From Escallonia rubra (lineage: Eukaryota > Streptophyta > Magnoliopsida > Escalloniales > Escalloniaceae), in NCBI GenBank assembly GCA_033065855.1, contig JAVXUO010001693.1, positions 62,001 through 126,000 of the forward strand: a DNA stretch of 64,000 nucleotides, in the 5' to 3' direction. The stretch's first letter is position 1. Every line of letters starts with the position of its first letter. Made by a program: the position numbers and the translations under genes. Below the pieces are notes generated by a model, which saw only the letters and a list, made by a program, of their open reading frames with translations, made no database searches and was not told the DNA's origin. Shown one piece after another: positions 1-64,000 of this stretch.

Positions 1-1941
1 TGGCAAATATATCAAACTGTCATATAGAGCATGATTGTCGTAAAAGGCAGGATAGGCCAGATAGATCATGAAAATTAGTGGGTCATCGTCCGGCCACAAA
101 GAGGTGAACATATTAAGTTCGGAAAATTAGGAACCGAAGGGTCAATTAAACAAGCCATAGGGATATCATGTTATGATGTAGCATGCTAAAAAAAAGTGCA
201 TGGACATTATCTTATTTTTTTTCTTTTTTCAAATGTTTTCTTTTCATTTTTTTTACCTCATCAAAATGGAAGAGAACCTTTGTCTCTCTTGAATAATCGT
301 AACCTCAAGGAGGACTTTATATGGGACACATGGAGATGGGCTAAGAAACGAATGATAAATAAGCTCAAGAACCCAAACGTGAAACAAATGCCCCTAGTGT
401 GTGCCCATGGAGACTAAGTCTAGAAGGTGACTAAGCTATCTACGTATCCCCATGGGGGAATCAGGTTGAACGTAGTTCAAATTGGATCCGTTATATATAT
501 ATATGCGCTGAATTTTTTATAATCATTCTTCTACCATAAAGCTTTCTCTTTCTTTTTCTTTCTCCCTTCTTCTTTTTTTCCTTAACATTTCTTTTTTTTT
601 TTCGAGACCGAACAAATGATCATCTTCTATCTTCAAAACTTTGGTTCCTTTGAGAGAGAACATTTTTCATGCTGAGTTGACTTTACAGTAATACTGGGAC
701 ATATGCACACACTAGGAGACTACTTACCCCAAGTTTAGAAATATAGTCTTTCGAAAAGAAAGGCTAAACTATTTAGCCTCAAAGGGCTAGCAAATGGGAA
801 AAATATAGTTCAGGGTAATCAAGATATGTAGTGGCCAAACGATGGCCTTACATCATCGGTAATGCTCATCTTAAAGAAGACTCATGCAAACCTAAATTCT
901 TTCGAGATCTTTTTTTTTTGGTACCCTAACTATTGCCTAGACTGCATTTTTCAGGATTTTCAGTCTAGCGGGCTTTTTTTTTCTCTCTCTCTCTCTCCCC
1001 CCCCCCCTCTTTTTTAAAAAGATAAATGGCCTATCTAGGAGAGAGTGAGTGAGCATTTGCATTAAAGAAAGTCTTGACATCCATATGACACTTCATTCTC
1101 TTTGAGGATTAGGCTTGCTTCTGGTGACTAAGGGTTATGGGAGGTTGGCCAAGAAAAAAAGTCATGGCCTCTTCATGATAGTCTCTTAGATTCTCACTCG
1201 AATGTCTAAGTTTCAAACCAATTTCTCTTGTTAGGTTTTTTGACATTCAATTTCCAAGGAAATGAAATTCTCATTTTTACTCTTGAACAGACAGTGAGTC
1301 ACCAACCCAAGTGTGAAGAAGAACACTAGGCTTAATATTCAAAATCATCTTTTGCGCAATATCCCGAAGTGATTTATCAGTTATGAATTTGCACCGATAT
1401 GTAATCGGATAATTCTCTCTTGCTTTGAAAATTGTTATGCTCTCGACTTGCTAAGGATAGACTCCTAGACTTACTGGAAACACAAATTTTGTTTGACTTA
1501 GACCTTAAAAGTGACTTCTAACAGGGGAAGAAACTATTTTTGACTTTTCTCAAAAAATTTTGTTGTTTCCTTTTTTATATCATTAGCAGCAAAAGACTAA
1601 ATAAAAATAAAGAGTAAGGAGAAACCATGACTCATTATTTATCAAAAGAACAAGTTTGAAAAGATAATCTCGGAAATTCTAAGAAAAATACTTGAAATAG
1701 AAGTGAGCTAAGGTTTTAGCTCGGCATCGGGAAAATCAGCTCGACAACAAACAAAATTTGTATAAAACTTGGATGATCTGACTAGCTGAACCCACTATAT
1801 CCTCTTCTTGGTTAAGCACAGAAGGATCTATCACTTGGAGAGATGTCTCAATCGGGTTCACTTTAATTACCTCTATCACTGCGCTAGAGCATCGTGACGC
1901 TCATTCGAGTTACGCCTGGCACTGTGCCTATTGTCGCGCCC
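1..1941. other. Intergenic, no gene seen
   Basis: AT-rich DNA with only short open frames that show no recognisable domain or codon structure. A pyrimidine-rich low-complexity block (T, CT and C runs) lies at about 968-1014. The right part probably belongs to the decayed LTR retrotransposon whose primer site lies at 2661, but I could not place the left LTR boundary. Confidence 0.5.
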
Positions 1942-2009
1942 GACGCTCAACTATTGCACAAACTAGGAATGCCTATTATCCCACCTAGTTTGTGCAATAG
2001 CTGAGCGTC
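1942..2009. repeat. Short perfect-type hairpin (26-bp arms)
   Basis: Arms at 1942-1967 and 1984-2009 are reverse complements with one mismatch (GACGCTCA, then A or G, then CTATTGCACAAACTAGG) around a 16-base loop. The structure lies within what may be the LTR of the fossil to its right. It could be a plain palindrome or a small-RNA-type hairpin; the sequence alone does not decide. Confidence 0.7.
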
Positions 2010-2660
2010 TGGCCTTCCTCAGTGCTATCAGCATCTTTATATCTCTCAACGCCCATGTGGGACTCAGTAAGGGACTCAAGGCGCTCTCAGACCACATGGG
2101 CCAGTCTTCCTAGTCAGACAAGGCAAAGCTATACAGGGTAGGCTGAACAAATATTCAATTCGATGGTTTATGGACCGACGATATTTGTTGTCCCTTGGAG
2201 AGGTGTCTCTCTGACATAGTGCCATGTGTTACTTGATGACATGACTTTTCAAACTCCTGTAGATAGAGGATTTGAGAATTTATTTTTAGATAGCAGAACT
2301 CATTTGCACATTCCGCCTTTTCACTCTAGAACTTCAGAGCTCAATGATTATAGAGAGAGAGAGAAAAAAAAATAAACATGGAGTCTAGGCCCTAAGCATT
2401 GGACACTAACTATCTACCCTAACTCTGGACATTCATTCAAATTTGGACTTCAGCATTGGATAACTGACTATTATTGCATGTTCACTCTGTGCTCTTGCCC
2501 TCGCAGCACTGCCACTCCTCGGGCTCTATTATAAAGCTTTAGTCTTTGCCCTTGGTTTGCCCTTGCTCTGCCGCACACCAACACACTTGACTTCTGACGT
2601 AAACTACATTCCTTATGGCGCCTCCATGTATACAGCCGACCCACTTCCTTGGCATCATTT

Positions 2661-4460
2661 TGGCGACTCACTTGGGATGTGAGTATCACAGTGCAGTTTG
2701 TCCCATGTTAGACACACGGAGCACATCATGCCTCAGTAACGCGGGACCACCAAGACTACTAGCCAGAGCTTCAACACAGCCATCCAAAAGAAGCATCACC
2801 TCGATCTCCAAGAGGAGACTAGTGTCGACGCACTCTAGGCTCCCCTTAGGATGGACACCCAATGTTATCACCATCGTCGATTATGTAGTCTTGCCGTCCT
2901 CATTTCTACCATCCTTGACCTCTGTGACTTTAAATCAGCTCTCATGGCTGTGATCATAGAGATGCAAAAATTAATCCAAGTCTTAACTCCGCCCTATACT
3001 CATCCAAGCTCTAGGGTTGGCCCCTGCTGCTCAAATCTAGCCTTAGGACTAAGGCTAATTCTGCATACTATACATGTGCTAGGGTCGCGACCACTGCTGC
3101 CTTAGTCCTTCGGGCCCTTGGTAACATGACTTAAGACACTTTTGCCTGTGGTGCCTGGCGTATTGGCCAATGCCACTGCCACTAGCCCACCTCAAGTCAA
3201 CCTTGGCCAAACAACTACTCATTGGCACCACTGTGCCCTGCTTACCCATTCTCAGAATACTTTGAAGATGCATGACTCTATTAAAGTGAAACCCAACCCC
3301 AACATGATTGACCAATGCCTAAACCCTGGTTATGCCCCAGACGTGTCTCATTTGGCCATCCCTGCTCATTTAAAAATGCCACCCTAAGGCCTTTCTCCCA
3401 ACTAAAAACCATTTGTAACCCTTGTGCCTCAGGTTGCCCCATTTGGGGGTCGAGGGCTAGGGTCACCCCTACCAGTTACAGTGTCTGAGCACGCCCCAAA
3501 GGTCAGTCCCTTCCTTACATCACAAAGTCTGACTTGGATCTAATATCCACTGCCTCAAGGACTCTTTTAGACCCAACTCTTCAACCAGTTTGTCCAGCAA
3601 TGCCCCTATGCTAAAAAGGTAACTGCCACACTCTATCTTTACAAGTACAAACAACCAGCCTTTGTGCCCTTTAAAGTTCACAAAGGTAATGGTTGTGAGC
3701 ACATTCTCCGGTTTGTAGGCTTCTTAGAGCAACATGGACCAGACGACACCTTGAAACTCAGAGAATTTCATAAGTCCCTAACGAGCTTGCTTACTCCTGG
3801 TACCACCAAATCCTTGAGGGGACTGTCCACTCTCGGAGTGACATGGTGCAGCTCTTTCTTAATAAGTTCCATTACGAGGCCGAACGAATAACTGTCATCG
3901 ATATTCCTGGTATCCACCAAAACTTGGGGGAGCAACCTGAATGCCTATGAGATCCAATTTTGCCTCAAGTTCTTAGAGTGCACTGAATTTAATAAAGATG
4001 AGACCTTGGTGCCAGTTTGTATCTAGAACATAAGAGATGTCTACAGGGTCTACCTCGAAAGCCTCCAACTTAGATCTTAGGGCCATCTCAAGGAGGCTGG
4101 ATAACCCACATATGATTTGGTCGACTCATCAAGGACCTCAAAACCCCAAGCTCAGAACACCCTGACATTCACGGTGAAAGTGGCCAGTAATGACGCCAAT
4201 AAACGAAAGCGCCAGCCCAAGGGAGGGAAAAAGTGCATTGATAAGATAAGGCAGTTGGAACCTGTCTCGGACGACCCATGCAACTTAAACATTGCGAAAG
4301 AGCTTCTCAAGGATGGATCAGGAATAAGTCCATTATCTTTCCTTCTGTCAATCCTGAGCCTACACAGGACGACATAGTCAAGAACAACTACTGTCCTTAT
4401 CATTAAACTGTTGGCCACACGCCCTCAAGAATTACAGGGGCCTCAAGTTCGACTTTCCTA
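2661..4460 (+). mobile_element. Ty3/Gypsy LTR retrotransposon fossil, gag part
   Basis: A primer-binding-site-like sequence, TGGCGACTCACTTGGGA, stands at 2661-2677, three bases after a CA dinucleotide that would end the 5' LTR at 2657. About 1 kb further on (3660-4000), the plus strand still reads like the Ty3 gag core, including a LREF.KSLT block and a downstream stretch resembling the region that follows it. The element is heavily broken, with many interruptions, and no pol domains or 3' LTR could be placed. It is clearly much older than the element at 37.8-50.7 kb. Boundaries are approximate. Confidence 0.5.
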
Positions 4461-7400
4461 GGAAGATTGCATCCAGAGAACTCAAACTCTAAAGAACGAA
4501 GACCTTTGCCTCATCCGTTGAGACTTGATTCGCTTTAGTCCACCTATCGCTATACATTGTTCCATTCCTACATTTTTGTTCTTTCATTTTACAAGTATCC
4601 ATGTACCTATTAACCCTATGTATGAATGCATGTTTCCTACTCATGTCATTAATTCAAAGTTTCTATTTCCTGACTTAGACTATCTTCTAAGTTACAATTT
4701 CTCCATACGCAAGTCTACTGGCACCAACATATAGTTCACAGCCTACTCCCTTAGGAACTTCATTTTTTCCCTATCGATTAATAATCCCAGGACTCTCATG
4801 TAGGCCGGGGTCCTTACTACCTGCTTGGCTTTGGATAATGACTTGGTGGGTGGTGTGCGTGGGTGGCTTAAGCCACGCTACCAAGTCTCAGTTTTGTTCC
4901 TTGACATTGATCCTGATGTACGCAATGCCACGATCAGGCATACACGTAACACGTCTTAAGCTTGACAACCAACTATGGTCAAGTGGTCAAACAACCCACT
5001 TAGCGTCCCATCGTATTTGTGTCTTTATCAAATCTCTTGTTGTCGTCATCACACTAAAATTGGCACTAACAGCCCCCACCCCAATGTTGTCACTGCGGGC
5101 CGACCCCCCTTAGATCTCCCTCTCTTAATTTAACCCCTCGTGATCACGACATCAACCCTAACCTTCTCTCTAACCAAATCCCTACTCTTGGTCAAAGCTC
5201 TTGTCTACACACCCTTGACCCAATCCTATCTTTACCCTTTTTTCTCCCACAGTACGAGCACCCTTCTATGAGACTTATAAAGTTCTCTACACCTCTTTCA
5301 GCTCGTACTCTCCCTTTCTTTCCCCCAGCCCAAACACTTCTCTCCAGGAAATAATAAAGAAAAACAAGTCTTTAAACCCTGTGTGTGTTGGGGGGGGGGG
5401 GGCAAAGACTAAGATGTGTCCCTAAACAAAAAAGAAAAAATAATATGATTAACCCCTCAGCAAGGCCAACCCCCTTCACAAAATTGGCATGCTTAACCAA
5501 CCCCTTAATGTTGATTATCAGCCTAACCACCCATCATTAGCCCAAACACCCCCTTGCTGAGGCAAAACCCTAGCACCATCGTCGCTGCCGCCACCTCTTC
5601 TCTTTTCTTCGCCCCTTCATCTTTTTAATTTAATCTCTTCGAATGGGTTCATAAGTTATATATTCCAGAAAATCCTTTGGTATCATACGTTAAATCACCC
5701 AAAATCTGCCTTTTATAAGAACCCATTGGGGGATACTAAAGTAAGAATACAAATGCATGCGTGCACACGCATATACATATGCATACATGCACATGAGCTC
5801 ACATACACACACAAAAGCAAATAAAGATTTGTTAAGCTCAAGGAGCACAAGAAAGGTGCTAACGGCCACAGACAGACCAAAGACCTTATTTTGAGAGGGG
5901 CGAGTGTTAAAGTTATAGGCTATAGAGAAGATTAAGTGGATAAGGGGGAAAGGGAAGGCCAAAACCATATTATATGATATGTCTTAACCCCTTAGTTACC
6001 ATCCAAAGTGTATTAGTAATAGAATAAACATCTCATGCAACAAAAAATTTAGACATGTCCCGAAAAAATGGACATAATGATCTAATGTTAAACTTGATGA
6101 ACTACTTGATGCCAAGGAAGTTGTTTCGTAGTACAATTGGAGGTGCCACAAATAGTATATTCCAACTATGACATTGAGTGATAGAGTAAGAAATAGAGCA
6201 AGAGAAGAGACTGAGGCAACTTAGATAAAACCCAAAGAGCGGGAAGGCCGTGAGGGTAAAGACGCGGATTGAGCACGGGAGCACAACCACGAGTTGAATG
6301 TTAAGGTCCAAAGCTAGAGTCTAAAGCTTAGATCCTTTCTTTTTATAAACTTCTCTAGCTCTAAAGTTTTAAATAAGAGAGTGAAAGCGTTCATATGTAA
6401 TGAATTTTTGAAATATTTGTGAAAAGAAGCTCTCGAATCCACTATTTATCAGCAAAAGAAAGTGCGTTGTCATAGGGGATACATGGGCTCCTCTGGAGTA
6501 ACAAATCACTAAGGGTGCACCATTAGTGAGTATATTCCAAGTATGACATGGGCTCCCTTGGAGTGAAAATTTTTTGCTGGTGTTCTAGCCTACCATCATT
6601 TCGTTGTACCCATTAGGCTTGCCCCTCATAGATTCGTCTGGCTCTCTAGAACGACTAATTTACACAATTCTGATTTGGCCAGAGAATTCCTTGGATCTTG
6701 CCATCAGTCCAATACCCTTATGAATCCCACGAGGGGTGTCAAGAGAAGCCAAAAACCTAATAGTGGTTAGGGAGCCCACGCTCGACTACTAAGTCGACTA
6801 GGCCGCCCACTCTGAAGAAATAGTCAAAACATGTTCCCCGACCAAGGCCAATGGCGTATGGTCTACCAAAGATATGGACCAACGCTAGGAGCATGCTAGT
6901 ATGGTGTAGGTTTTGGGGAATGTTTATCGAAAGGGGCACAGAATGAAAGCATGACGAAGGTGGATGATGCTAGGGGCATGCTAAATAGGTGCAACACAAA
7001 GTTGTGGTGAATGGGTGTTGTGTCAGGGGCACGGATCATAAAGGTTGTGCATGGGCATAACCATAAAATGTTTTTTAGGGGGTATGTAACATGCAAGCGA
7101 TGCAAGGGTGAGATTGATGGACGCGTAGCCAAGGGCAAGTAACATAAAGACGACCCTCGAGCACGACCAGGGAATCGTTGTGCGCAACACTTATCACAAG
7201 GCATGGAGTACCCAAGTGCTAAGGAATGGTTTCATTTAGTGTTGGTGAAACGACTAAAAGAAAAGAGGTCAAGCACTGGGCTACCCAATGCATGTGAAGG
7301 CATGGAGTGAAGATTGACGAACTAAAGGAGATGAAGGCATGTGAATAGGGTGTACTTCAAGGGGACGGCCATGATGACCCCCTGGGCAATGAGAGCTCCA

Positions 7401-8463
7401 TCAACCTCCTTTGGAAGAGGAAGGCATGCGACTTTAAGACTTAAGATGTTTTTTTGACAAACAGAGGCAACATATGCCTTCGAGCATGCATTTTTTGTAC
7501 AACAAGAGTCTTTCATTTTGGCTAGGAAATTTACTCTCGTAAAGAGATCTAGGTTAACCACTCTCAGGAATGAATCTCCTCTAGATGAAAAAGATTTTGA
7601 GGTGAAGTTTTTTTGCAGGGGCATTAATATTCCAGTAACTAACAGAAAGAAATATAGTGGGTGAGATAAGGTATGCATAAAAAAAATGATAAATTTATTG
7701 GTCAGAATGACTTTGGTTGTGGTTCTCCCTAAAGGAATATTATGGAAGTACTACAACACCAAGTAGTCATTCAGCTGTTTGTTTTTATAGGAAAGGATTA
7801 ACTAGAGTTGCTTATTCATCCCTACCGTGTCATAAGAGATAAAGGAAAAAGGGCTTGTCAAAGTAATGCTAGGCCAACCTAATGAGTTTTGGGCCGATAA
7901 ATACATTCACAGATTGGGTCCAACAGTAAAGACGTTCGTCATGCAGACTAGTCTTTTCTAAATCTTGATGGGTGTTTCGCTACCTTGGGCTCAAGTAACG
8001 ATGCATCATTGATTCCCATCACAACTTTGATTATGCTTTACAAGATTATGAGTCTCAAGATTCTGACAAGGATTCTGAAGAGGAGGGAGATGAATTCACA
8101 GTGACAGCAGACTTAGTTTTTCACTGCATGACGAGTGACATAGTGAGGAACCAAAATAATTGAGTTACCGGCTCGTTCCAACAAAGACAGGTTTAACTTA
8201 TAGACTGTTATGACACGAGTCTGAGGGTTATCTATAGGTAGTGGAGTTTATATTGTCTATTGTTGTCTTATTTTTCATAGTGAACATTTTTTACTCCGGG
8301 TTGTGGATAGATAGCTAGAGTTAGTTGAATTTAGGACTAGTTGGGGTGGGTCACCGGTTTAGACATTTTCACAGCCAGGTATGTCTTTGATTTTACCCAC
8401 ATGCAATGTGCTTTATTTCATCTATACCTTGCTATCTTTTACTTCAATGAAATCCATGTAATA
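4461..8463. other. Intergenic, no gene seen
   Basis: No coding region is recognisable on either strand. The first kilobase may be further eroded retrotransposon. A G run occurs near 5389-5402 and an alternating purine-pyrimidine stretch (ATGCATGCGTGCACAC type) near 5753-5815. The open frames at 6757-7204 and 7322-7678 show no family resemblance. Confidence 0.45.
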
Positions 8464-8760
8464 CTTCCTCCATTCCTAATTAATTGATTGTATTTGACTT
8501 GCACACTTATTTAGGATATGAGTCCATTTTTTTGAGTTTCTCATTTTACCCTGAGAGAGAGAATTGGAGAGAGATGAAAGAAAGTGGGCCAAGAGAGAGA
8601 AAAATAGGTTGGTGGAAGATTAAATGTGGAGAGATAAATAAAATGAAAAAAATGTAAGAAGGGTAAACATCGGAAAACACCTATGAGTTATTTCTTAATT
8701 TGGAAAATGATCAATTTTTTTTAGAATAGCCTTAAAAGGAAATATGATCAATTAATTAGC
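8464..8760. mobile_element. Stowaway-like MITE, copy 1
   Basis: The left end reads TA followed by CTTCCTCCATTCCTAATTAA, very like the CTCCCTCCGTTCC termini of plant Stowaway/Tc1-mariner MITEs. The interior carries the family's purine-rich body (GAGAGAGA, AAAGTGGGCCAAGAGAGAGA, GGGTAAACAT). The right side ends in a degraded AATATGATCAATTAATTAG, partly complementary to the left end. Similar bodies occur at about 8770-9060 and 55130-55430. Confidence 0.55.
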
Positions 8761-8769
8761 GAAGGTCGT

Positions 8770-9023
8770 CACAAAAAAATTACTCCATTTTGACTTGACA
8801 CACGTATTAACAATATAAGTCATGTATTGTGTGTTTCTCATTCTATCCCAAGAGAGAGACAAATGGAGAGGGGAAGGGGGGGGGGGGGGAAGTGGGCCAG
8901 GAGAGAGAAAATGAGTTGGTGGAATATGGAAATAAAAATAGAAAAAATGGGTAAAAAGGGTAAACATAAATAAGCACCTATAACAATCTTTTTTATTTAA
9001 AAAAGTGAGCAAGTTCTTTGAAG

Positions 9024-9057
<34 letters not shown>

Positions 9058-9060
9058 GCT
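8770..9060. mobile_element. Stowaway-like MITE, copy 2 (ends degraded)
   Basis: It repeats the body of the element just to the left in the same order: a tract near GTATTGTGTGTTTCTCATT, AGAGAGAGA, a G run, AGTGGGCCAGGAGAGAGAAA, GGGTAAACAT and a closing AAAAAAGTGAGC. Clear terminal repeats are missing. A (TA)n run at about 9027-9054 ends it. This is a second family member placed almost head to tail with the first. Confidence 0.45.
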
Positions 9061-9098
9061 TGAACCATCATAGAACACAAATTGTTGAATTTTTTGAA

Positions 9099-9235
9099 GG
9101 GATAATTACAGCAAAGTCCTTGAGGTTAGGGTGAAATTACAGGGGTGTCCATTAGTTTGGACAAATTACACTTATGTCCCTTGACCAAACGGAATCTTAA
9201 AAACTTCGATTTTAAAAAAATGACTTTATCGCCTT
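9099..9235. repeat. Mutator-type terminal sequence, lone
   Basis: The sequence GGGATAATTACAGCAAAGTC, followed by CTTGAGGTTAGGG, matches both the left end of the element at 10773 and the complement of its right end at 12060. It also shares the later landmarks ACTTATGTCC and a closing AAATGAC block. I found no convincing partner terminus on the other side of the adjoining glycosyltransferase fragment. Confidence 0.4.
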
Positions 9236-9358
9236 TAAGTTAGAAGGTTGTTTTTTTTTTTCTTTGAAATGTCATTACTTCATCTTTCTCTTTCTTTCCA
9301 TTTCTTTTGGAGAACCCACCACCACAATACCACCATGCCCACCGCTAGACATCACATA

Positions 9359-9745
9359 TTAGCCTCCACCTCCCATGACCACCAAAATTTCCCTATTCTC
9401 TTCCCTACTTTGAAAATCTAGCAAAAACAAAATAGATAATCGTACCCCCTCGATCACACTCTCCAAAGTATAATTCCACCCGTTTTTCGTTAAGAACCCA
9501 CCAACCGCTCGGGGTGCCAACACTTCTTCCTGGGGAGCCCAACCCACAATGTACCCCCTTTCTTTAGTACCCTCGAAAAGTTTTGCCAGGATTTTGGTCT
9601 CTCAGTCGCCGCCAGCTACAAAATCCGACCGTATGACCCACAAGAACGGGGTCTTGCTGTTTATGACTCCATGCGAAAACTCCATGAGCTGGTCCCATGT
9701 TAGCAGAACGAGGCCCCAAAAGCTGATGTAGATCACAGATTTGGG
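9359..9745 (-). pseudogene. UDP-glycosyltransferase fragment (family 1, UGT85-like)
   Basis: The minus strand reads PPKSVIYISF, then QLMEF and PFLWVIRSD, and then the plant secondary-product glycosyltransferase (PSPG) box beginning [19 protein letters not shown], with NGW and TLESVIEGV after it. This box binds the UDP-sugar in family 1 glycosyltransferases. Only about 130 residues of a roughly 480-residue enzyme remain. The reading frame contains an in-frame stop just after the FVAGGD region, and the sequence leaves the family after the PSPG core, before the box's usual ending. It is therefore a dead fragment. It lies about 260 bp inside a Mutator-type terminus at 9099, so capture by a transposon is possible but unproven. 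Confidence 0.75.
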
Positions 9746-10701
9746 CGGTTGTGCGTCCAACCAAGGAAAATGGGTGGGAGGAGGATCTTTTTATCTTGGG
9801 ATCTTGCCCTTACCCTTTCGGGCTTTTCCCTTGTCTTCGGAACTTCTGGGTTTTTCAAGGGAGGGTGGGGGACGATTGGGTTGGGGGAAGGTGGGGCGAC
9901 AGTAGGATGGATGGAGGGCGGCGACGAGGTGGGGAGATGGGGGCAACCACAGGTTTGAATGAGGGGTGAGGGCGACGACGCGGTGAGAGAAGGCAGCGGG
10001 GGGCGGGGGGGATGAAGTCAGAGGTTGGGGAAGGGTGAGGACAGTGGCGGCGGGGTGGGGGAAGTCAGAGGGAGAGAGAGTTAGGTGTTTAATGAAATTT
10101 CCAAAATAATAATAATAAGTGCAAATTGACCTAAGAACAAAAACACAAATTTGGAAGGAAAAAAAGGCTTAAATCTGTAATTTGAAAAAAAAAGGGCTTA
10201 ATTGCTGTTAGAGACTCTAATTTAAAAATTAGGGTTAAAACCTTAATTTGGAGAGAGAGAATTATGTGTGAAACCCTTATTTGGGAATTAAGTTTGAAAC
10301 CTAATTTTTCAGATTTAGATTTTTAATCTTTATACAATGTATATGTATATATGGTATAATGGTAGTATTAGCATTTAGAAAATACTCATATATGACATCA
10401 GCCAAAAAGTACATTTTATTAACTGACCTGTGACGAATGGACACGGCTAATATATTTTCAATGTTTTTTTATCATGGTATGCTACATTTTGAAACTTAAT
10501 ATCCTTAACTGTAATTTCACCTTAATCTCAAGAACTTTGATGTAGTTATTCCTTTTTTTTTTTTTTAATGAAATGGGGTCACCAAGCCCATAAAATTCCA
10601 TTCTAGTTTCACTAGACGCGGAGGCAGGGGATCGTTGCCTTGAGATTGCGCACATAAAAAGGCTCACAAGTGTAACTGTGCAAGTAGCGAGAGCTTAGGC
10701 T

Positions 10702-10703
<2 letters not shown>
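9746..10703. other. Intergenic, G-rich then AT-rich
   Basis: No gene. The stretch 9770-10080 is G-rich (GGTGGGG and GGCGGCGAGG blocks) and gives spurious glycine and arginine frames. The stretch 10080-10700 is AT-rich with repeated GGGTTAAAACC and GTTTGAAACC phrases, as in the filler of Mutator-type elements. Confidence 0.4.

Positions 10704-10772
<69 letters not shown>
10704..10772. repeat. (TA)n microsatellite
   Basis: An uninterrupted alternating TA tract of about 69 bp directly abuts the Mutator-like terminus at 10773. Confidence 0.95.
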
Positions 10773-10774
<2 letters not shown>

Positions 10775-12060
10775 GTTAATTACACCCATGTCCCTGAGGT
10801 TTGTTTAAAATACAGTTAAGGACACTAAGTTTTAAAAAATAACAAACCGTGACCACAAACATTAAAAAGGTAACACTTATGTCCATCTGTCAGGATTCCG
10901 TTAAAAAAATGTATTTTTTTACTGATGTCATAGATACATATTCTTAAAATGACAATATTACCCTTGTAGTGTATATACACTACTTTAATTTAAAAAATCA
11001 ATTAGGATGAAACCTAATTTCCAAATTTGGGTCTCAAACGCTAATTCTGTATCTCTCTCATTTTCAACTTTAACAATTTCTCTCTTCTACTCACCTGAAA
11101 CCACCACCACCATCACTGTTGCACCAAACAAAACTCAACACTTCCACTGCCAGCCCCCCATTCCCCAACGTCGCGGCCCCTTCAGTCCCCCACAATGCTG
11201 CCACCCCTTCCCTTACCCCCCCCCCCCCCCCCGCCCCTAAAATCCTACTCAGCCGCAACGTCGTCCGCACCGCCATCGCCCCTGACGGATCCTGATCTTG
11301 CTTCTCTCACTTTTCGTACACCACCAACAACCAATCAAACACCATCATCCCCGTAATAAACAACCAGCATTCCCACGGCCTTCCATCACCATCAGAGCTT
11401 TGAGATATGTTTCTTATTTTTTTCGTAATTATTTAACTCAAATCTTGTGGTGTGAACGTTATAAATATTGTAGGCTCATACACATCACCTCCAATTTCAG
11501 TGCATTTACCGACGTTGGTGTTGCGTATGGCTTGACCGGCGGTAGCCGCACGGGTGGGTACGTATATGTGTGATTTTGGTATTTGGGTTGTAGGTGAAGC
11601 AAGTGGTTGGTTGACCGTGGTGGGTTGATTTGAGGTTGTGGTGGGTCATATGGTGGCAGTGAGTCAATGTAAAGCGGTGGTAGGCTAATTGGTGGTGGTA
11701 AAAGGCTGCTTTGGTGGTGGTTAGTGGCAGCGGCCGCCATGGTGTTGGTTAGTTTGACGCAAAGAACATGGAAGTGATTGTTGAATTGTGATGTTCCAAG
11801 TGATTGGGGTTAGAAAGTTGTTACAAATACAACAGAGAGTGGCGAGATTGGTGCGGTGGTGGTGTTCAGGTGATTGGAGTTAAAGAGAAAAACAGATAGA
11901 GGAAAGTGGAAATGGGAAGAAAATAGAAGAATGACACTTCAAGAATTTACATTTTCACTCGTGGGCAATGTGGTCATTTTGTTCGAACCGTTAAGTATTT
12001 CAATACTCCGTCAGGTCAAAGGATATATCCCAACCTTAAGGAGACTGCTGTAATTAAGCC
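10773..12060. mobile_element. Non-autonomous Mutator-like element
   Basis: The left end is GGGTTAATTACACCCATGTC and the right end, read on the other strand, is GGCTTAATTACAGCAGTCTC. Both continue with CCTNAGGTT and, farther in, with a ..AAAATGAC..ATT.CCC block, so the termini are long but degenerate inverted repeats. The flanks TATATATAT and TGTGTATAT agree at 7 of 9 positions, compatible with a 9-bp target duplication, although the left one lies in a TA microsatellite. The interior has no transposase; a proline-rich plus-strand frame at 11007-11240 is low complexity. The right end lies about 490 bp before the IPT TATA box. Confidence 0.5.
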
Positions 12061-12549
12061 TGTGTATATTCTCAAGAGAATCACTTCCACTGACGCTTCT
12101 CCATCTTCTTCTCATTCCGATCATCCCACACACAGCTCCACTCTCTCCCTCTCACTCCCGCTCCTTCTCCCCACCGGCACCTCCCCCAAGATCAGTCGCG
12201 TATAACATAAACACTTTCTCTGTGTCTGTGTCCTTGTCCAGGCATGAATGAGAATGACGGAATCTGCCATTGCAGCAACACCACCACCATCACCGGAGCT
12301 GAACAAAGGACCAGAGAAAGGGCACACAACGAAATGAGGGTACGAGAAATATAGCCAGATAGACTCCATAACCACCCCTAAATTTACAGCCCAACCAAAT
12401 TTTAGCCACTTCCCAGGCAAAATAGTACTACTACTACTACTACTACGTACCATTACAGTACCTGCACCTGCACCTGTACCACTACCTCTCTCTCTCTCTC
12501 TCTCCTCTCTAACTGTCACGTATTTCGTATGTACGTACGCCACTCTGTG

Positions 12550-12558
12550 TATATACAC
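12550..12558 (+). promoter_or_regulatory. Candidate TATA box of the IPT gene
   Basis: TATATACAC occurs 100 bp before the ATG at 12658, below a CT-rich tract at about 12486-12510. A TSS about 30 bp downstream (near 12580) would leave a leader of about 75 bases. It would also exclude the upstream in-frame ATG at 12529 as the main start. Confidence 0.45.
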
Positions 12559-12657
12559 ATACATTTCGTCACTCTCTTCCTTATGATACTGCCATTCCTC
12601 CACTACTGTCATAGCTTGTTCCTAAACCCGGTCCCATTGAAACCCAGTTGGGCCCCC

Positions 12658-13596
12658 ATGGAATCCACTACCATCGCCACCCCAGGGACCACCAATCGCC
12701 GCCGTGGCGCCGCCGCCGCCACCAACAGCCACCAGAAGATCGTCGTCATCATGGGCGCCACGGGCTCCGGCAAGTCGAAGCTCTCCATCGACCTGTGCAC
12801 CAGGTTCTTCCCCCAGTCGGAAATCATCAACTCCGACAAAATGCAGTTCTACCGCGGCCTCGACATCACCACCAACAAGATCATGGTGCCGGAGCGGAAC
12901 GGCGTCGTCCACCACTTCCTCGGAGATTTCGATCCGACCCAGCCGGAGGTGACCCCGTCCGACTACCGGTCACTCGCCGGCTCCGCCATCTCCGACATTT
13001 CAGCTCGGAAGAGGCTGCCGGTTTTGGTGGGCGGGTCAAACTCGTTCATTTACGCCCTACTGGCGAAGCGGTTCGACCCGGAATCGGACGTGTTCAACGG
13101 GCCGGACCCGGACCCGGTATCATCGGAGCTCCGTTACAGCTGCTGCTTCATCTGGGTGGACGTCTCTTTGCCCGTGCTGAACTGGTATCTGGCGAAGCGG
13201 GTCGACGAGATGCTCGACTCGGGGATGCTGGAGGAGCTGGCGGAGTTCTACGACTCGGACGAGTTCGACTCGGTGATGGGTCGCGGCGGGCTGGGTCAGG
13301 CGATCGGGGTGCCCGAGTTGCGGAGGTACTTCAGCAAGGAGCTCGGGGGTGGTGGGCAGCGGGCGTACGAGGATGCGGTGGGGGCGATCAAGGAGAACAC
13401 GCGTCAGCTGGCGAGGAGGCAGGTGGAGAAGATCAAGCGGCTGAGGGAAGGCGGGTGGGACCTCAGGAGTGTGGACGCCACGGAGGCTTTCAGGGCGGTG
13501 ATGGGGGCGGAATCCGGCGGGCGGACGGCGGAGGTTTGGGAGAGGCAGGTGGTGGAACCAAGCGTGAAGATTGTGAAGCGGTTCTTGGATGAGTAG
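12658..13596 (+). CDS. IPT: Adenylate isopentenyltransferase, IPT1-like (cytokinin synthesis)
   Basis: This plant IPT transfers a dimethylallyl group to ATP or ADP, the first step of cytokinin synthesis. Counting from the chosen Met, residues 33-40 are the P-loop GATGSGKS. They are followed by the SEIINSDKMQFYRGLDITTN block (about 55-74), LPVLVGGSNSFIYALL (120-135), RYSCCFIWVDVSLPVL (about 159-174), AIGVPEL (215-221) and IKENTRQLARRQVEKIKRL (244-262). The C-terminal EPSVKIVKR phrase and the inserted RFDPE segment resemble Arabidopsis IPT1 more than IPT3 or IPT5, as I recall those sequences. The gene is intronless, as expected for the family. The 312-residue start is preferred because it has a good context (CCCCCATGG) and lies 100 bp after a TATA box. 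The frame is open upstream to an ATG at 12529, which would add 43 residues, so a longer plastid-targeted form cannot be excluded. Nearly every codon ends in G or C, unlike the AT-rich surroundings. Confidence 0.93.
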   Translation: MESTTIATPGTTNRRRGAAAATNSHQKIVVIMGATGSGKSKLSIDLCTRFFPQSEIINSDKMQFYRGLDITTNKIMVPERNGVVHHFLGDFDPTQPEVTPSDYRSLAGSAISDISARKRLPVLVGGSNSFIYALLAKRFDPESDVFNGPDPDPVSSELRYSCCFIWVDVSLPVLNWYLAKRVDEMLDSGMLEELAEFYDSDEFDSVMGRGGLGQAIGVPELRRYFSKELGGGGQRAYEDAVGAIKENTRQLARRQVEKIKRLREGGWDLRSVDATEAFRAVMGAESGGRTAEVWERQVVEPSVKIVKRFLDE

Positions 13597-15102
13597 GTTT
13601 TACAGCTATTTCCAGCTCAAATCTTCTCTCTCTAGTCTGTTATGTATTACATGGGTTGATGTTGGTGCTGGTGCTGGTGCAGCCACAGCCAGATGGAGAG
13701 AGAAGTGACCAATTTTGGAGCTAATATATAGGTCGCCTTACGACATTTGGTGGCGTTTTTGAGGTCGAGACAGATAGAGAAGAAGGGAAATCTTCTTCAA
13801 AGGGAGCACTTTTGTTCCATATTTTATACATTTCGCTTTCAGATTTAGTGGCAAATTCAACTTCTTTTCCTTTTTGAGTATTGGTCTTGTGAAAATGGAT
13901 TTCAAGTTTAAGAGGAGACCAAATGCCAAATCCCAACCCCAGACACACACAGATAGTGTGTGTGTGTGTACAAAGTTTGCCTTTTTGAAGGGTTGAGCCA
14001 AAAGGCAACCGCGAAAGGCCCTTGTTTTTTGTTTGGAAATACGTGCAAACTTTCAATTTTGGTTCCGTCGTTTCTCTTCCATTAGTTTAAGCATAATAAG
14101 TGGCATTTCTTTGATCAAGTGATATTCAGTATTCACATTCTTGTAAAGCTATTGTGTTTCGTTTGATAAATTTAAAAAAAGGTTGGGGAGAGAGACCGCG
14201 AGAGTGACGTTCCTGTCAACATTGTGTGAAGGTCCTAAAACGTGAACCAGACACAAATGTTAATTCATGTTAGATCACCAGACTAAAACATGCTTTATCT
14301 GACCGTAGTATAAACGACTCTCTTTGACGAGGAGAACAATCATTCCACCGTCACTCCCAAGGTAGCTATTGCACTTTACAAAGAATATCAGTGACTTGTG
14401 TGCGTTTTCCCAAAGAAAATAAAAGCAATATAACGGTCGAAACTATTACAAAACTTTGAATTGTTCTTCTTCTCGTGTTTTGTTGACATGTGGAGAAAGT
14501 GGAACAATTTTTCTAAGTATAGAATGAATTGAAATTCTTAAGTTAAATACTGAATTTTCTTGCGAGAAGTATGCAAATGGTGGTCCTTAGTTGTAGATTT
14601 TTCCAAGATTGTTTGCTTTGTGAAGAGACTGGGGGAGGATACCTTTTTTTTTTTGGTTTAAATGGGGGAGGATACCTTATTATCATACTTACACCATGAA
14701 AAGGCTATTCCCCTCTCTTGTAGATATCACTTTAATTGCACCCATTAGACTAGGAGAATGACACCTTGTCCATTCAGTCGTATCTGACTGCAATTGTTAG
14801 TGGTGAATTTGAAGTCAAGGAGTGATGGGAGATCATTCATTCCAGATAATCATGGCCAGAACCAATCCAAGAAGAAATGAAGGGCAAGATTATTCTCAGT
14901 ACCCTTGCCACTGGGCGATTGATATTTCTCAGATAATATTTGACTTTTATCCCCAAAAAAAAATTGATATTTGTAAAGACCACCAGAAAGCTGGGACAGA
15001 AGAGAGAATGTGAGGGATCCAAATCCCATTAACAACACAAGAGTAGAAGCAAGAAAATCTTTTTTAACAACAATACGATCGAAGACTAAGACGAACTCAA
15101 GA
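13597..15102. other. Intergenic, includes IPT 3' region
   Basis: No gene. A GTGCTGGTGCTGGTGC-type tract near 13663-13680 follows the IPT stop. A 16-bp direct repeat (TGGGGGAGGATACCTT) brackets a T run and a few bases at about 14631-14678. Confidence 0.5.
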
Positions 15103-15225
15103 CACTACAAGAAAAATGGGCTGAGGCTACGCTTATTTTATGACACTTTATAAAAACATCATAAGCGAGCTTTACTTTGCGACACTTCAAGAACTTCTAG
15201 AAGTGACATTTCTTGAATGTGATTA
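15103..15225. mobile_element. Isolated CACTA-type terminus
   Basis: CACTACAAGAAAAATGGGCT begins at 15103 and is the canonical terminal sequence of plant CACTA (En/Spm) transposons. It is followed by subterminal GACACTT and GCGACACTTC motifs. I found no matching right terminus nearby. Degenerate ACAATAG and GTGACAA motifs at 17460-17570 may be eroded remains of one. It is probably a truncated element. Confidence 0.5.
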
Positions 15226-18200
15226 CTATATATATATGCTTGTTGGGAAGAAGAAGAAGAAGAAGAAAGAGCAGCTCAGCTCAATGCACGGGTATAATTG
15301 GTTACTAACAAGGCAGGCAAACAGATGCTACTATAAAGCATTTTAGGAAGATATGGCAAATCTGACTTAAACCTTTGTTAAATGATCTCTCCTAATAAGT
15401 GTGATCAAAATCTTTCTTATGGTACTGCTTTCTTCCATTTATCATGATCCGATAAGATTAAAAGATATCCTTGATGAATTAATAAATAGATCAATCTATA
15501 TCCAACCAAACATGGGTAAGCTATAAAGTCATACGAGTAAGATCTTCGTGTCCTCAAAATCCTTTGGGATGATAAGAAATAAATGAGAAACTCTTTTGCT
15601 AAAAGTTTCATTTTGGATCGCCATGAAACATAAATACATGTAGATTTGCATGGTAATATTGTTGCACACCACTTTTCATAGGCGTAGTTTTGCATTTACA
15701 GTTTCGCGATTTTAGAAAATAGTGCAACACGTGATGCATGATGTACAATCATCCCGTTTCGCACTCTCTTCCAACTTATCTGTGTTGGTTACAGTTTCGC
15801 TGTCCTAATTACCTACATTAATTTTTGTGCAGTTTATGACTCCAAGATTTAAGTTTTCACTGTCAAAATGCCACCAAGAGTAAACATAGCCATTAAGGCA
15901 TAGCTTGAGCCATGCAGGGCCTATGAAAACTTCAAGTCTTCAACTAATCGCTTGCATTTCATGCATCGCAACTTGATTGCCCACGAAAACAAATAAGTAC
16001 GCTGCTTTAACAATAATAGCAACACTGCTATCAAAAGTTGGCCCTGTCTGGACAATTGTCACACTGCCAAAAATGGTTCCGCAGGGACCAACAATCTGCG
16101 TCCAAGGTTATGAAACTTACAGAAGCTTCAACGGTCACTCTCTATGAACTCCAAGAGAAAGTTTTTGAGACTCAAAATTTCTTGTACTTGAGTTGGCAAG
16201 GAGGGGACCTAACTACAAGAGAGGGGAAGGTCTCTATCAAATTCATCCAAAAGACCAAGATGTCTATGCTTCTCGTTTTCTGTTACTTATATCCATTTTT
16301 GGGTGATTGATCAACACTTTCTTTTAAAAAGGGGAGCTATGGCGCATAAGGGTCTGTGATCTATTGGGTCCCAAATCCCGATGATAGACAGGACCTACAG
16401 GTATGTATAACCCTCATCCAGCTCATTTCATGGGAATTGGATAGAGACTTCGTAATTTAGAGATGGGCATCCTGCATTTGAGATGATAGATCTCAACCAC
16501 CTTTAGTGAAACAATTTTGCAACAAAGGTTGTACCAATTTGCAGTAATCTTGCCTCTTAAAATAAGAAATTATCGCTTAGTATATCAAGCGGAACTCCTA
16601 GCAATGCTTCTGACACCGAAAAAAAGTTTCCAACGGTCTGCCACAACTCGAATTTTTGCATATATTCTGTCGTAAAGATTTGGTATATGCCAAGATGGTT
16701 TCAATGGATATGACAGGATATTTTTGTCCCGTAACTCTTCATTGGCCATAATCTTGAAAATGCTTGTCCTTACAATCGACCAACTGGTTCTCTGAGTCCC
16801 AACTCCCCAGTCTAATGCGAGAACTAGTGAAGTGGCCCTATAGAAGTGTTTACTAGTTAGTATGAATGTAATCGTTCTGTCTTCGTACGCATCAAGAGTC
16901 ATTAACATACAAAATGGTGATTTCACGCAAGAAGAAGAAACTAGACACTGTGAAAGGAACTCCTAAGACCCTCTCAACCAAAAGAAATCCCAAGTGGAAG
17001 TTCATAGCTTCACCAAATGAACAAGCTCAAGTAAGTCACGGGTGACAATCATGCTATTTTCCATCTTCTTAAGTGGAGTGGAGAACTATACCTGTTGAGA
17101 TAGATAGGATCGGTTGAATGCCTAATTAGAATTTACAAAGGTCAGAGTGCAAATTGTGACTTATTTAGCATAGTAAACGCAACTCCAGATGGAACATTGA
17201 GTAATCAAAGGGTTGTTAAGAAAGGCGCCTTGCTTTTACAAGTTTTTGGTCAAAGAATACTGTAACTCCACATGCAATAGCTACGCATGAGTAAATTGTA
17301 CAATGTTCATCTAGAACACTCGATATTAACTCGTGACCCTAGTGGTCATTGTCAGACTTTGAAACTGTAATTCCTCGTACAGATTTATGCATGATTATAC
17401 CACATACCTAAATATTATCCATAACTTGTGACGATATAAACAATAGGTTGTTGGTATCGCACAAAAAGTGTTGTCATAGCAGCTACGGTAATAAAAAATC
17501 TAATATGTACGACAATAGCGCGAATAATCATATATATGTGACAATAGTACCGGCGTGACAACCCTTTTTTTAACATTAACATTAGCTGGTGGGCTAGAAA
17601 GGCATGCAGCTAAAAAAATCATAGTTTGCACCTAGGTTAACCAAAAACCATGAGATGGCCCATAGCCACATGCTGGTTAATTCTGTCTGAAGCTTCCCTA
17701 AGAATGTTTTGGGTTTTCATTACTCTTATTAAACAAGTAAGGAAATGATGAGAGAAGAATGGGAGATCCGAGGGAGTGAAAAGAGTGAAAGACAAAAGTA
17801 TTGAAAAGAGAGTGGGAGTGTTTTGGAAGCATTTTCTCACGTACTAGTTACACATAAAATATTTGGGAACAGCACTCTGATCAATTGAATCAGCACCAGG
17901 ACATGATGGTCTTGGGGAGAATCGAGAGACAGGCACCTCCGTTTGCCTCTCTGCGCGGCCATGACTAGGAATTAGCAGCGAGTCAGTTGGCGTGCGGGGT
18001 GCGCATGATCCTATATAGCCCATGCCAGCCTTGTGCTTCATACTATATATTTTGTACTGCACAAGACAATGCAGGTCTTGGTCACGGTCCTTGTTCCCAG
18101 ACCATAATAGTACCTACCAGTGGCTTATGTCTCGCATAGGCTGCTGTGACCATAGTTTACAAAGCACAATGAGGGATGTGGGGTTTAATGCATGCTCGAT

Positions 18201-19378
18201 GTATTCTTTAATTGAATCCTCTAAACTCAGCAAGCTCGAGCCACTCCCTTTGACCAGAATTTGTGGACCAACAGTTTTGTGCTCTAAAAACATTATGCTA
18301 GCTCGAGCTAAAGTTAATTAACTTGGGTCTTTACTTGCATGTTTATCCTCGTGCCTTCACTAGTTTTCTTCATCTTGTCTTTTCACGTGTATGTAAGTCA
18401 AAAAGTTTTTGTTTTATTACAAGTGTTTCTACTCTTCTTTTCTTCTCTCGGATACGCAAATCAAAAGTTTTTTGTTTTGTTGAACTCCTAGAGACGGTTC
18501 AAGCCGTAAAGATTGTAGAATATATCCTTGAGGTCAGTAGTTTGAGTCTCCTTGAAGCAACGCCGCCACATTTATATAATGACAATGAATAATAAATTGA
18601 CCTTTTTCACGAAAGTTGTTTGTTTCCGTGATCATTTGAGAGTTACGGTGATTATATAAGAATCTAATCTTGATCAATATTTCAGCACGTAGATTTAGAA
18701 CTTTTTTTGAGATAAATAGTTGAAATAAACTTTTTGGAGTTAAACATACGACGTAGATTTTCGAGAGTAGCAGCTCCAAACTTTAGAAAAGGACATTGGG
18801 GGTTAGATTGATGGCATATTATATAAATTTTGGACCCGAGTAATGGTCAATTTGAATGATGTCCCTCACATATGGGTGGGAGCCGAGGTTTGTGGACGGT
18901 CCGAATCGTTTCACGTTTATTTTAATTTCACCGCATTTCTTCTTAACAAGCTTTGCAAGTTCAGAATGGCAAAGTCGTGCTTCTTGACAAACTTATTTGT
19001 CGCTAATAAGTGCTATAAATATAACATATTTAGCAACACGTAATTGTCGACAAGACAAGCACATATACATTCATCATTCCATTTTAAAGGCGATAACAAC
19101 AATAATCTCTACTGGCTATTAGCTTTCACTTAAATCTCAGGCACTCGAGATATAAGCTGAATTTACTCGACTTACATCAGGGCCAAAACTTATTGTGCCT
19201 AAAATCCAGCCCAAGTGGAGCCTGAGTTCAAGATTTGGCAGGCCGCCAGCTACCAGGCATTCGGACCCACAGACTAAAATCATGGATCTCCTGGGCTACG
19301 CTCACATCGGTTGGGCTTCTTCCTACAAAATGGTATGGATCCAACCTTCACCTGATTAAGATAACCCATCCATAAATT
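15226..19378. other. Intergenic, no gene seen
   Basis: AT-rich, with short frames only. The minus-strand frame at 16585-16926 (113 residues) shows no family I recognise. A stretch near 18487-18560 has a tRNA-gene B-box-like AGTTTGAGTCTCC and may be a SINE scrap, too weak to call. Confidence 0.4.
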
Positions 19379-19390
19379 AAAGACTTGCGT

Positions 19391-19603
19391 AGTCTTTAAT
19401 TTTTTGGAATTTTTTGAAATTCAGTAGATTTGTAAATAGTCTTGTCCATAACCTAGCTTAATGGGCTGATGATTCCAACTTTTTTGGCTTGGTTCCTCCC
19501 TCATCCTTTTCCCATCTTTTGTCTTTGGATGAATCTGTGAACCAAGTTTCTGTTCTTGTAACCCTTTAATGTATTGACTTGCTCAGAAAAAAAAGAAAAA
19601 AAA
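19391..19603 (+). mobile_element. 5'-truncated retroposon with poly(A) and 12-bp TSD
   Basis: The segment ends in an A-rich tail (19587-19603) after a 3'-UTR-like sequence (CCTCCCTCATCC, then TTTAATGTATTGACTTGCTC), which resembles plant LINE 3' ends. It is flanked by direct repeats AAAGACTTGCGT (19379-19390) and AAAGACTTGCAT (19604-19615), 11 of 12 identical. This is the signature of target-primed reverse transcription. No coding sequence is left in the 213-bp insert, so LINE versus processed transcript is unresolved. Confidence 0.65.
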
Positions 19604-20594
19604 AAAGACTTGCATCATCAAATCAAAGTTCAAATGAAAGCCTCCTTTCAAATTAAAACTTCTCAAAGTATTTGCCCAGGTTACATAATCAGGGTTGCCC
19701 ATAGCCTTTTCTCTAGGTTACCTCAGTATTTCGCTCACTATAAATTCGAACCTGTGACCTTGCAAACTTCTCAAATTTATAGAAGAACGCACATTCCAAT
19801 TATTTCGAAATGGGCATTCCGAGGCTTGATCTGAATCGTACAAACTGAGTAATGGACCTGTGCTTTTATATTCCGGTTAATGTACAAGGGGTGACAAGTG
19901 TAGGCCATGACCGTACCAAAAAAAAAATTAAAAATTAAAAATTTAATAGTGAATTACTTTATTTTCTTGTACAATTTACCATAAGTAAAGTCTTTGTCTC
20001 GCAAATCAGTATTAATGCATTTATTCTTCCCTGAATGAATCGAGCATGCATCCATCCGAATCATCACCTAATTTGACTTACCAAATATATTTGGAAAGAA
20101 AAACTTTTTTTTTTTTTTTCACAAATATATCTTGACCCTCTCAAAAATAAGATTCTAGATCCGCCCCTTTCATTTGCGAAGCTGTATTCCGCTAGCGTGC
20201 CAACTAAAAGTTGACAAAAGCTAAAGTTCCACTTCAGGCCAAACTTTGACAGCGAAGTTTAAAAACCTGCTCCTTCGGGAAAAACTTGGACTTTCCCCCT
20301 TTTGGGTAAGAACACCCATACGGATATTCTTGAGGAAAAACCTGCTCAGGAAACTTCCGCCTTGTCCAATTTTGAAACAAGTAATGTTGAACATTTTTCA
20401 TTCGACTGGCGGGAAGGAGTAGCGAGTGCTACAATAACTGCAAAATAAGCAATTATCAACAGACTTTTATTTTGGAAAAACTCATATTTGCTTTGGCCAG
20501 AGGCGGTGCCAACTGGGAAAGAGTTGGAAGTGGGCACGTTCCCCTGCTGCTCCTTGAAGTTTTATTTTATTTTACGTTGTTAGAGTTCTATTTT

Positions 20595-21387
20595 TAATTA
20601 GAATTTTATTTTATTAAGTAGACTTGCGTAATGTGTACGTTTTGGAGCTACTATCAAATCTGTACATTAAAGTATCGATAAAGGCTGACTGAAGGTGGAA
20701 TTCCTAAAAAATCTAAGGGTATGATTGTCTTCTATGAAACAATGTTCATAAAACAAATTCATATGACCATCTTTTCTAGTTGATTGGTCCATGTCATCAA
20801 AATAGGATGACGTGGAATAAAACTTAGTGAAAACACACACACACACACACAAACATCTCATTTTACACACACACACACACCAACCCCCACGCGCGCGCGT
20901 GCACGCACACACACACACACGCGCACCTTATTTCACACAGTAACACTCCTCCTCCCCCCTCCCCCCCTTCTCGCGGGTTTCACACACATGAGTGCACTCA
21001 TACAGAGAGTAAGATACGCACACACCTCCACCCACCACACCCCCACACACACACTGTTTCATCACACACACCCGCTTCACACGCAAACACACAGCACAGT
21101 AACACACAAACACACAGTAGCACACACATAGAAACATACACTAACACACCTCACCCACATCATAATTTTTGTAATTAATACAGTCATACCGCTAGATTTT
21201 TTAACGGATTCTATCGCCTATTAGCCTTCAGAATGATTTGGTTAAAAAATGGTACTTTAGGTACTCATTTGGTACTTTTGAAAAGTTGAATCTTGTATCG
21301 AGGTAATACTTTAGAATACAAATTTCGAATTAGCTCCAAAACTTACACAATATGCAAGAGCACTTAATAAAATAAAACTCTAATAAT
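20595..21387. repeat. Long imperfect inverted repeat around a CA-rich core
   Basis: The left arm (about 20595-20735) and the complement of the right arm (about 21175-21387) share, in order, TTTTATTTTATTAAGT, CTTGC, a 5-bp variable spot, TGTGTA, GTTTTGGAGCTA, then TAAAGTAT and TAAAAAATCTA.  GGTATGA closes the match. The core at 20829-21145 is dominated by CACACA and GCGCGC runs. It could be a foldback or MITE-type element or a local inverted duplication. No target duplication was identified. Confidence 0.6.
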
Positions 21388-23090
21388 TAAATCTCAAGCT
21401 GTCAAAAAAATGAGCCTAATATTAAAGCCCTCTAGTGGGCATGCAGAGACCATTCAAAGAAAGAGAGGTAAATATTAAATAAGATACCGGGGAAGACTTG
21501 AAGATTGACTTCTTGAAGGTCCGGTGATGTCTGGGGTTGCATACGAATCAAATAAGCCTATGCATTTTAAATTTAATTTTTTTTTTTTGGTAATTTTAGG
21601 TTGAAATGGATGACTTTTCAATTAGAAAATAATTAGTCAATTAATTGAAATCATAACAATACAATATTTAAAAACAAGGACTTCATGCTCATGTTCATGT
21701 TCATTCGCGATTTAAAAAATACGGATTGACCAGAAACTTCTGCTTCAAAATAGTACCAAGATTATAGGGCCTTACCCTTAGTGAAAAATACATAATAAAA
21801 GTAAAACCAAATCACTCATTTGCTGCTGACTGCTAGCGTGAGTGCGACTTTTTGACTATTCAACTACTTCGCTTGTTAGTAATTCGGCTCGCTGATCAGC
21901 TGCAGCACAGCCCAAGTTTGCGGCTTAGTAATAAATACTAGTATTTCATGGTTTAAGCGAATTTATAATTGAGAATAGCGTGACTGAAAAAGTAAACAGT
22001 AGAAAAAGTAAACAGTAAAATGATATTTCTCGGTAGTGAAAATGAGGACATAAGCGTGGACATGACTCTCTTACAAAACTTGGCAAATACTCGATACCAT
22101 CCAAAGCAATTTCATCCGAGAAATAAAGAACTAAAAAGCTTTTAATATTTTCAAGTGTGTTGAAAAGGCTTATTACACAAGAAAGTGTATGCCATTTCTA
22201 ACTTGAGCACTTTAGAGATAGCCTACTGCATCCTTCCCTCAAGTGCACTTTTAGGAGAACGGTTTACCTTCTTCTGAGAAGATTTTATTCCTTAGATGTT
22301 TAATTTCACTCTTTTTGCTTTCAAAAAAGGTTGTCATAAAAAAGGAAACTATGTCTGAGCAAAGCACACAAACTCAATCTCTAAACTAATTCACTGTATG
22401 TATCCAAAAAACAAAAAAAAGAGGACACTATTATATAGTCAAACGTGTCGACAAGCTCCAATTGCACGCGGTTTCAAAAAGTGCATTCATAATCGTCAAT
22501 ACAACAAAAAATTGGCCCCCCTGTATATAAGGATCCTATACGGTAAGCATTTTAGTGCAAAAATTGCCACATAATGTGTTTTGTGGTAATGCAAAAATTT
22601 ATAATGACAATCCTTATTATCAAGATACATTATCTAACGAGATTTTTCTTATCATAACAGGATTTTGTACTGAATTTAAGAACAGAACTGATTCAAAATG
22701 TACTATTACTATGATATTACATAGATCAATCTGTTTGAATATCAAAAAATCATAGCAAAGGGTCCTAGTATCTAGCTAATCCTCGTACAAAAAGCAGAAC
22801 CTAACAAAGCTTCTATTTTTGGTTGAGAATTAATTAAGCATGTTGTGCTGGATATATTCCCTCAAGTGTAGTTAATTAAAGCCAGCCGCCCTCTCCCTTG
22901 GCAGCCCAGCCGACAGATTACATAAACATTACTCCATACATACATTAGAAAAAACAAACGTCAATACCGTCTCACAATTGCTTCCCGGCGAAACCCAAAA
23001 TTTCAACCCCAAAATGTCAACGGTCAGAATTGTTGGCTCTCCAAACCCCAAACAATACAAACCCTATTTTTTTTAACAACCACCTTCCTT
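21388..23090. other. Intergenic, no gene seen
   Basis: AT-rich, with a few short frames lacking homology. A small duplication, AAAAAGTAAACAGTA twice, occurs near 21987-22018. The last few hundred bases are presumably the promoter of the VQ gene. Confidence 0.45.
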
Positions 23091-23097
23091 TTATATC
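23091..23097 (+). promoter_or_regulatory. Candidate TATA box of the VQ gene
   Basis: CTTTTATATCTAG lies about 160 bp before the preferred ATG. It is followed by a CT-rich leader (TCTCCTCCCTCTCTTCTCTCC), as is common in plant promoters. Confidence 0.4.
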
Positions 23098-23252
23098 TAG
23101 CTCTATCTCCTCCCTCTCTTCTCTCCTCCATAACAAACGAATCATTCTCTCGATCTGTTCTCGATCTACATCCATATAAATTCACCCAAATCCTCTCCTT
23201 CTAATCTGGCTTGTTTCCGATCTCCCTTGTTCCCATTGATCGATCTTCAGCC

Positions 23253-23834
23253 ATGAGCCCTCGTCCAATGTTCGATGACAATGAGCAGCTGCAAGGCAGA
23301 ATAAGGGTGATCAACGGCCCACGCCCATCTCCCCTGAATATCAGCAGGCTCTCAAGCACCCCCAAGAAGCCAAACCGGAAGGCAGACCGTGGGAAGCCGG
23401 TGATCATCTACGCCAAGTCCCCGAAGATCATCCACGCGCAGGCTCGCGATTTCATGTCCCTGGTTCAGAAGCTGACCGGCATGTCGTCACGCTCTGGCAG
23501 TAACGAAACCGGGCGTAGTGAACGCGAAAGCAAAGAGGAGGGCAGTTCCTTGGAAGGGAACAACGGCAACAGCGAGTCGTCTTCGGGTGTTACGGACGAG
23601 AAACAACACGGCGGTGGCGGTGGCGGAGGAAAGGAAACTACGTCGTCTTCGGTTTCTCCTATGTTTAGAGCGCATAACTCGTTCTTGGCTGATATCCCGC
23701 TTTTCACGCCGAATTCGAGCGATTTCTTCTCCTCGCCGCGGCCGCTGTTTAGATACTCGGACATGGCAACCCTGTCGCCAAACATGGCGTCGCCTTCTTT
23801 CATGGAGGTGATGAAAGGACTTCATGAATATTGA
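23253..23834 (+). CDS. VQ-motif protein
   Basis: VQ proteins are plant-specific nuclear cofactors that bind WRKY transcription factors and are often MAP-kinase substrates in defence and growth. The defining FxxxVQxLTG motif is FMSLVQKLTG at residues 67-76. It is preceded by a basic PKKPNRKADRGKPVIIYA segment and by the PLNISRLSS phrase seen in the MKS1/VQ20-type subgroup, as I recall it. The rest is low complexity: a Ser-rich region, a glycine run, a DIPLFTPN phrase (a possible TP phosphosite) and a short C-terminal SFMEVMKGLHEY. The protein has 193 residues and no introns, both normal for the family. I chose the ATG at 23253 (MSPRPMF) over one 42 bp upstream because conserved-looking residues begin there. 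The exact VQ number cannot be given. Confidence 0.9.
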   Translation: MSPRPMFDDNEQLQGRIRVINGPRPSPLNISRLSSTPKKPNRKADRGKPVIIYAKSPKIIHAQARDFMSLVQKLTGMSSRSGSNETGRSERESKEEGSSLEGNNGNSESSSGVTDEKQHGGGGGGGKETTSSSVSPMFRAHNSFLADIPLFTPNSSDFFSSPRPLFRYSDMATLSPNMASPSFMEVMKGLHEY

Positions 23835-24991
23835 TAGGAGCTGAGGGTGGCATATGGGTGGCTTTGTCTGCAATTCTAGGTCCTTTCTTGTCCATATCTT
23901 CTGGTTTCCTTTTTCAATTCTCTTTGGTGGTTGTTGATTTTGAGGAGATCATACTGATTAAAAATTAGAGGGGGGACTTCTGAATTGTAAGAAATTTGTT
24001 TATTCTTTGGTCATCCAAGGGATGCATGGATGGTACTGATTTTTATTTTAGGAACCAATTTTTTCATGTGACTTATAACTTATTATTCAGAATTCTTATG
24101 TGTATTCTTGTTATTAGGCGGTAAACACATTTTAATGATAAAAGATTGTCACAATAAATTCTAGGAATTATGTTAAAATAGTTTTGATGTTAATTTTTTG
24201 TCACTAAGCGCTAGTACAACAGAGTATATTGGTACATACTCTTGATGGCTCAATTATAAGATTATGGTTTTGGAGGACAATTTGGTTTATCTGTTTTTTC
24301 TTCACTAGTAAACAGAAATTTCATATCTGTAATGAGACACTGCAAAAATACAATCCTTTAAGAAAGACGTTTGCATACTTCAGCATTGTCATGTGACATA
24401 AAATGACTCAACTAAAAATAAAATGTGCAAATTTCTATGGTATTTCCTTGACTTTCCCAAGTGTATTCTAGATGGCAAAGCACAATATTTCATATTTTAG
24501 ACTTAGCATCAATCAAGTATAAGTATAAAGGAACTTCTAAGAAGCGAATGCAGTCTCATGCACGGTCAATGGGTGACTTTAACAAGCCAAACTTCTGGTT
24601 GGTTGTTAAGAACTCATTACTTTAAATAGTTTTGACATTTATGTAATTTCTTAACAGGTATATATATTCTAGCTAGAATATTTCAATTATTAACCAAGAA
24701 AGCTTTAATTTATGCCAACTACTGTGATGGAGCAGGTTTGCCAAGTTGTTATACTATAAACTTAAAATAGGGAAAATTTTGTTTTCCTACTTTAGACTTG
24801 CTTAACATTTTTAATTTCCAATCCCCAACATTTGTTAACAATAAAAATAAGTTGAGAGTATTTTAGATGAATTTGTGCCCCCTGTTGCAAAATTATTCAT
24901 TTGTCTGCTAAAGGCTGTTCTCGTCGTCTAAAGTTAAAAAAAAATAAAAAAAAATTGTTGTTGTCATGCAACATTGACGCATCTAATTATA
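23835..24991. other. Intergenic, VQ 3' flank
   Basis: AT-rich DNA with the presumed 3' UTR of the VQ gene in its first few hundred bases. No further gene or repeat was recognised. Confidence 0.45.
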
Positions 24992-25485
24992 GGTACGAAC
25001 ATTTTGTAACTTGTGTTGCCTAAACACCTTGGGTCAATTGCACCGGGCGCCCCTAAGTTTTCACGCAGTAGGTTTCTGCATCACAAAGTTATTTTTAACT
25101 ATCTATCACTCCAAACTTTCATAAGTATGCACCGATCGACCTTCGACCATATTCCAACCAAATTTCAGGCAAATGGATGAATTCAAGAGGGCATTTTTAG
25201 AATATCAGGTCAAAAATTGGGGATCTAGGGTTGATTGTGATCAAATTGAGGAAGAAGGGATCTAGGCTTCATGTATGATAGAAATTGATGGTTGTGATAG
25301 AGGGCCAAAATTGATGGCTCTAATAGGATCTATGGCAAAAATTGATAGTGTGATGAGTTTTTGTAATTGGGGCTAAGGTGGCGGCAGTCTTCAAATAGCG
25401 GGTAGCGGTGACAGTCGAGAAAGGAGATGATGGCGGGTTTAGTGATGGGTACGACCATTATGTAACTCGTGTTGCCTAAAAACCT
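24992..25485. repeat. Segment bounded by 38-bp direct repeats
   Basis: A 38-bp sequence beginning GGTACGA and ending TGTTGCCTAAA(C/A)ACCT occurs at 24992-25029 and again at 25448-25485 with about four mismatches. The roughly 420 bp between starts with GGGTCAATTGCACCGGGCGC, a phrase like the ends of plant Mutator-type MITEs. The repeats are too long for a usual target duplication, so a local tandem duplication or template slippage is more likely. Confidence 0.5.
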
Positions 25486-25804
25486 GCAACATCCGTAGTT
25501 CAGGGCCATAAGCTACATGGACAACTAACATGGTAGAAATCAGACTCCTTTGGAGACTATTAATTTGAGCTTGACCAAGAGACAAAGTGGAATGATTCCC
25601 CGACCCACCGAGCTAGTGGTCAGTGCAACTTGTTTGGTTAGCAAGTGAATGAGATAAGAAGGCGAAAATTCTCGAGTCAAGCGTGATTAAATGTATCTAA
25701 CATTTTTTACTCAAAGCCTGCAAGTTGTAAGAATATTATTGCAATGCATTCTGGGTCTGGGTGAACTGCACTTGGCTCCAACTTGGATATGAGGAACCTT
25801 CCTA

Positions 25805-26180
25805 CCTGTTGGGGTTCATTTGAAGCTTAATATCGACGGATCACTAGAAGACGGTGTTTGTGGTGCTGGAGGAGCCATCTGACATCTGTTCAGGGACTGT
25901 TAATTTGCATTTTTTTACTTATCGTGGTTCTTATTCTAACAGTTTTGCCAAAGTTCAGGCCTTGTTTACGAGGTCTAATTATGTCTATGCAAGCAGTATA
26001 GCCTACCAATTAGCTAGATTGAACTTACTCTTTGCTGGTGATTAATGCTCTTAAAGACTTTCGAGCTCCCAGGAATCCGAGATGTGCAATTAGAAAGATA
26101 CTACTCCATTTTCTTTCAAACATATGTTGAAATGAACGTTACTGCAGATGCTTTGGCTGCTTACTCACATGATCGAGCAT
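25805..26180 (+). pseudogene. RNase H-like fragment, probably LINE-derived
   Basis: The plus strand reads HLKLNIDGSLEDGVCGAGGA, the start of the plant RNase H fold with its first catalytic Asp (NIDGS). About 300 bp later it reads NVTADALAAYSHDRA, the usual end of the domain (ADALA). Several frame changes and stops lie between. Such domains close plant LINE ORF2 proteins and also occur alone in plant genomes. No reverse transcriptase was seen upstream, so this is a scrap. Confidence 0.6.
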
Positions 26181-26549
26181 AAAGACTTTAAGCTGTATTT
26201 TATTGTTTTAGACTTGTCTTGGTTATTTAAAAATGTTATTAATGCCGATGAGCATGAACAGTATGTTATTAGACCTCCTAGAGATTAGTCGATATCTAGG
26301 GGTAACGTTTTAAATTTTAATGTTCTCCCATGTGTACATTATTTTTCTACGAGATCAATAAAATAACTGGCTAAACCTATTTACACCCCGCACCCTCCTA
26401 ACCCATGCCAGGTTATTGCATTCACTCATACCATGGTGGACTCTCCCACAAGCCAAAGTTTCAAACGCAGCTCTTTTAGCAATTGTGACGACCTTGTAAC
26501 TGACCGCTCGATAGAAAGAAACATATGATTTCATGAAAGCTTTTGCCGA
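26181..26549. other. Short intergenic stretch
   Basis: No gene or repeat recognised. It ends with CGA, the target duplication of the CACTA element that follows. Confidence 0.5.
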
Positions 26550-27275
26550 CACTACACCAAAACTGTTCTATGGTGACAAAAAGGGCTACGGTATAAAAGG
26601 AACTGTGGGTACAAGTTATGTATGTGTACGGTTAATATTGCACCGTGGCCATTCGTGCTGCTTCAGTTTGGAAGGGCAGTCACGACGGTGCTTACCGTGG
26701 GAGTTGGGTAGACAATCAGGCGGGTGAATCTCGCAGACAAAGCCAACGGCTACTTACCGTCGGAACAGGGGTCGACTATCAGGTGGGAGAATTTCGCGAG
26801 GCATAAATTGACAATTGATTTTTCCCGGGCAAAAATTGGCAATTGGTTTTTCCCGGGCATAAATCGGCAATTGGAGTATACGCAAAACCTAATCGGAACA
26901 GAAGTCTACTATCATCGCCTCAGCCACAGTACGTGAAGACTTCAAGGTATGACATTCTTCTCTGTTCTTTTGTCGATCACTCACAATCATTCTGATGATC
27001 TTCTTCTCATAATCATTCTGCATCTTCTTCTGCTCTCAATTTGGACAATCTTCTTTTTACCCTGACAATTATATCCATTCATTTTTGGCTTTGTTGCTGA
27101 TTTACATTGCGTATATATATTATTATGTATGTATCTTTTTTTTTTAGTTATGAGTTATTCGACTTGCAAAAGGTGATGCTATGCGGGTGTTTGTGCGTGT
27201 GTAGAGGTGAAAATGGAAGGGGAATGGAGACTGTCATAGGGAAGTACTGTGTGGGTGTCTTTGTGGTGTTTTGTG

Positions 27276-28348
27276 GGGTTAATTTTACGCTACACCTTAT
27301 ACTTAGGGGTCAGTTGCATCTAGCACTCCATGGTTCTAAAATTGGCACCCAGCACCAAAAATTTAAAAATCTTGGTATGAAGCACTAATTGACGGTCAAA
27401 ATGGTCTTTGACCAGACGTCTGTTAAAATTTTAAGGGCAAAATCATCTTTTTACCGGTTATATCCACCTTTCTTCCATATCAGCTCCAAATGGCACCAAT
27501 AATTAACATCAGGCCCTCCACATCATTTCCTCACCCATTTTCTCTCGTTGACTATCATCTTCCCAACCCCATCGCCGCCGACCACCCACGACCACCCACA
27601 ACCTTCAATCCCGAAAGCCACGGCAACCCCTCCAATTGAATCGCGGCCACCAACGCCGACCGGCACACCCTCCAATATAATCGCGCACAACGCCGACCTT
27701 GGATGATTGCTGCCTCTGCTGAAAATTTCTCACCCACAACCAGCGATCCCTAACCCATGGCACTGCCTCCAACTGAATGACGACCACCAACCTTGGCCAT
27801 TCGACCAACATCGACTGTTTGATAAGCCATTACTGCCTCCAATCGAACGACCTCCAGACACACCCATTGCCCATCTCCTCAGCCATAACATACACAATCA
27901 ACCCGTCACATGATCTCCCAATCAGTCGCCATCGAACTGATTAGCCACTGCACAACATCATCACGACATAATTAGTGGTCCAAATCGAGGGTGGGAATGG
28001 TAGGGGACATGTTACGTTAGGTGAAGAGGCGCACCCCGGACGCCAGAGACAGCGGCGGTGCTAGAGACGGGTTCTTGGTGCTGATGGTAGTGCGCGGTGG
28101 TTAGGGGTAGAGAGAGAGAGAAAGAGATGACGTAAAGGGCTTAGGGTTGTAGCTGACTAGGATATCACGGATGAAAAGACCAATTTGCCCTTAAAAATTA
28201 ACAGACGTCTGGGCAAAGGACATTTTGACCGTTAATTGGTGCTTAATACCAAGAATTTTAAATTTTTGGTGCTGGGTGCCAATTTTAGAACCATGGGGTG
28301 CTGGACGCAACTGACCCCTAAGTATAGGGTGTAGCGTAAAATTAACCC
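27276..28348. mobile_element. Mutator-like MITE nested in the CACTA element
   Basis: Long terminal inverted repeats of about 160 bp begin GGGTTAATTTTACGCTACAC and run through AGGGGTCAGTTGC, CCATGGTTCTAAAATTGG and CAGACGTCTGTTAA to a GGGCAAA.TC.TTTT block. The flanks are GTGTTTTGTG (27266-27275) and GTGTTTTATG (28349-28358), 9 of 10 identical, in line with the 9-11 bp target duplications of Mutator elements. The interior is C-rich and G-rich filler without a transposase. Confidence 0.85.
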
Positions 28349-28808
28349 GTGTTTTATGTGTATGAAATGGGTTAAAAGGAAGGGGAAAACAACAGTAATG
28401 AGGGGGGGTACCCCTCATTACTGTGTGTGTGTGCTTGGGCATATAAAGTGTGTTGTGTGTGTAAGGGGAAAGGGGGGAACTTGCTATGTACTGTGTGAGT
28501 GTTTGGGTGATTGTATGTATAATGCGGGGTGTTGATGGGTGAAGGGAAGTTGCCGTGCGGCAGCAGGTGCGTGGTGTTTCTCCATTAATCCTTCCCCTTT
28601 GCTGAATTTCTCTTCTCCTTTCCAGAACTGAATTCCCAACGCTTCTCTAAAAGGATTCTTCAATTTGCTTTCGAATTGAACTCACTTCTGGGTTCCATCT
28701 AATCAAGTATCTATTTCTTTCACTCAAGCAATGATTGATGTACAATTGATTGTTTCTATGATGTTTAGAATATTTTGCAATTACTGATTCCAAATTTCAT
28801 ACATCTAG

Positions 28809-30774
28809 GTCTTTTGGAGTCATCACCGACGGCACCATTCTCTTTTGGAGCGTCACAACACTTTTGCTGAAAGTTCTTCTAACTCAGAAGAGGTAAGACT
28901 TTGGCATTTTGTTTATAATATTCATTCTTTTTCCATGCTAAGCTTTTTGTTTTTGACTGTTACACATGCAAATTTGTAGTTTGTGGATGCTAAATTCAGC
29001 ATCTATAATATGAATCTCCGGTAGTTAAAATTGAAGTATTACTCCAGGTAGTTGGATCCCGATTGTTGTCGTGGATTCAAGAGTTTGCAATGGTTTTGAC
29101 AATTATGTGTAGAGTTATGATAGTCCCCTTGTGAAACTTTGAGATAATTTTTCAAGAAATAACACTTAATTAATAGGAACCAGCATCAAAATATTTCATC
29201 TCTCATGTCTCGTTGTTTCACCCAAGTAGCCCTAACTTTTCATTACAATCTTTCTTGCCAATGAATTTGTCGTTAAAGCTTCATTTTTATCATTCCATTG
29301 TTCTCATTTATGTTTATTTGGTAGTTAAGTGGATAAATACTAGCACCATTGTAGTCTATCATACTAGTGTTCTTGCTTTCCTTGTGCGCATTCCATATAT
29401 AGTCACCATATGATTTTGCTAAGAGGGGCTTTGTTGTCCTAGAGAAACCAACAAAACAGCATACGTGTGAAGCCCAAGCTATCATCTGCCAAAATAAGAA
29501 CATGCCATTTCCGGAAGGACTTACACCCCTGCTGCTACATTAATCAGTAAACTTCTCTAAACTTCTATGTTACTTTGCAGTTCTTTTCTTGCTAAGAAGA
29601 TAACTTTCATGTGTAACTATTAAGGGATTAAAGCTATTGAAATTGTTGGGTTCTCATAACATACGTGCATGTTAAAGTTTTGATCTCTATATTAGGTTGG
29701 GTCTAACTTCTAAGACATGTTTACTGTATTTTGCTTTTGGAGATGCCTTCTTTAATGAGTCAGTGTAGTCAATCCTAGAGCTTGGGTGCAAATTCCTTGT
29801 GGACTAATGGTGAACGGCCAGCTGAGTTGTTAAAAGTGGTTGCTATTTTTGCCATTGATCGAGAAATTTGAAGGCATAAGCTTTAGATTTAAAACCTGTA
29901 GCTACTGTTAATGTATTTGGCTTGAATGCAGCTATTGTTTCGTTAATTGGCTTTAGCATGACAACAAAACATTCATGCATAATCAATATTAACACCAAGG
30001 TTAAGTAGATATAGTCTCGAGTTTTGATAATAAGACATTGTGTTACAACATTCTTGAGTCTCTTATATAGTAGTTTTTGTCTTCTTGATTTTGCAATTCG
30101 TTGATTGAGTATACCTTAAAGCTTGGGATATGCTCCTTCAAACTTTACTAGATGTTTGTGGTGGCGTGGGTATTATGCAGTGTGTGAGTTGGTTGTGTAG
30201 CTAGCAGGGGTTGTGCGGTGGTGGGGTTGTTTTTTCCAAAAATATTGAGAGTTGGAAGATGTGTGCATCTCTTCTTCTCAGATTTAGTTTTAGTAAGAAA
30301 CAAATGAAGGACTTAGCATGAGCTGTGTCATGCTTAACCTTTTGCCACAGTGTTATCCTCTCCCAATTGCATTTAAATAAATACATGAATGGCCTATTAA
30401 CCTTTCGAGGCTTCAAAGTTCCACAGCCTTACATGCCTGTGTTCAGGCCTAATCCAGTGTTCTGGACTCTGTATTTTGCCTTGGAAAGGGTAGATTGAAT
30501 TGGAATGAAAGGTGGTGGCCACATTCCTTCTTTTGTTTGGACTTTGGAAAAAAAGATATAAAGGGGGAAAGGTAGAAGGGTTTGATGATTGAATGTTGGC
30601 GATGCACATGCCTTGCCTGCTAATTAGGGATGATTACAATATATATCTCCTTAACTTAAAATACAACTCCAATTATTTGGTAGTACCTCTCAGTCATTGA
30701 TGATGATTTGTTTCATTTTGTAGGATGGTTATGATGGCGAGGAGCAAGATGCAGGCCCTACGAATGAGGACTAG
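28809..30774 (+). other. Candidate two-exon remnant of a spliced gene inside the CACTA element
   Basis: An 84-bp stretch (28809-28892) lies between an acceptor-like CTAG and a strong donor, GAAGAG followed by GTAAGA. It is open in the frame that ends AESSSNSEE. At 30724 an acceptor-like TTTTGTAG precedes GATGGTTATGATGGC, which continues in phase as DGYDGEEQDAGPTNED and then a stop at 30772-30774. The acidic tail and the phase match suggest the last exons of the element's lost gene. There is no recognisable domain, so chance remains possible. Confidence 0.25.
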
Positions 30775-30833
30775 TTCCCATGAGTTGCTCGTGGTTCGGA
30801 ACTAATGTGGGTGGATGTATATAGTACCAGCTT

Positions 30834-30965
30834 GGACATGATTATGACATGGAGATAGCTTTTGAAATCAAGTGCTAGGACATGAATATGATATGGAGAT
30901 AGCTTTTGAAATTAAGTGCTAAGACAGGAATATGATATGGAGATAGCTTTTGAAATTAAATATTG
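30834..30965. repeat. 44-bp minisatellite, three units
   Basis: The phrase GGAGATAGCTTTTGAAAT recurs at 30851, 30895 and 30939, each unit also containing a GACATGAATATGA-type start and AAGTGCTA. It lies in the right half of the CACTA element. Confidence 0.85.
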
Positions 30966-31163
30966 AGATTGACGCTTTTGTATGGAATTTGGTGCACAAA
31001 TTATTGTTATATAACATTGCACTATTTATGCAATTGAAAACATCTTTATAATCTTTCAGTTGCAGAACATGTTTATGATATTTCAATTGTATTTGCAGGT
31101 TATTGTGATAAAACAAGATCCAGCATTCGATTAAAAGAAAAGAAAAAAAAAAGAGCACATGTA

Positions 31164-31594
31164 CCTACGGTATAAACCGTAGGTAATGGTTTGTGTTCTA
31201 TTTTCTGGGCATTAATCCCTACGGTTTAAACCGTAGGGAAAGGCTTAAAAAAAGGCCCATGATTTAACCTTAGCCTACAGAATGTACCGTAGGTATAGCT
31301 TAAGGTTCCTATAGGGTAAGCATATCCCTACAGTACTGCCCGTAGGCATAGCATTCAAAAATAAAACTTATTCCTACGGTTATACCGTAGGCTAATCCTC
31401 CAAAAATCGTCGCTGTAAGTGGGTTAATACGAATTCGGCATAGGTATATAGGCTACGGAATAACCGTAGGGATAACATTCAACCCCGTAGGCATAAATCT
31501 AGGGCATCGCCACTTCCGCCTACAGAATAGTACCGTAGGCATAGCATATGCCTACAGTACTCGGCACCTATGCCTACGGTACTATACCGTAGGC
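31164..31594. repeat. Array of eight short palindromes (CACTA subterminal repeats)
   Basis: Eight interrupted palindromes of the form CCTACGGT..ACCGTAGG lie at 31164, 31217, 31273, 31326, 31372, 31451, 31517 and 31572, about 45-80 bp apart. Arms are 7-9 bp, and centres vary (TATAA, TTTAA, AATGT, ACTATA and similar). Some left arms carry CTACAG instead of CTACGG. They are the right subterminal region of the CACTA transposon and the likely binding sites of its trans-acting protein. Confidence 0.85.
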
Positions 31595-31616
31595 ATAGCT
31601 GGTTTTTCTTGTAGTG

Positions 31617-32025
31617 CGAACAATAACATAACCACGTTCACATTCTTACTTCAACGATGAATACCCCGACAAAAGTCAAAGAAACGTTTGGTTAGTTTAG
31701 CTTCCCATAAAACAAATCGAATCTCGAACCCTAAATTTATTAATAATCGCGATTGTAAGACACAAGTTCTTCCAAGTATTCTTGACATTTCTACAATTTC
31801 TTTGGGTTATTAGAATCGGATGTAAGTTAAACTTAATTTGATTCGGTTTTGATATTTTGCCCCGGTTCAACTTAGTAAGTTTGGGGTAGAACCGAGTTGC
31901 GTATGGTACTGTTGCTAATGTTCTGAGATCTAAGCCTTGCAAGATTTTTATGATTTTTTTCTAAACCTTGCAAGATTTTTATGAGTTATTTCTATAGAAT
32001 TTCAGGTCAGTCACGTTTAGCCTAA
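31617..32025. other. Short intergenic stretch
   Basis: Contains the right-hand CGA target duplication of the CACTA element and a short direct repeat, CCTTGCAAGATTTTTATGA, at about 31933 and 31965. No gene seen. Confidence 0.45.
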
Positions 32026-32924
32026 TAGTATGTTTGCGAGTTTTGAGAGGAGATAAAAGAAAAGAAAGGAAAAGAAGAGAAGAGATCGAATACAATTTTC
32101 CTTCCTCTTGTTTGTAAGTTTAAGAGAGAAAGGAAAGCACATTCATTTTTCTTGTTTGTGAGTTCGGAAGAAAAGAAAAGATACAACATTACATATAAAC
32201 CCTTATACAACAGTGTGCTGATTCAAATAAGAACTTTAAAGTATGATCCTAATTAAGAAAATAATTCAGACGAGAAAAAAAAATTGGTCATTAAGGACAT
32301 CACATAAAGTTTATACCATAATAATGTGATAAGTTTCACATCACCAGTTAATGCTATAATATAAAAAAATAAAAATAGTCATGAGTAGATTACAAAAATC
32401 CGACCATCCAAATTTAATTAATGTCAAACCAAAAGCATAACAATCAGTCATGCAACTCTAACACCTAAATATCCTATCAGCGACAATCTGAACCTCTCAT
32501 CATTTTTTCTGACATGAGCTTGCGACTCTTGGGTAAAGCCCTCGGAGTTTCGGGATTTTTACCTGAGATTGTAGGAGATGAAGCTAGCCACCACTTCTAA
32601 CACTTCTTCTGATTGTTTGTAATAAATGGTATGGCAGGTTTTTGTAAGAAACTCTAGGATCCAAAAGTCATTATAAATTCAGTCATAGTCTCAAGAATAA
32701 TATGTGTATTATCAAAATATTACTTATGAGAGTTTCATTTCTCTCCGTTTCTTCCCAATTTTGAGAGGAAAGATTTAGAGACAAAAAATGCCCAAACTTT
32801 CTTCCATTTTCTCTTATTTTCTCTTCTTAAAAAAACTTAGAAACTAAAAAAAAGGGAAGAAAGAACCACATTTCTTTTTTTTTTCCCTCTCTTTTTCTCC
32901 TAAAAAAAACTTGCAAACAGGCTA
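32026..32924. mobile_element. Possible hAT-type MITE
   Basis: The left end TAGTATGTTTGCGAGTTTT and the complement of the right end TAGCCTGTTTGCAAGTTTT are similar, and both continue into A/G-rich AGGAGA.AAA.A sequence. The TAG..TGTTTG style resembles hAT MITE ends. I could not show an 8-bp target duplication, and the interior carries no recognisable coding sequence. Confidence 0.4.
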
Positions 32925-33438
32925 TAAAAGATTTGAGTCTTCACTCTTCACATTACTCCAATGTTTTTATCAAAGATTATGTTTGGGCCCACTGGTCAAA
33001 ATTATTAATATTTGGGCACTGACCTTATTTATAATTAGGCCGAATTGCAACTAAGGTCAGGCCCAATCAACAGAACGAAGAGCTGGTTTCATATTTCTAA
33101 GTGTAAACCGTAAAAAGGACCAAAATTATTGACTCCATAAATCCCAAGAATGACAAAGACTGAAATGTTGAGCTATTTAACATCACTTTTTAAGTGTTGA
33201 GCTATTTATCATCTGGTAGGGTTTATTGAGCTTATGTTTATCTTGTTGAAATGTCACCTACGAGATCAAGGATGTTCATCTCATGAAATTATCGATAAAT
33301 ATTACTCATCTTTTCAAGAAAAAGCATCACTTTTGTGTCTCTGTGGGTGTGTTGGTGGGTTGCTAACTATCCCTAATGCACTATAGGCAGGATCCATTTG
33401 ATTATTGAGCTGGTTTCATGGTAAACTGGAAACACTTA
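32925..33438. other. Intergenic stretch
   Basis: No gene recognised. It ends with TTA (33436-33438), the target duplication of the PIF/Harbinger element. Confidence 0.45.
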
Positions 33439-36400
33439 TAGTCCGATTGGCAAACGGAATTGGAATTAGAATTTGGAATTGGAATTGATTTGGAATTGAA
33501 TGAAATTTGTAATTCCATTGATTGGTTAGCACAAAAAATTAGATCTAAGAATTGAAATTGCTAAAGTCAAAAAAAACAAAAGGTAAATATTCAAAACGAA
33601 AGTTTCAAGTTTTTTTTTTTTATCAAATTATACCCCACGCCACCCTACCCCACAAAAGAAAAAGAAAAGAAAAGAAAATAAACGTAAGATGACTAAGTAC
33701 AAAATAAATTAAAAAAATGAGCTCAGTAAAATACACATGATGACCAAGTATAAATAAATAAATGAGTAAATTTTTTTGTTCTTTAAAGATAACATCAGTC
33801 AACATTACCACAAACCCAACTCAAAAAGCATTCAACCAACAACCACCATAAATCCACTATAGTTCTTGAGAATGCACCACATATTACGTTGTTTCAACAA
33901 GAAAATAGCTCATAAAGAGAAACATAATTAGCTATTGTATCAAATTCCTCGTCCACGTCTCGCTTGATATTCGGCGAACATGTCCTTCGCTAAATTCTCC
34001 CTAAATGTTGTCCATTCAGGCGTGAGTCGGACATATCTTATAACTTCTTCATCGCTCGTGTCATTTCAAATTTGAGCAGCTGCTAATTTTGCATCAACCT
34101 CAGCTAATAATCTTACTTCTTGTCCAATTTGCTCCTCTCGTATGAAATTGTACAAAATACAATATGCATTAACTATTCGAACCTATAATACGAAATACAA
34201 ATGCTAAAAAGAATCAGATTGTCACATGTTATATACTATATATGTATGCACAAAATTATAAACCAACAAGCTACCACTCATAATATCACCTGTGTTTTTA
34301 CATCAAAGAAAGACGCGGTTCTAAGAATTGCCCACCGTTTCTTCAGCAACCCAAATGTTCTTTCAATCACATTCCTTGCGGTTGAGTGACAAAGATTAAA
34401 CAACTCTTTATAAGTACTTGGATTATTCCCACTAGCTGCCCGTTCATTAAGATGATAACGTGTTGAACGATAAGGAGCTAAAAAACCAGGTCCATTTGAA
34501 TATCCAGCATCAACCAAATAATATTTTCCTGCATTGTAGAATTTGCATTTCATAGACTTGAATTAATCCATTCAAATTCTCTCTAGTATTGAAAAAGACA
34601 AACAAGTGACATACCACATGGCACGATAAAGGGGCGCACTCGAGTTAGGGCATTCCTCAGTACCTTATAATCTAATGCAGATCCCTCCCATCCGGGTAAC
34701 ACATAAACAATTTTCATGTCTTTATCACAAACTCCGAGGACATTAGTTGCAATTTGTTGCTTCCGATTTCTGTATCTACCCTGATCTTGGCGAGGAACGG
34801 TAAGAGGAACATATGTTCAATCTAAGGCTCCAAGACAATTCTAAATAAAAGCACAAAAAATATCATATTAAATCGACTATACAAAGCAATACATAATCTA
34901 CATAATCATAAAGATCGTCTTTCTCACCTTAAACCATCTCCATTTTTCATCTTCCACAGTCTCTAAGTTTGCCTCTCGGACTTTGATATAATTGTCAGTC
35001 AACTTAAGAACCGCTTTTAACACTTTACCAAATTGCCTACTAATAGTTTCTCCAGAACGAATGTAAAATCCTTTTATTACACGAAATTTAGTATTGTGAG
35101 CAAGAACATGTAAAAAAGTGGCTACTGCTTCTTCAACATATACACGCCCGCAATCACGCAACCCTCATTTCGTACGTAAGATACGACAAAGTTTAGCAAA
35201 TGAATTTTTAGTTACACGTAACTGGTCATAGCAATTATCATCACTTTCATTGTATAAGCGCCTCAATATTTGATCCCTTAACATCTCCGAGTCATCAGTA
35301 TGTTGTTTCTTAACATATTTTTCATGATAATATATTGCTAAAGATGCCACGGATACTCCAATTCCTTGTAACATTAGCCTTCTCATTTTTGCTCGCATAA
35401 TCCCATCCTCGTCATTTTCGTTGGACGAAAAGGATCTTAACATAGTATTATCCATATGACAGATACAAAAGCACTCGTAGATACTATCAAATAGTTCTAC
35501 CAGTTCTGCACATAAGAGCAAGTATATATTAACCAATAGATAAAAATGAAAACTGAATTGGTTGTAACCAACGAAAGCAATAATTTTAAACACAAGCATT
35601 AGTTGCACCAACTTTATCAAATCAGCATTTTAAGATAGAAGATAAATAACACAACTAGAAGACAAATGTTTATATCGACATCACCAATAAGGTTGATCAG
35701 CACAATTATTACCTAGTCAAATCCTTATGTATTTACCATTGGAGTACCTAAGGCAATACAGAAGCTATGATAAAAAGATAAAGATGTCTGAATTACTATG
35801 GGTTGATGCCTACAAAAGTCTTAGCACCATGCACAAGCACAACAAAAGAAATACATTCCACTAAACTGAAGGCAAACAAAGACGAAAATAATATAGGTCA
35901 AAAAGCATATTGTTTCAACATCGATGGGATCCATCTTCTTAAGTTTTTGCAAGTGGCCAGTAGTGTTTGGGTCGAAAACACTACCAATGAAGCTATATAC
36001 TTCAGCAAAGTCAGGCAGAACAGCAAAAAAAGAAGGCAACAAAGCTAGTAATGTTATGACAAAAATAAGTGAGACAATTTTTTAGAAAACTAATATATAA
36101 CTCACAAAATCTATTTCCTTATGCAACCCGAAAAAAATCATAAATTTATATAAAGTAAGAAGCCCCACGTAGACTATTTTCTTATGCAACGGGCATATAG
36201 ACTACCTCAGCGCCATATTTGTACTTATCGTTAACAAAAGGTGTAAACCCTAGAATTCCACACACAGAAAGAAGGATGAATCTAAGCTAATCATAGAAGC
36301 AAAATAGAAGATTAATCAAGCAAAGAATAAATGATTATTAGAATGGCGACGAGCCGACAACAACGAGAGAAGAGCATCTTTTGAAGTACTTGAGTATCCA

Positions 36401-37780
36401 TATGTTTGACAGAGTTAGCCACATTTTCATACCCAGGCGAATCGAAGATGTATATCACTACATCTTCATAAATACTTCAGCGTATGCTGGCATCTCCACA
36501 TACCAAAGTCTGTCTATTATAATCCCACCACATGCCACATAACATGCAAGGTCGCTTTCTAGATTTATAAGGAAAAAATGCTTGGCTGCAGCAATAAAAT
36601 TGTGTTTAAAGACGAATTGCAGTTATAGCAGCAAAATCTCAGAGATATCGCCATAATCTCAGCTGTTCAACGAAGGGAACGTCGCTTTAGTCTTAATACG
36701 TGAATCATTTTCTACCCCACCTCTATTCCACAAATATGCCGAAGTGTGTCAAGCACAATCACACTGGGTATCTAGCCCAGCACCAATATGAAGGGGCCAC
36801 AAAATGCTGTGAATGTTATATTGCACCAATAAATTCAATGTGAATAGTTGCTGATAGGTGATAGCCAACACCTTGCTCGTGTGAACTCAGTAGCTTAGTT
36901 TCAACTAATCACGCAACTGGAAGATAAACAAACCTAGACAAGGTGGAAGAACCTTGGTTCCTTTATCCAGAATTTAGGAACTTTCAGGATCCTTTTAAAA
37001 CTCACATTGATTTTTCTAAAAAGTACTCAATTCTACTCTAATGTTAGCAAACTAAATTAGCAGTAAATTCAAGTCTCCAGCCTCTGTAGATTCAGTTCTA
37101 CTTGAGGATGCTCAACCAGACCTTGTCTACTACTTGGACTCACTATGTAAATCCTATCCTACTATTCCGATTTGTTTAGGGCCTAAATCGAGCCCGCATG
37201 CGATCACACTGCCTGCTCCGGCCACCCTACCATCTATGACCCAAAACTTAAAATCAAGATCAGTAACGAATTAAGATTCGAAATACACAGATACATACCA
37301 CAACAAAGACCATGACACCAAAATCATCGTCCCCGCCGTAAAAAAAAGTAGATCGTTGCCGGCGTCGCTACTGTCAAAGCAGCAGATCTTGCCGTCGTCG
37401 CCGTCAAATAAGTGGAGCGTAGCTACCAGCGTATGCACAGTAAATTTCAGCTTCCATGGCGAGGTAGAATCAAGAGAGAACGAAAATAAGAACTGCCATG
37501 GCGAGGCTACATCAAAAGAGGAAAGAAGAGTGTCGGGCAGAGGCTAAGAGTGGAGAGAGAGAACCAGTGACAACAATAATGGGCTGGAATTGCAAATTTG
37601 AGGTTGGGCCTTAAGAATTGGAGTGCAGGCCTTAAAGTCTGTTTTTAATTTCATGGAATTGGGTGTGAATTGTAATTCCAATTCCAAATAAGTCGTCCAA
37701 TCAGCAGAATTGTAATTCCTGAGGTCCAATTCCGAAATCTACTTCAATTCCAAGGATAATTCCGTGATCCAATCAGACCC
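33439..37780. mobile_element. PIF/Harbinger DNA transposon, complete-ended
   Basis: The left terminus TAGTCCGATTGGCAAACGGA and the complement of the right terminus GGGTCTGATTGGATCACGGA are matching inverted repeats. Both sides carry TTA (33436-33438 and 37781-37783), the family's 3-bp target. Subterminal regions on both sides are full of GGAATTG and CAATTCC repeats, likely transposase-binding sites. A transposase remnant occupies 33940-35455 on the minus strand. No Myb-like second ORF, which autonomous members usually carry, was recognised in 35456-37780. That part holds only short frames. Confidence 0.85.
33940..35455 (-). pseudogene. PIF/Harbinger transposase (DDE_Tnp_4), inactive
   Basis: The blocks follow the order known from plant Harbinger transposases. 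An N-terminal part contains YYHEKY. After it come GRVYVEEAVATFLHVLAHNT, RSGETISRQF and, after an intron-like gap (donor AAG/GTGAGA), NCLGALD with the first catalytic Asp. Next are VLGVCDKDMKIVYVLPGWEG, then YYLVDAGY with the second Asp, GFLAPYRSTRYHL and NVIERTFGLLKKRWAIL with the catalytic Glu. The C-terminal tail reads EWTTFRENLAKDMF. In-frame TGA codons interrupt it after RILRTK, after GALD and after AAAQI; the first and third could be CGA-to-TGA changes at methylated CpG. The start at 35455 (MDNTMLRSF) is a guess. It is recently dead rather than ancient, because all three catalytic positions remain readable. Confidence 0.8.
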
Positions 37781-37824
37781 TTAGAGAAATTGGAGGTTAT
37801 CTGTAATATATAAATTAGACCCGG

Positions 37825-38587
37825 TGTTTGTGCTGCTGGGCAAACTCACTATCGATCGCGCGCTGACGACGCAATCGATGAACAGCGTGGGATCTTTTTT
37901 GCCTCTCGGGCCTGAGGACTTCACTAAAAAGGAAAACTCACTAATAATAGCAAACTAACTAGATCGATAATCGATCGCCCACTTGAATTACAAACAAAAC
38001 AGTGATCGTGATTCGAACACAATTCTTACAACGAACTATGCTTCCTATCGAAGCTACACAAATCATCTAAAAGTCTCCTTACAAGAGAAATATGCAAGCT
38101 ATCTATGTTATTTTCTTAGTCTAAATGTAGTTGGAAAGATTGACGACCTCTTTCTCTGTTACCTTTCATCTGTTTTATACTTGATTATTTCTGTAACTGC
38201 CCTTCCTTTGTAACTGTCATCTTTTATCTCAATCTCCATGATTTCTGAAAACTCCTTAATCGTGTCCATTGCGGTTTACTTTAAAATCCCGACTTCCATG
38301 GTGCGTTATCAATCGTGACATTGACTGGCGCTTTCCTCTTTCTTGTCACCACTAGCCGACTTTCATGGTGCGTTATCGACCGTGACATCGATTGGCAGTT
38401 TCTTCCTTCTTGTACGGCTTATTCAAATATTTGGTTCTCCCGCTTTCTTTGCTTATTCATCTACTCCTTATAATTCGGTAACACTGTAACCGTGTTCTTT
38501 TCCACTTCCTTTACTCATGCATTTCTTCTGTGGCTATCACTATGCCACATGTCTGCACACTACTGGTCAAAATATTTGGTGCCAATA
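37825..38587 (-). repeat. 3' LTR of the Tat element
   Basis: About 763 bp. On the plus strand it opens TGTTTGTGCTGCTGGGC and closes TTTGGTGCCAATA, against CCAACA in the 5' LTR. It aligns throughout with 49847-50677, except that it holds two rather than three units of a 68-bp internal repeat (CATGGTGCGTTATC.. type). It lies 41 bp to the right of the PIF/Harbinger target duplication. Confidence 0.9.
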
Positions 38588-38600
38588 TTGCCCCCCTTTT
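38588..38600 (-). promoter_or_regulatory. Polypurine tract of the Tat element
   Basis: The minus strand reads AAAAGGGGGGCAA directly before the 3' LTR, the expected plus-strand priming site. Confidence 0.8.
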
Positions 38601-38748
38601 AACTCGCGCGACGATACAGTCGGGTGAGTTAAATCTGTTGTCTCAACTTCTATCGCTTTTAAAACTCTTAACCGTTTTTATTCGAAGCTGCTTTAAGTTG
38701 ATCTTTAATCTTTATCAGGATTTTCTTCAATAAACCCTAAACCATCAA

Positions 38749-41700
38749 TTGCTTCTTTCAATGTTCCCTTCAGCGATTATGGTGAAGACAAGAACTTTTC
38801 TTCATGGTGATGATGGAGATGGAGTAGAGTGTCCTCCAAACCCTCGGTGGGGTGTTGGGGCTCTTATGAATCATATTGACCCTATTGATTCACGTATTTT
38901 GATTCCTTATAAGAAACGCTCAACATCTACTCCGCATATTTTAGGTTCCTCATTTAGGGTTCGTCCTCAAGCCCTAAAAGGATACCCAGTCGATGACTCA
39001 GAAAAGTTGCTGCTCAATTCGCCTTTTTTAAATTGGAAGGGTTGGGGTGAGACTGGTTTGCCGATTAGATCCTGGCCAACTCTGATTCATGCCGATTGGG
39101 GTTTATGGGTTGACCGTTTGTCTGCTACCTATGCCGATCAATGGAAACGGCAAGGTATTTTTGAACTCATTCATATGTCTAAAACCCCTCCCAAAGTAGA
39201 TCGATGGCTTTTATCTAGCTCTTTTTGTTTCTGGTCAACTACTACCAACGCTCTTATGTTAAAGACCAAGATGATGGCCCCTACCATACTCGATGTTTGG
39301 GCCTTAACAGGCCTTTTGTCGATTGGTGGTCACGCTAATGCTTTGACTTATCATAATCCTACCAATCTGTCTCTCGATGTTTCATCTTCAAAATATTCTG
39401 ATACCTTTGAAAGATATTTTCTTAAATCAAAGAATGTTAATTCTTCTCCTGATATAAAAGAGTTAGCCATTTTCCTTTGGATGTGGCTTTCTAGTCATGT
39501 TTTCTGTGTTTCTAGTCTTTCTTTGACCAAAGAATATCTGAACTTAGCTATCAGCTTAGCTCATGGTAGGGAATATGCTCTTGCACCCTTAGTATTGGGT
39601 AATTTGTATAGGTCGATGTTTACCATGGTGGAAAAGAAAATTCATTGGAGCACTGGTGGTCCTTTTTGGTTGATGCAACTGTGGTTGCATGCCTATTTTC
39701 TAGAATTTAGTCTCACAATTCCTGACCAACCTGATTCTTTCTTCTTGACTTATGGTCATCGCTTGTCTTTGGGTGATATCAGGCTACATTCTTTTATATC
39801 CTGTTTTCGTTTCTTTTTTTACTTCAATTTCTACAAGCGTGGACACCCTTTTCTTGCCCGATCAATCGGTCCTCACTGGTTTAGAAACCTCCCTACTTAC
39901 ATCAATGATACTATGTCCATCGAATTCCAAGATATGGTTCGAAGGATATGGGCTAGTTTTCTTTGTGGGCGATTTCTTCATTCAGGTGGTCAAATTATTA
40001 CCACTCCTTCAGGATCTTGTGGATATGAGCGGTATACTCCTTCTTAATTTGGCCAGCAATTTGGTTTGGCGCAAGGGATTCCAGCCCCTTTTTTCATAGA
40101 TAACGGCTTTTTGGAATCTAAAGAAAAAATTAAACGGATCACAGTGAATCATATCAAAAGAATCGACAGAGCCGTTGATGAATCAATGGACAATTTCGTC
40201 ATGTCCAATTTCAAGATTCGTACTGCTAGGGCAGTCACTCCTTTTGACTCCTGGTATCAAGAGAATGTCTCACGATTCTATGGTGATAACACTTATGCTT
40301 CTTGTATGGTTCGTTTAGCTGTGGACAACCCACATCGACCAGGTATTCTCTTTTCTCTTGATGTTATTTATGGTTGATTTTATATTCTTTTCCACTAAAT
40401 CTTAATTTATCAATGTAAGAAATATCAATCAACCTACTGCTTTTAGGAAAAGGGATCGATCTCCTTCTGCAGGATCTTCTCAAACAATATCGAGTAGAAA
40501 AGGGAAAGAGCCTGTTACTGAGGTTTTTTCAGAAAAACATGAAGTTGATGATGGCTCGGATGACTCTTCTGAGGGTTTATTATCCGAAAAAGAAAAAGAG
40601 TTTGAAGACATGGAAGAAGAAGATGATGAAGAAGATAATGTTCCTCTTATCTATCATAGAAAAACAATTAGAGAAAAGAAGAGGCAATTTGAGCATGTAC
40701 CTGCTGATATTCCTTCTAACCATCCATCAGACGAACCAATATCGGCTGTTCCTTTAAGTGTTGGTCTCCCTTCTCAGACTGTTTCAACTTTTGTCTCTTT
40801 TCAGCCAGGTTTGAATCTCTTTGTTATTGTATCATTTTCTGATATACACTAAGAGCTTATTTCAACCTTTATTTCATCTTCACGCAGCCGATCAAGATGC
40901 TAGATCGTTTGAAAAACCTTCTGCTGAAATGGGAACTTCTGTTGATGTTGTTCTTAAACAAGCACAAGAGTCTTCTCCTGCCCCGATCGATCGATCAGGA
41001 GTTCCTTCAAGAAAATCAAAATCCACCAGGAAGAAAAGCATTGCTCGCAAAACTCGTTTTAGCGCAAGAACCACGTCTTTGAAGGTAAAAAATCCTTTTG
41101 TTGGCTCTTGTATTTACTTGCTAAATTCATTGTTTTACCCCCTTATTTAGGATTTAGGTAGTATTACCATTGATTTGACTCAGGGGAGTGCCAGCAAGGA
41201 TGACAACTCTGATGATACTTCTTCCAATGCTTCTGCTAGCGTGGAGATTAATAAATAGATCACTAGTAATAGGGCATCTCCAGCTCTTACTCCTCCTCGA
41301 TCAGCATCTTCTCCTCATTTGTAAATTTTTTATCATCGTAACCTGTTATTTTATTAGTGACTCATACTTTATTATTGTCTATTTTGCAGATCGATAAACC
41401 TTGCGATATTCCAGATAAAGAAGATCATGATGATCTTTCTATCGATCACCATTCTAAACAACTAGATGATGCTGCTTTGCCTAATCTTCCACCTGTTGAA
41501 ACTCACCTTCCAACTGAAGGTTGTTCCTCTGCTGATGCAGATCTGGCTCAAGGTCCTAAACTCACACCTGCAACATCTAGTCATTCTGCGGCTGTCCCTT
41601 CAATGTCTGAGTCATCAGCCCCTCCAGTTGTTTCTAGTTCTCCTTCAATCGTCCAGATGATAACAGAAGCTACAGGTATCTTGGCTACTCAACAAACTTC

Positions 41701-42335
41701 TGCTCCTATTCCAGCTGTTGATGACATCAACCGTAAGTTCTTGCAACTTCAGTCAGTCATTAGTGCATTTTCATGTCCTTCGAGCAGTACATCGGCTTCG
41801 CCTTCCAGTGTTGATACGGTTGCTATTCTTAACGTTTTTAAAAGTTTGCTTAGCGACCGTCTTCCTGATATTTTGGCTAATGAGGAGGCCATACTGAAGA
41901 TGAATGACTTGATCGATACCCTCGCTGATAATACATCAGTTTTGAACGTTGCTCAGTCGGCTCTAATATCTACTTTAAAATTCCAAATCTCTCTGATATC
42001 AGCTTCTTGGAAACAAGGTATGAACATTAGATCTAATGTTCAGATAGTAGATCGAGATATTGATGCCTTAAATGTTCAAGTCCAAGAGAAGCATCAGATT
42101 AGTTTGCAGATTTCTAATCCATGAGATTAAGGCTGAGAAGAAAGAGTTGGAAATAAAGATGAACGCACTGAATCAGAAAGATCAAAGTCTGATGGAACAG
42201 CAAAATAGTGCTTATCAAGAGGCTGTTGATTTAACCGCAGCTATGGAGGAGCCTTTAAAGAAACAAGCTAGAACACAATCTCAGCACGCTTTTGCTGACC
42301 AAATCATGACTAGGGCAGAAAGTCAGTGGGCATAA
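38749..42335 (+). CDS. Antisense plant-mobile-domain (PMD) gene carried by the retrotransposon (fossil)
   Basis: It runs opposite to gag-pol, between integrase and the 3' LTR. The first large block (38749-40047, 432 residues) has the PMD family (aminotransferase-like, plant mobile domain) layout. It contains LLNSPFLNWKGWGE, HADWGLWVDRL, a FELIHMS segment and W..TTNAL, then TILDVWALTGL and a GGPFWLMQLWLHAYF block like the GG.LW.LQLW motif of host PMD proteins. Later blocks encode a Ser/Lys-rich and acidic linker (EDMEEEDDEEDN) and, towards 42335, a charged coiled-coil-like tail. GT and AG signals at block edges suggest a spliced gene. Host PMD proteins (MAIN, MAIL1) act in transposon silencing and meristem maintenance; what retroelement copies do is unknown. 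Whether this copy can be expressed is unclear. Confidence 0.8.
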
Positions 42336-42520
42336 ATTCAATCTGCTTTTGATATTTGATGTAAACAATTACTCTTGTTGCTGAACTTTGTTTTAGGACT
42401 ATTATCAATTTTTCAGTAATCAAACTGCTTTCCTTACATTTTACTTGCTTTTTTTTTTTTTTTTTTGCTTTCTTAACCTTTATCAGGTTAGTGCAAACTA
42501 TCTCTGTCGATTGATTCTAT

Positions 42521-43861
42521 TCATTCCCACATGGAAGGGATATACCTTTTTAAATATCGACCATTTATCGGCTTAGCATGCAATTGTCCTTCCATTGATT
42601 TCAACCAATATGCTCCACCTCTCAAAACTTTATGGACTACAAAAGGTCCTTCCCAATTTGGTGACCACTTACCAAATTTTGATTCTTTTGAACCTATGGG
42701 TAGTATGGTTTTCCACACTAAATTTTCTTCCTGAAATGTTTTGGGTAAGACCCTCCGATTATAAGATCTACTTACCCTTAGTTTTTGTGCATGTAATCTA
42801 TCCAATGCATCCAATCGATGGTCGTCCAATTCTTCCAATTCGATTGCCATGGCCTCGTTATATTCTGTCACTGGTAAACTGTTTTGCATGGCTACACGGA
42901 AAGATTTTACAGTTATTTCCATAGGTAATACAGGATCATATCCATATGTTAAAGCATATGGAGTTATCCCAGTACTGGACCTAGGGGAAGTTCGAAATGC
43001 CCAAAGAACCTCTGATAACAGGCGGTGCCAGTCATTTGGGGAATCTTCAATGGCTCTCTCCATGATGTGCTTAATCGATTTATTTGTTACTTCGGCTTGG
43101 CCATTTGCCTGTGCATAATAGGGAGTAGAATTTATTAGCTCAAACCTGTATTCTTTGGCGAACTCCCATATTTGCCCCCCCCCAGTAAAAACGGTACCTC
43201 TATCGGCCGTGATTGTTTGAAGTAATCCAAATCGATGGATTATGTTCTCTTTGATAAAAGTGATTACACTCTCTTGTGTAACCGTTTTCATAGGCTTAGC
43301 TTCTGTCCACTTCGTAAAATAATCAGTCGCTACAATTATAAATCCATGTCTTTTGGATGAAGAAGGATGTATTTGACCTATTAAATCCATGGCCCATCCC
43401 CTAAATGGCCATGGCTTTACTATCGATTGTAATTCAATACACGGCACACGATGGATGGCTCCATGCTTTTGGCAAGCCTGACATCCTTTTGCATATCGAA
43501 TGCAATCTTCCATTATGGAAGGCCAGTAGTGGCCATGTCGTCTAATTAACCACCTCATTTTGATTCCTGCTTCGTGGGCGCCGCATATACCTTCGTGTAC
43601 TTCAGCCATCACCTGTATTGCCTCTTGTTGTCCTAAACATCTAAGTGTCAATCCTTCTGGCGTTCGTTTAAATAAATTATTATCTAACAAGAAATATTTG
43701 GTTGCCTGTAATTTTACTTTTGTATCTACTCTTGATTCTGGATTTTGTAGATACTGAATGATTGGCATTCTCCAATCGTTTTGAACTGCATCGATTGGGT
43801 TAACCATTTCTAAATCTTTATACCTGTCATTGATCATTGGCAGACACTTTGACACCTTCAC
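42521..43861 (-). CDS. Integrase part of the Tat element (fossil)
   Basis: It opens with the His/Cys zinc-binding region (RRHGHYWPSIMEDC, CQACQKHG). The catalytic core has its three acidic residues in DLIGQIHPSS, ITADRGTVFTGG and NGQAEVTNKSIKHIMERA. Then come the W.AFRTSPRSSTG and PYALTYG blocks and a C-terminal GPFVVHKVLRGGAYWL module. It is a well-kept part of a broken polyprotein and is the last pol domain before the antisense cargo gene. Confidence 0.9.
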   Translation of the reverse strand: MKVSKCLPMINDRYKDLEMVNPIDAVQNDWRMPIIQYLQNPESRVDTKVKLQATKYFLLDNNLFKRTPEGLTLRCLGQQEAIQVMAEVHEGICGAHEAGIKMRWLIRRHGHYWPSIMEDCIRYAKGCQACQKHGAIHRVPCIELQSIVKPWPFRGWAMDLIGQIHPSSSKRHGFIIVATDYFTKWTEAKPMKTVTQESVITFIKENIIHRFGLLQTITADRGTVFTGGGQIWEFAKEYRFELINSTPYYAQANGQAEVTNKSIKHIMERAIEDSPNDWHRLLSEVLWAFRTSPRSSTGITPYALTYGYDPVLPMEITVKSFRVAMQNSLPVTEYNEAMAIELEELDDHRLDALDRLHAQKLRVSRSYNRRVLPKTFQEENLVWKTILPIGSKESKFGKWSPNWEGPFVVHKVLRGGAYWLKSMEGQLHAKPINGRYLKRYIPSMWE

Positions 43862-44557
43862 TCATTGTCCATCGACTTCTTCAGGGACTTTTAAACCTGA
43901 AGATAACTGAGCCATTACGTTGGCACTGCTATTATTTATCCGGGGAATATGAGTTATAGTTACATCATCAAATTTTGCCAATAAATATGTTGCAATGCTG
44001 AAGTACATCTCTAAACCAGGGGCATTGCATTTGAATTCTCTGTTTAATTGCTTTATCACCAGTTGAGAATCTCCAGATATTTGCACCGTAGTGATGTGCA
44101 TGTCCAATAGTATTTCTAAACCGATGATTAAGGCTTCATATTCTGCCTGATTGTTAGAGCAATCTTTCTCAATCTGGAAAGCAAACTGATGTATGTTACC
44201 ATCAAGAGATATTAGTACTATACCAGCACTAGTTCCCTGACTAGTTTTTGACCCATCAAACGTCATTCTCCAAGGAGCAATACCCACATATATTACCCCA
44301 TCTTCTGGGTTATTACATGGATGACTTGCTAAGAAATCAGCCAATGCCTGTTCTTTCACAGCTTTTTGAGGAACATATGTTAAGCTGTATTTTATCAATG
44401 CTAGAACCCATTTGCCCATTTTTCCTCTCAACACTGGTCTAGATAACATATATTTTATTAAATCGGTTTGTGCTATAACTAGCACATCAAACGGCAACAT
44501 ATAATGTCGAAGTTTAACTGCAGTAGAATATAGAGTCAAACATAGTTTTTCAATCAC
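43862..44557 (-). CDS. RNase H region with second, plant/archaeal-type RNase H (fossil)
   Basis: The first part (LRHYMLPFDVLVIAQTDLIK, KWVLALIKYSLTYVPQKAVK) is the end of the usual Ty3 RNase H and its tether. After ALADFLASHPC a second RNase H starts: WRMTFDGSKTSQGTSAGIVL, NNQAEYEALIIGLE, ISGDSQLVIKQLN and THIPRINNSSANVMAQLS. Its FDGS, NQAEYEAL and GDSQLV motifs are those of the additional RNase H acquired by the Tat lineage. Confidence 0.85.
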   Translation of the reverse strand: MIEKLCLTLYSTAVKLRHYMLPFDVLVIAQTDLIKYMLSRPVLRGKMGKWVLALIKYSLTYVPQKAVKEQALADFLASHPCNNPEDGVIYVGIAPWRMTFDGSKTSQGTSAGIVLISLDGNIHQFAFQIEKDCSNNQAEYEALIIGLEILLDMHITTVQISGDSQLVIKQLNREFKCNAPGLEMYFSIATYLLAKFDDVTITHIPRINNSSANVMAQLSSGLKVPEEVDGQ

Positions 44558-44587
44558 CGTATATTTTTGTTCAGTTACATTTAAACC

Positions 44588-45544
44588 TCAACTGAAATAA
44601 TAAATAGCATGTTCAAATCCTTGGTCGTTTTCTTGGGCTAAAAGACTTCCAAGAGATGACTCCGCTGCCGACACATATAACTTCAAAGGCCTCCTGATCT
44701 TCGGTGGCATCAGTATGGAGGGTTTGGTTAGATACTCTTTTATCGATTGAAAAGTCGATTGTTGTTCTGCTTCCCATCGATATTCTGTATCTCCTTTCAT
44801 CCCTAATAATGTTGAAAATACTTTTGTCTTTCCTGCTAGATTAGCAATGAATCGACATAAGAAATTGACTTGCCTCAAAAAACGCTGAAGCTCTTTCTTA
44901 TTTGAAGGAGGTTTAGCATTTATAATGGCCTTCGCTTTGTTCTTATCGATTTCGATCCCTTTTTGATGTACCAAAAATCCTAAAAAGTTTCCTGCAGAAA
45001 CTCCAAATGCGCATTTTAATGGGTTCATTTTTAGGCCATGTTTTCTCATCCGTATAAAAGCATTTTCCAAGTCTTTAACATGCTTTTGATAATCTTCTGA
45101 TTTTACAACCACATCATCAATGTATACCTCTAAAAACTTGTCAATCATATCATGGAAAATTAAATTCATTGCTCTTTGGTATGTTGCTCCAGCATTTTTT
45201 AGACCAAAAGGCATAACTACACATTCAAATGTGCCTATCGCACAAGGACATCTAAATGTTGTTTTATGAATATCTTCATCTTTAAGGAAAATCTGATTAT
45301 AACTCGCATTTCCATCCATAAATGACATAATAGCATGCTTAGACGCATAATCAACTAACATATCTACAATAGGCATGGCATATTGATCTTTAGGAGTAGC
45401 AGAATTTAAATTTCTAAAATCGATACATACTCTTAATTTACCATTTTTCTTTAAAACAGGAACTATATTTGACATCCATTCAACATACCTGGCTGGTCTG
45501 ATGAACTTGGCCTTGAGAAGCCGCTCGATTTCTTCCTTCACCAA
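44588..45544 (-). CDS. Reverse transcriptase part of the Tat element (fossil)
   Basis: Motifs appear in order: WMSNIVPVLKKNGKLRVCID, DFRNLNSATPKDQYAMP, SFMDGNASYNQI, FECVVMPFGLKNAGATYQR and the catalytic FLEVYIDDVVVKS. They are followed by FLGFLVHQKGIEID, the KAKAII..PP..KKELQ thumb and the start of RNase H (RRPLKLYVSAAESSLGSLL). This is a Ty3/Gypsy-type enzyme, part of the broken pol region. Confidence 0.92.
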   Translation of the reverse strand: MVKEEIERLLKAKFIRPARYVEWMSNIVPVLKKNGKLRVCIDFRNLNSATPKDQYAMPIVDMLVDYASKHAIMSFMDGNASYNQIFLKDEDIHKTTFRCPCAIGTFECVVMPFGLKNAGATYQRAMNLIFHDMIDKFLEVYIDDVVVKSEDYQKHVKDLENAFIRMRKHGLKMNPLKCAFGVSAGNFLGFLVHQKGIEIDKNKAKAIINAKPPSNKKELQRFLRQVNFLCRFIANLAGKTKVFSTLLGMKGDTEYRWEAEQQSTFQSIKEYLTKPSILMPPKIRRPLKLYVSAAESSLGSLLAQENDQGFEHAIYYFS

Positions 45545-46267
45545 TAACGTTACTTAATTCGACATTTTTCTGGGGGCTTGCATAAACGGCTTGAATCATT
45601 GTTTGATAGGTAGTCTGTGTTCCACCAGCTTCCTTTCTAAACCTGGCATTTCTTCATAACTCCATGCAAAACAGTCTTTGTATTCTTTAACTAAGTCAAT
45701 GATTTTTCTCCTGCTTTCAAACGGTAACTGAGTGCTGATGTAAATTGGCCATGGATCAACTTATGTCCCCAAATTTACCTCGATCAATGGATCATGTGTT
45801 TCTATTCTCAGATCATCTAACTTGGCTGGTGCCAATCTAAGATCTTGTAACCGAATTCCGTCTAATCGGTCTTTCTCGTCATCTTCAACGCATTCTGCCC
45901 AATCGATAGGTGATAATCTTGCCAATCTTTTCTCCATGGCATAGACCATCAACTTTCTTAAGGTTTGCATGATTTCTTCCTGTCCTATTCTAAACTCGCT
46001 CATTTCTTCAACCGCTATCGGCTAATCTTCAAAATGTTTATCGTCTCTTTCTATTTCAAAATTTTGGGCAATGGGAGCACGTTCTGATTCCTATTGCATT
46101 ATGTTCTCTCTCGATGATCGTCTATTCATTAAAAACCTTCTTCTTGCATGTTTGGTAAGGACCTTCTGTTTCCAGGTCCAACCATCGAATTGATTCCTCG
46201 ATATTCCACTAAAATCCCATCTTCATCTAAAACTAGTGGTTCTATTTTCTGCTGATAAAATTTTGCT

Positions 46268-47065
46268 TCAAGACAATTTGACTCTGCCAGAAAATGGCTT
46301 GTCATCAGCCCAAACTAATTCAGCCACCTTCTTGCCATTTTTTTCTTCCCTCCAGAATATTAAAACCTGGTGAAGTGATGATGATATACAGCCATTTACA
46401 TGTATCCAATCTCTTCCAAGCAAAGTGTTGAAACTCGAAGAAGAATCGATAACAAAGAATTGTGACATCTTTGTTTTCTTTCCAACAGTCAATTCTATTG
46501 GGACCACACCTTTTGGTTTGGAAATTCCTCCTGCAAAGCTGCACACCATGATCTCAAAGGGAATCAGATCTTTTTCGTCTTTACATAGTTTCCTCAGCAT
46601 TCTGGTGGGCAAAATGTTTACCGCTGCTCCATTATCAACCAATACTCTGGCCACTGGTTGACCATCCATCAGTGTGGAGATAAATAAAGGCTTCAAATGC
46701 CTTGTCTTTTGAGGATCTGGTTTGGTTAATATGACTCTGTTTCCATGATCGATCATTATTCCTTTGTCTGAATGATTTTGGCTCATCTCACTTGCTATTA
46801 CATCCCCTTCTTTAACTGCAAAGCTGTTTGGTACCGGTGCCTTTTCGTCCTCCACATCTTCTTCGTCTTGAACCATTTGCTCTTCTTTTGCTCCAAATGT
46901 GAGAGGAAGAACAAACACCATATTGCAGTCGATACTTGTTTCGTGTTCTCCAAAGAATAACCTTCTTTTGGTTTCTACCTTTTTATCTCTGACGGTTGCT
47001 TTGTTTTCTTTCTTCACTTCTTTTCCTTCGTGAGTATCCATATTTTCTTCTTTATCAATCGACAT
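46268..47065 (-). CDS. Protease part of the Tat element (fossil)
   Basis: The retropepsin core is MDGQPVARVLVDNGAAVNIL, with the catalytic Asp in the D-N-G-A form, followed by CSFAGGISKPKGVVPIELTV and FFVIDSSSSFNTLLGRDWIH (the LLGRDW flap end typical of plant Ty3 proteases). An acidic, Lys-rich linker precedes it. The stretch 45545-46267 between this and reverse transcriptase is a linker without a clear domain. Confidence 0.85.
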   Translation of the reverse strand: MSIDKEENMDTHEGKEVKKENKATVRDKKVETKRRLFFGEHETSIDCNMVFVLPLTFGAKEEQMVQDEEDVEDEKAPVPNSFAVKEGDVIASEMSQNHSDKGIMIDHGNRVILTKPDPQKTRHLKPLFISTLMDGQPVARVLVDNGAAVNILPTRMLRKLCKDEKDLIPFEIMVCSFAGGISKPKGVVPIELTVGKKTKMSQFFVIDSSSSFNTLLGRDWIHVNGCISSSLHQVLIFWREEKNGKKVAELVWADDKPFSGRVKLS

Positions 47066-49804
47066 CTACTCAAGTGGTTGAAATTTTCCTTTTGCAATCA
47101 TTGCCTGAAGAAACTCTTCTTCTGTTTGTTTCTTATGTTGAACTTCAGCTAAGTTCACACCCTCTTCTTCTTTTGTCCAAGTCCACTTCCTCCTTTCGAG
47201 TTGGGCTTGTTTGATCTCTAATTCTCTCTGCATTATGGCTGCGAACTTCCTTTGAACCCGACGCTTCTGTGTTCGACTTAAACCTTGATACGTCTCTGGG
47301 AAAGGAACTTTCTCTTGTCCAACTGTATGCCAATCTTCATCAGAAGGGATTTTTGGTTTCAACATCCTAGATTCTCCTCGGTATCTTCGCATCACCCGAT
47401 ATTCATTTCTTTATCCGGCTGGTATAGAATTTTTTCCTTTGTAATTTTTGGACACATATGTTGGATCAAATGGTCCAGATCTTGGTTTCACCATATTTGA
47501 TCCAAAATGTCCGGCTCCTATGTTGTTTTGATAGATAACTTGATTAGCCATATTTGGCTGTCTAAAACTCATGTCTGGCCTGAACAACTCCGATTTTCTT
47601 GGTCTGTCTTCTGGTGCTGTTTCTCGACGTATTTTATCTTTTGCCAAGTGGTCTTTTCGCCGTATTTTTTCTGACAATTCTCTAGAGGAACCACAACTCT
47701 GACATATTGGCTCTCCTATCGGTCTGATTTCTGACATAGAAGTGCCCATCTCTGGAAAAGGGTCACTGTCTACTTCCATCACCTCTTTGTCTTTGTCCAT
47801 AAATTTGAGAAGTCCGGCTTCGATTTGATCCTGCACCGCATTTCAAAAAATAACACAATTATTAGTATTATGACTAATAGTATTGTGCCACTTACAGAAT
47901 TTTGACTTCTTATCCTTTGTTATTCAAAGAGGTCCTTGCAACTGAATGAATTTAATCTGCAAAAGATGATCAAAAATCTGATCCGCTTGATTTATATCGA
48001 ACGAGTATTTCCTCAGTGGAGGCGATGGATTTAACTTGTTTGGTTGTCTCGAAGACAAGCTGATGGGATTTTTTACTTTAACCAAAGTATCATAGATGAC
48101 TGGCTTCTTCCCAACCATTTCTGCAGCGTCTACCTCTAGATCGATGGGATCCTGGTAATAAGTTCCCATAGAATAATTTTTCTTAATCTGTTCTTCTCTC
48201 AACAAGGTTTCATATCGAGTCACTCTGGATGATAATTCAAAAACATTTCTAAACTCCATTCCTTCGAATTTTTTCCTAATTTCGAGATCTAGACCATTGA
48301 GAGCTAAATTTGCCAATTCTGATTCTGGCATTTGAAAATGGCATTTATTTTTTGAAGCTTTGAACCTTTCCAAAAACTGTTCAGCATTTTCTCCTGAATG
48401 TTGTTTCAACCTAGCCAAATCAGCCAACGAAATTTCAGGTTCCATTTTAAAAATTTGAGTATGGAATAAAACTTCCATGTCTCTAAAAAAGAACACTGAA
48501 TTAGGTGGCAAATTTGCAAACCATGAGAATGCTACGCCAGTTAATGAATATTGAAACCATTTCAACTTGACCCAATCAACTTGGCTCAAATCCCCACATT
48601 GAAAGGTAAACCTAGCAATGTGTTCGATGGTCGACTGGTTTCCTTCACCATGGAAAAGACTAAATTCTGGGATCTTTGCCCCCCTAGGCATTTCCCACTG
48701 ATCGATATCATCAGGGTATGGTTTTCGATATAAAGGCCTATCAATAGGCATGTATCCCTGACCCATTCCAACTCGTGGAAATTCATGAGGGAATTGTGGC
48801 ATCTGATTCATTTCAACTCGATGAAATTCATGTGGGAGATGAGGCACTTGGCCCATTCCAACTCGATGGAATTCGTGTGGTAGGTGTGGTATAGGTTTGT
48901 AACCTACCCTCTCTTTATTGTTTATTTGACCGTTATCGGTCGTCTATTCAAACATTGGGTTTTCAAACCTATTCACCTTTTCTAGGTTCCTCTTATGAGG
49001 AGGAGCGTAGGGACCCTCTACTCCCTGATTAGCATAATGCTGGTTGTTCCCATTTCTAGGGATGTTGATACTATTGGGCCATATAGCATGATTATTTGTT
49101 CCACTTCCTCCTACTTCTTTCCTATTTAGCCCGTTTTCCCCTCCGTCGATAGGTGCGGGAATGTACTAACCAGAATCATGCGGTTGGTTTGAGCTTAGAC
49201 AATTTGCTTGCTTTACAGCATTTTCGATCCTTATAGGAGACCCGTCGATCTCCAAAGAATCAACATGATCGATAATAGGGGCTTTCCCCTTTTGCAATTT
49301 CGAATTTACTACTTTAGCGATAGAAGCAGTCTGTTTTTGGATTTCTCCTGACAAACCTTTTACCATTTCTTTTTCAGAGGTATTTCTTTCCTCTGAAGCT
49401 CGCTTCACTTCTTCTACTATTTTAGAACCAAACTGACTCTGCTCAGTAACCAATTTATTCAAAGACATAGTTTGATTTTCCATAACAATCATAAACCTAG
49501 ATACCATATCTTTAACTTCTTGGTTTGATGAACTAACCTGGTCCATTATCTGTGCCAAAGTTTGGATACTGTGACTGATATTCGGCATCCCCAGGTTAAG
49601 ACTTCCACTGTCACTGGAGCTTCCTTCGTTGAAAATTCCTGAATCTTGAATGTAAGCGTTCATATTTTCAGTTCCATTCATGCCGTTAACGGCTTGATTA
49701 TTTCTTGTTTCTTCTGAGCCATTACCATTGTTGTTGGTGTTTGAATTCTCGATACCATTAGTGGTACAATTTCGCCTCACAACATTGCTCCGTGTGTTGG
49801 GCAT
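47066..49804 (-). CDS. Gag part of the Tat element (fossil)
   Basis: It starts near the primer site with MPNTRSNVVRRN and an Asn/Gly/Ser-rich N-terminus. A coiled-coil-like stretch follows (IMDQVSSSNQEVKDMVSRFM). The conserved capsid core is at about 48.2-48.7 kb: AKIPEFSLFHGEGNQSTIEH, KWFQYSLTGVAFSWFANLPP, LADLARLKQHSGENAEQFLE and FKASKNKC. The C-terminal part has a QPNMANQVIYQNN segment and basic repeats. No CCHC zinc knuckle was recognised. The region is broken in a few places. Confidence 0.8.
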
Positions 49805-49825
49805 AGTTTTCTTTTTTAGCTACCT

Positions 49826-49845
49826 GGGTCCCACTGGGCGTGCCA
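49826..49845 (-). promoter_or_regulatory. Primer-binding site of the Tat element
   Basis: One base after the 5' LTR, the minus strand reads TGGCACGCCCAGTGGGACC. It begins with the TGG that pairs with a tRNA CCA end and resembles the TGGCGCCCACCGTGGGGC type seen in other Tat elements, as I recall. The tRNA is not assigned. Confidence 0.7.
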
Positions 49846-49846
49846 A

Positions 49847-50677
49847 TGTTTGCGCTGCTGGGCAAACTCACTATCGATCGCGCGCTGACGACGCAATCGA
49901 TGAACAACATGGGATCTTTTTTGCCTCTCGGGCCTGAGGACTTCACTAAAAAGGAAAACTCACTAATAATAGCAAACTAACTAGATCGATAATCGATGCG
50001 CCCACTTGAATTACAAACACAACAGTGATCGTGATTCGAACACAATTCTTACAACGAACTATGCTTCCTATCGGAGTTACACAAATCATCTAAAAGTCTC
50101 CTTACAAGAGAAATATGCAAGCTATCTATGTTATTTTCTTAGTCTAAATGTAGTTGGAAAGATTGACGACCTCTTTCTCTGTTACCTTTCATCTGTTTTA
50201 TACTTGATAATGTATGTAACTGCTCTTCCTTGGTAACTGTCATCTTTTATCTCAATCTCCATGATTTCTGAAAACTCCTTAATCATGTCCATTGCGGTTT
50301 ACTTTAAAATCCCGACTTCCATGGTGCGTTATCAATCGTGACATTGACGAGCGGTTTCCTCTTTCTTGTCCCCACTAGCCGACTTCCATGGTGCATTATC
50401 GATCGTGGCATTGACTGGCGGTTTCCTCTTTCTTGTCTCCACTACCCAACTTTCATGGTGCGTTATCGACCGTGACATCGATTGGCGGTTTCTTCCTTCT
50501 TGTATGGCTTATTCAAATATTTGGTTCTCCCGCTTTCTTTACTTATTCATCTACTCCTTATAATTCGGGAACACTGTAACCGTGTTCTTTTCCACTTCCT
50601 TTATTCATGCATTTCTTCTGTGGCTATCACTATGTCACATGTCTGCACACTACTGGTCAAAATATTTGGTGCCAACA
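49847..50677 (-). repeat. 5' LTR of the Tat element
   Basis: 831 bp, opening TGTTTGCGCTGC and closing GGTGCCAACA on the plus strand, so it has the canonical TG..CA ends. It contains three units of a 68-bp internal repeat (GACTTCCATGGTGCGTTATC style) at about 50315-50515. It is nearly identical to 61729-62559 and about 3% different from 37825-38587. Confidence 0.92.
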
Positions 50678-50840
50678 CCTGACAATTGGATCCCTGCGGG
50701 TAACTCATCGTAGGTAAAGGTCTTGTGGTTACAGGTAGAATTTTTTGGTGCCAACACCCGGCAATTGGATCCCTGCGGGTAACTCATCGTAGGTAAAGGT
50801 CTTGTGGTTACAAGTAGAATTTACTTGGAATTTTATGGGT
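50669..50840. repeat. 78-bp tandem repeat covering the LTR end and flank
   Basis: GGTGCCAACACC.G.CAATTGG, then ATCCCTGCGGGTAACTCATC and so on, starts at 50669 and again at 50747. The unit contains the last bases of the LTR, the target duplication and host flank, so the local duplication happened after the retrotransposon landed. Both duplicated segments have it (second copy at about 62551), so it predates the larger duplication. Confidence 0.85.
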
Positions 50841-51863
50841 AACGTTTTCTTAGATCCATGCCCAACCCACCTTAGAACGGGTATATCAACGGATAATCTA
50901 ATGTTTTCATCGCCTTTTTTTCTCTTCCCATTTTTCCACACACACACACTCTCTTTCTCTCTTAAAGACAAAACAAACAGCACACAAACGATAGACGTAC
51001 ACACACGTGCACGCTCATAGAATAGACAACGTACACTAATTCATAGCTGATGCGCACGCGCAAGGACCACACACGCATGGAGACCCACGCTTCATACGCA
51101 AAATAAGTAGTACACACGCACATACAGAGGCGCAAAGTGCTGGAGTGTTAGAGTTGCTATGTAACCGAGGGAAAAAATAAAATGACAGAGATAAAAAATT
51201 AAAACCCTAAGTATTATTTATTCACAAGTATATCCATGTCCAACCCAATCTTACCTTACTTGTGCGGACACTTACACGGGCATGGATAAAAATTATCCAC
51301 AAGTTTACCAATAGATAATATCCTCATTTAATTATTTAACATTGGACTGGATCTGTCAGGTAATGAGTAGACTTCGCCGCGACTAATACAAATGAATTGT
51401 ACATAACAAACTTACTTTAATTTGTCCGATGAATCACGAGGAGTGAACCACGACAAAAATGTGGCATATATTATATTTGCACTGAGTGGATGCTTCGCCT
51501 AGACTTTCCGCTTATCAAAAAGGAGAATCTAAAAAGCCACCTTCTTTTCTTTCACACAAGTGAGGGCTAGGACCGAATGATTAGTGCTTTATGCTTAGTG
51601 CCCTACATTTACCAATGATATGAAGGCTTTTGTTCATCTTCAATAGTTATGGAACTGAATCGGAGTGCTGGATTGATTGTTAATTTTTTTTTCTAATCTG
51701 GATTGATTGTTAATTGATCATTGTACTGATTTGATGTCTTGAATAGAGTAAAATGTATCTGATTGCGAATGAATTGGTCAAAGTGAGTTTGAATCGGGCC
51801 AGAATAGGATGGTTCAATCCATTATTAGAATTGCAATCAGCTTATTTTACAAATTAAATAACA

Positions 51864-51932
51864 AGACACCCACCCAGATTTGATCCTGGGCGTAAGCGCT
51901 GAACCTCTAAGCCATATGCCTGCTTGTCTTAA
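51864..51932 (-). repeat. tRNA-like sequence, possibly a SINE head
   Basis: The minus strand has a box-A-like TGGCTTAGAGGTTCAGCGC, a T-arm-like CCCAG/GATCAAAT/CTGGG and flanking AAGACA/TGTCTT arms. The anticodon arm seems to be missing (spacing between boxes too short), so this is not a working tRNA gene. The same sequence is in the second duplicate at about 63709-63777. Confidence 0.3.
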
Positions 51933-52155
51933 ATTTTATCATGTGTATATTTATGGTATATCTAAGTTAGATTTACGAAAATAATGATATAATCTGAATT
52001 CCAAACCAAATCAATAGTAGAACAGGTTAAAATCATGAGTGGCACCAATAATCTCTGAACCATTGCCTGGACTAGTTCGAAGTCTGATTCAATTCTACCA
52101 TCATGCTCATAGTAGTATTGGACTCAAGTGTCATTTTGGGAACTCGAATATCACC

Positions 52156-52823
52156 AATGACTAGCTCAAAACCACCAAGGTTTCATTACTAACTTTAAGA
52201 TGCTCAAGCGAAACTCACGTACAAGATGCTCCCCGTGCGAGTCATAGTTAACCCCATGATTCCACTTCAGCATTTTTTAGTTGGACTATTCTTTGCCTGC
52301 TTGATTACGAAGTTGTCACATGCACGAGCCATAAACGTTGAATTGACAGAATTGAATGCCTATCGCATATCTGGTGCACTTGGTGCGTTATAGTCTTGCG
52401 AATGACTATCTTCAACTCCAGGATAAAAAAAATTGAAACATTTTTGTTACGTAGTATTTGAGCAATTTCTTCTTCATTTTTTTTTCGTTGATACTTGATA
52501 TTATATACATATATGAAATGGAGACCTGAGAAGACAACATGCTGTCTTTCAAGCTTAATCTTTTGATTTCATTTCATAGATGGACTCTTGTAGTATAATG
52601 TTAAGTCGGAACCCAACAAGCGAAACATAAGAGTCCATAACGCTAAATTTGGTAGAAAAGTAAAAACTATCGTAAAAAAAAAAAAATGCAATAAAGAAAA
52701 GAATAAATGTATATACAGACAACAACATTGTCCTACACCTTTCCTATAAATTACATGGACTTATTTATGGACAATTTTGCCCTTTCGAGAACAGATAAGA
52801 CCTCCGCGTGAATCTCAACAAAC
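52156..52823. other. Intergenic, 3' of the membrane-protein gene
   Basis: AT-rich and unique within the window. It contains an A run at about 52674-52687. It probably includes the 3' UTR and terminator region of the minus-strand gene that ends at 52824. Confidence 0.45.
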
Positions 52824-53774
52824 TCACTCACCGAACTCGTCAATAACGGCGTGAGCGTCCCACCATGTCTCGCCGTCAGCCCCCGCGGAATTCTCCAGCG
52901 GAATATTCGCGTTCCTCAAGTCCCCCACCGTCAAAGCGCCGGTGACGCCATCCCTGACATACACTTTCTCATTCCCGCCGGAATTTATTCCCACCGCCTT
53001 CCCCAGCCGCGGCCGCCACTCCGCACGTATCGCCGGGTTATGACGTCCCATCCTGACGTCATGCGCCGCCAACAGGAAACCGCCGTTACTACTCAGTTCC
53101 CCGGATAAAAGCACCGCCGGTGAAACCATCGCCACCGCCGGAATCTGACCCCTCCCGCCTAAAATGGAGCTTATTTTAACGTCCTTGTTTAAATCCCACA
53201 TAGATATCTCAGTTTCAGATGAGTCATCAAAATCTAAACCTAGCCCTAAGCTGTCCCATAGCTTGACGACACTTTTGCCGGCGGAAAATTCCGGCCAGGA
53301 GAACAGGTCGCCGACGCTGCACCGCCGCCGGAGCTTGAAGTCGCCGTTTTGCCATTGCCGCCCCCAACAAGAGCTCGAACCCGCCACCCGGAAATCTTCA
53401 TCGACTTGTCTCCGATCCTCGAACGGCGAAGTTTGGTCGGTATCGTCATCGTAATCTGATGCCGCCGCGGATGACGACGTCTCGTCGTCAGTCAAGTCCA
53501 AATCGTCGTCCGATTCTTGCAAAAGTGGCTGGGAAACGGAAGGCAGGCAATTGACTGTACGGACCCGGATGATGAGGAGCTTGATTCTGTTGATTACGCC
53601 GGTGAAAGCAACAAAGATTACAAGAACGATGGCACCCCATTTCCAGAAGCTGTACACCTGAGGCACCTTTTCGATACCCGAGAGGGACAGGAATCTGGAG
53701 ATGAGGGACGGGTTTTGCAGGCATTTCATTCCCGCTCCAAAATCAGTAATAATGTTAATATCCGTAATCTCCAT
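52824..53774 (-). CDS. Uncharacterised plant single-pass membrane protein (316 aa)
   Basis: I do not recognise a named family. One hydrophobic segment lies at residues 46-61 (WGAIVLVIFVAFTGVI) and continues as a basic-aliphatic NRIKLLIIRVR. There is no clear signal peptide before it. Residues 88-125 are acidic and Ser-rich (SDDDLDLTDDE, SDYDDDTDQTS), as in cytosolic linkers. The C-terminal half contains WD-repeat-like phrases: SETEISMWDLNKDVKISSIL, AVLLSGELSSNGGFLLAAHD and EKVYVRDGVTGALTVGDLRN. The count is too low for a full propeller. The gene is intronless and GC-rich relative to its flanks and has a TATA box about 135 bp upstream, so I take it to be a real gene. A second copy is predicted beyond the right window edge. 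Confidence 0.8.
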   Translation of the reverse strand: MEITDINIITDFGAGMKCLQNPSLISRFLSLSGIEKVPQVYSFWKWGAIVLVIFVAFTGVINRIKLLIIRVRTVNCLPSVSQPLLQESDDDLDLTDDETSSSAAASDYDDDTDQTSPFEDRRQVDEDFRVAGSSSCWGRQWQNGDFKLRRRCSVGDLFSWPEFSAGKSVVKLWDSLGLGLDFDDSSETEISMWDLNKDVKISSILGGRGQIPAVAMVSPAVLLSGELSSNGGFLLAAHDVRMGRHNPAIRAEWRPRLGKAVGINSGGNEKVYVRDGVTGALTVGDLRNANIPLENSAGADGETWWDAHAVIDEFGE

Positions 53775-53907
53775 TTCTTCTCAACACTTCCCAAGAATAA
53801 AAATATTCCAAAAAATTTTAATCTAAGTTCTTAGCACTTTTTTCAGAGAGAAAAGAAAAGGAGTGAAAATGGGGAGGAGAGGCTTGAGGGAAGGAGGAGT
53901 TCGGAAC

Positions 53908-53915
53908 CTTTTATA
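53908..53915 (-). promoter_or_regulatory. Candidate TATA box of the membrane-protein gene
   Basis: The minus strand reads CCTTTATAAAAGGTTCC here, 134-141 bp before the ATG at 53774, leaving a purine/pyrimidine-rich leader of about 100 bases. Confidence 0.6.
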
Positions 53916-54540
53916 AAGGTGAGAATGGGGAAGAAGCCGAAATGATAAAATAGTGCTTCTTGTTAAAGGGGGCGACGTGGCGGATGTTGATTGGGGGAAA
54001 GGTAGAGTTTTCCGGGCCACGCAAGCAAAAGGGGAGGAACTTTTGGGGGCCAACCCAAGAGATTGAGATGGGTGAGTCAGGAGATGCCGAGTTGTACTGA
54101 GCTAGGCCACGAATGACTCAGCAAATACGTTTCTTTTTTGGGACGAGGTCAAAATTTGTGGTTGTTAGGGTTGCAATTGACGGGTGTGGTGTAGCCACCA
54201 TTAGAATGGAGCCTTGAAGAGTTGATTGCTTGTGGGGCAAAAACATTGGTTTGGAGTATATGTCTGTCTAAAGGGTTAAAGGTTTCTCCCCTCTTCAATC
54301 AATGACTTGGTGTTTGCTGCGTTGTTTCCTCTCTTTTAGGGTAAAAGGTTTGGTTTGGGCGGCTTCAGTTTTACCACGTTTTGTGTTAACACGTTGTCTA
54401 CTCATTTGGGGTACGACTGACTGACTAGTCCCATGCGTGGAGGTGATATCCTTAGATCCTACAACAACCCTGTGTATTTCCATGGGAACCCTCTGCACAT
54501 TTCATTCACGTCTAAAATTTTATTTTGGACTGTGTGATCA
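53916..54540. other. Upstream region of the membrane-protein gene
   Basis: Presumed promoter DNA, with no second gene read from it. The short frames here show no family resemblance. Confidence 0.4.
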
Positions 54541-54751
54541 CTAAGCTCGTATGTTAGTTAGCAGGGGATAGTTCTAACTTTATCGGAAGTCTCGAGTTCG
54601 AGTCCTGAGAATGCAGCTGCGTTAAAACTTGATAGGGAGAATTTTGCCGCTCATGTAGTCATGTCCAGCTCGAATCCCGAATTAGTCGGCTAGCTCCCAA
54701 TGTGTTGTCCGGATACCAGATGGTCTAACCAAATTTTTTTTTTTTTTTTGG
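54541..54751 (+). mobile_element. tRNA-derived SINE
   Basis: An internal promoter B box, GAGTTCGAGTCCTG, lies near 54595, with an A-box-like TTAGTTAGCAGGGG some 40 bp earlier. The body (GAGAATTTTGCCGCTCATGT, AGCTCGAATCCCGAATTAGT, CGGCTAGCTC, TGTTGTCCGGATACCAGATG, GTCTAACCAAA) ends in a T-rich tail of 15-16 bases. GTGTGA occurs just before (54532-54537) and just after (54765-54770), a possible short target duplication. The body matches a widespread plant repeat pattern I have met before but cannot name. Confidence 0.6.
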
Positions 54752-55129
54752 GTCGTGTGACATGTTAAAGTATTTTCACAAAACATAATCATAAAGGACA
54801 GTTTTGATAAATCATTAGAGTTTTTGAAAGTGTTTACATTGTGTGTGTCATGAGTGAGGAAACGTGTTTTTCTTACATAAACAGTTGAAGACATTTGTTT
54901 CAAATTGATTGACTCCTCTTGGTAATATGTGTTTGAGTCTTATACTCGTACGCACAATGGAGAAGAACAAGTGGCGGAGATGCCATAAAAGGAACCTTTC
55001 TCGCACTTTTTTCGCCCTCCAATTAAGTTCTCTCTCTAACTTTTTGACTTTTTTATACATTTAGGTTTCTGGGTTAAGATATTGGGTGTAGTTATCTCTG
55101 TATTTCGCAATACTTTGATACCCGTCCCT
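54752..55129. other. Intergenic stretch
   Basis: No gene or repeat recognised apart from the SINE tail flank at its left edge. Confidence 0.4.
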
Positions 55130-55430
55130 GAAAATTTGATCAGTTTGACTTTGCACGCATATTAATGATTTAAGTTATCTATCGTGTGTTTTTTTTTTAT
55201 TTTACCCTTCAGAGAGGGGGGGAAGAGAGTGAGTTAAGAGAGAGAAAATTGATTGGTATAGTATTAAATGTGGACAGAGAAATAAAATAAAATAAAAGGT
55301 ATAAGAAAGTAAACATGTAAAAATACCTACATAATCTTTTTTAATTTGAAAGTGATCAATTTTGTGTGACGACCCAAAATAAAAAATATGATCAATTTAT
55401 TCATTTTGATATAAATATAACGGAACAAAT
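55130..55430. mobile_element. Stowaway-like MITE, copy 3
   Basis: It shares body landmarks with 8464-9060: GATCAGTTTGACTTTGCACG, a TGTGTTTT..TTTTACCCT block, GAGAGAGAAAATTGATTGG, TTAAATGTGGA, AAAGTAAACATGTAAAAA and TTTTTAATTTGAAAGTGATC. It ends with AATATGATCAATTTATTCA. The terminal repeats are degraded. Confidence 0.45.
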
Positions 55431-56359
55431 TGTATTGACCGTATTTTCCTATTAGAGCCAGCAATGGTGAATTTAGTTTCAGCTTCCTCTTGTTTTTGGG
55501 CAGGATAAGTGGAAGTCCTCCCATAGTTTAGCATTTCAATCTTCAAAGTGGTAGAATTGTCTAGGCCTTTGACAGGACCAGGAATAGTATAAAACGTGTA
55601 ATCTTAGACTAAATATTCCTTTTAGATAACTAACTAATGGCTACGGGGAATCTCATTCTAAAAGTTACTTTCAAACTGATACTAATGCTGAACTGAAATT
55701 ACTAATTTCCTAAATAATTTGAAGACCTGGTCATGGAGTCAACAAAAAAAAAAATTTGTTAAGCAACTGGTGGTCGCTTTCATTTGTGTGATTTTTGCTG
55801 GACTAAAAGATTAGGATAATTGTTGCCCACCAACGGACAAAAGATGCTAAAATATACATTTCTAAATCTAAATTATATAATGAGAATAAATCTTTTGGTG
55901 TAACATCTTTTTGGTGTTACATAATTACCTACCCAAAACTTTGACACTTGACATTCTATAATTTTTTTTTCCTTTTGAAAATTGACACAAAATAGTAACT
56001 TAAATATTAAACAACTACCTGAAAAGGACATTTTTAATCTCTAAAATTTGAATCTCATTTTGCCGAATGTGGTTATAAGCACTTATACGTGATACCTAAT
56101 CTTTTTAAAACAAAATTCATATTATTAACTTTATTTTTGTGTGTGCAACGCGTGTACTACAGTGACTCGTATTCTATTCCTTGAATTGACGATGCACCGC
56201 AGTTTATAATGGCAGTCATCAATTATGAATTTTCACGAAAGTATTACTAATGTTCCTTCCTGTTTGAAAAGCAAGGGGCCAATTATGATAGAGCTTTAAT
56301 TATGGTTTACAAGCTTAATTAAAAAACCAGGACTGAAATTAATCACCTTTCGTGTGTGT

Positions 56360-56390
<31 letters not shown>

Positions 56391-56671
56391 GGGGTTGGAA
56401 GGTGGGGTGGGGTCGGGGGCGGTTCACCACTTGCGAGAGTTTGGTTGTAAGTATTTTTTTAGTACATCACTGTTGATCGGTGGTTAGTATATAATTTTTC
56501 AAATAAACTTTGAGTACTTCACTAACAAAAAATAATAGGTTTACTAAATGGTCCCTACAGATTGTTTTGTCTATTTCGTACACGGTTAGGTAAATAATTA
56601 GCACAAACTTTATAATAAGAGCCTTTACAATCGGTTTGCAACAACTTTAAAATTAAAAGTGGAACAGTAAA
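55431..56671. other. Intergenic, with a GT/G simple repeat
   Basis: No gene. A (GT)n tract passing directly into a G run lies at about 56351-56394. A small block with a TTGGTGTAACATCTTTTTGG duplication is near 55895. Confidence 0.45.
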
Positions 56672-57030
56672 TCAAACTAGAGAAAAAATAGCTTGAGGTG
56701 TCGCATCCTTAGGCAAAGCATCGGCTATGAAATTGCCCTCCCGATACGCAAATGATAATTGCACCATATGTAGCTGACTAATCGAGATCCAACAGTTGCA
56801 CACCAGAAGTTGATGCATTTGTCGAGTTTCCTTTAGCATACCAGATAGATCGAAAACAACTTTGGAGTCGGTTCCCAATTTCCCATTGTAATGTCAAAGT
56901 GCCCGAGGAGGACAACAAGAGCAAGGGAGATGTAAATAGCCAGTAGCTCAACAGTAATTAAAATTGGTTGTAGTTTTCTACAAGAGCGCTGAAATCCTAA
57001 AAGAAATTCCCCATAAATTCTCCCTTGAAA
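56672..57030 (-). pseudogene. RNase H-like fragment, probably LINE-derived
   Basis: The minus strand reads GEFLLGFQRSCRKLQPILIT, ELLAIYISLALVVLL and, in another frame, TDSKVVFDLSG and HMVQLSFAYREGNFIADALP. This is the second half of the plant RNase H fold (TDS..V, then the REGN..ADALA end). A frame change between the parts and the missing N-terminal half show it is a scrap. A second such scrap is at 25805-26180 on the other strand. Confidence 0.65.
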
Positions 57031-58277
57031 TTACGACAAACACCTTAACATCTGTGTTTCCCATGCTAGATTCGACTCAGCAATGCTGTCAACATTAAAT
57101 TTACACATTCATATGACTGGAGGGACCCGAGTGTTAGGACAAAGAGGTCGACGAGGAGCTGAGTTGCTAAAGAGAAGCTGAAAATCCAAAACTCATAAAA
57201 GAAGTACGAGCCCGAGCACGAGCAAGAAGGACAAGTTGATCCAACGGTGCATAAATTCTTATTTCAAGCTAACCAAATTGCACGCAATTTTTTGCTTGTA
57301 AAACGCTCTGACACGTACCCTTTGGAAGGTTTATATGTCTTATAAAACGTGGGCATGCCAGGTCCTGACGAGATCACGTGTAAACATAATTCTCAAATGA
57401 TACGCGAGGACTTGGGGGATATCCTCATAACTCTTTTAGCCTAAAGCTTTGGGATTTTCTCAGTGCTATTTAAGTCATAGCTACTCCTACCTAATATACT
57501 CCTAATCCTAAACAGACCAAGTATATAAGTACATTGATCATAGGCAGTTTACCTTCATCATTTTGTAATAATCAGACTCTTGTAAATTGGTGTCGTTTTG
57601 ATAGTACAAAAGCTTCAATATGTGGATTAAATATACTTTGGTGACACACACATAAGTTAAACAGATGGTTTGATGTACCTAAGATAAACACGCCTACCGA
57701 GGATAAACAAAGGTGTGCTATCAAACTAGGAGCTAGCTAGTTTGTGTGTGGTACTGAAGATGATTATGTTTGGGCTTGCAATTATTTAGCCTCCGGTCAA
57801 TCCAACATGGAGCAGCCATGTGTGTTTGTATGTGATACTCTAGTGTTCATTTTTAAGCTTCTTTGATTTGATCTACTTTGTCACGTGTTAAGATCAGATA
57901 AAGCCTCGTTTTTACCTTCTTGTCCAAGTATTCATCTAGATTTTTTCGCATTTCTTACATTTCTTCCCATGAGGACATGTCGCACAGTTAAAACTTGATA
58001 TCTTGTATATACAAGTCATGTGTCCTTTATTTTCTCAGAACTGGTCACATTTCATTTAGCAATTGTTGCTATTGATCTGACAGTGATAAACAAACACCAA
58101 CTTGTTGTTATGACATATCAGCTTTAAATGGAGCCTTGTCCTTGGCCGGATCCTTAACTTCCTGATGTTGTGGCATGTTGAGGCTAATGGACAACCAGCC
58201 TTGCTAGGTCGAATCGCTATATTTTGCTTCGTGCAAAAGATGCCCCCAAAATAGCGTGATGATGTCATCAAGCTATT
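57031..58277. other. Intergenic, no gene seen
   Basis: AT-rich. The minus-strand frame at 58056-58298 has no recognised relative. Nothing else supported. Confidence 0.4.
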
Positions 58278-58373
58278 TCGACAGCTATGTAATGCCATTT
58301 CAAACTTCTTATCCTATCAAAAAAAAAAAAAAAAAAGGATAAGAAGTTTGAAATGGCATTATATAACTGTCGA
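58278..58373. repeat. 38-bp foldback around a poly(A) loop
   Basis: The left arm (58278-58315) and right arm (58336-58373) are reverse complements at 36 of 38 positions; the right arm starts AGGATAAGAAGTTTGAAATG. The 20-base loop is ATC followed by 17 A residues. It lies 132 bp before the start of the second duplicated segment, so it may mark the break that made the duplication. Confidence 0.9.
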
Positions 58374-58505
58374 TCAATGGATTCCTAATTTCGACTCCCA
58401 ACTCCAACTGCTTAGGCCTATCTCTATGCTCTCATCCACAAATGTCAACAGCATCATAAAAAATGACAGCGGGGACTTCCTTATCCCCCATAAGCTTTTC
58501 AACCT
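58374..58505 (-). other. Orphan stretch between foldback and duplication junction
   Basis: The minus strand is open here and reads EKLMGDKEVPAVIFYDAVDI before a stop. It looks like coding sequence but belongs to no family I recognise. It is unique in the window, so its origin (old host exon, another element, or filler at the junction) is unknown. Confidence 0.3.
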
Positions 58506-58947
58506 CTGCTCCATTATCAACCAATACTCTGGCCACTGGTTGACCATCCATCAGTGTGGAGATAAATAAAGGCTTCAAATGCCTTGTCTTTTGAGGATCT
58601 GGTTTGGTTAATATGACTCTGTTTCCATGATCGATCATTATTCCTTTGTCTGAATGATTTTGGCTCATCTCACTTGCTATTACATCCCCTTCTTTAACTG
58701 CAAAGCTGTTTGGTACCGGTGCCTTTTCGTCCTCCACATCTTCTTCGTCTTGAACCATTTGCTCTTCTTTTGCTCCAAATGTGAGAGGAAGAACAAACAC
58801 CATATTGCAGTCGATACTTGTTTCGTGTTCTCCAAAGAATAACCTTCTTTTGGTTTCTACCTTTTTATCTCTGACGGTTGCTTTGTTTTCTTTCTTCACT
58901 TCTTTTCCTTCGTGAGTATCCATATTTTCTTCTTTATCAATCGACAT

Positions 58948-61686
58948 CTACTCAAGTGGTTGAAATTTTCCTTTTGCAATCATTGCCTGAAGAAACTCTT
59001 CTTCTGTTTGTTTCTTATGTTGAACTTCAGCTAAGTTCACACCCTCTTCTTCTTTTGTCCAAGTCCACTTCCTCCTTTCGAGTTGGGCTTGTTTGATCTC
59101 TAATTCTCTCTGCATTATGGCTGCGAACTTCCTTTGAACCCGACGCTTCTGTGTTCGACTTAAACCTTGATACGTCTCTGGGAAAGGAACTTTCTCTTGT
59201 CTAACTGTATGCCAATCTTCATCAGAAGGGATTTTTGGTTTCAACATCCTAGATTCTCCTCGGTATCTTCGCATCACCCGATATTCATTTCTTTATCCGG
59301 CTGGTATAGAATTTTTTCCTTTGTAATTTTTGGACACATATGTTGGATCAAATGGTCCAGATCTTGGTTTCACCATATTTGATCCAAAATGTCCGGCTCC
59401 TATGTTGTTTTGATAGATAACTTGATTAGCCATATTTGGCTGTCTAAAACTCATGTCTGGCCTGAACAACTCCGATTTTCTTGGTCTGTCTTCTGGTGCT
59501 GTTTCTCGACGTATTTTATCTTTTGCCAAGTGGTCTTTTCGCCGTATTTTTTCTGACAATTCTCTAGAGGAACCACAACTCTGACATATTGGCTCTCCTA
59601 TCGGTCTGATTTCTGACATAGAAGTGCCCATCTCTGGAAAAGGGTCACTGTCTACTTCCATCACCTCTTTGTCTTTGTCCATAAATTTGAGAAGTCCGGC
59701 TTCGATTTGATCCTGCACCGCATTTCAAAAAATAACACAATTATTAGTATTATGACTAATAGTATTGTGCCACTTACAGAATTTTGACTTCTTATCCTTT
59801 GTTATTCAAAGAGGTCCTTGCAACTGAATGAATTTAATCTGCAAAAGATGATCAAAAATCTGATCCGCTTGATTTATATCGAACGAGTATTTCCTCAGTG
59901 GAGGCGATGGATTTAACTTGTTTGGTTGTCTCGAAGACAAGCTGATGGGATTTTTTACTTTAACCAAAGTATCATAGATGACTGGCTTCTTCCCAACCAT
60001 TTCTGCAGCGTCTACCTCTAGATCGATGGGATCCTGGTAATAAGTTCCCATAGAATAATTTTTCTTAATCTGTTCTTCTCTCAACAAGGTTTCATATCGA
60101 GTCACTCTGGATGATAATTCAAAAACATTTCTAAACTCCATTCCTTCGAATTTTTTCCTAATTTCGAGATCTAGACCATTGAGAGCTAAATTTGCCAATT
60201 CTGATTCTGGCATTTGAAAATGGCATTTATTTTTTGAAGCTTTGAACCTTTCCAAAAACTGTTCAGCATTTTCTCCTGAATGTTGTTTCAACCTAGCCAA
60301 ATCAGCCAACGAAATTTCAGGTTCCATTTTAAAAATTTGAGTATGGAATAAAACTTCCATGTCTCTAAAAAAGAACACTGAATTAGGTGGCAAATTTGCA
60401 AACCATGAGAATGCTACGCCAGTTAATGAATATTGAAACCATTTCAACTTGACCCAATCAACTTGGCTCAAATCCCCACATTGAAAGGTAAACCTAGAAA
60501 TGTGTTCGATGGTCGACTGGTTTCCTTCACCATGGAAAAGACTAAATTCTGGGATCTTTGCCCCCCTAGGCATTTCCCACTGATCGATATCATCAGGGTA
60601 TGGTTTTCGATATAAAGGCCTATCAATAGGCCTGTAACCCTGACCCATTCCAACTCGTGGAAATTCATGAGGGAATTGTGGCATCTGATTCATTTCAACT
60701 CGATGAAATTCATGTGGGAGATGAGGCACTTGGCCCATTCCAACTCGATGGAATTCGTGTGGTAGGTGTGGTATAGGTTTGTAACCTACCCTCTCTTTAT
60801 TGTTTATTTGACCGTTATCGGTCGTCTATTCAAACATTGGGTTTTCAAACCTATTCACCTTTTCTAGGTTCCTCTTATGAGGAGGAGCGTAGGGACCCTC
60901 TACTCCCTGATTAGCATAATGCTGGTTGTTCCCATTTCTAGGGATGTTGATACTATTGGGCCATATAGCATGATTATTTGTTCCACTTCCTCCTACTTCT
61001 TTCCTATTTAGCCCGTTTTCCCCTCCGTCGATAGGTGCGGGAATGTACCAACCAGAATCATCCGGTTGGTTTGAGCTTAGACCATTTGCTTGCTTTACAG
61101 CATTTTCGATCCTTATAGGAGACCCGTCGATCTCCAAAGAATCAATATGATCGATAATAGGGGCTTTCCCCTTTTGCAATTTCGAATTTACTACTTTAGC
61201 GATAGAAGCAGTCTGTTTTTGGATTTCTCCTGACAAACCTTTTACCATTTCTTTTTCAGAGGTATTTCTTTCCTCTGAAGCTCGCTTCACTTCTTCTACT
61301 ATTTTAGAACCAAACTGACTCTGCTCAGTAACCAATTTATTCAAAGACATAGTTTGATTTTCCATAACAATCATAAACCTAGATACCATATCTTTAACTT
61401 CTTGGTTTGATGAACTAACCTGGTCCATTATCTGTGCCAAAGTTTGGATACTGTGACTGATATTCGGCATCCCCAGGTTAAGACTTCCACTGTCACTGGA
61501 GCTTCCTCTGTTGAAAATTCCTGAATCTTGAACGTTAGCGTTCATATTTTCAGTTCCATTCATGTCGTTAACGGCTTGATTATTTCTTGTTTCTTCTGAG
61601 CCATTACCATTGTTGTTGGTGTTTGAATTCTCGATACCATTAGTGGTACAATTTCGCCTCACAACATTGCTCCGTGTGTTGGGCAT
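58948..61686 (-). CDS. Gag part of the duplicated Tat fragment (fossil)
   Basis: It has the same order as at 47066-49804: MPNTRSNVVRRN start, Asn-rich N-terminus, coiled-coil-like stretch, capsid core (KWFQYSLTGVAFSWFANLPP, LADLARLKQHSGENAEQFLE) and QPNMANQVIYQNN tail. It differs from the first copy at scattered positions only. Confidence 0.8.
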
Positions 61687-61728
61687 AGTTTTCTTTTTTA
61701 GCTACCTGGGTCCCACTGGGCGTGCCAA

Positions 61729-62559
61729 TGTTTGCGCTGCTGGGCAAACTCACTATCGATCGCTCGCTGACGACGCAATCGATGAACAGCATGGGATCTT
61801 TTTTGCCTCTCGGGCCTGAGGACTTCACTAAAAAGGAAAACTCACTAATAATAGCAAACTAACTAGATCGATAATCGATGCGCCCACTTGAATTACAAAC
61901 ACAACAGTGATCGTGATTCGAACACAATTCTTACAACGAACTATGCTTCCTATCGGAGTTACACAAATCATCTAAAAGTCTCCTTACAAGAGAAATATGC
62001 AAGCTATCTATGTTATTTTCTTAGTCTAAATGTAGTTGGAAAGATTGACGACCTCTTTCTCTGTTACCTTTCATCTGTTTTATACTTGATAATGTCTGTA
62101 ACTGCTCTTCCTTGGTAACTGTCATCTTTTATCTCAATCTCCATGATTTCTGAAAACTCCTTAATCATGTCCATTGCGGTTTACTTTAAAATCCCGACTT
62201 CCATGGTGCGTTATCAATCGTGACATTGACGAGCGGTTTCCTCTTTCTTGTCCCCACTAGCCGACTTCCATGGTGCATTATCGATCGTGGCATTGACTGG
62301 CGGTTTCCTCTTTCTTGTCTCCACTACCCAACTTTCATGGTGCGTTATCGACCGTGACATCGATTGGCGGTTTCTTCCTTCTTGTATGGCTTATTCAAAT
62401 ATTTGGTTCTCCCGCTTTCTTTACTTATTCATCTACTCCTTATAATTCGGGAACACTGTAACCGTGTTCTTTTCCACTTCCTTTATTCATGCATTTCTTC
62501 TGTGGCTATCACTATGTCACATGTCTGCACACTACTGGTCAAAATATTTGGTGCCAGCA
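61729..62559 (-). repeat. LTR of the duplicated Tat fragment
   Basis: 831 bp with the same three-unit internal repeat as 49847-50677. It is followed by CCCGA where the first copy has CCTGA and the original target was CCCGG, which suggests stepwise decay. No partner LTR lies to its left. Confidence 0.92.
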
Positions 62560-64000
62560 CCCGACAATTGGATCCCTGCGGGTAACTCATCGTAGGTAAA
62601 GGTCTTGTGGTTACAGGTAGAATTTTTTGGTGCCAACACCCGGCAATTGGATCCCTGCGGGTAACTCATCGTAGGTAGAATTTACTTGGAATTTTATGGG
62701 TAACGTTTTCTTAGATCCATGCCCAACCCACCTTAGAACGGGTATATCAACGGATAATCTAATGTTTTCATCGCCTTTTTTTCTCTTCCCATTTTTCCAC
62801 ACACACACACTATCTTTCTCTCTTAAAGACAAAATAAACAGCACACAAACGATAGACGTACAGACACGTGCACGCTCATAGAATAGACAACGTACACTAA
62901 TTCATAGCTGATGTGCACGCGCAAGGACCACACACGCATGGAGACCCACGCTTCATACGCAAAATAAGTAGTACACACGCACATACAGAGGCGCAAAGTG
63001 CTGGAGTGTTAGAGTGACAGAGATAAAAATTAAAACCCTAAGTATTATTTATTCACAAGTATATCCATGTCCAACCCACTCTTACCTTACTTGTGCGGAC
63101 ACTTACACGGGCATGGATAAAAATTATCCACAAGTTTACCAATAGATAATATCCTCATTTAATTATTTAACATTGGACTGGATCTGTCAGGTAATGAGTA
63201 GACTTCGCCGCGACTAATACAAATGTATTGTACATAACAAACTTACTTTAATTTGTCCGATGAATCACGAGGAGTGAACCACGACAAAAATGTGGCATAT
63301 ATTATATTTGCACTGAGTGGATGCTTCGCCTAGACTTTCTGGCAAGTACTTTCCGCTTATCAAAAAGGAGAATCTAAAAAGCCACCTTCTTTTCTTTCAC
63401 ACAGGTGAGGGCTAGGACCGAATGATTAGTGCTTTATGCTTAGTGCCCTACATTTACCAATGATATGAAGGCTTTTGTTCATCTTCAATAGTTATGGAAC
63501 TGAATCGGAGTGCTGGATTGATTGTTAATTTTTTTTTCTAATCTGGATTGATTGTTAATTGATCATTGTACTGATTTGATGTCTTGAATAGAGTAAAATG
63601 TATCTGATTGCGAATGAATTGGTCAAAGTGAGTTTGAATCGGGCCAGAATAGGATGGTTCAATCCATTATTAGAATTGCAATCAGCTTATTTTACAAATT
63701 AAATAACAAGACACCCACCCAGATTTGATCCTGGGCGTAAGCGCTGAACCTCTAAGCCATATGCCTGCTTGTCTTAAATTTTATCCTGTGTATATTTATG
63801 GTATATCTAAGTTAGATCTACGAAAATAATGATATAATTTGAATTCCAAACCAAATCAATAGTAGAACAGGTTAAAATCATGAGTGGCACCAATAATCTC
63901 TGAACCATTGCCTGGACTAGTTCGAAGTCTGATTCGATTCTACCATCATGCTCATAGTAGTATTGGACTCAAGTGTCATTTTGGGAACTCGAATATCACC

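Follow-up and report, generated by a model that had tools for sequence, protein, structure and literature searches.

Plant Mobile Domains (PMDs) are already known as cargo of Ogre and other gypsy retrotransposons (Ikeda et al., 2017, PMC5418596; Neumann et al., 2019, PMC6317226; PMC9289625; PMC8616336). In the accessible portions of these sources, a PMD (pfam10536) is reported from 57% of Ogre elements (Neumann et al., 2019), one survey of LTR elements found PMD more often than any other non-canonical domain, and Ogre priming is attributed to tRNA-Arg (PMC9289625). Clades PMD-A1 and PMD-A2 comprise PMDs found only in gypsy elements, other PMDs are carried by MULE DNA transposons, and the host PMD proteins MAIN and MAIL1 (PMD-C) silence transposable elements; the ancestry of the domain is left undecided in the text available (Ikeda et al., 2017). 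It has been proposed that transposable elements use PMD proteins for counter-silencing (PMC8616336), with a similar suggestion for MULEs (Ikeda et al., 2017), and the ideas that such genes act as decoys, as regulators of their own element or through double-stranded RNA are likewise in print (PMC7264820; PMC8616336). A second parallel is provided by the antisense TRP28 ORFs of Retand and gene23 of maize Grande, which lie between pol and the 3' LTR of Tat elements and are suspected, in the portions seen, of a nuclear or regulatory role (Vicient, 2025, PMC11963269; PMC7264820).

The locus described here shares the antisense placement of the Retand and Grande genes but encodes a PMD where those encode Transposase_28. 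It lies in a 64,000-nucleotide stretch of an Escallonia rubra contig (the window), in which a minus-strand Ty3 element of 12.9-kb carries a plus-strand gene (38779-42335) between its integrase and its 3' LTR. The gene model was built from reading frames in relatives, splice columns and frame-wise stop counts, with splice sites counted in 30 sequences (the window and 29 loci). The features, in window positions, are as follows.

37825..50756, minus strand: LTR retrotransposon of the Ty3 group, apparently Ogre-type (Tat), LTR to LTR, with CCCGG flanks
37825..38587, minus strand: 3' LTR, from comparison of the LTR pair
38591..38600, minus strand: polypurine tract (PPT), AAAAGGGGGG on the element strand, read from the sequence
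38598..38633, no strand assigned: inverted repeat (dyad), 15-nt arms at 38598-38612 and 38619-38633, 6 nt apart
38779..40342, plus strand: exon 1, complete PMD module (Pfam; dN/dS 0.14-0.19)
40343..40472, plus strand: intron 1 (GT in 27/30, AG in 24/30)
40473..40808, plus strand: exon 2, acidic/basic linker (open frame, phase, stop counts)
40809..40887, plus strand: intron 2 (GT in 28/30, AG in 28/30)
40888..41084, plus strand: exon 3, with a conserved basic patch at its end (41010-41084)
41085..41150, plus strand: intron 3 (GT in 27/30, AG in 27/30)
41151..41317 in the window copy, plus strand: exon 4, with a TAG and a damaged 3' donor in this copy
about 41318..41389, plus strand: intron 4, its donor shortened by a 5-nt loss in the window copy
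41390..42335, plus strand: exon 5, rapidly evolving body, then a constrained tail that looks helical, TAA at 42333-42335
42521..43861, minus strand: integrase (INT; PF00665, PF17921; dN/dS 0.141)
43862..44587, minus strand: end of RNase H and second RNase H (Pfam; RVT_3, E=7.2e-20)
44588..45553, minus strand: reverse transcriptase (RT; PF00078)
46268..47065, minus strand: protease-like block (PF13650, E=2.8e-4, under the Pfam cut-off)
47924..48943, minus strand: gag (PF03732)
49828..49845, minus strand: primer binding site (PBS), complementary to the 3' end of tRNA-Arg(TCT)
49847..50756, minus strand: 5' LTR, its outer edge carrying a 79-bp tandem duplication (ending at 50677 without the duplication)

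The second RNase H sits between RT and INT, as in Tat/Ogre elements, and together with the tRNA-Arg PBS and the PMD ORF it indicates the Ogre branch within Tat, according to features given in the available portions of Neumann et al. (2019) and PMC9289625. The second RNase H and the PMD ORF are shared with the Ogre elements of the former study, and the tRNA-Arg priming with Ogre as described in the latter; in the accessible text of Neumann et al. (2019) the orientation, introns and selection of the PMD ORF, described here, do not appear. The tRNA-side pattern of the PBS had three exact matches in the genome, two of them tRNA-Arg(tct) genes according to ARAGORN while the third (L068) gave none, and a fourth match with one mismatch was also tRNA-Arg(tct). 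A scan of 10 window ORFs with an E limit of 0.01 gave no hit to Transposase_28 (PF04195), the mark of Retand. The resemblance to PMD-A1/A2 lies in the gypsy-encoded PMD, the likeness being drawn from the description of those clades in the available text rather than from PMD-A reference sequences (Ikeda et al., 2017).

The two LTRs differ by a K2P distance of 0.033 (766 sites). The target-site duplication CCCGG lies at 37820-37824 on the left and, on the right, beyond the second copy of the 79-bp duplication; the first copy reads CCTGA, and the duplicated flank further right holds CCCGG once. If plant rates are taken to be 0.65-1.3e-8 per site and year, as is common, the LTR distance would correspond very roughly to 1.3-2.6 million years. 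In Tat/Ogre elements an intron-like stretch is expected between the gag-protease and RT-RH-INT ORFs; in the window copy, the 714 bp between these ORFs (from 46268 to 45553) contain broken frames only. Elsewhere in the host genome, TRP28 is common.

The ORF at 38734-40047(+) matched PF10536 with E=6e-24 (85.3 bits against a cut-off of 34.9; profile positions 1-191 of 347), and exon 1 of L012, a relative lacking the in-frame stop, extended the match to profile positions 1-346 (E=1.2e-30, 107.3 bits). From an ATG at 38779, five exons and four introns, with every intron phase joining open frames, encode a protein of ~1,070 residues in which the PMD is followed by a rapidly changing linker, bearing a conserved basic patch, and by a tail of helical appearance; in most of 17 rows compared the frame runs a few codons beyond 42335. 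Splice dinucleotides in introns 2 and 3 are clearly conserved beyond inner intron dinucleotides, of which only 0% and 6%, respectively, are as conserved as the splice sites, compared with 9% (donor) and 28% (acceptor) for intron 1, the acceptor of which is the weakest site (mean inner conservation 0.61, 0.55 and 0.67 for introns 1-3). An alternative intron 1 acceptor at 40446 was dropped because it breaks the frame, which 40472 preserves. A sequence-only reading of this DNA, which had placed a PMD block, in antisense, between the integrase and 3' LTR of a minus-strand Tat-type Ty3 element and had proposed further blocks with GT/AG signals between them, holds up for the domain, the placement and the introns, and the element lineage also appears to agree with it.

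The basic patch of exon 3 is legible in L028, L029, L032 and L038 and broken in some rows (L013, L030, L034, L035, L037). AlphaFold models of exon 1 (18 rows) reached a mean pLDDT of 38, and the PMD protein had no sequence match among solved structures at E up to 1. Among viral contigs, one stretch matched a pattern and none encodes a relative. The window copy itself carries a TAA at 40045-40047, a TAG at 41256-41258, a 5-nt loss at the intron 4 donor and a second, frameshifting 5-nt loss after 42116; because of these two stops and two losses it is a dead member of its family that can no longer yield the whole protein.

In the 566-Mb host genome, at least 112 matches to the PMD ORF were found, along with at least 150 to the tail block and at least 107 to the integrase. 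Eighty-eight merged PMD loci were compared with 75 of the 150 tail rows and 84 of the 107 integrase rows. Among the matches listed, integrase lies on the opposite strand and downstream within 8 kb at 44/88 loci, and the tail block on the same strand and downstream within 4 kb at 48/88, while a same-strand integrase within 12 kb occurs at 0/88. Opposite-strand integrase in another position was seen, again among the matches listed, at 4/88 loci, one of which also has a downstream copy; neither tail nor integrase was nearby at 32/88 loci among these matches, partly because only part of the tail and integrase rows entered the comparison. The antisense PMD layout is therefore fixed in an element family and is not a lone insertion. 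Neither outcome that would have undercut the sequence-only reading, absence of a PMD hit or occurrence at this locus alone, was observed.

Four integrase matches, 40% identical to the window integrase, belong to another element family, and at two of these four loci, the ones examined (L072, L073), a PMD gene lies antisense to and downstream of the integrase. At L072 it is a single uninterrupted frame of 1,092 codons (PMD E=2.5e-26), and at L073 it is in pieces (PMD E=2.7e-9 and 1.9e-14). In a single BLASTP comparison, the PMD of this second family was 26% identical to the window PMD over 97 residues (E=0.007). Because the same layout recurs with so little PMD similarity, either an old association or repeated acquisition is indicated. 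Phylogenetic analysis with host PMDs, which the earlier reading had proposed as a check, placed the window PMD only with other copies of its own family, but the joining of the two Tat PMD families received 46/0 support and a long-branch warning, such that the tree settles neither their relationship nor how the host cluster joins them.

The same reading had suggested that the element took a host domain. Host PMD genes are indeed present in the genome, in the C922 cluster (four tandem PMD frames of 643-689 codons) and on C306; L001-L004 and L008 are presumed here to be host genes, and the PMD-B-like and MAIN-like labels used for PMD groups are likewise our assumption. Yet window-type PMDs are only 22-26% identical to the C922 cluster, tblastn to L008 returned no match at E up to 1, many copies share the layout, and in the tree the genome holds two distinct Tat PMD families apart from the host PMDs, with long separating branches. 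Tat PMDs also lie far from MAIN-like PMDs. L008 groups separately with the transposon-borne PMDs L047-L050 (support 100/100). In this group, a C48 peptidase is encoded alongside the PMD in L047 and L050, and the latter has a FAR1/MULE transposase on the opposite strand. L050 thus resembles the PMD-bearing MULEs in the available text of Ikeda et al. (2017) and shares a transposon-borne PMD with the window element, but belongs to a different class of element, and its PMD to a distant group. On these sequence comparisons, recent capture from the host PMD genes compared appears to be excluded, and recent capture of a host PMD gene by the window element is highly improbable.

Codon-level selection on the antisense gene was evaluated by pairwise Nei-Gojobori counts, using for the exon 1 blocks pairs at most 93% identical. 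In three blocks of exon 1, dN/dS was 0.147, 0.142 and 0.189, versus 0.98-1.26 in the two other plus registers. On the minus strand, the mirror register gave 0.225-0.287 and the other two 0.98-1.62; stops in the three blocks numbered 246, 428 and 93 in the mirror register versus 38, 24 and 13 in the coding frame, so that minus-strand coding across exon 1 is ruled out despite the low values of the mirror register, which shares the wobble position. Among 24 closer rows (pairs at most 95% identical), dN/dS was 0.187 with 54 stops in 12,205 codons, against 1.125 and 981 stops in 12,184 codons in the control register. Differences per site in exon 1 were 0.114 at codon positions 1+2 and 0.279 at position 3, with introns at 0.237-0.281. 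Integrase gave a dN/dS of 0.141 (17 sequences), and across diverged copies selection has held the PMD roughly as tightly as integrase. It follows from the codon constraint on exon 1 that the PMD was maintained as a protein while the family spread.

Constraint on the linker is barely detectable. Exons 2-4 diverge like introns (0.249-0.274), dN/dS of 0.501, 0.419 and 0.600 in their coding frames compares with 0.46-0.82 elsewhere, and exon 4 has another frame that scores lower than the coding one; the frames are marked by stop counts (20, 16 and 15 versus at least 64, 51 and 49 in other frames, with 64-384 in the block containing exon 2). Likewise, because the dN/dS of the exon 5 body (0.436) equals that of its mirror register, its frame is marked by stop counts alone (14 versus 210 or more in other frames, 196 in one). 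The tail at 42125-42335, which had been called coiled-coil-like, appears constrained in frame (dN/dS 0.217, mirror 0.351; 6 stops in 1,164 codons), but the coiled coil is a reading by eye and no Pfam domain scored above cut-off there; moreover, since a 180-bp non-coding control block spans 0.27 to 1.46, a value of 0.217 over 70 codons is weak evidence on its own.

Such selection bears on whether the antisense RNA could be the functional product, pairing with the genomic RNA and feeding small RNAs while the protein is incidental. Antisense transcription over pol and the 3' end would yield double-stranded RNA, and tea PMD genes yield 21-nt phasiRNAs, as the available part of PMC10673657 reports. 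Codon-level purifying selection on the PMD, however, means that RNA cannot account for everything, and an RNA function as the sole role is very unlikely. The evidence raises a protein function above the RNA-only reading and is compatible with an anti-silencing protein, a replication accessory and a brake.

The reading preferred here, to which we assign a probability of roughly 0.42, is that the locus is an antisense accessory gene of an Ogre-type Tat family, in which a PMD under selection is expressed from a spliced antisense mRNA as a nuclear protein that engages host silencing. Transcription from the antisense strand would start in or near the 3' LTR, and the transcript would be spliced by the host; its introns would persist through retrotransposition, the packaged RNA being of opposite sense. 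The basic patch and the host homologues suggest that the protein may act in the nucleus to the benefit of the element. There it would most likely engage the MAIN/MAIL1-PP7L silencing machinery, weakening or redirecting it at element copies, and these nuclear steps are the least certain of the scheme. Because Tat PMDs are far from MAIN-like PMDs, a function shared with MAIN/MAIL1 is an analogy: the domain is common to both, their sequences are far apart, and the silencing role belongs to the host proteins only, in the available portions of the sources (Ikeda et al., 2017; PMC8616336).

Integrase-like constraint, fixed linkage to the element and the conserved basic patch would also suit a protein that helps the pre-integration complex to enter the nucleus, dock on chromatin or choose its integration site and has no anti-silencing role; the part of a review that was available proposes such roles for antisense ORFs (PMC7264820). 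Given that nothing found in the sequence linked it to integrase or capsid partners and that host genes with the same domain act in silencing, this accessory function is considered unlikely, albeit a serious candidate.

The region between the PPT and the start of the antisense gene holds the conserved dyad, in which 90.6% of cells pair across 22 aligned copies versus 19-35% when the arms are slid. A paired RNA is unsupported, because in these copies no pair has two-sided changes and shuffled columns score just as high; a site for DNA binding, or a signal tied to the PPT, seems as likely as RNA pairing. The repeat search reported the dyad in 4/5 regions tried, L028 being the exception, and the conservation profile of the LTR and spacer had no promoter-like stretch standing out. 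As a candidate operator near the gene start, the dyad could fit a self-limiting regulator that reduces the element's own expression or copy number, in keeping with the silencing by host PMD proteins described in the available text of Ikeda et al. (2017). The operator role and DNA binding are putative, though, and selection for a brake is harder to sustain in an element, making this explanation improbable. Equally doubtful is a fuller version of the anti-silencing account, a self-contained intron-bearing antisense unit in which the dyad would control the spliced gene and the PMD-coiled-coil protein would bind MAIN/MAIL1/PP7L and relieve silencing. If it were true, antisense placement would let a retrotransposon retain spliceosomal introns, and element PMDs would face the PMD silencing genes of the host in an arms race as old as the angiosperms.

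In the literature searched, consisting mostly of papers outside subscription, no report was found of introns, selection or a dyad for a retrotransposon PMD ORF. Judged by these searches, what is added to earlier descriptions is the intron structure, the constraint at the level of integrase and the conserved dyad next to the PPT. PMDs connect retrotransposons with a plant silencing pathway of unknown mechanism, and codon-level constraint means that an extra ORF, until now an item in a catalogue, has to be a gene that serves its element. Whether the element PMD blocks, copies or redirects the host MAIN/MAIL1 pathway thereby becomes a testable question, and the antisense introns would illustrate a way for a retroelement to bring a gene with introns through an RNA stage.

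The antisense arrangement of the PMD gene is shared by a second, strongly diverged Tat family, whose integrase is 40% identical to that of the window element and in which the same layout was found in two loci (L072:1128-4406 and L073:1601-5001), the former carrying a single unbroken frame of 1,092 codons. Two features of the antisense gene and its upstream region in the window recur among copies:

38598-38633, inverted repeat adjoining the polypurine tract, ~145 bp upstream of the antisense ATG; kept in diverged copies
41010-41084, R/K-rich basic patch; conserved in most copies

The basic patch may serve in nuclear localisation or in binding nucleic acids.

The 5' end of the element lies within a tandem repeat with a unit of ~11.9 kb (46620-58501, then 58502 to ~70328), the copies of which are 98-99% identical; the second unit extends past the window end, and its remainder was read from locus L071. 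Because the repeated unit contains the gag part of the element together with its 5' LTR and flank, the gag that appears again at 58.4-61.7 kb does not represent a separate insertion. The repeat may be either a true duplication or an assembly artefact. The outer boundary of the 5' LTR is spanned by a 79-bp tandem duplication (50651-50808) that is missing in the tandem copy at 62.6 kb.

Elsewhere in the window, 12406-13596 (+) and 23205-23834 (+) are likely host genes, of which, by eye, one is putatively isopentenyltransferase-like and the other putatively VQ-motif-protein-like. A further frame, 35165-35629 (-), resembles by eye the N-terminal region of a PIF/Harbinger-type protein; the window ORF scan gave no Pfam match for it.

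PMD genes also occur in other settings in the genome. PMD and C48 (Ulp1-like) peptidase are found together in L050 (C815:33800-41500), where a FAR1/MULE transposase lies opposite them, and in L047 (C84:14600-22500). C84-type PMD frames of 468 codons recur with identical scores at dozens of genome sites, which suggests a recent burst. Four tandem PMD frames of 643-689 codons (L001-L004, G000:C922:1276-1298 kb) are probably host genes. Finally, the domain that Retand elements carry in antisense, Transposase_28, gave at least 150 scored matches across the whole genome, and TRP28- and PMD-bearing families therefore coexist there.
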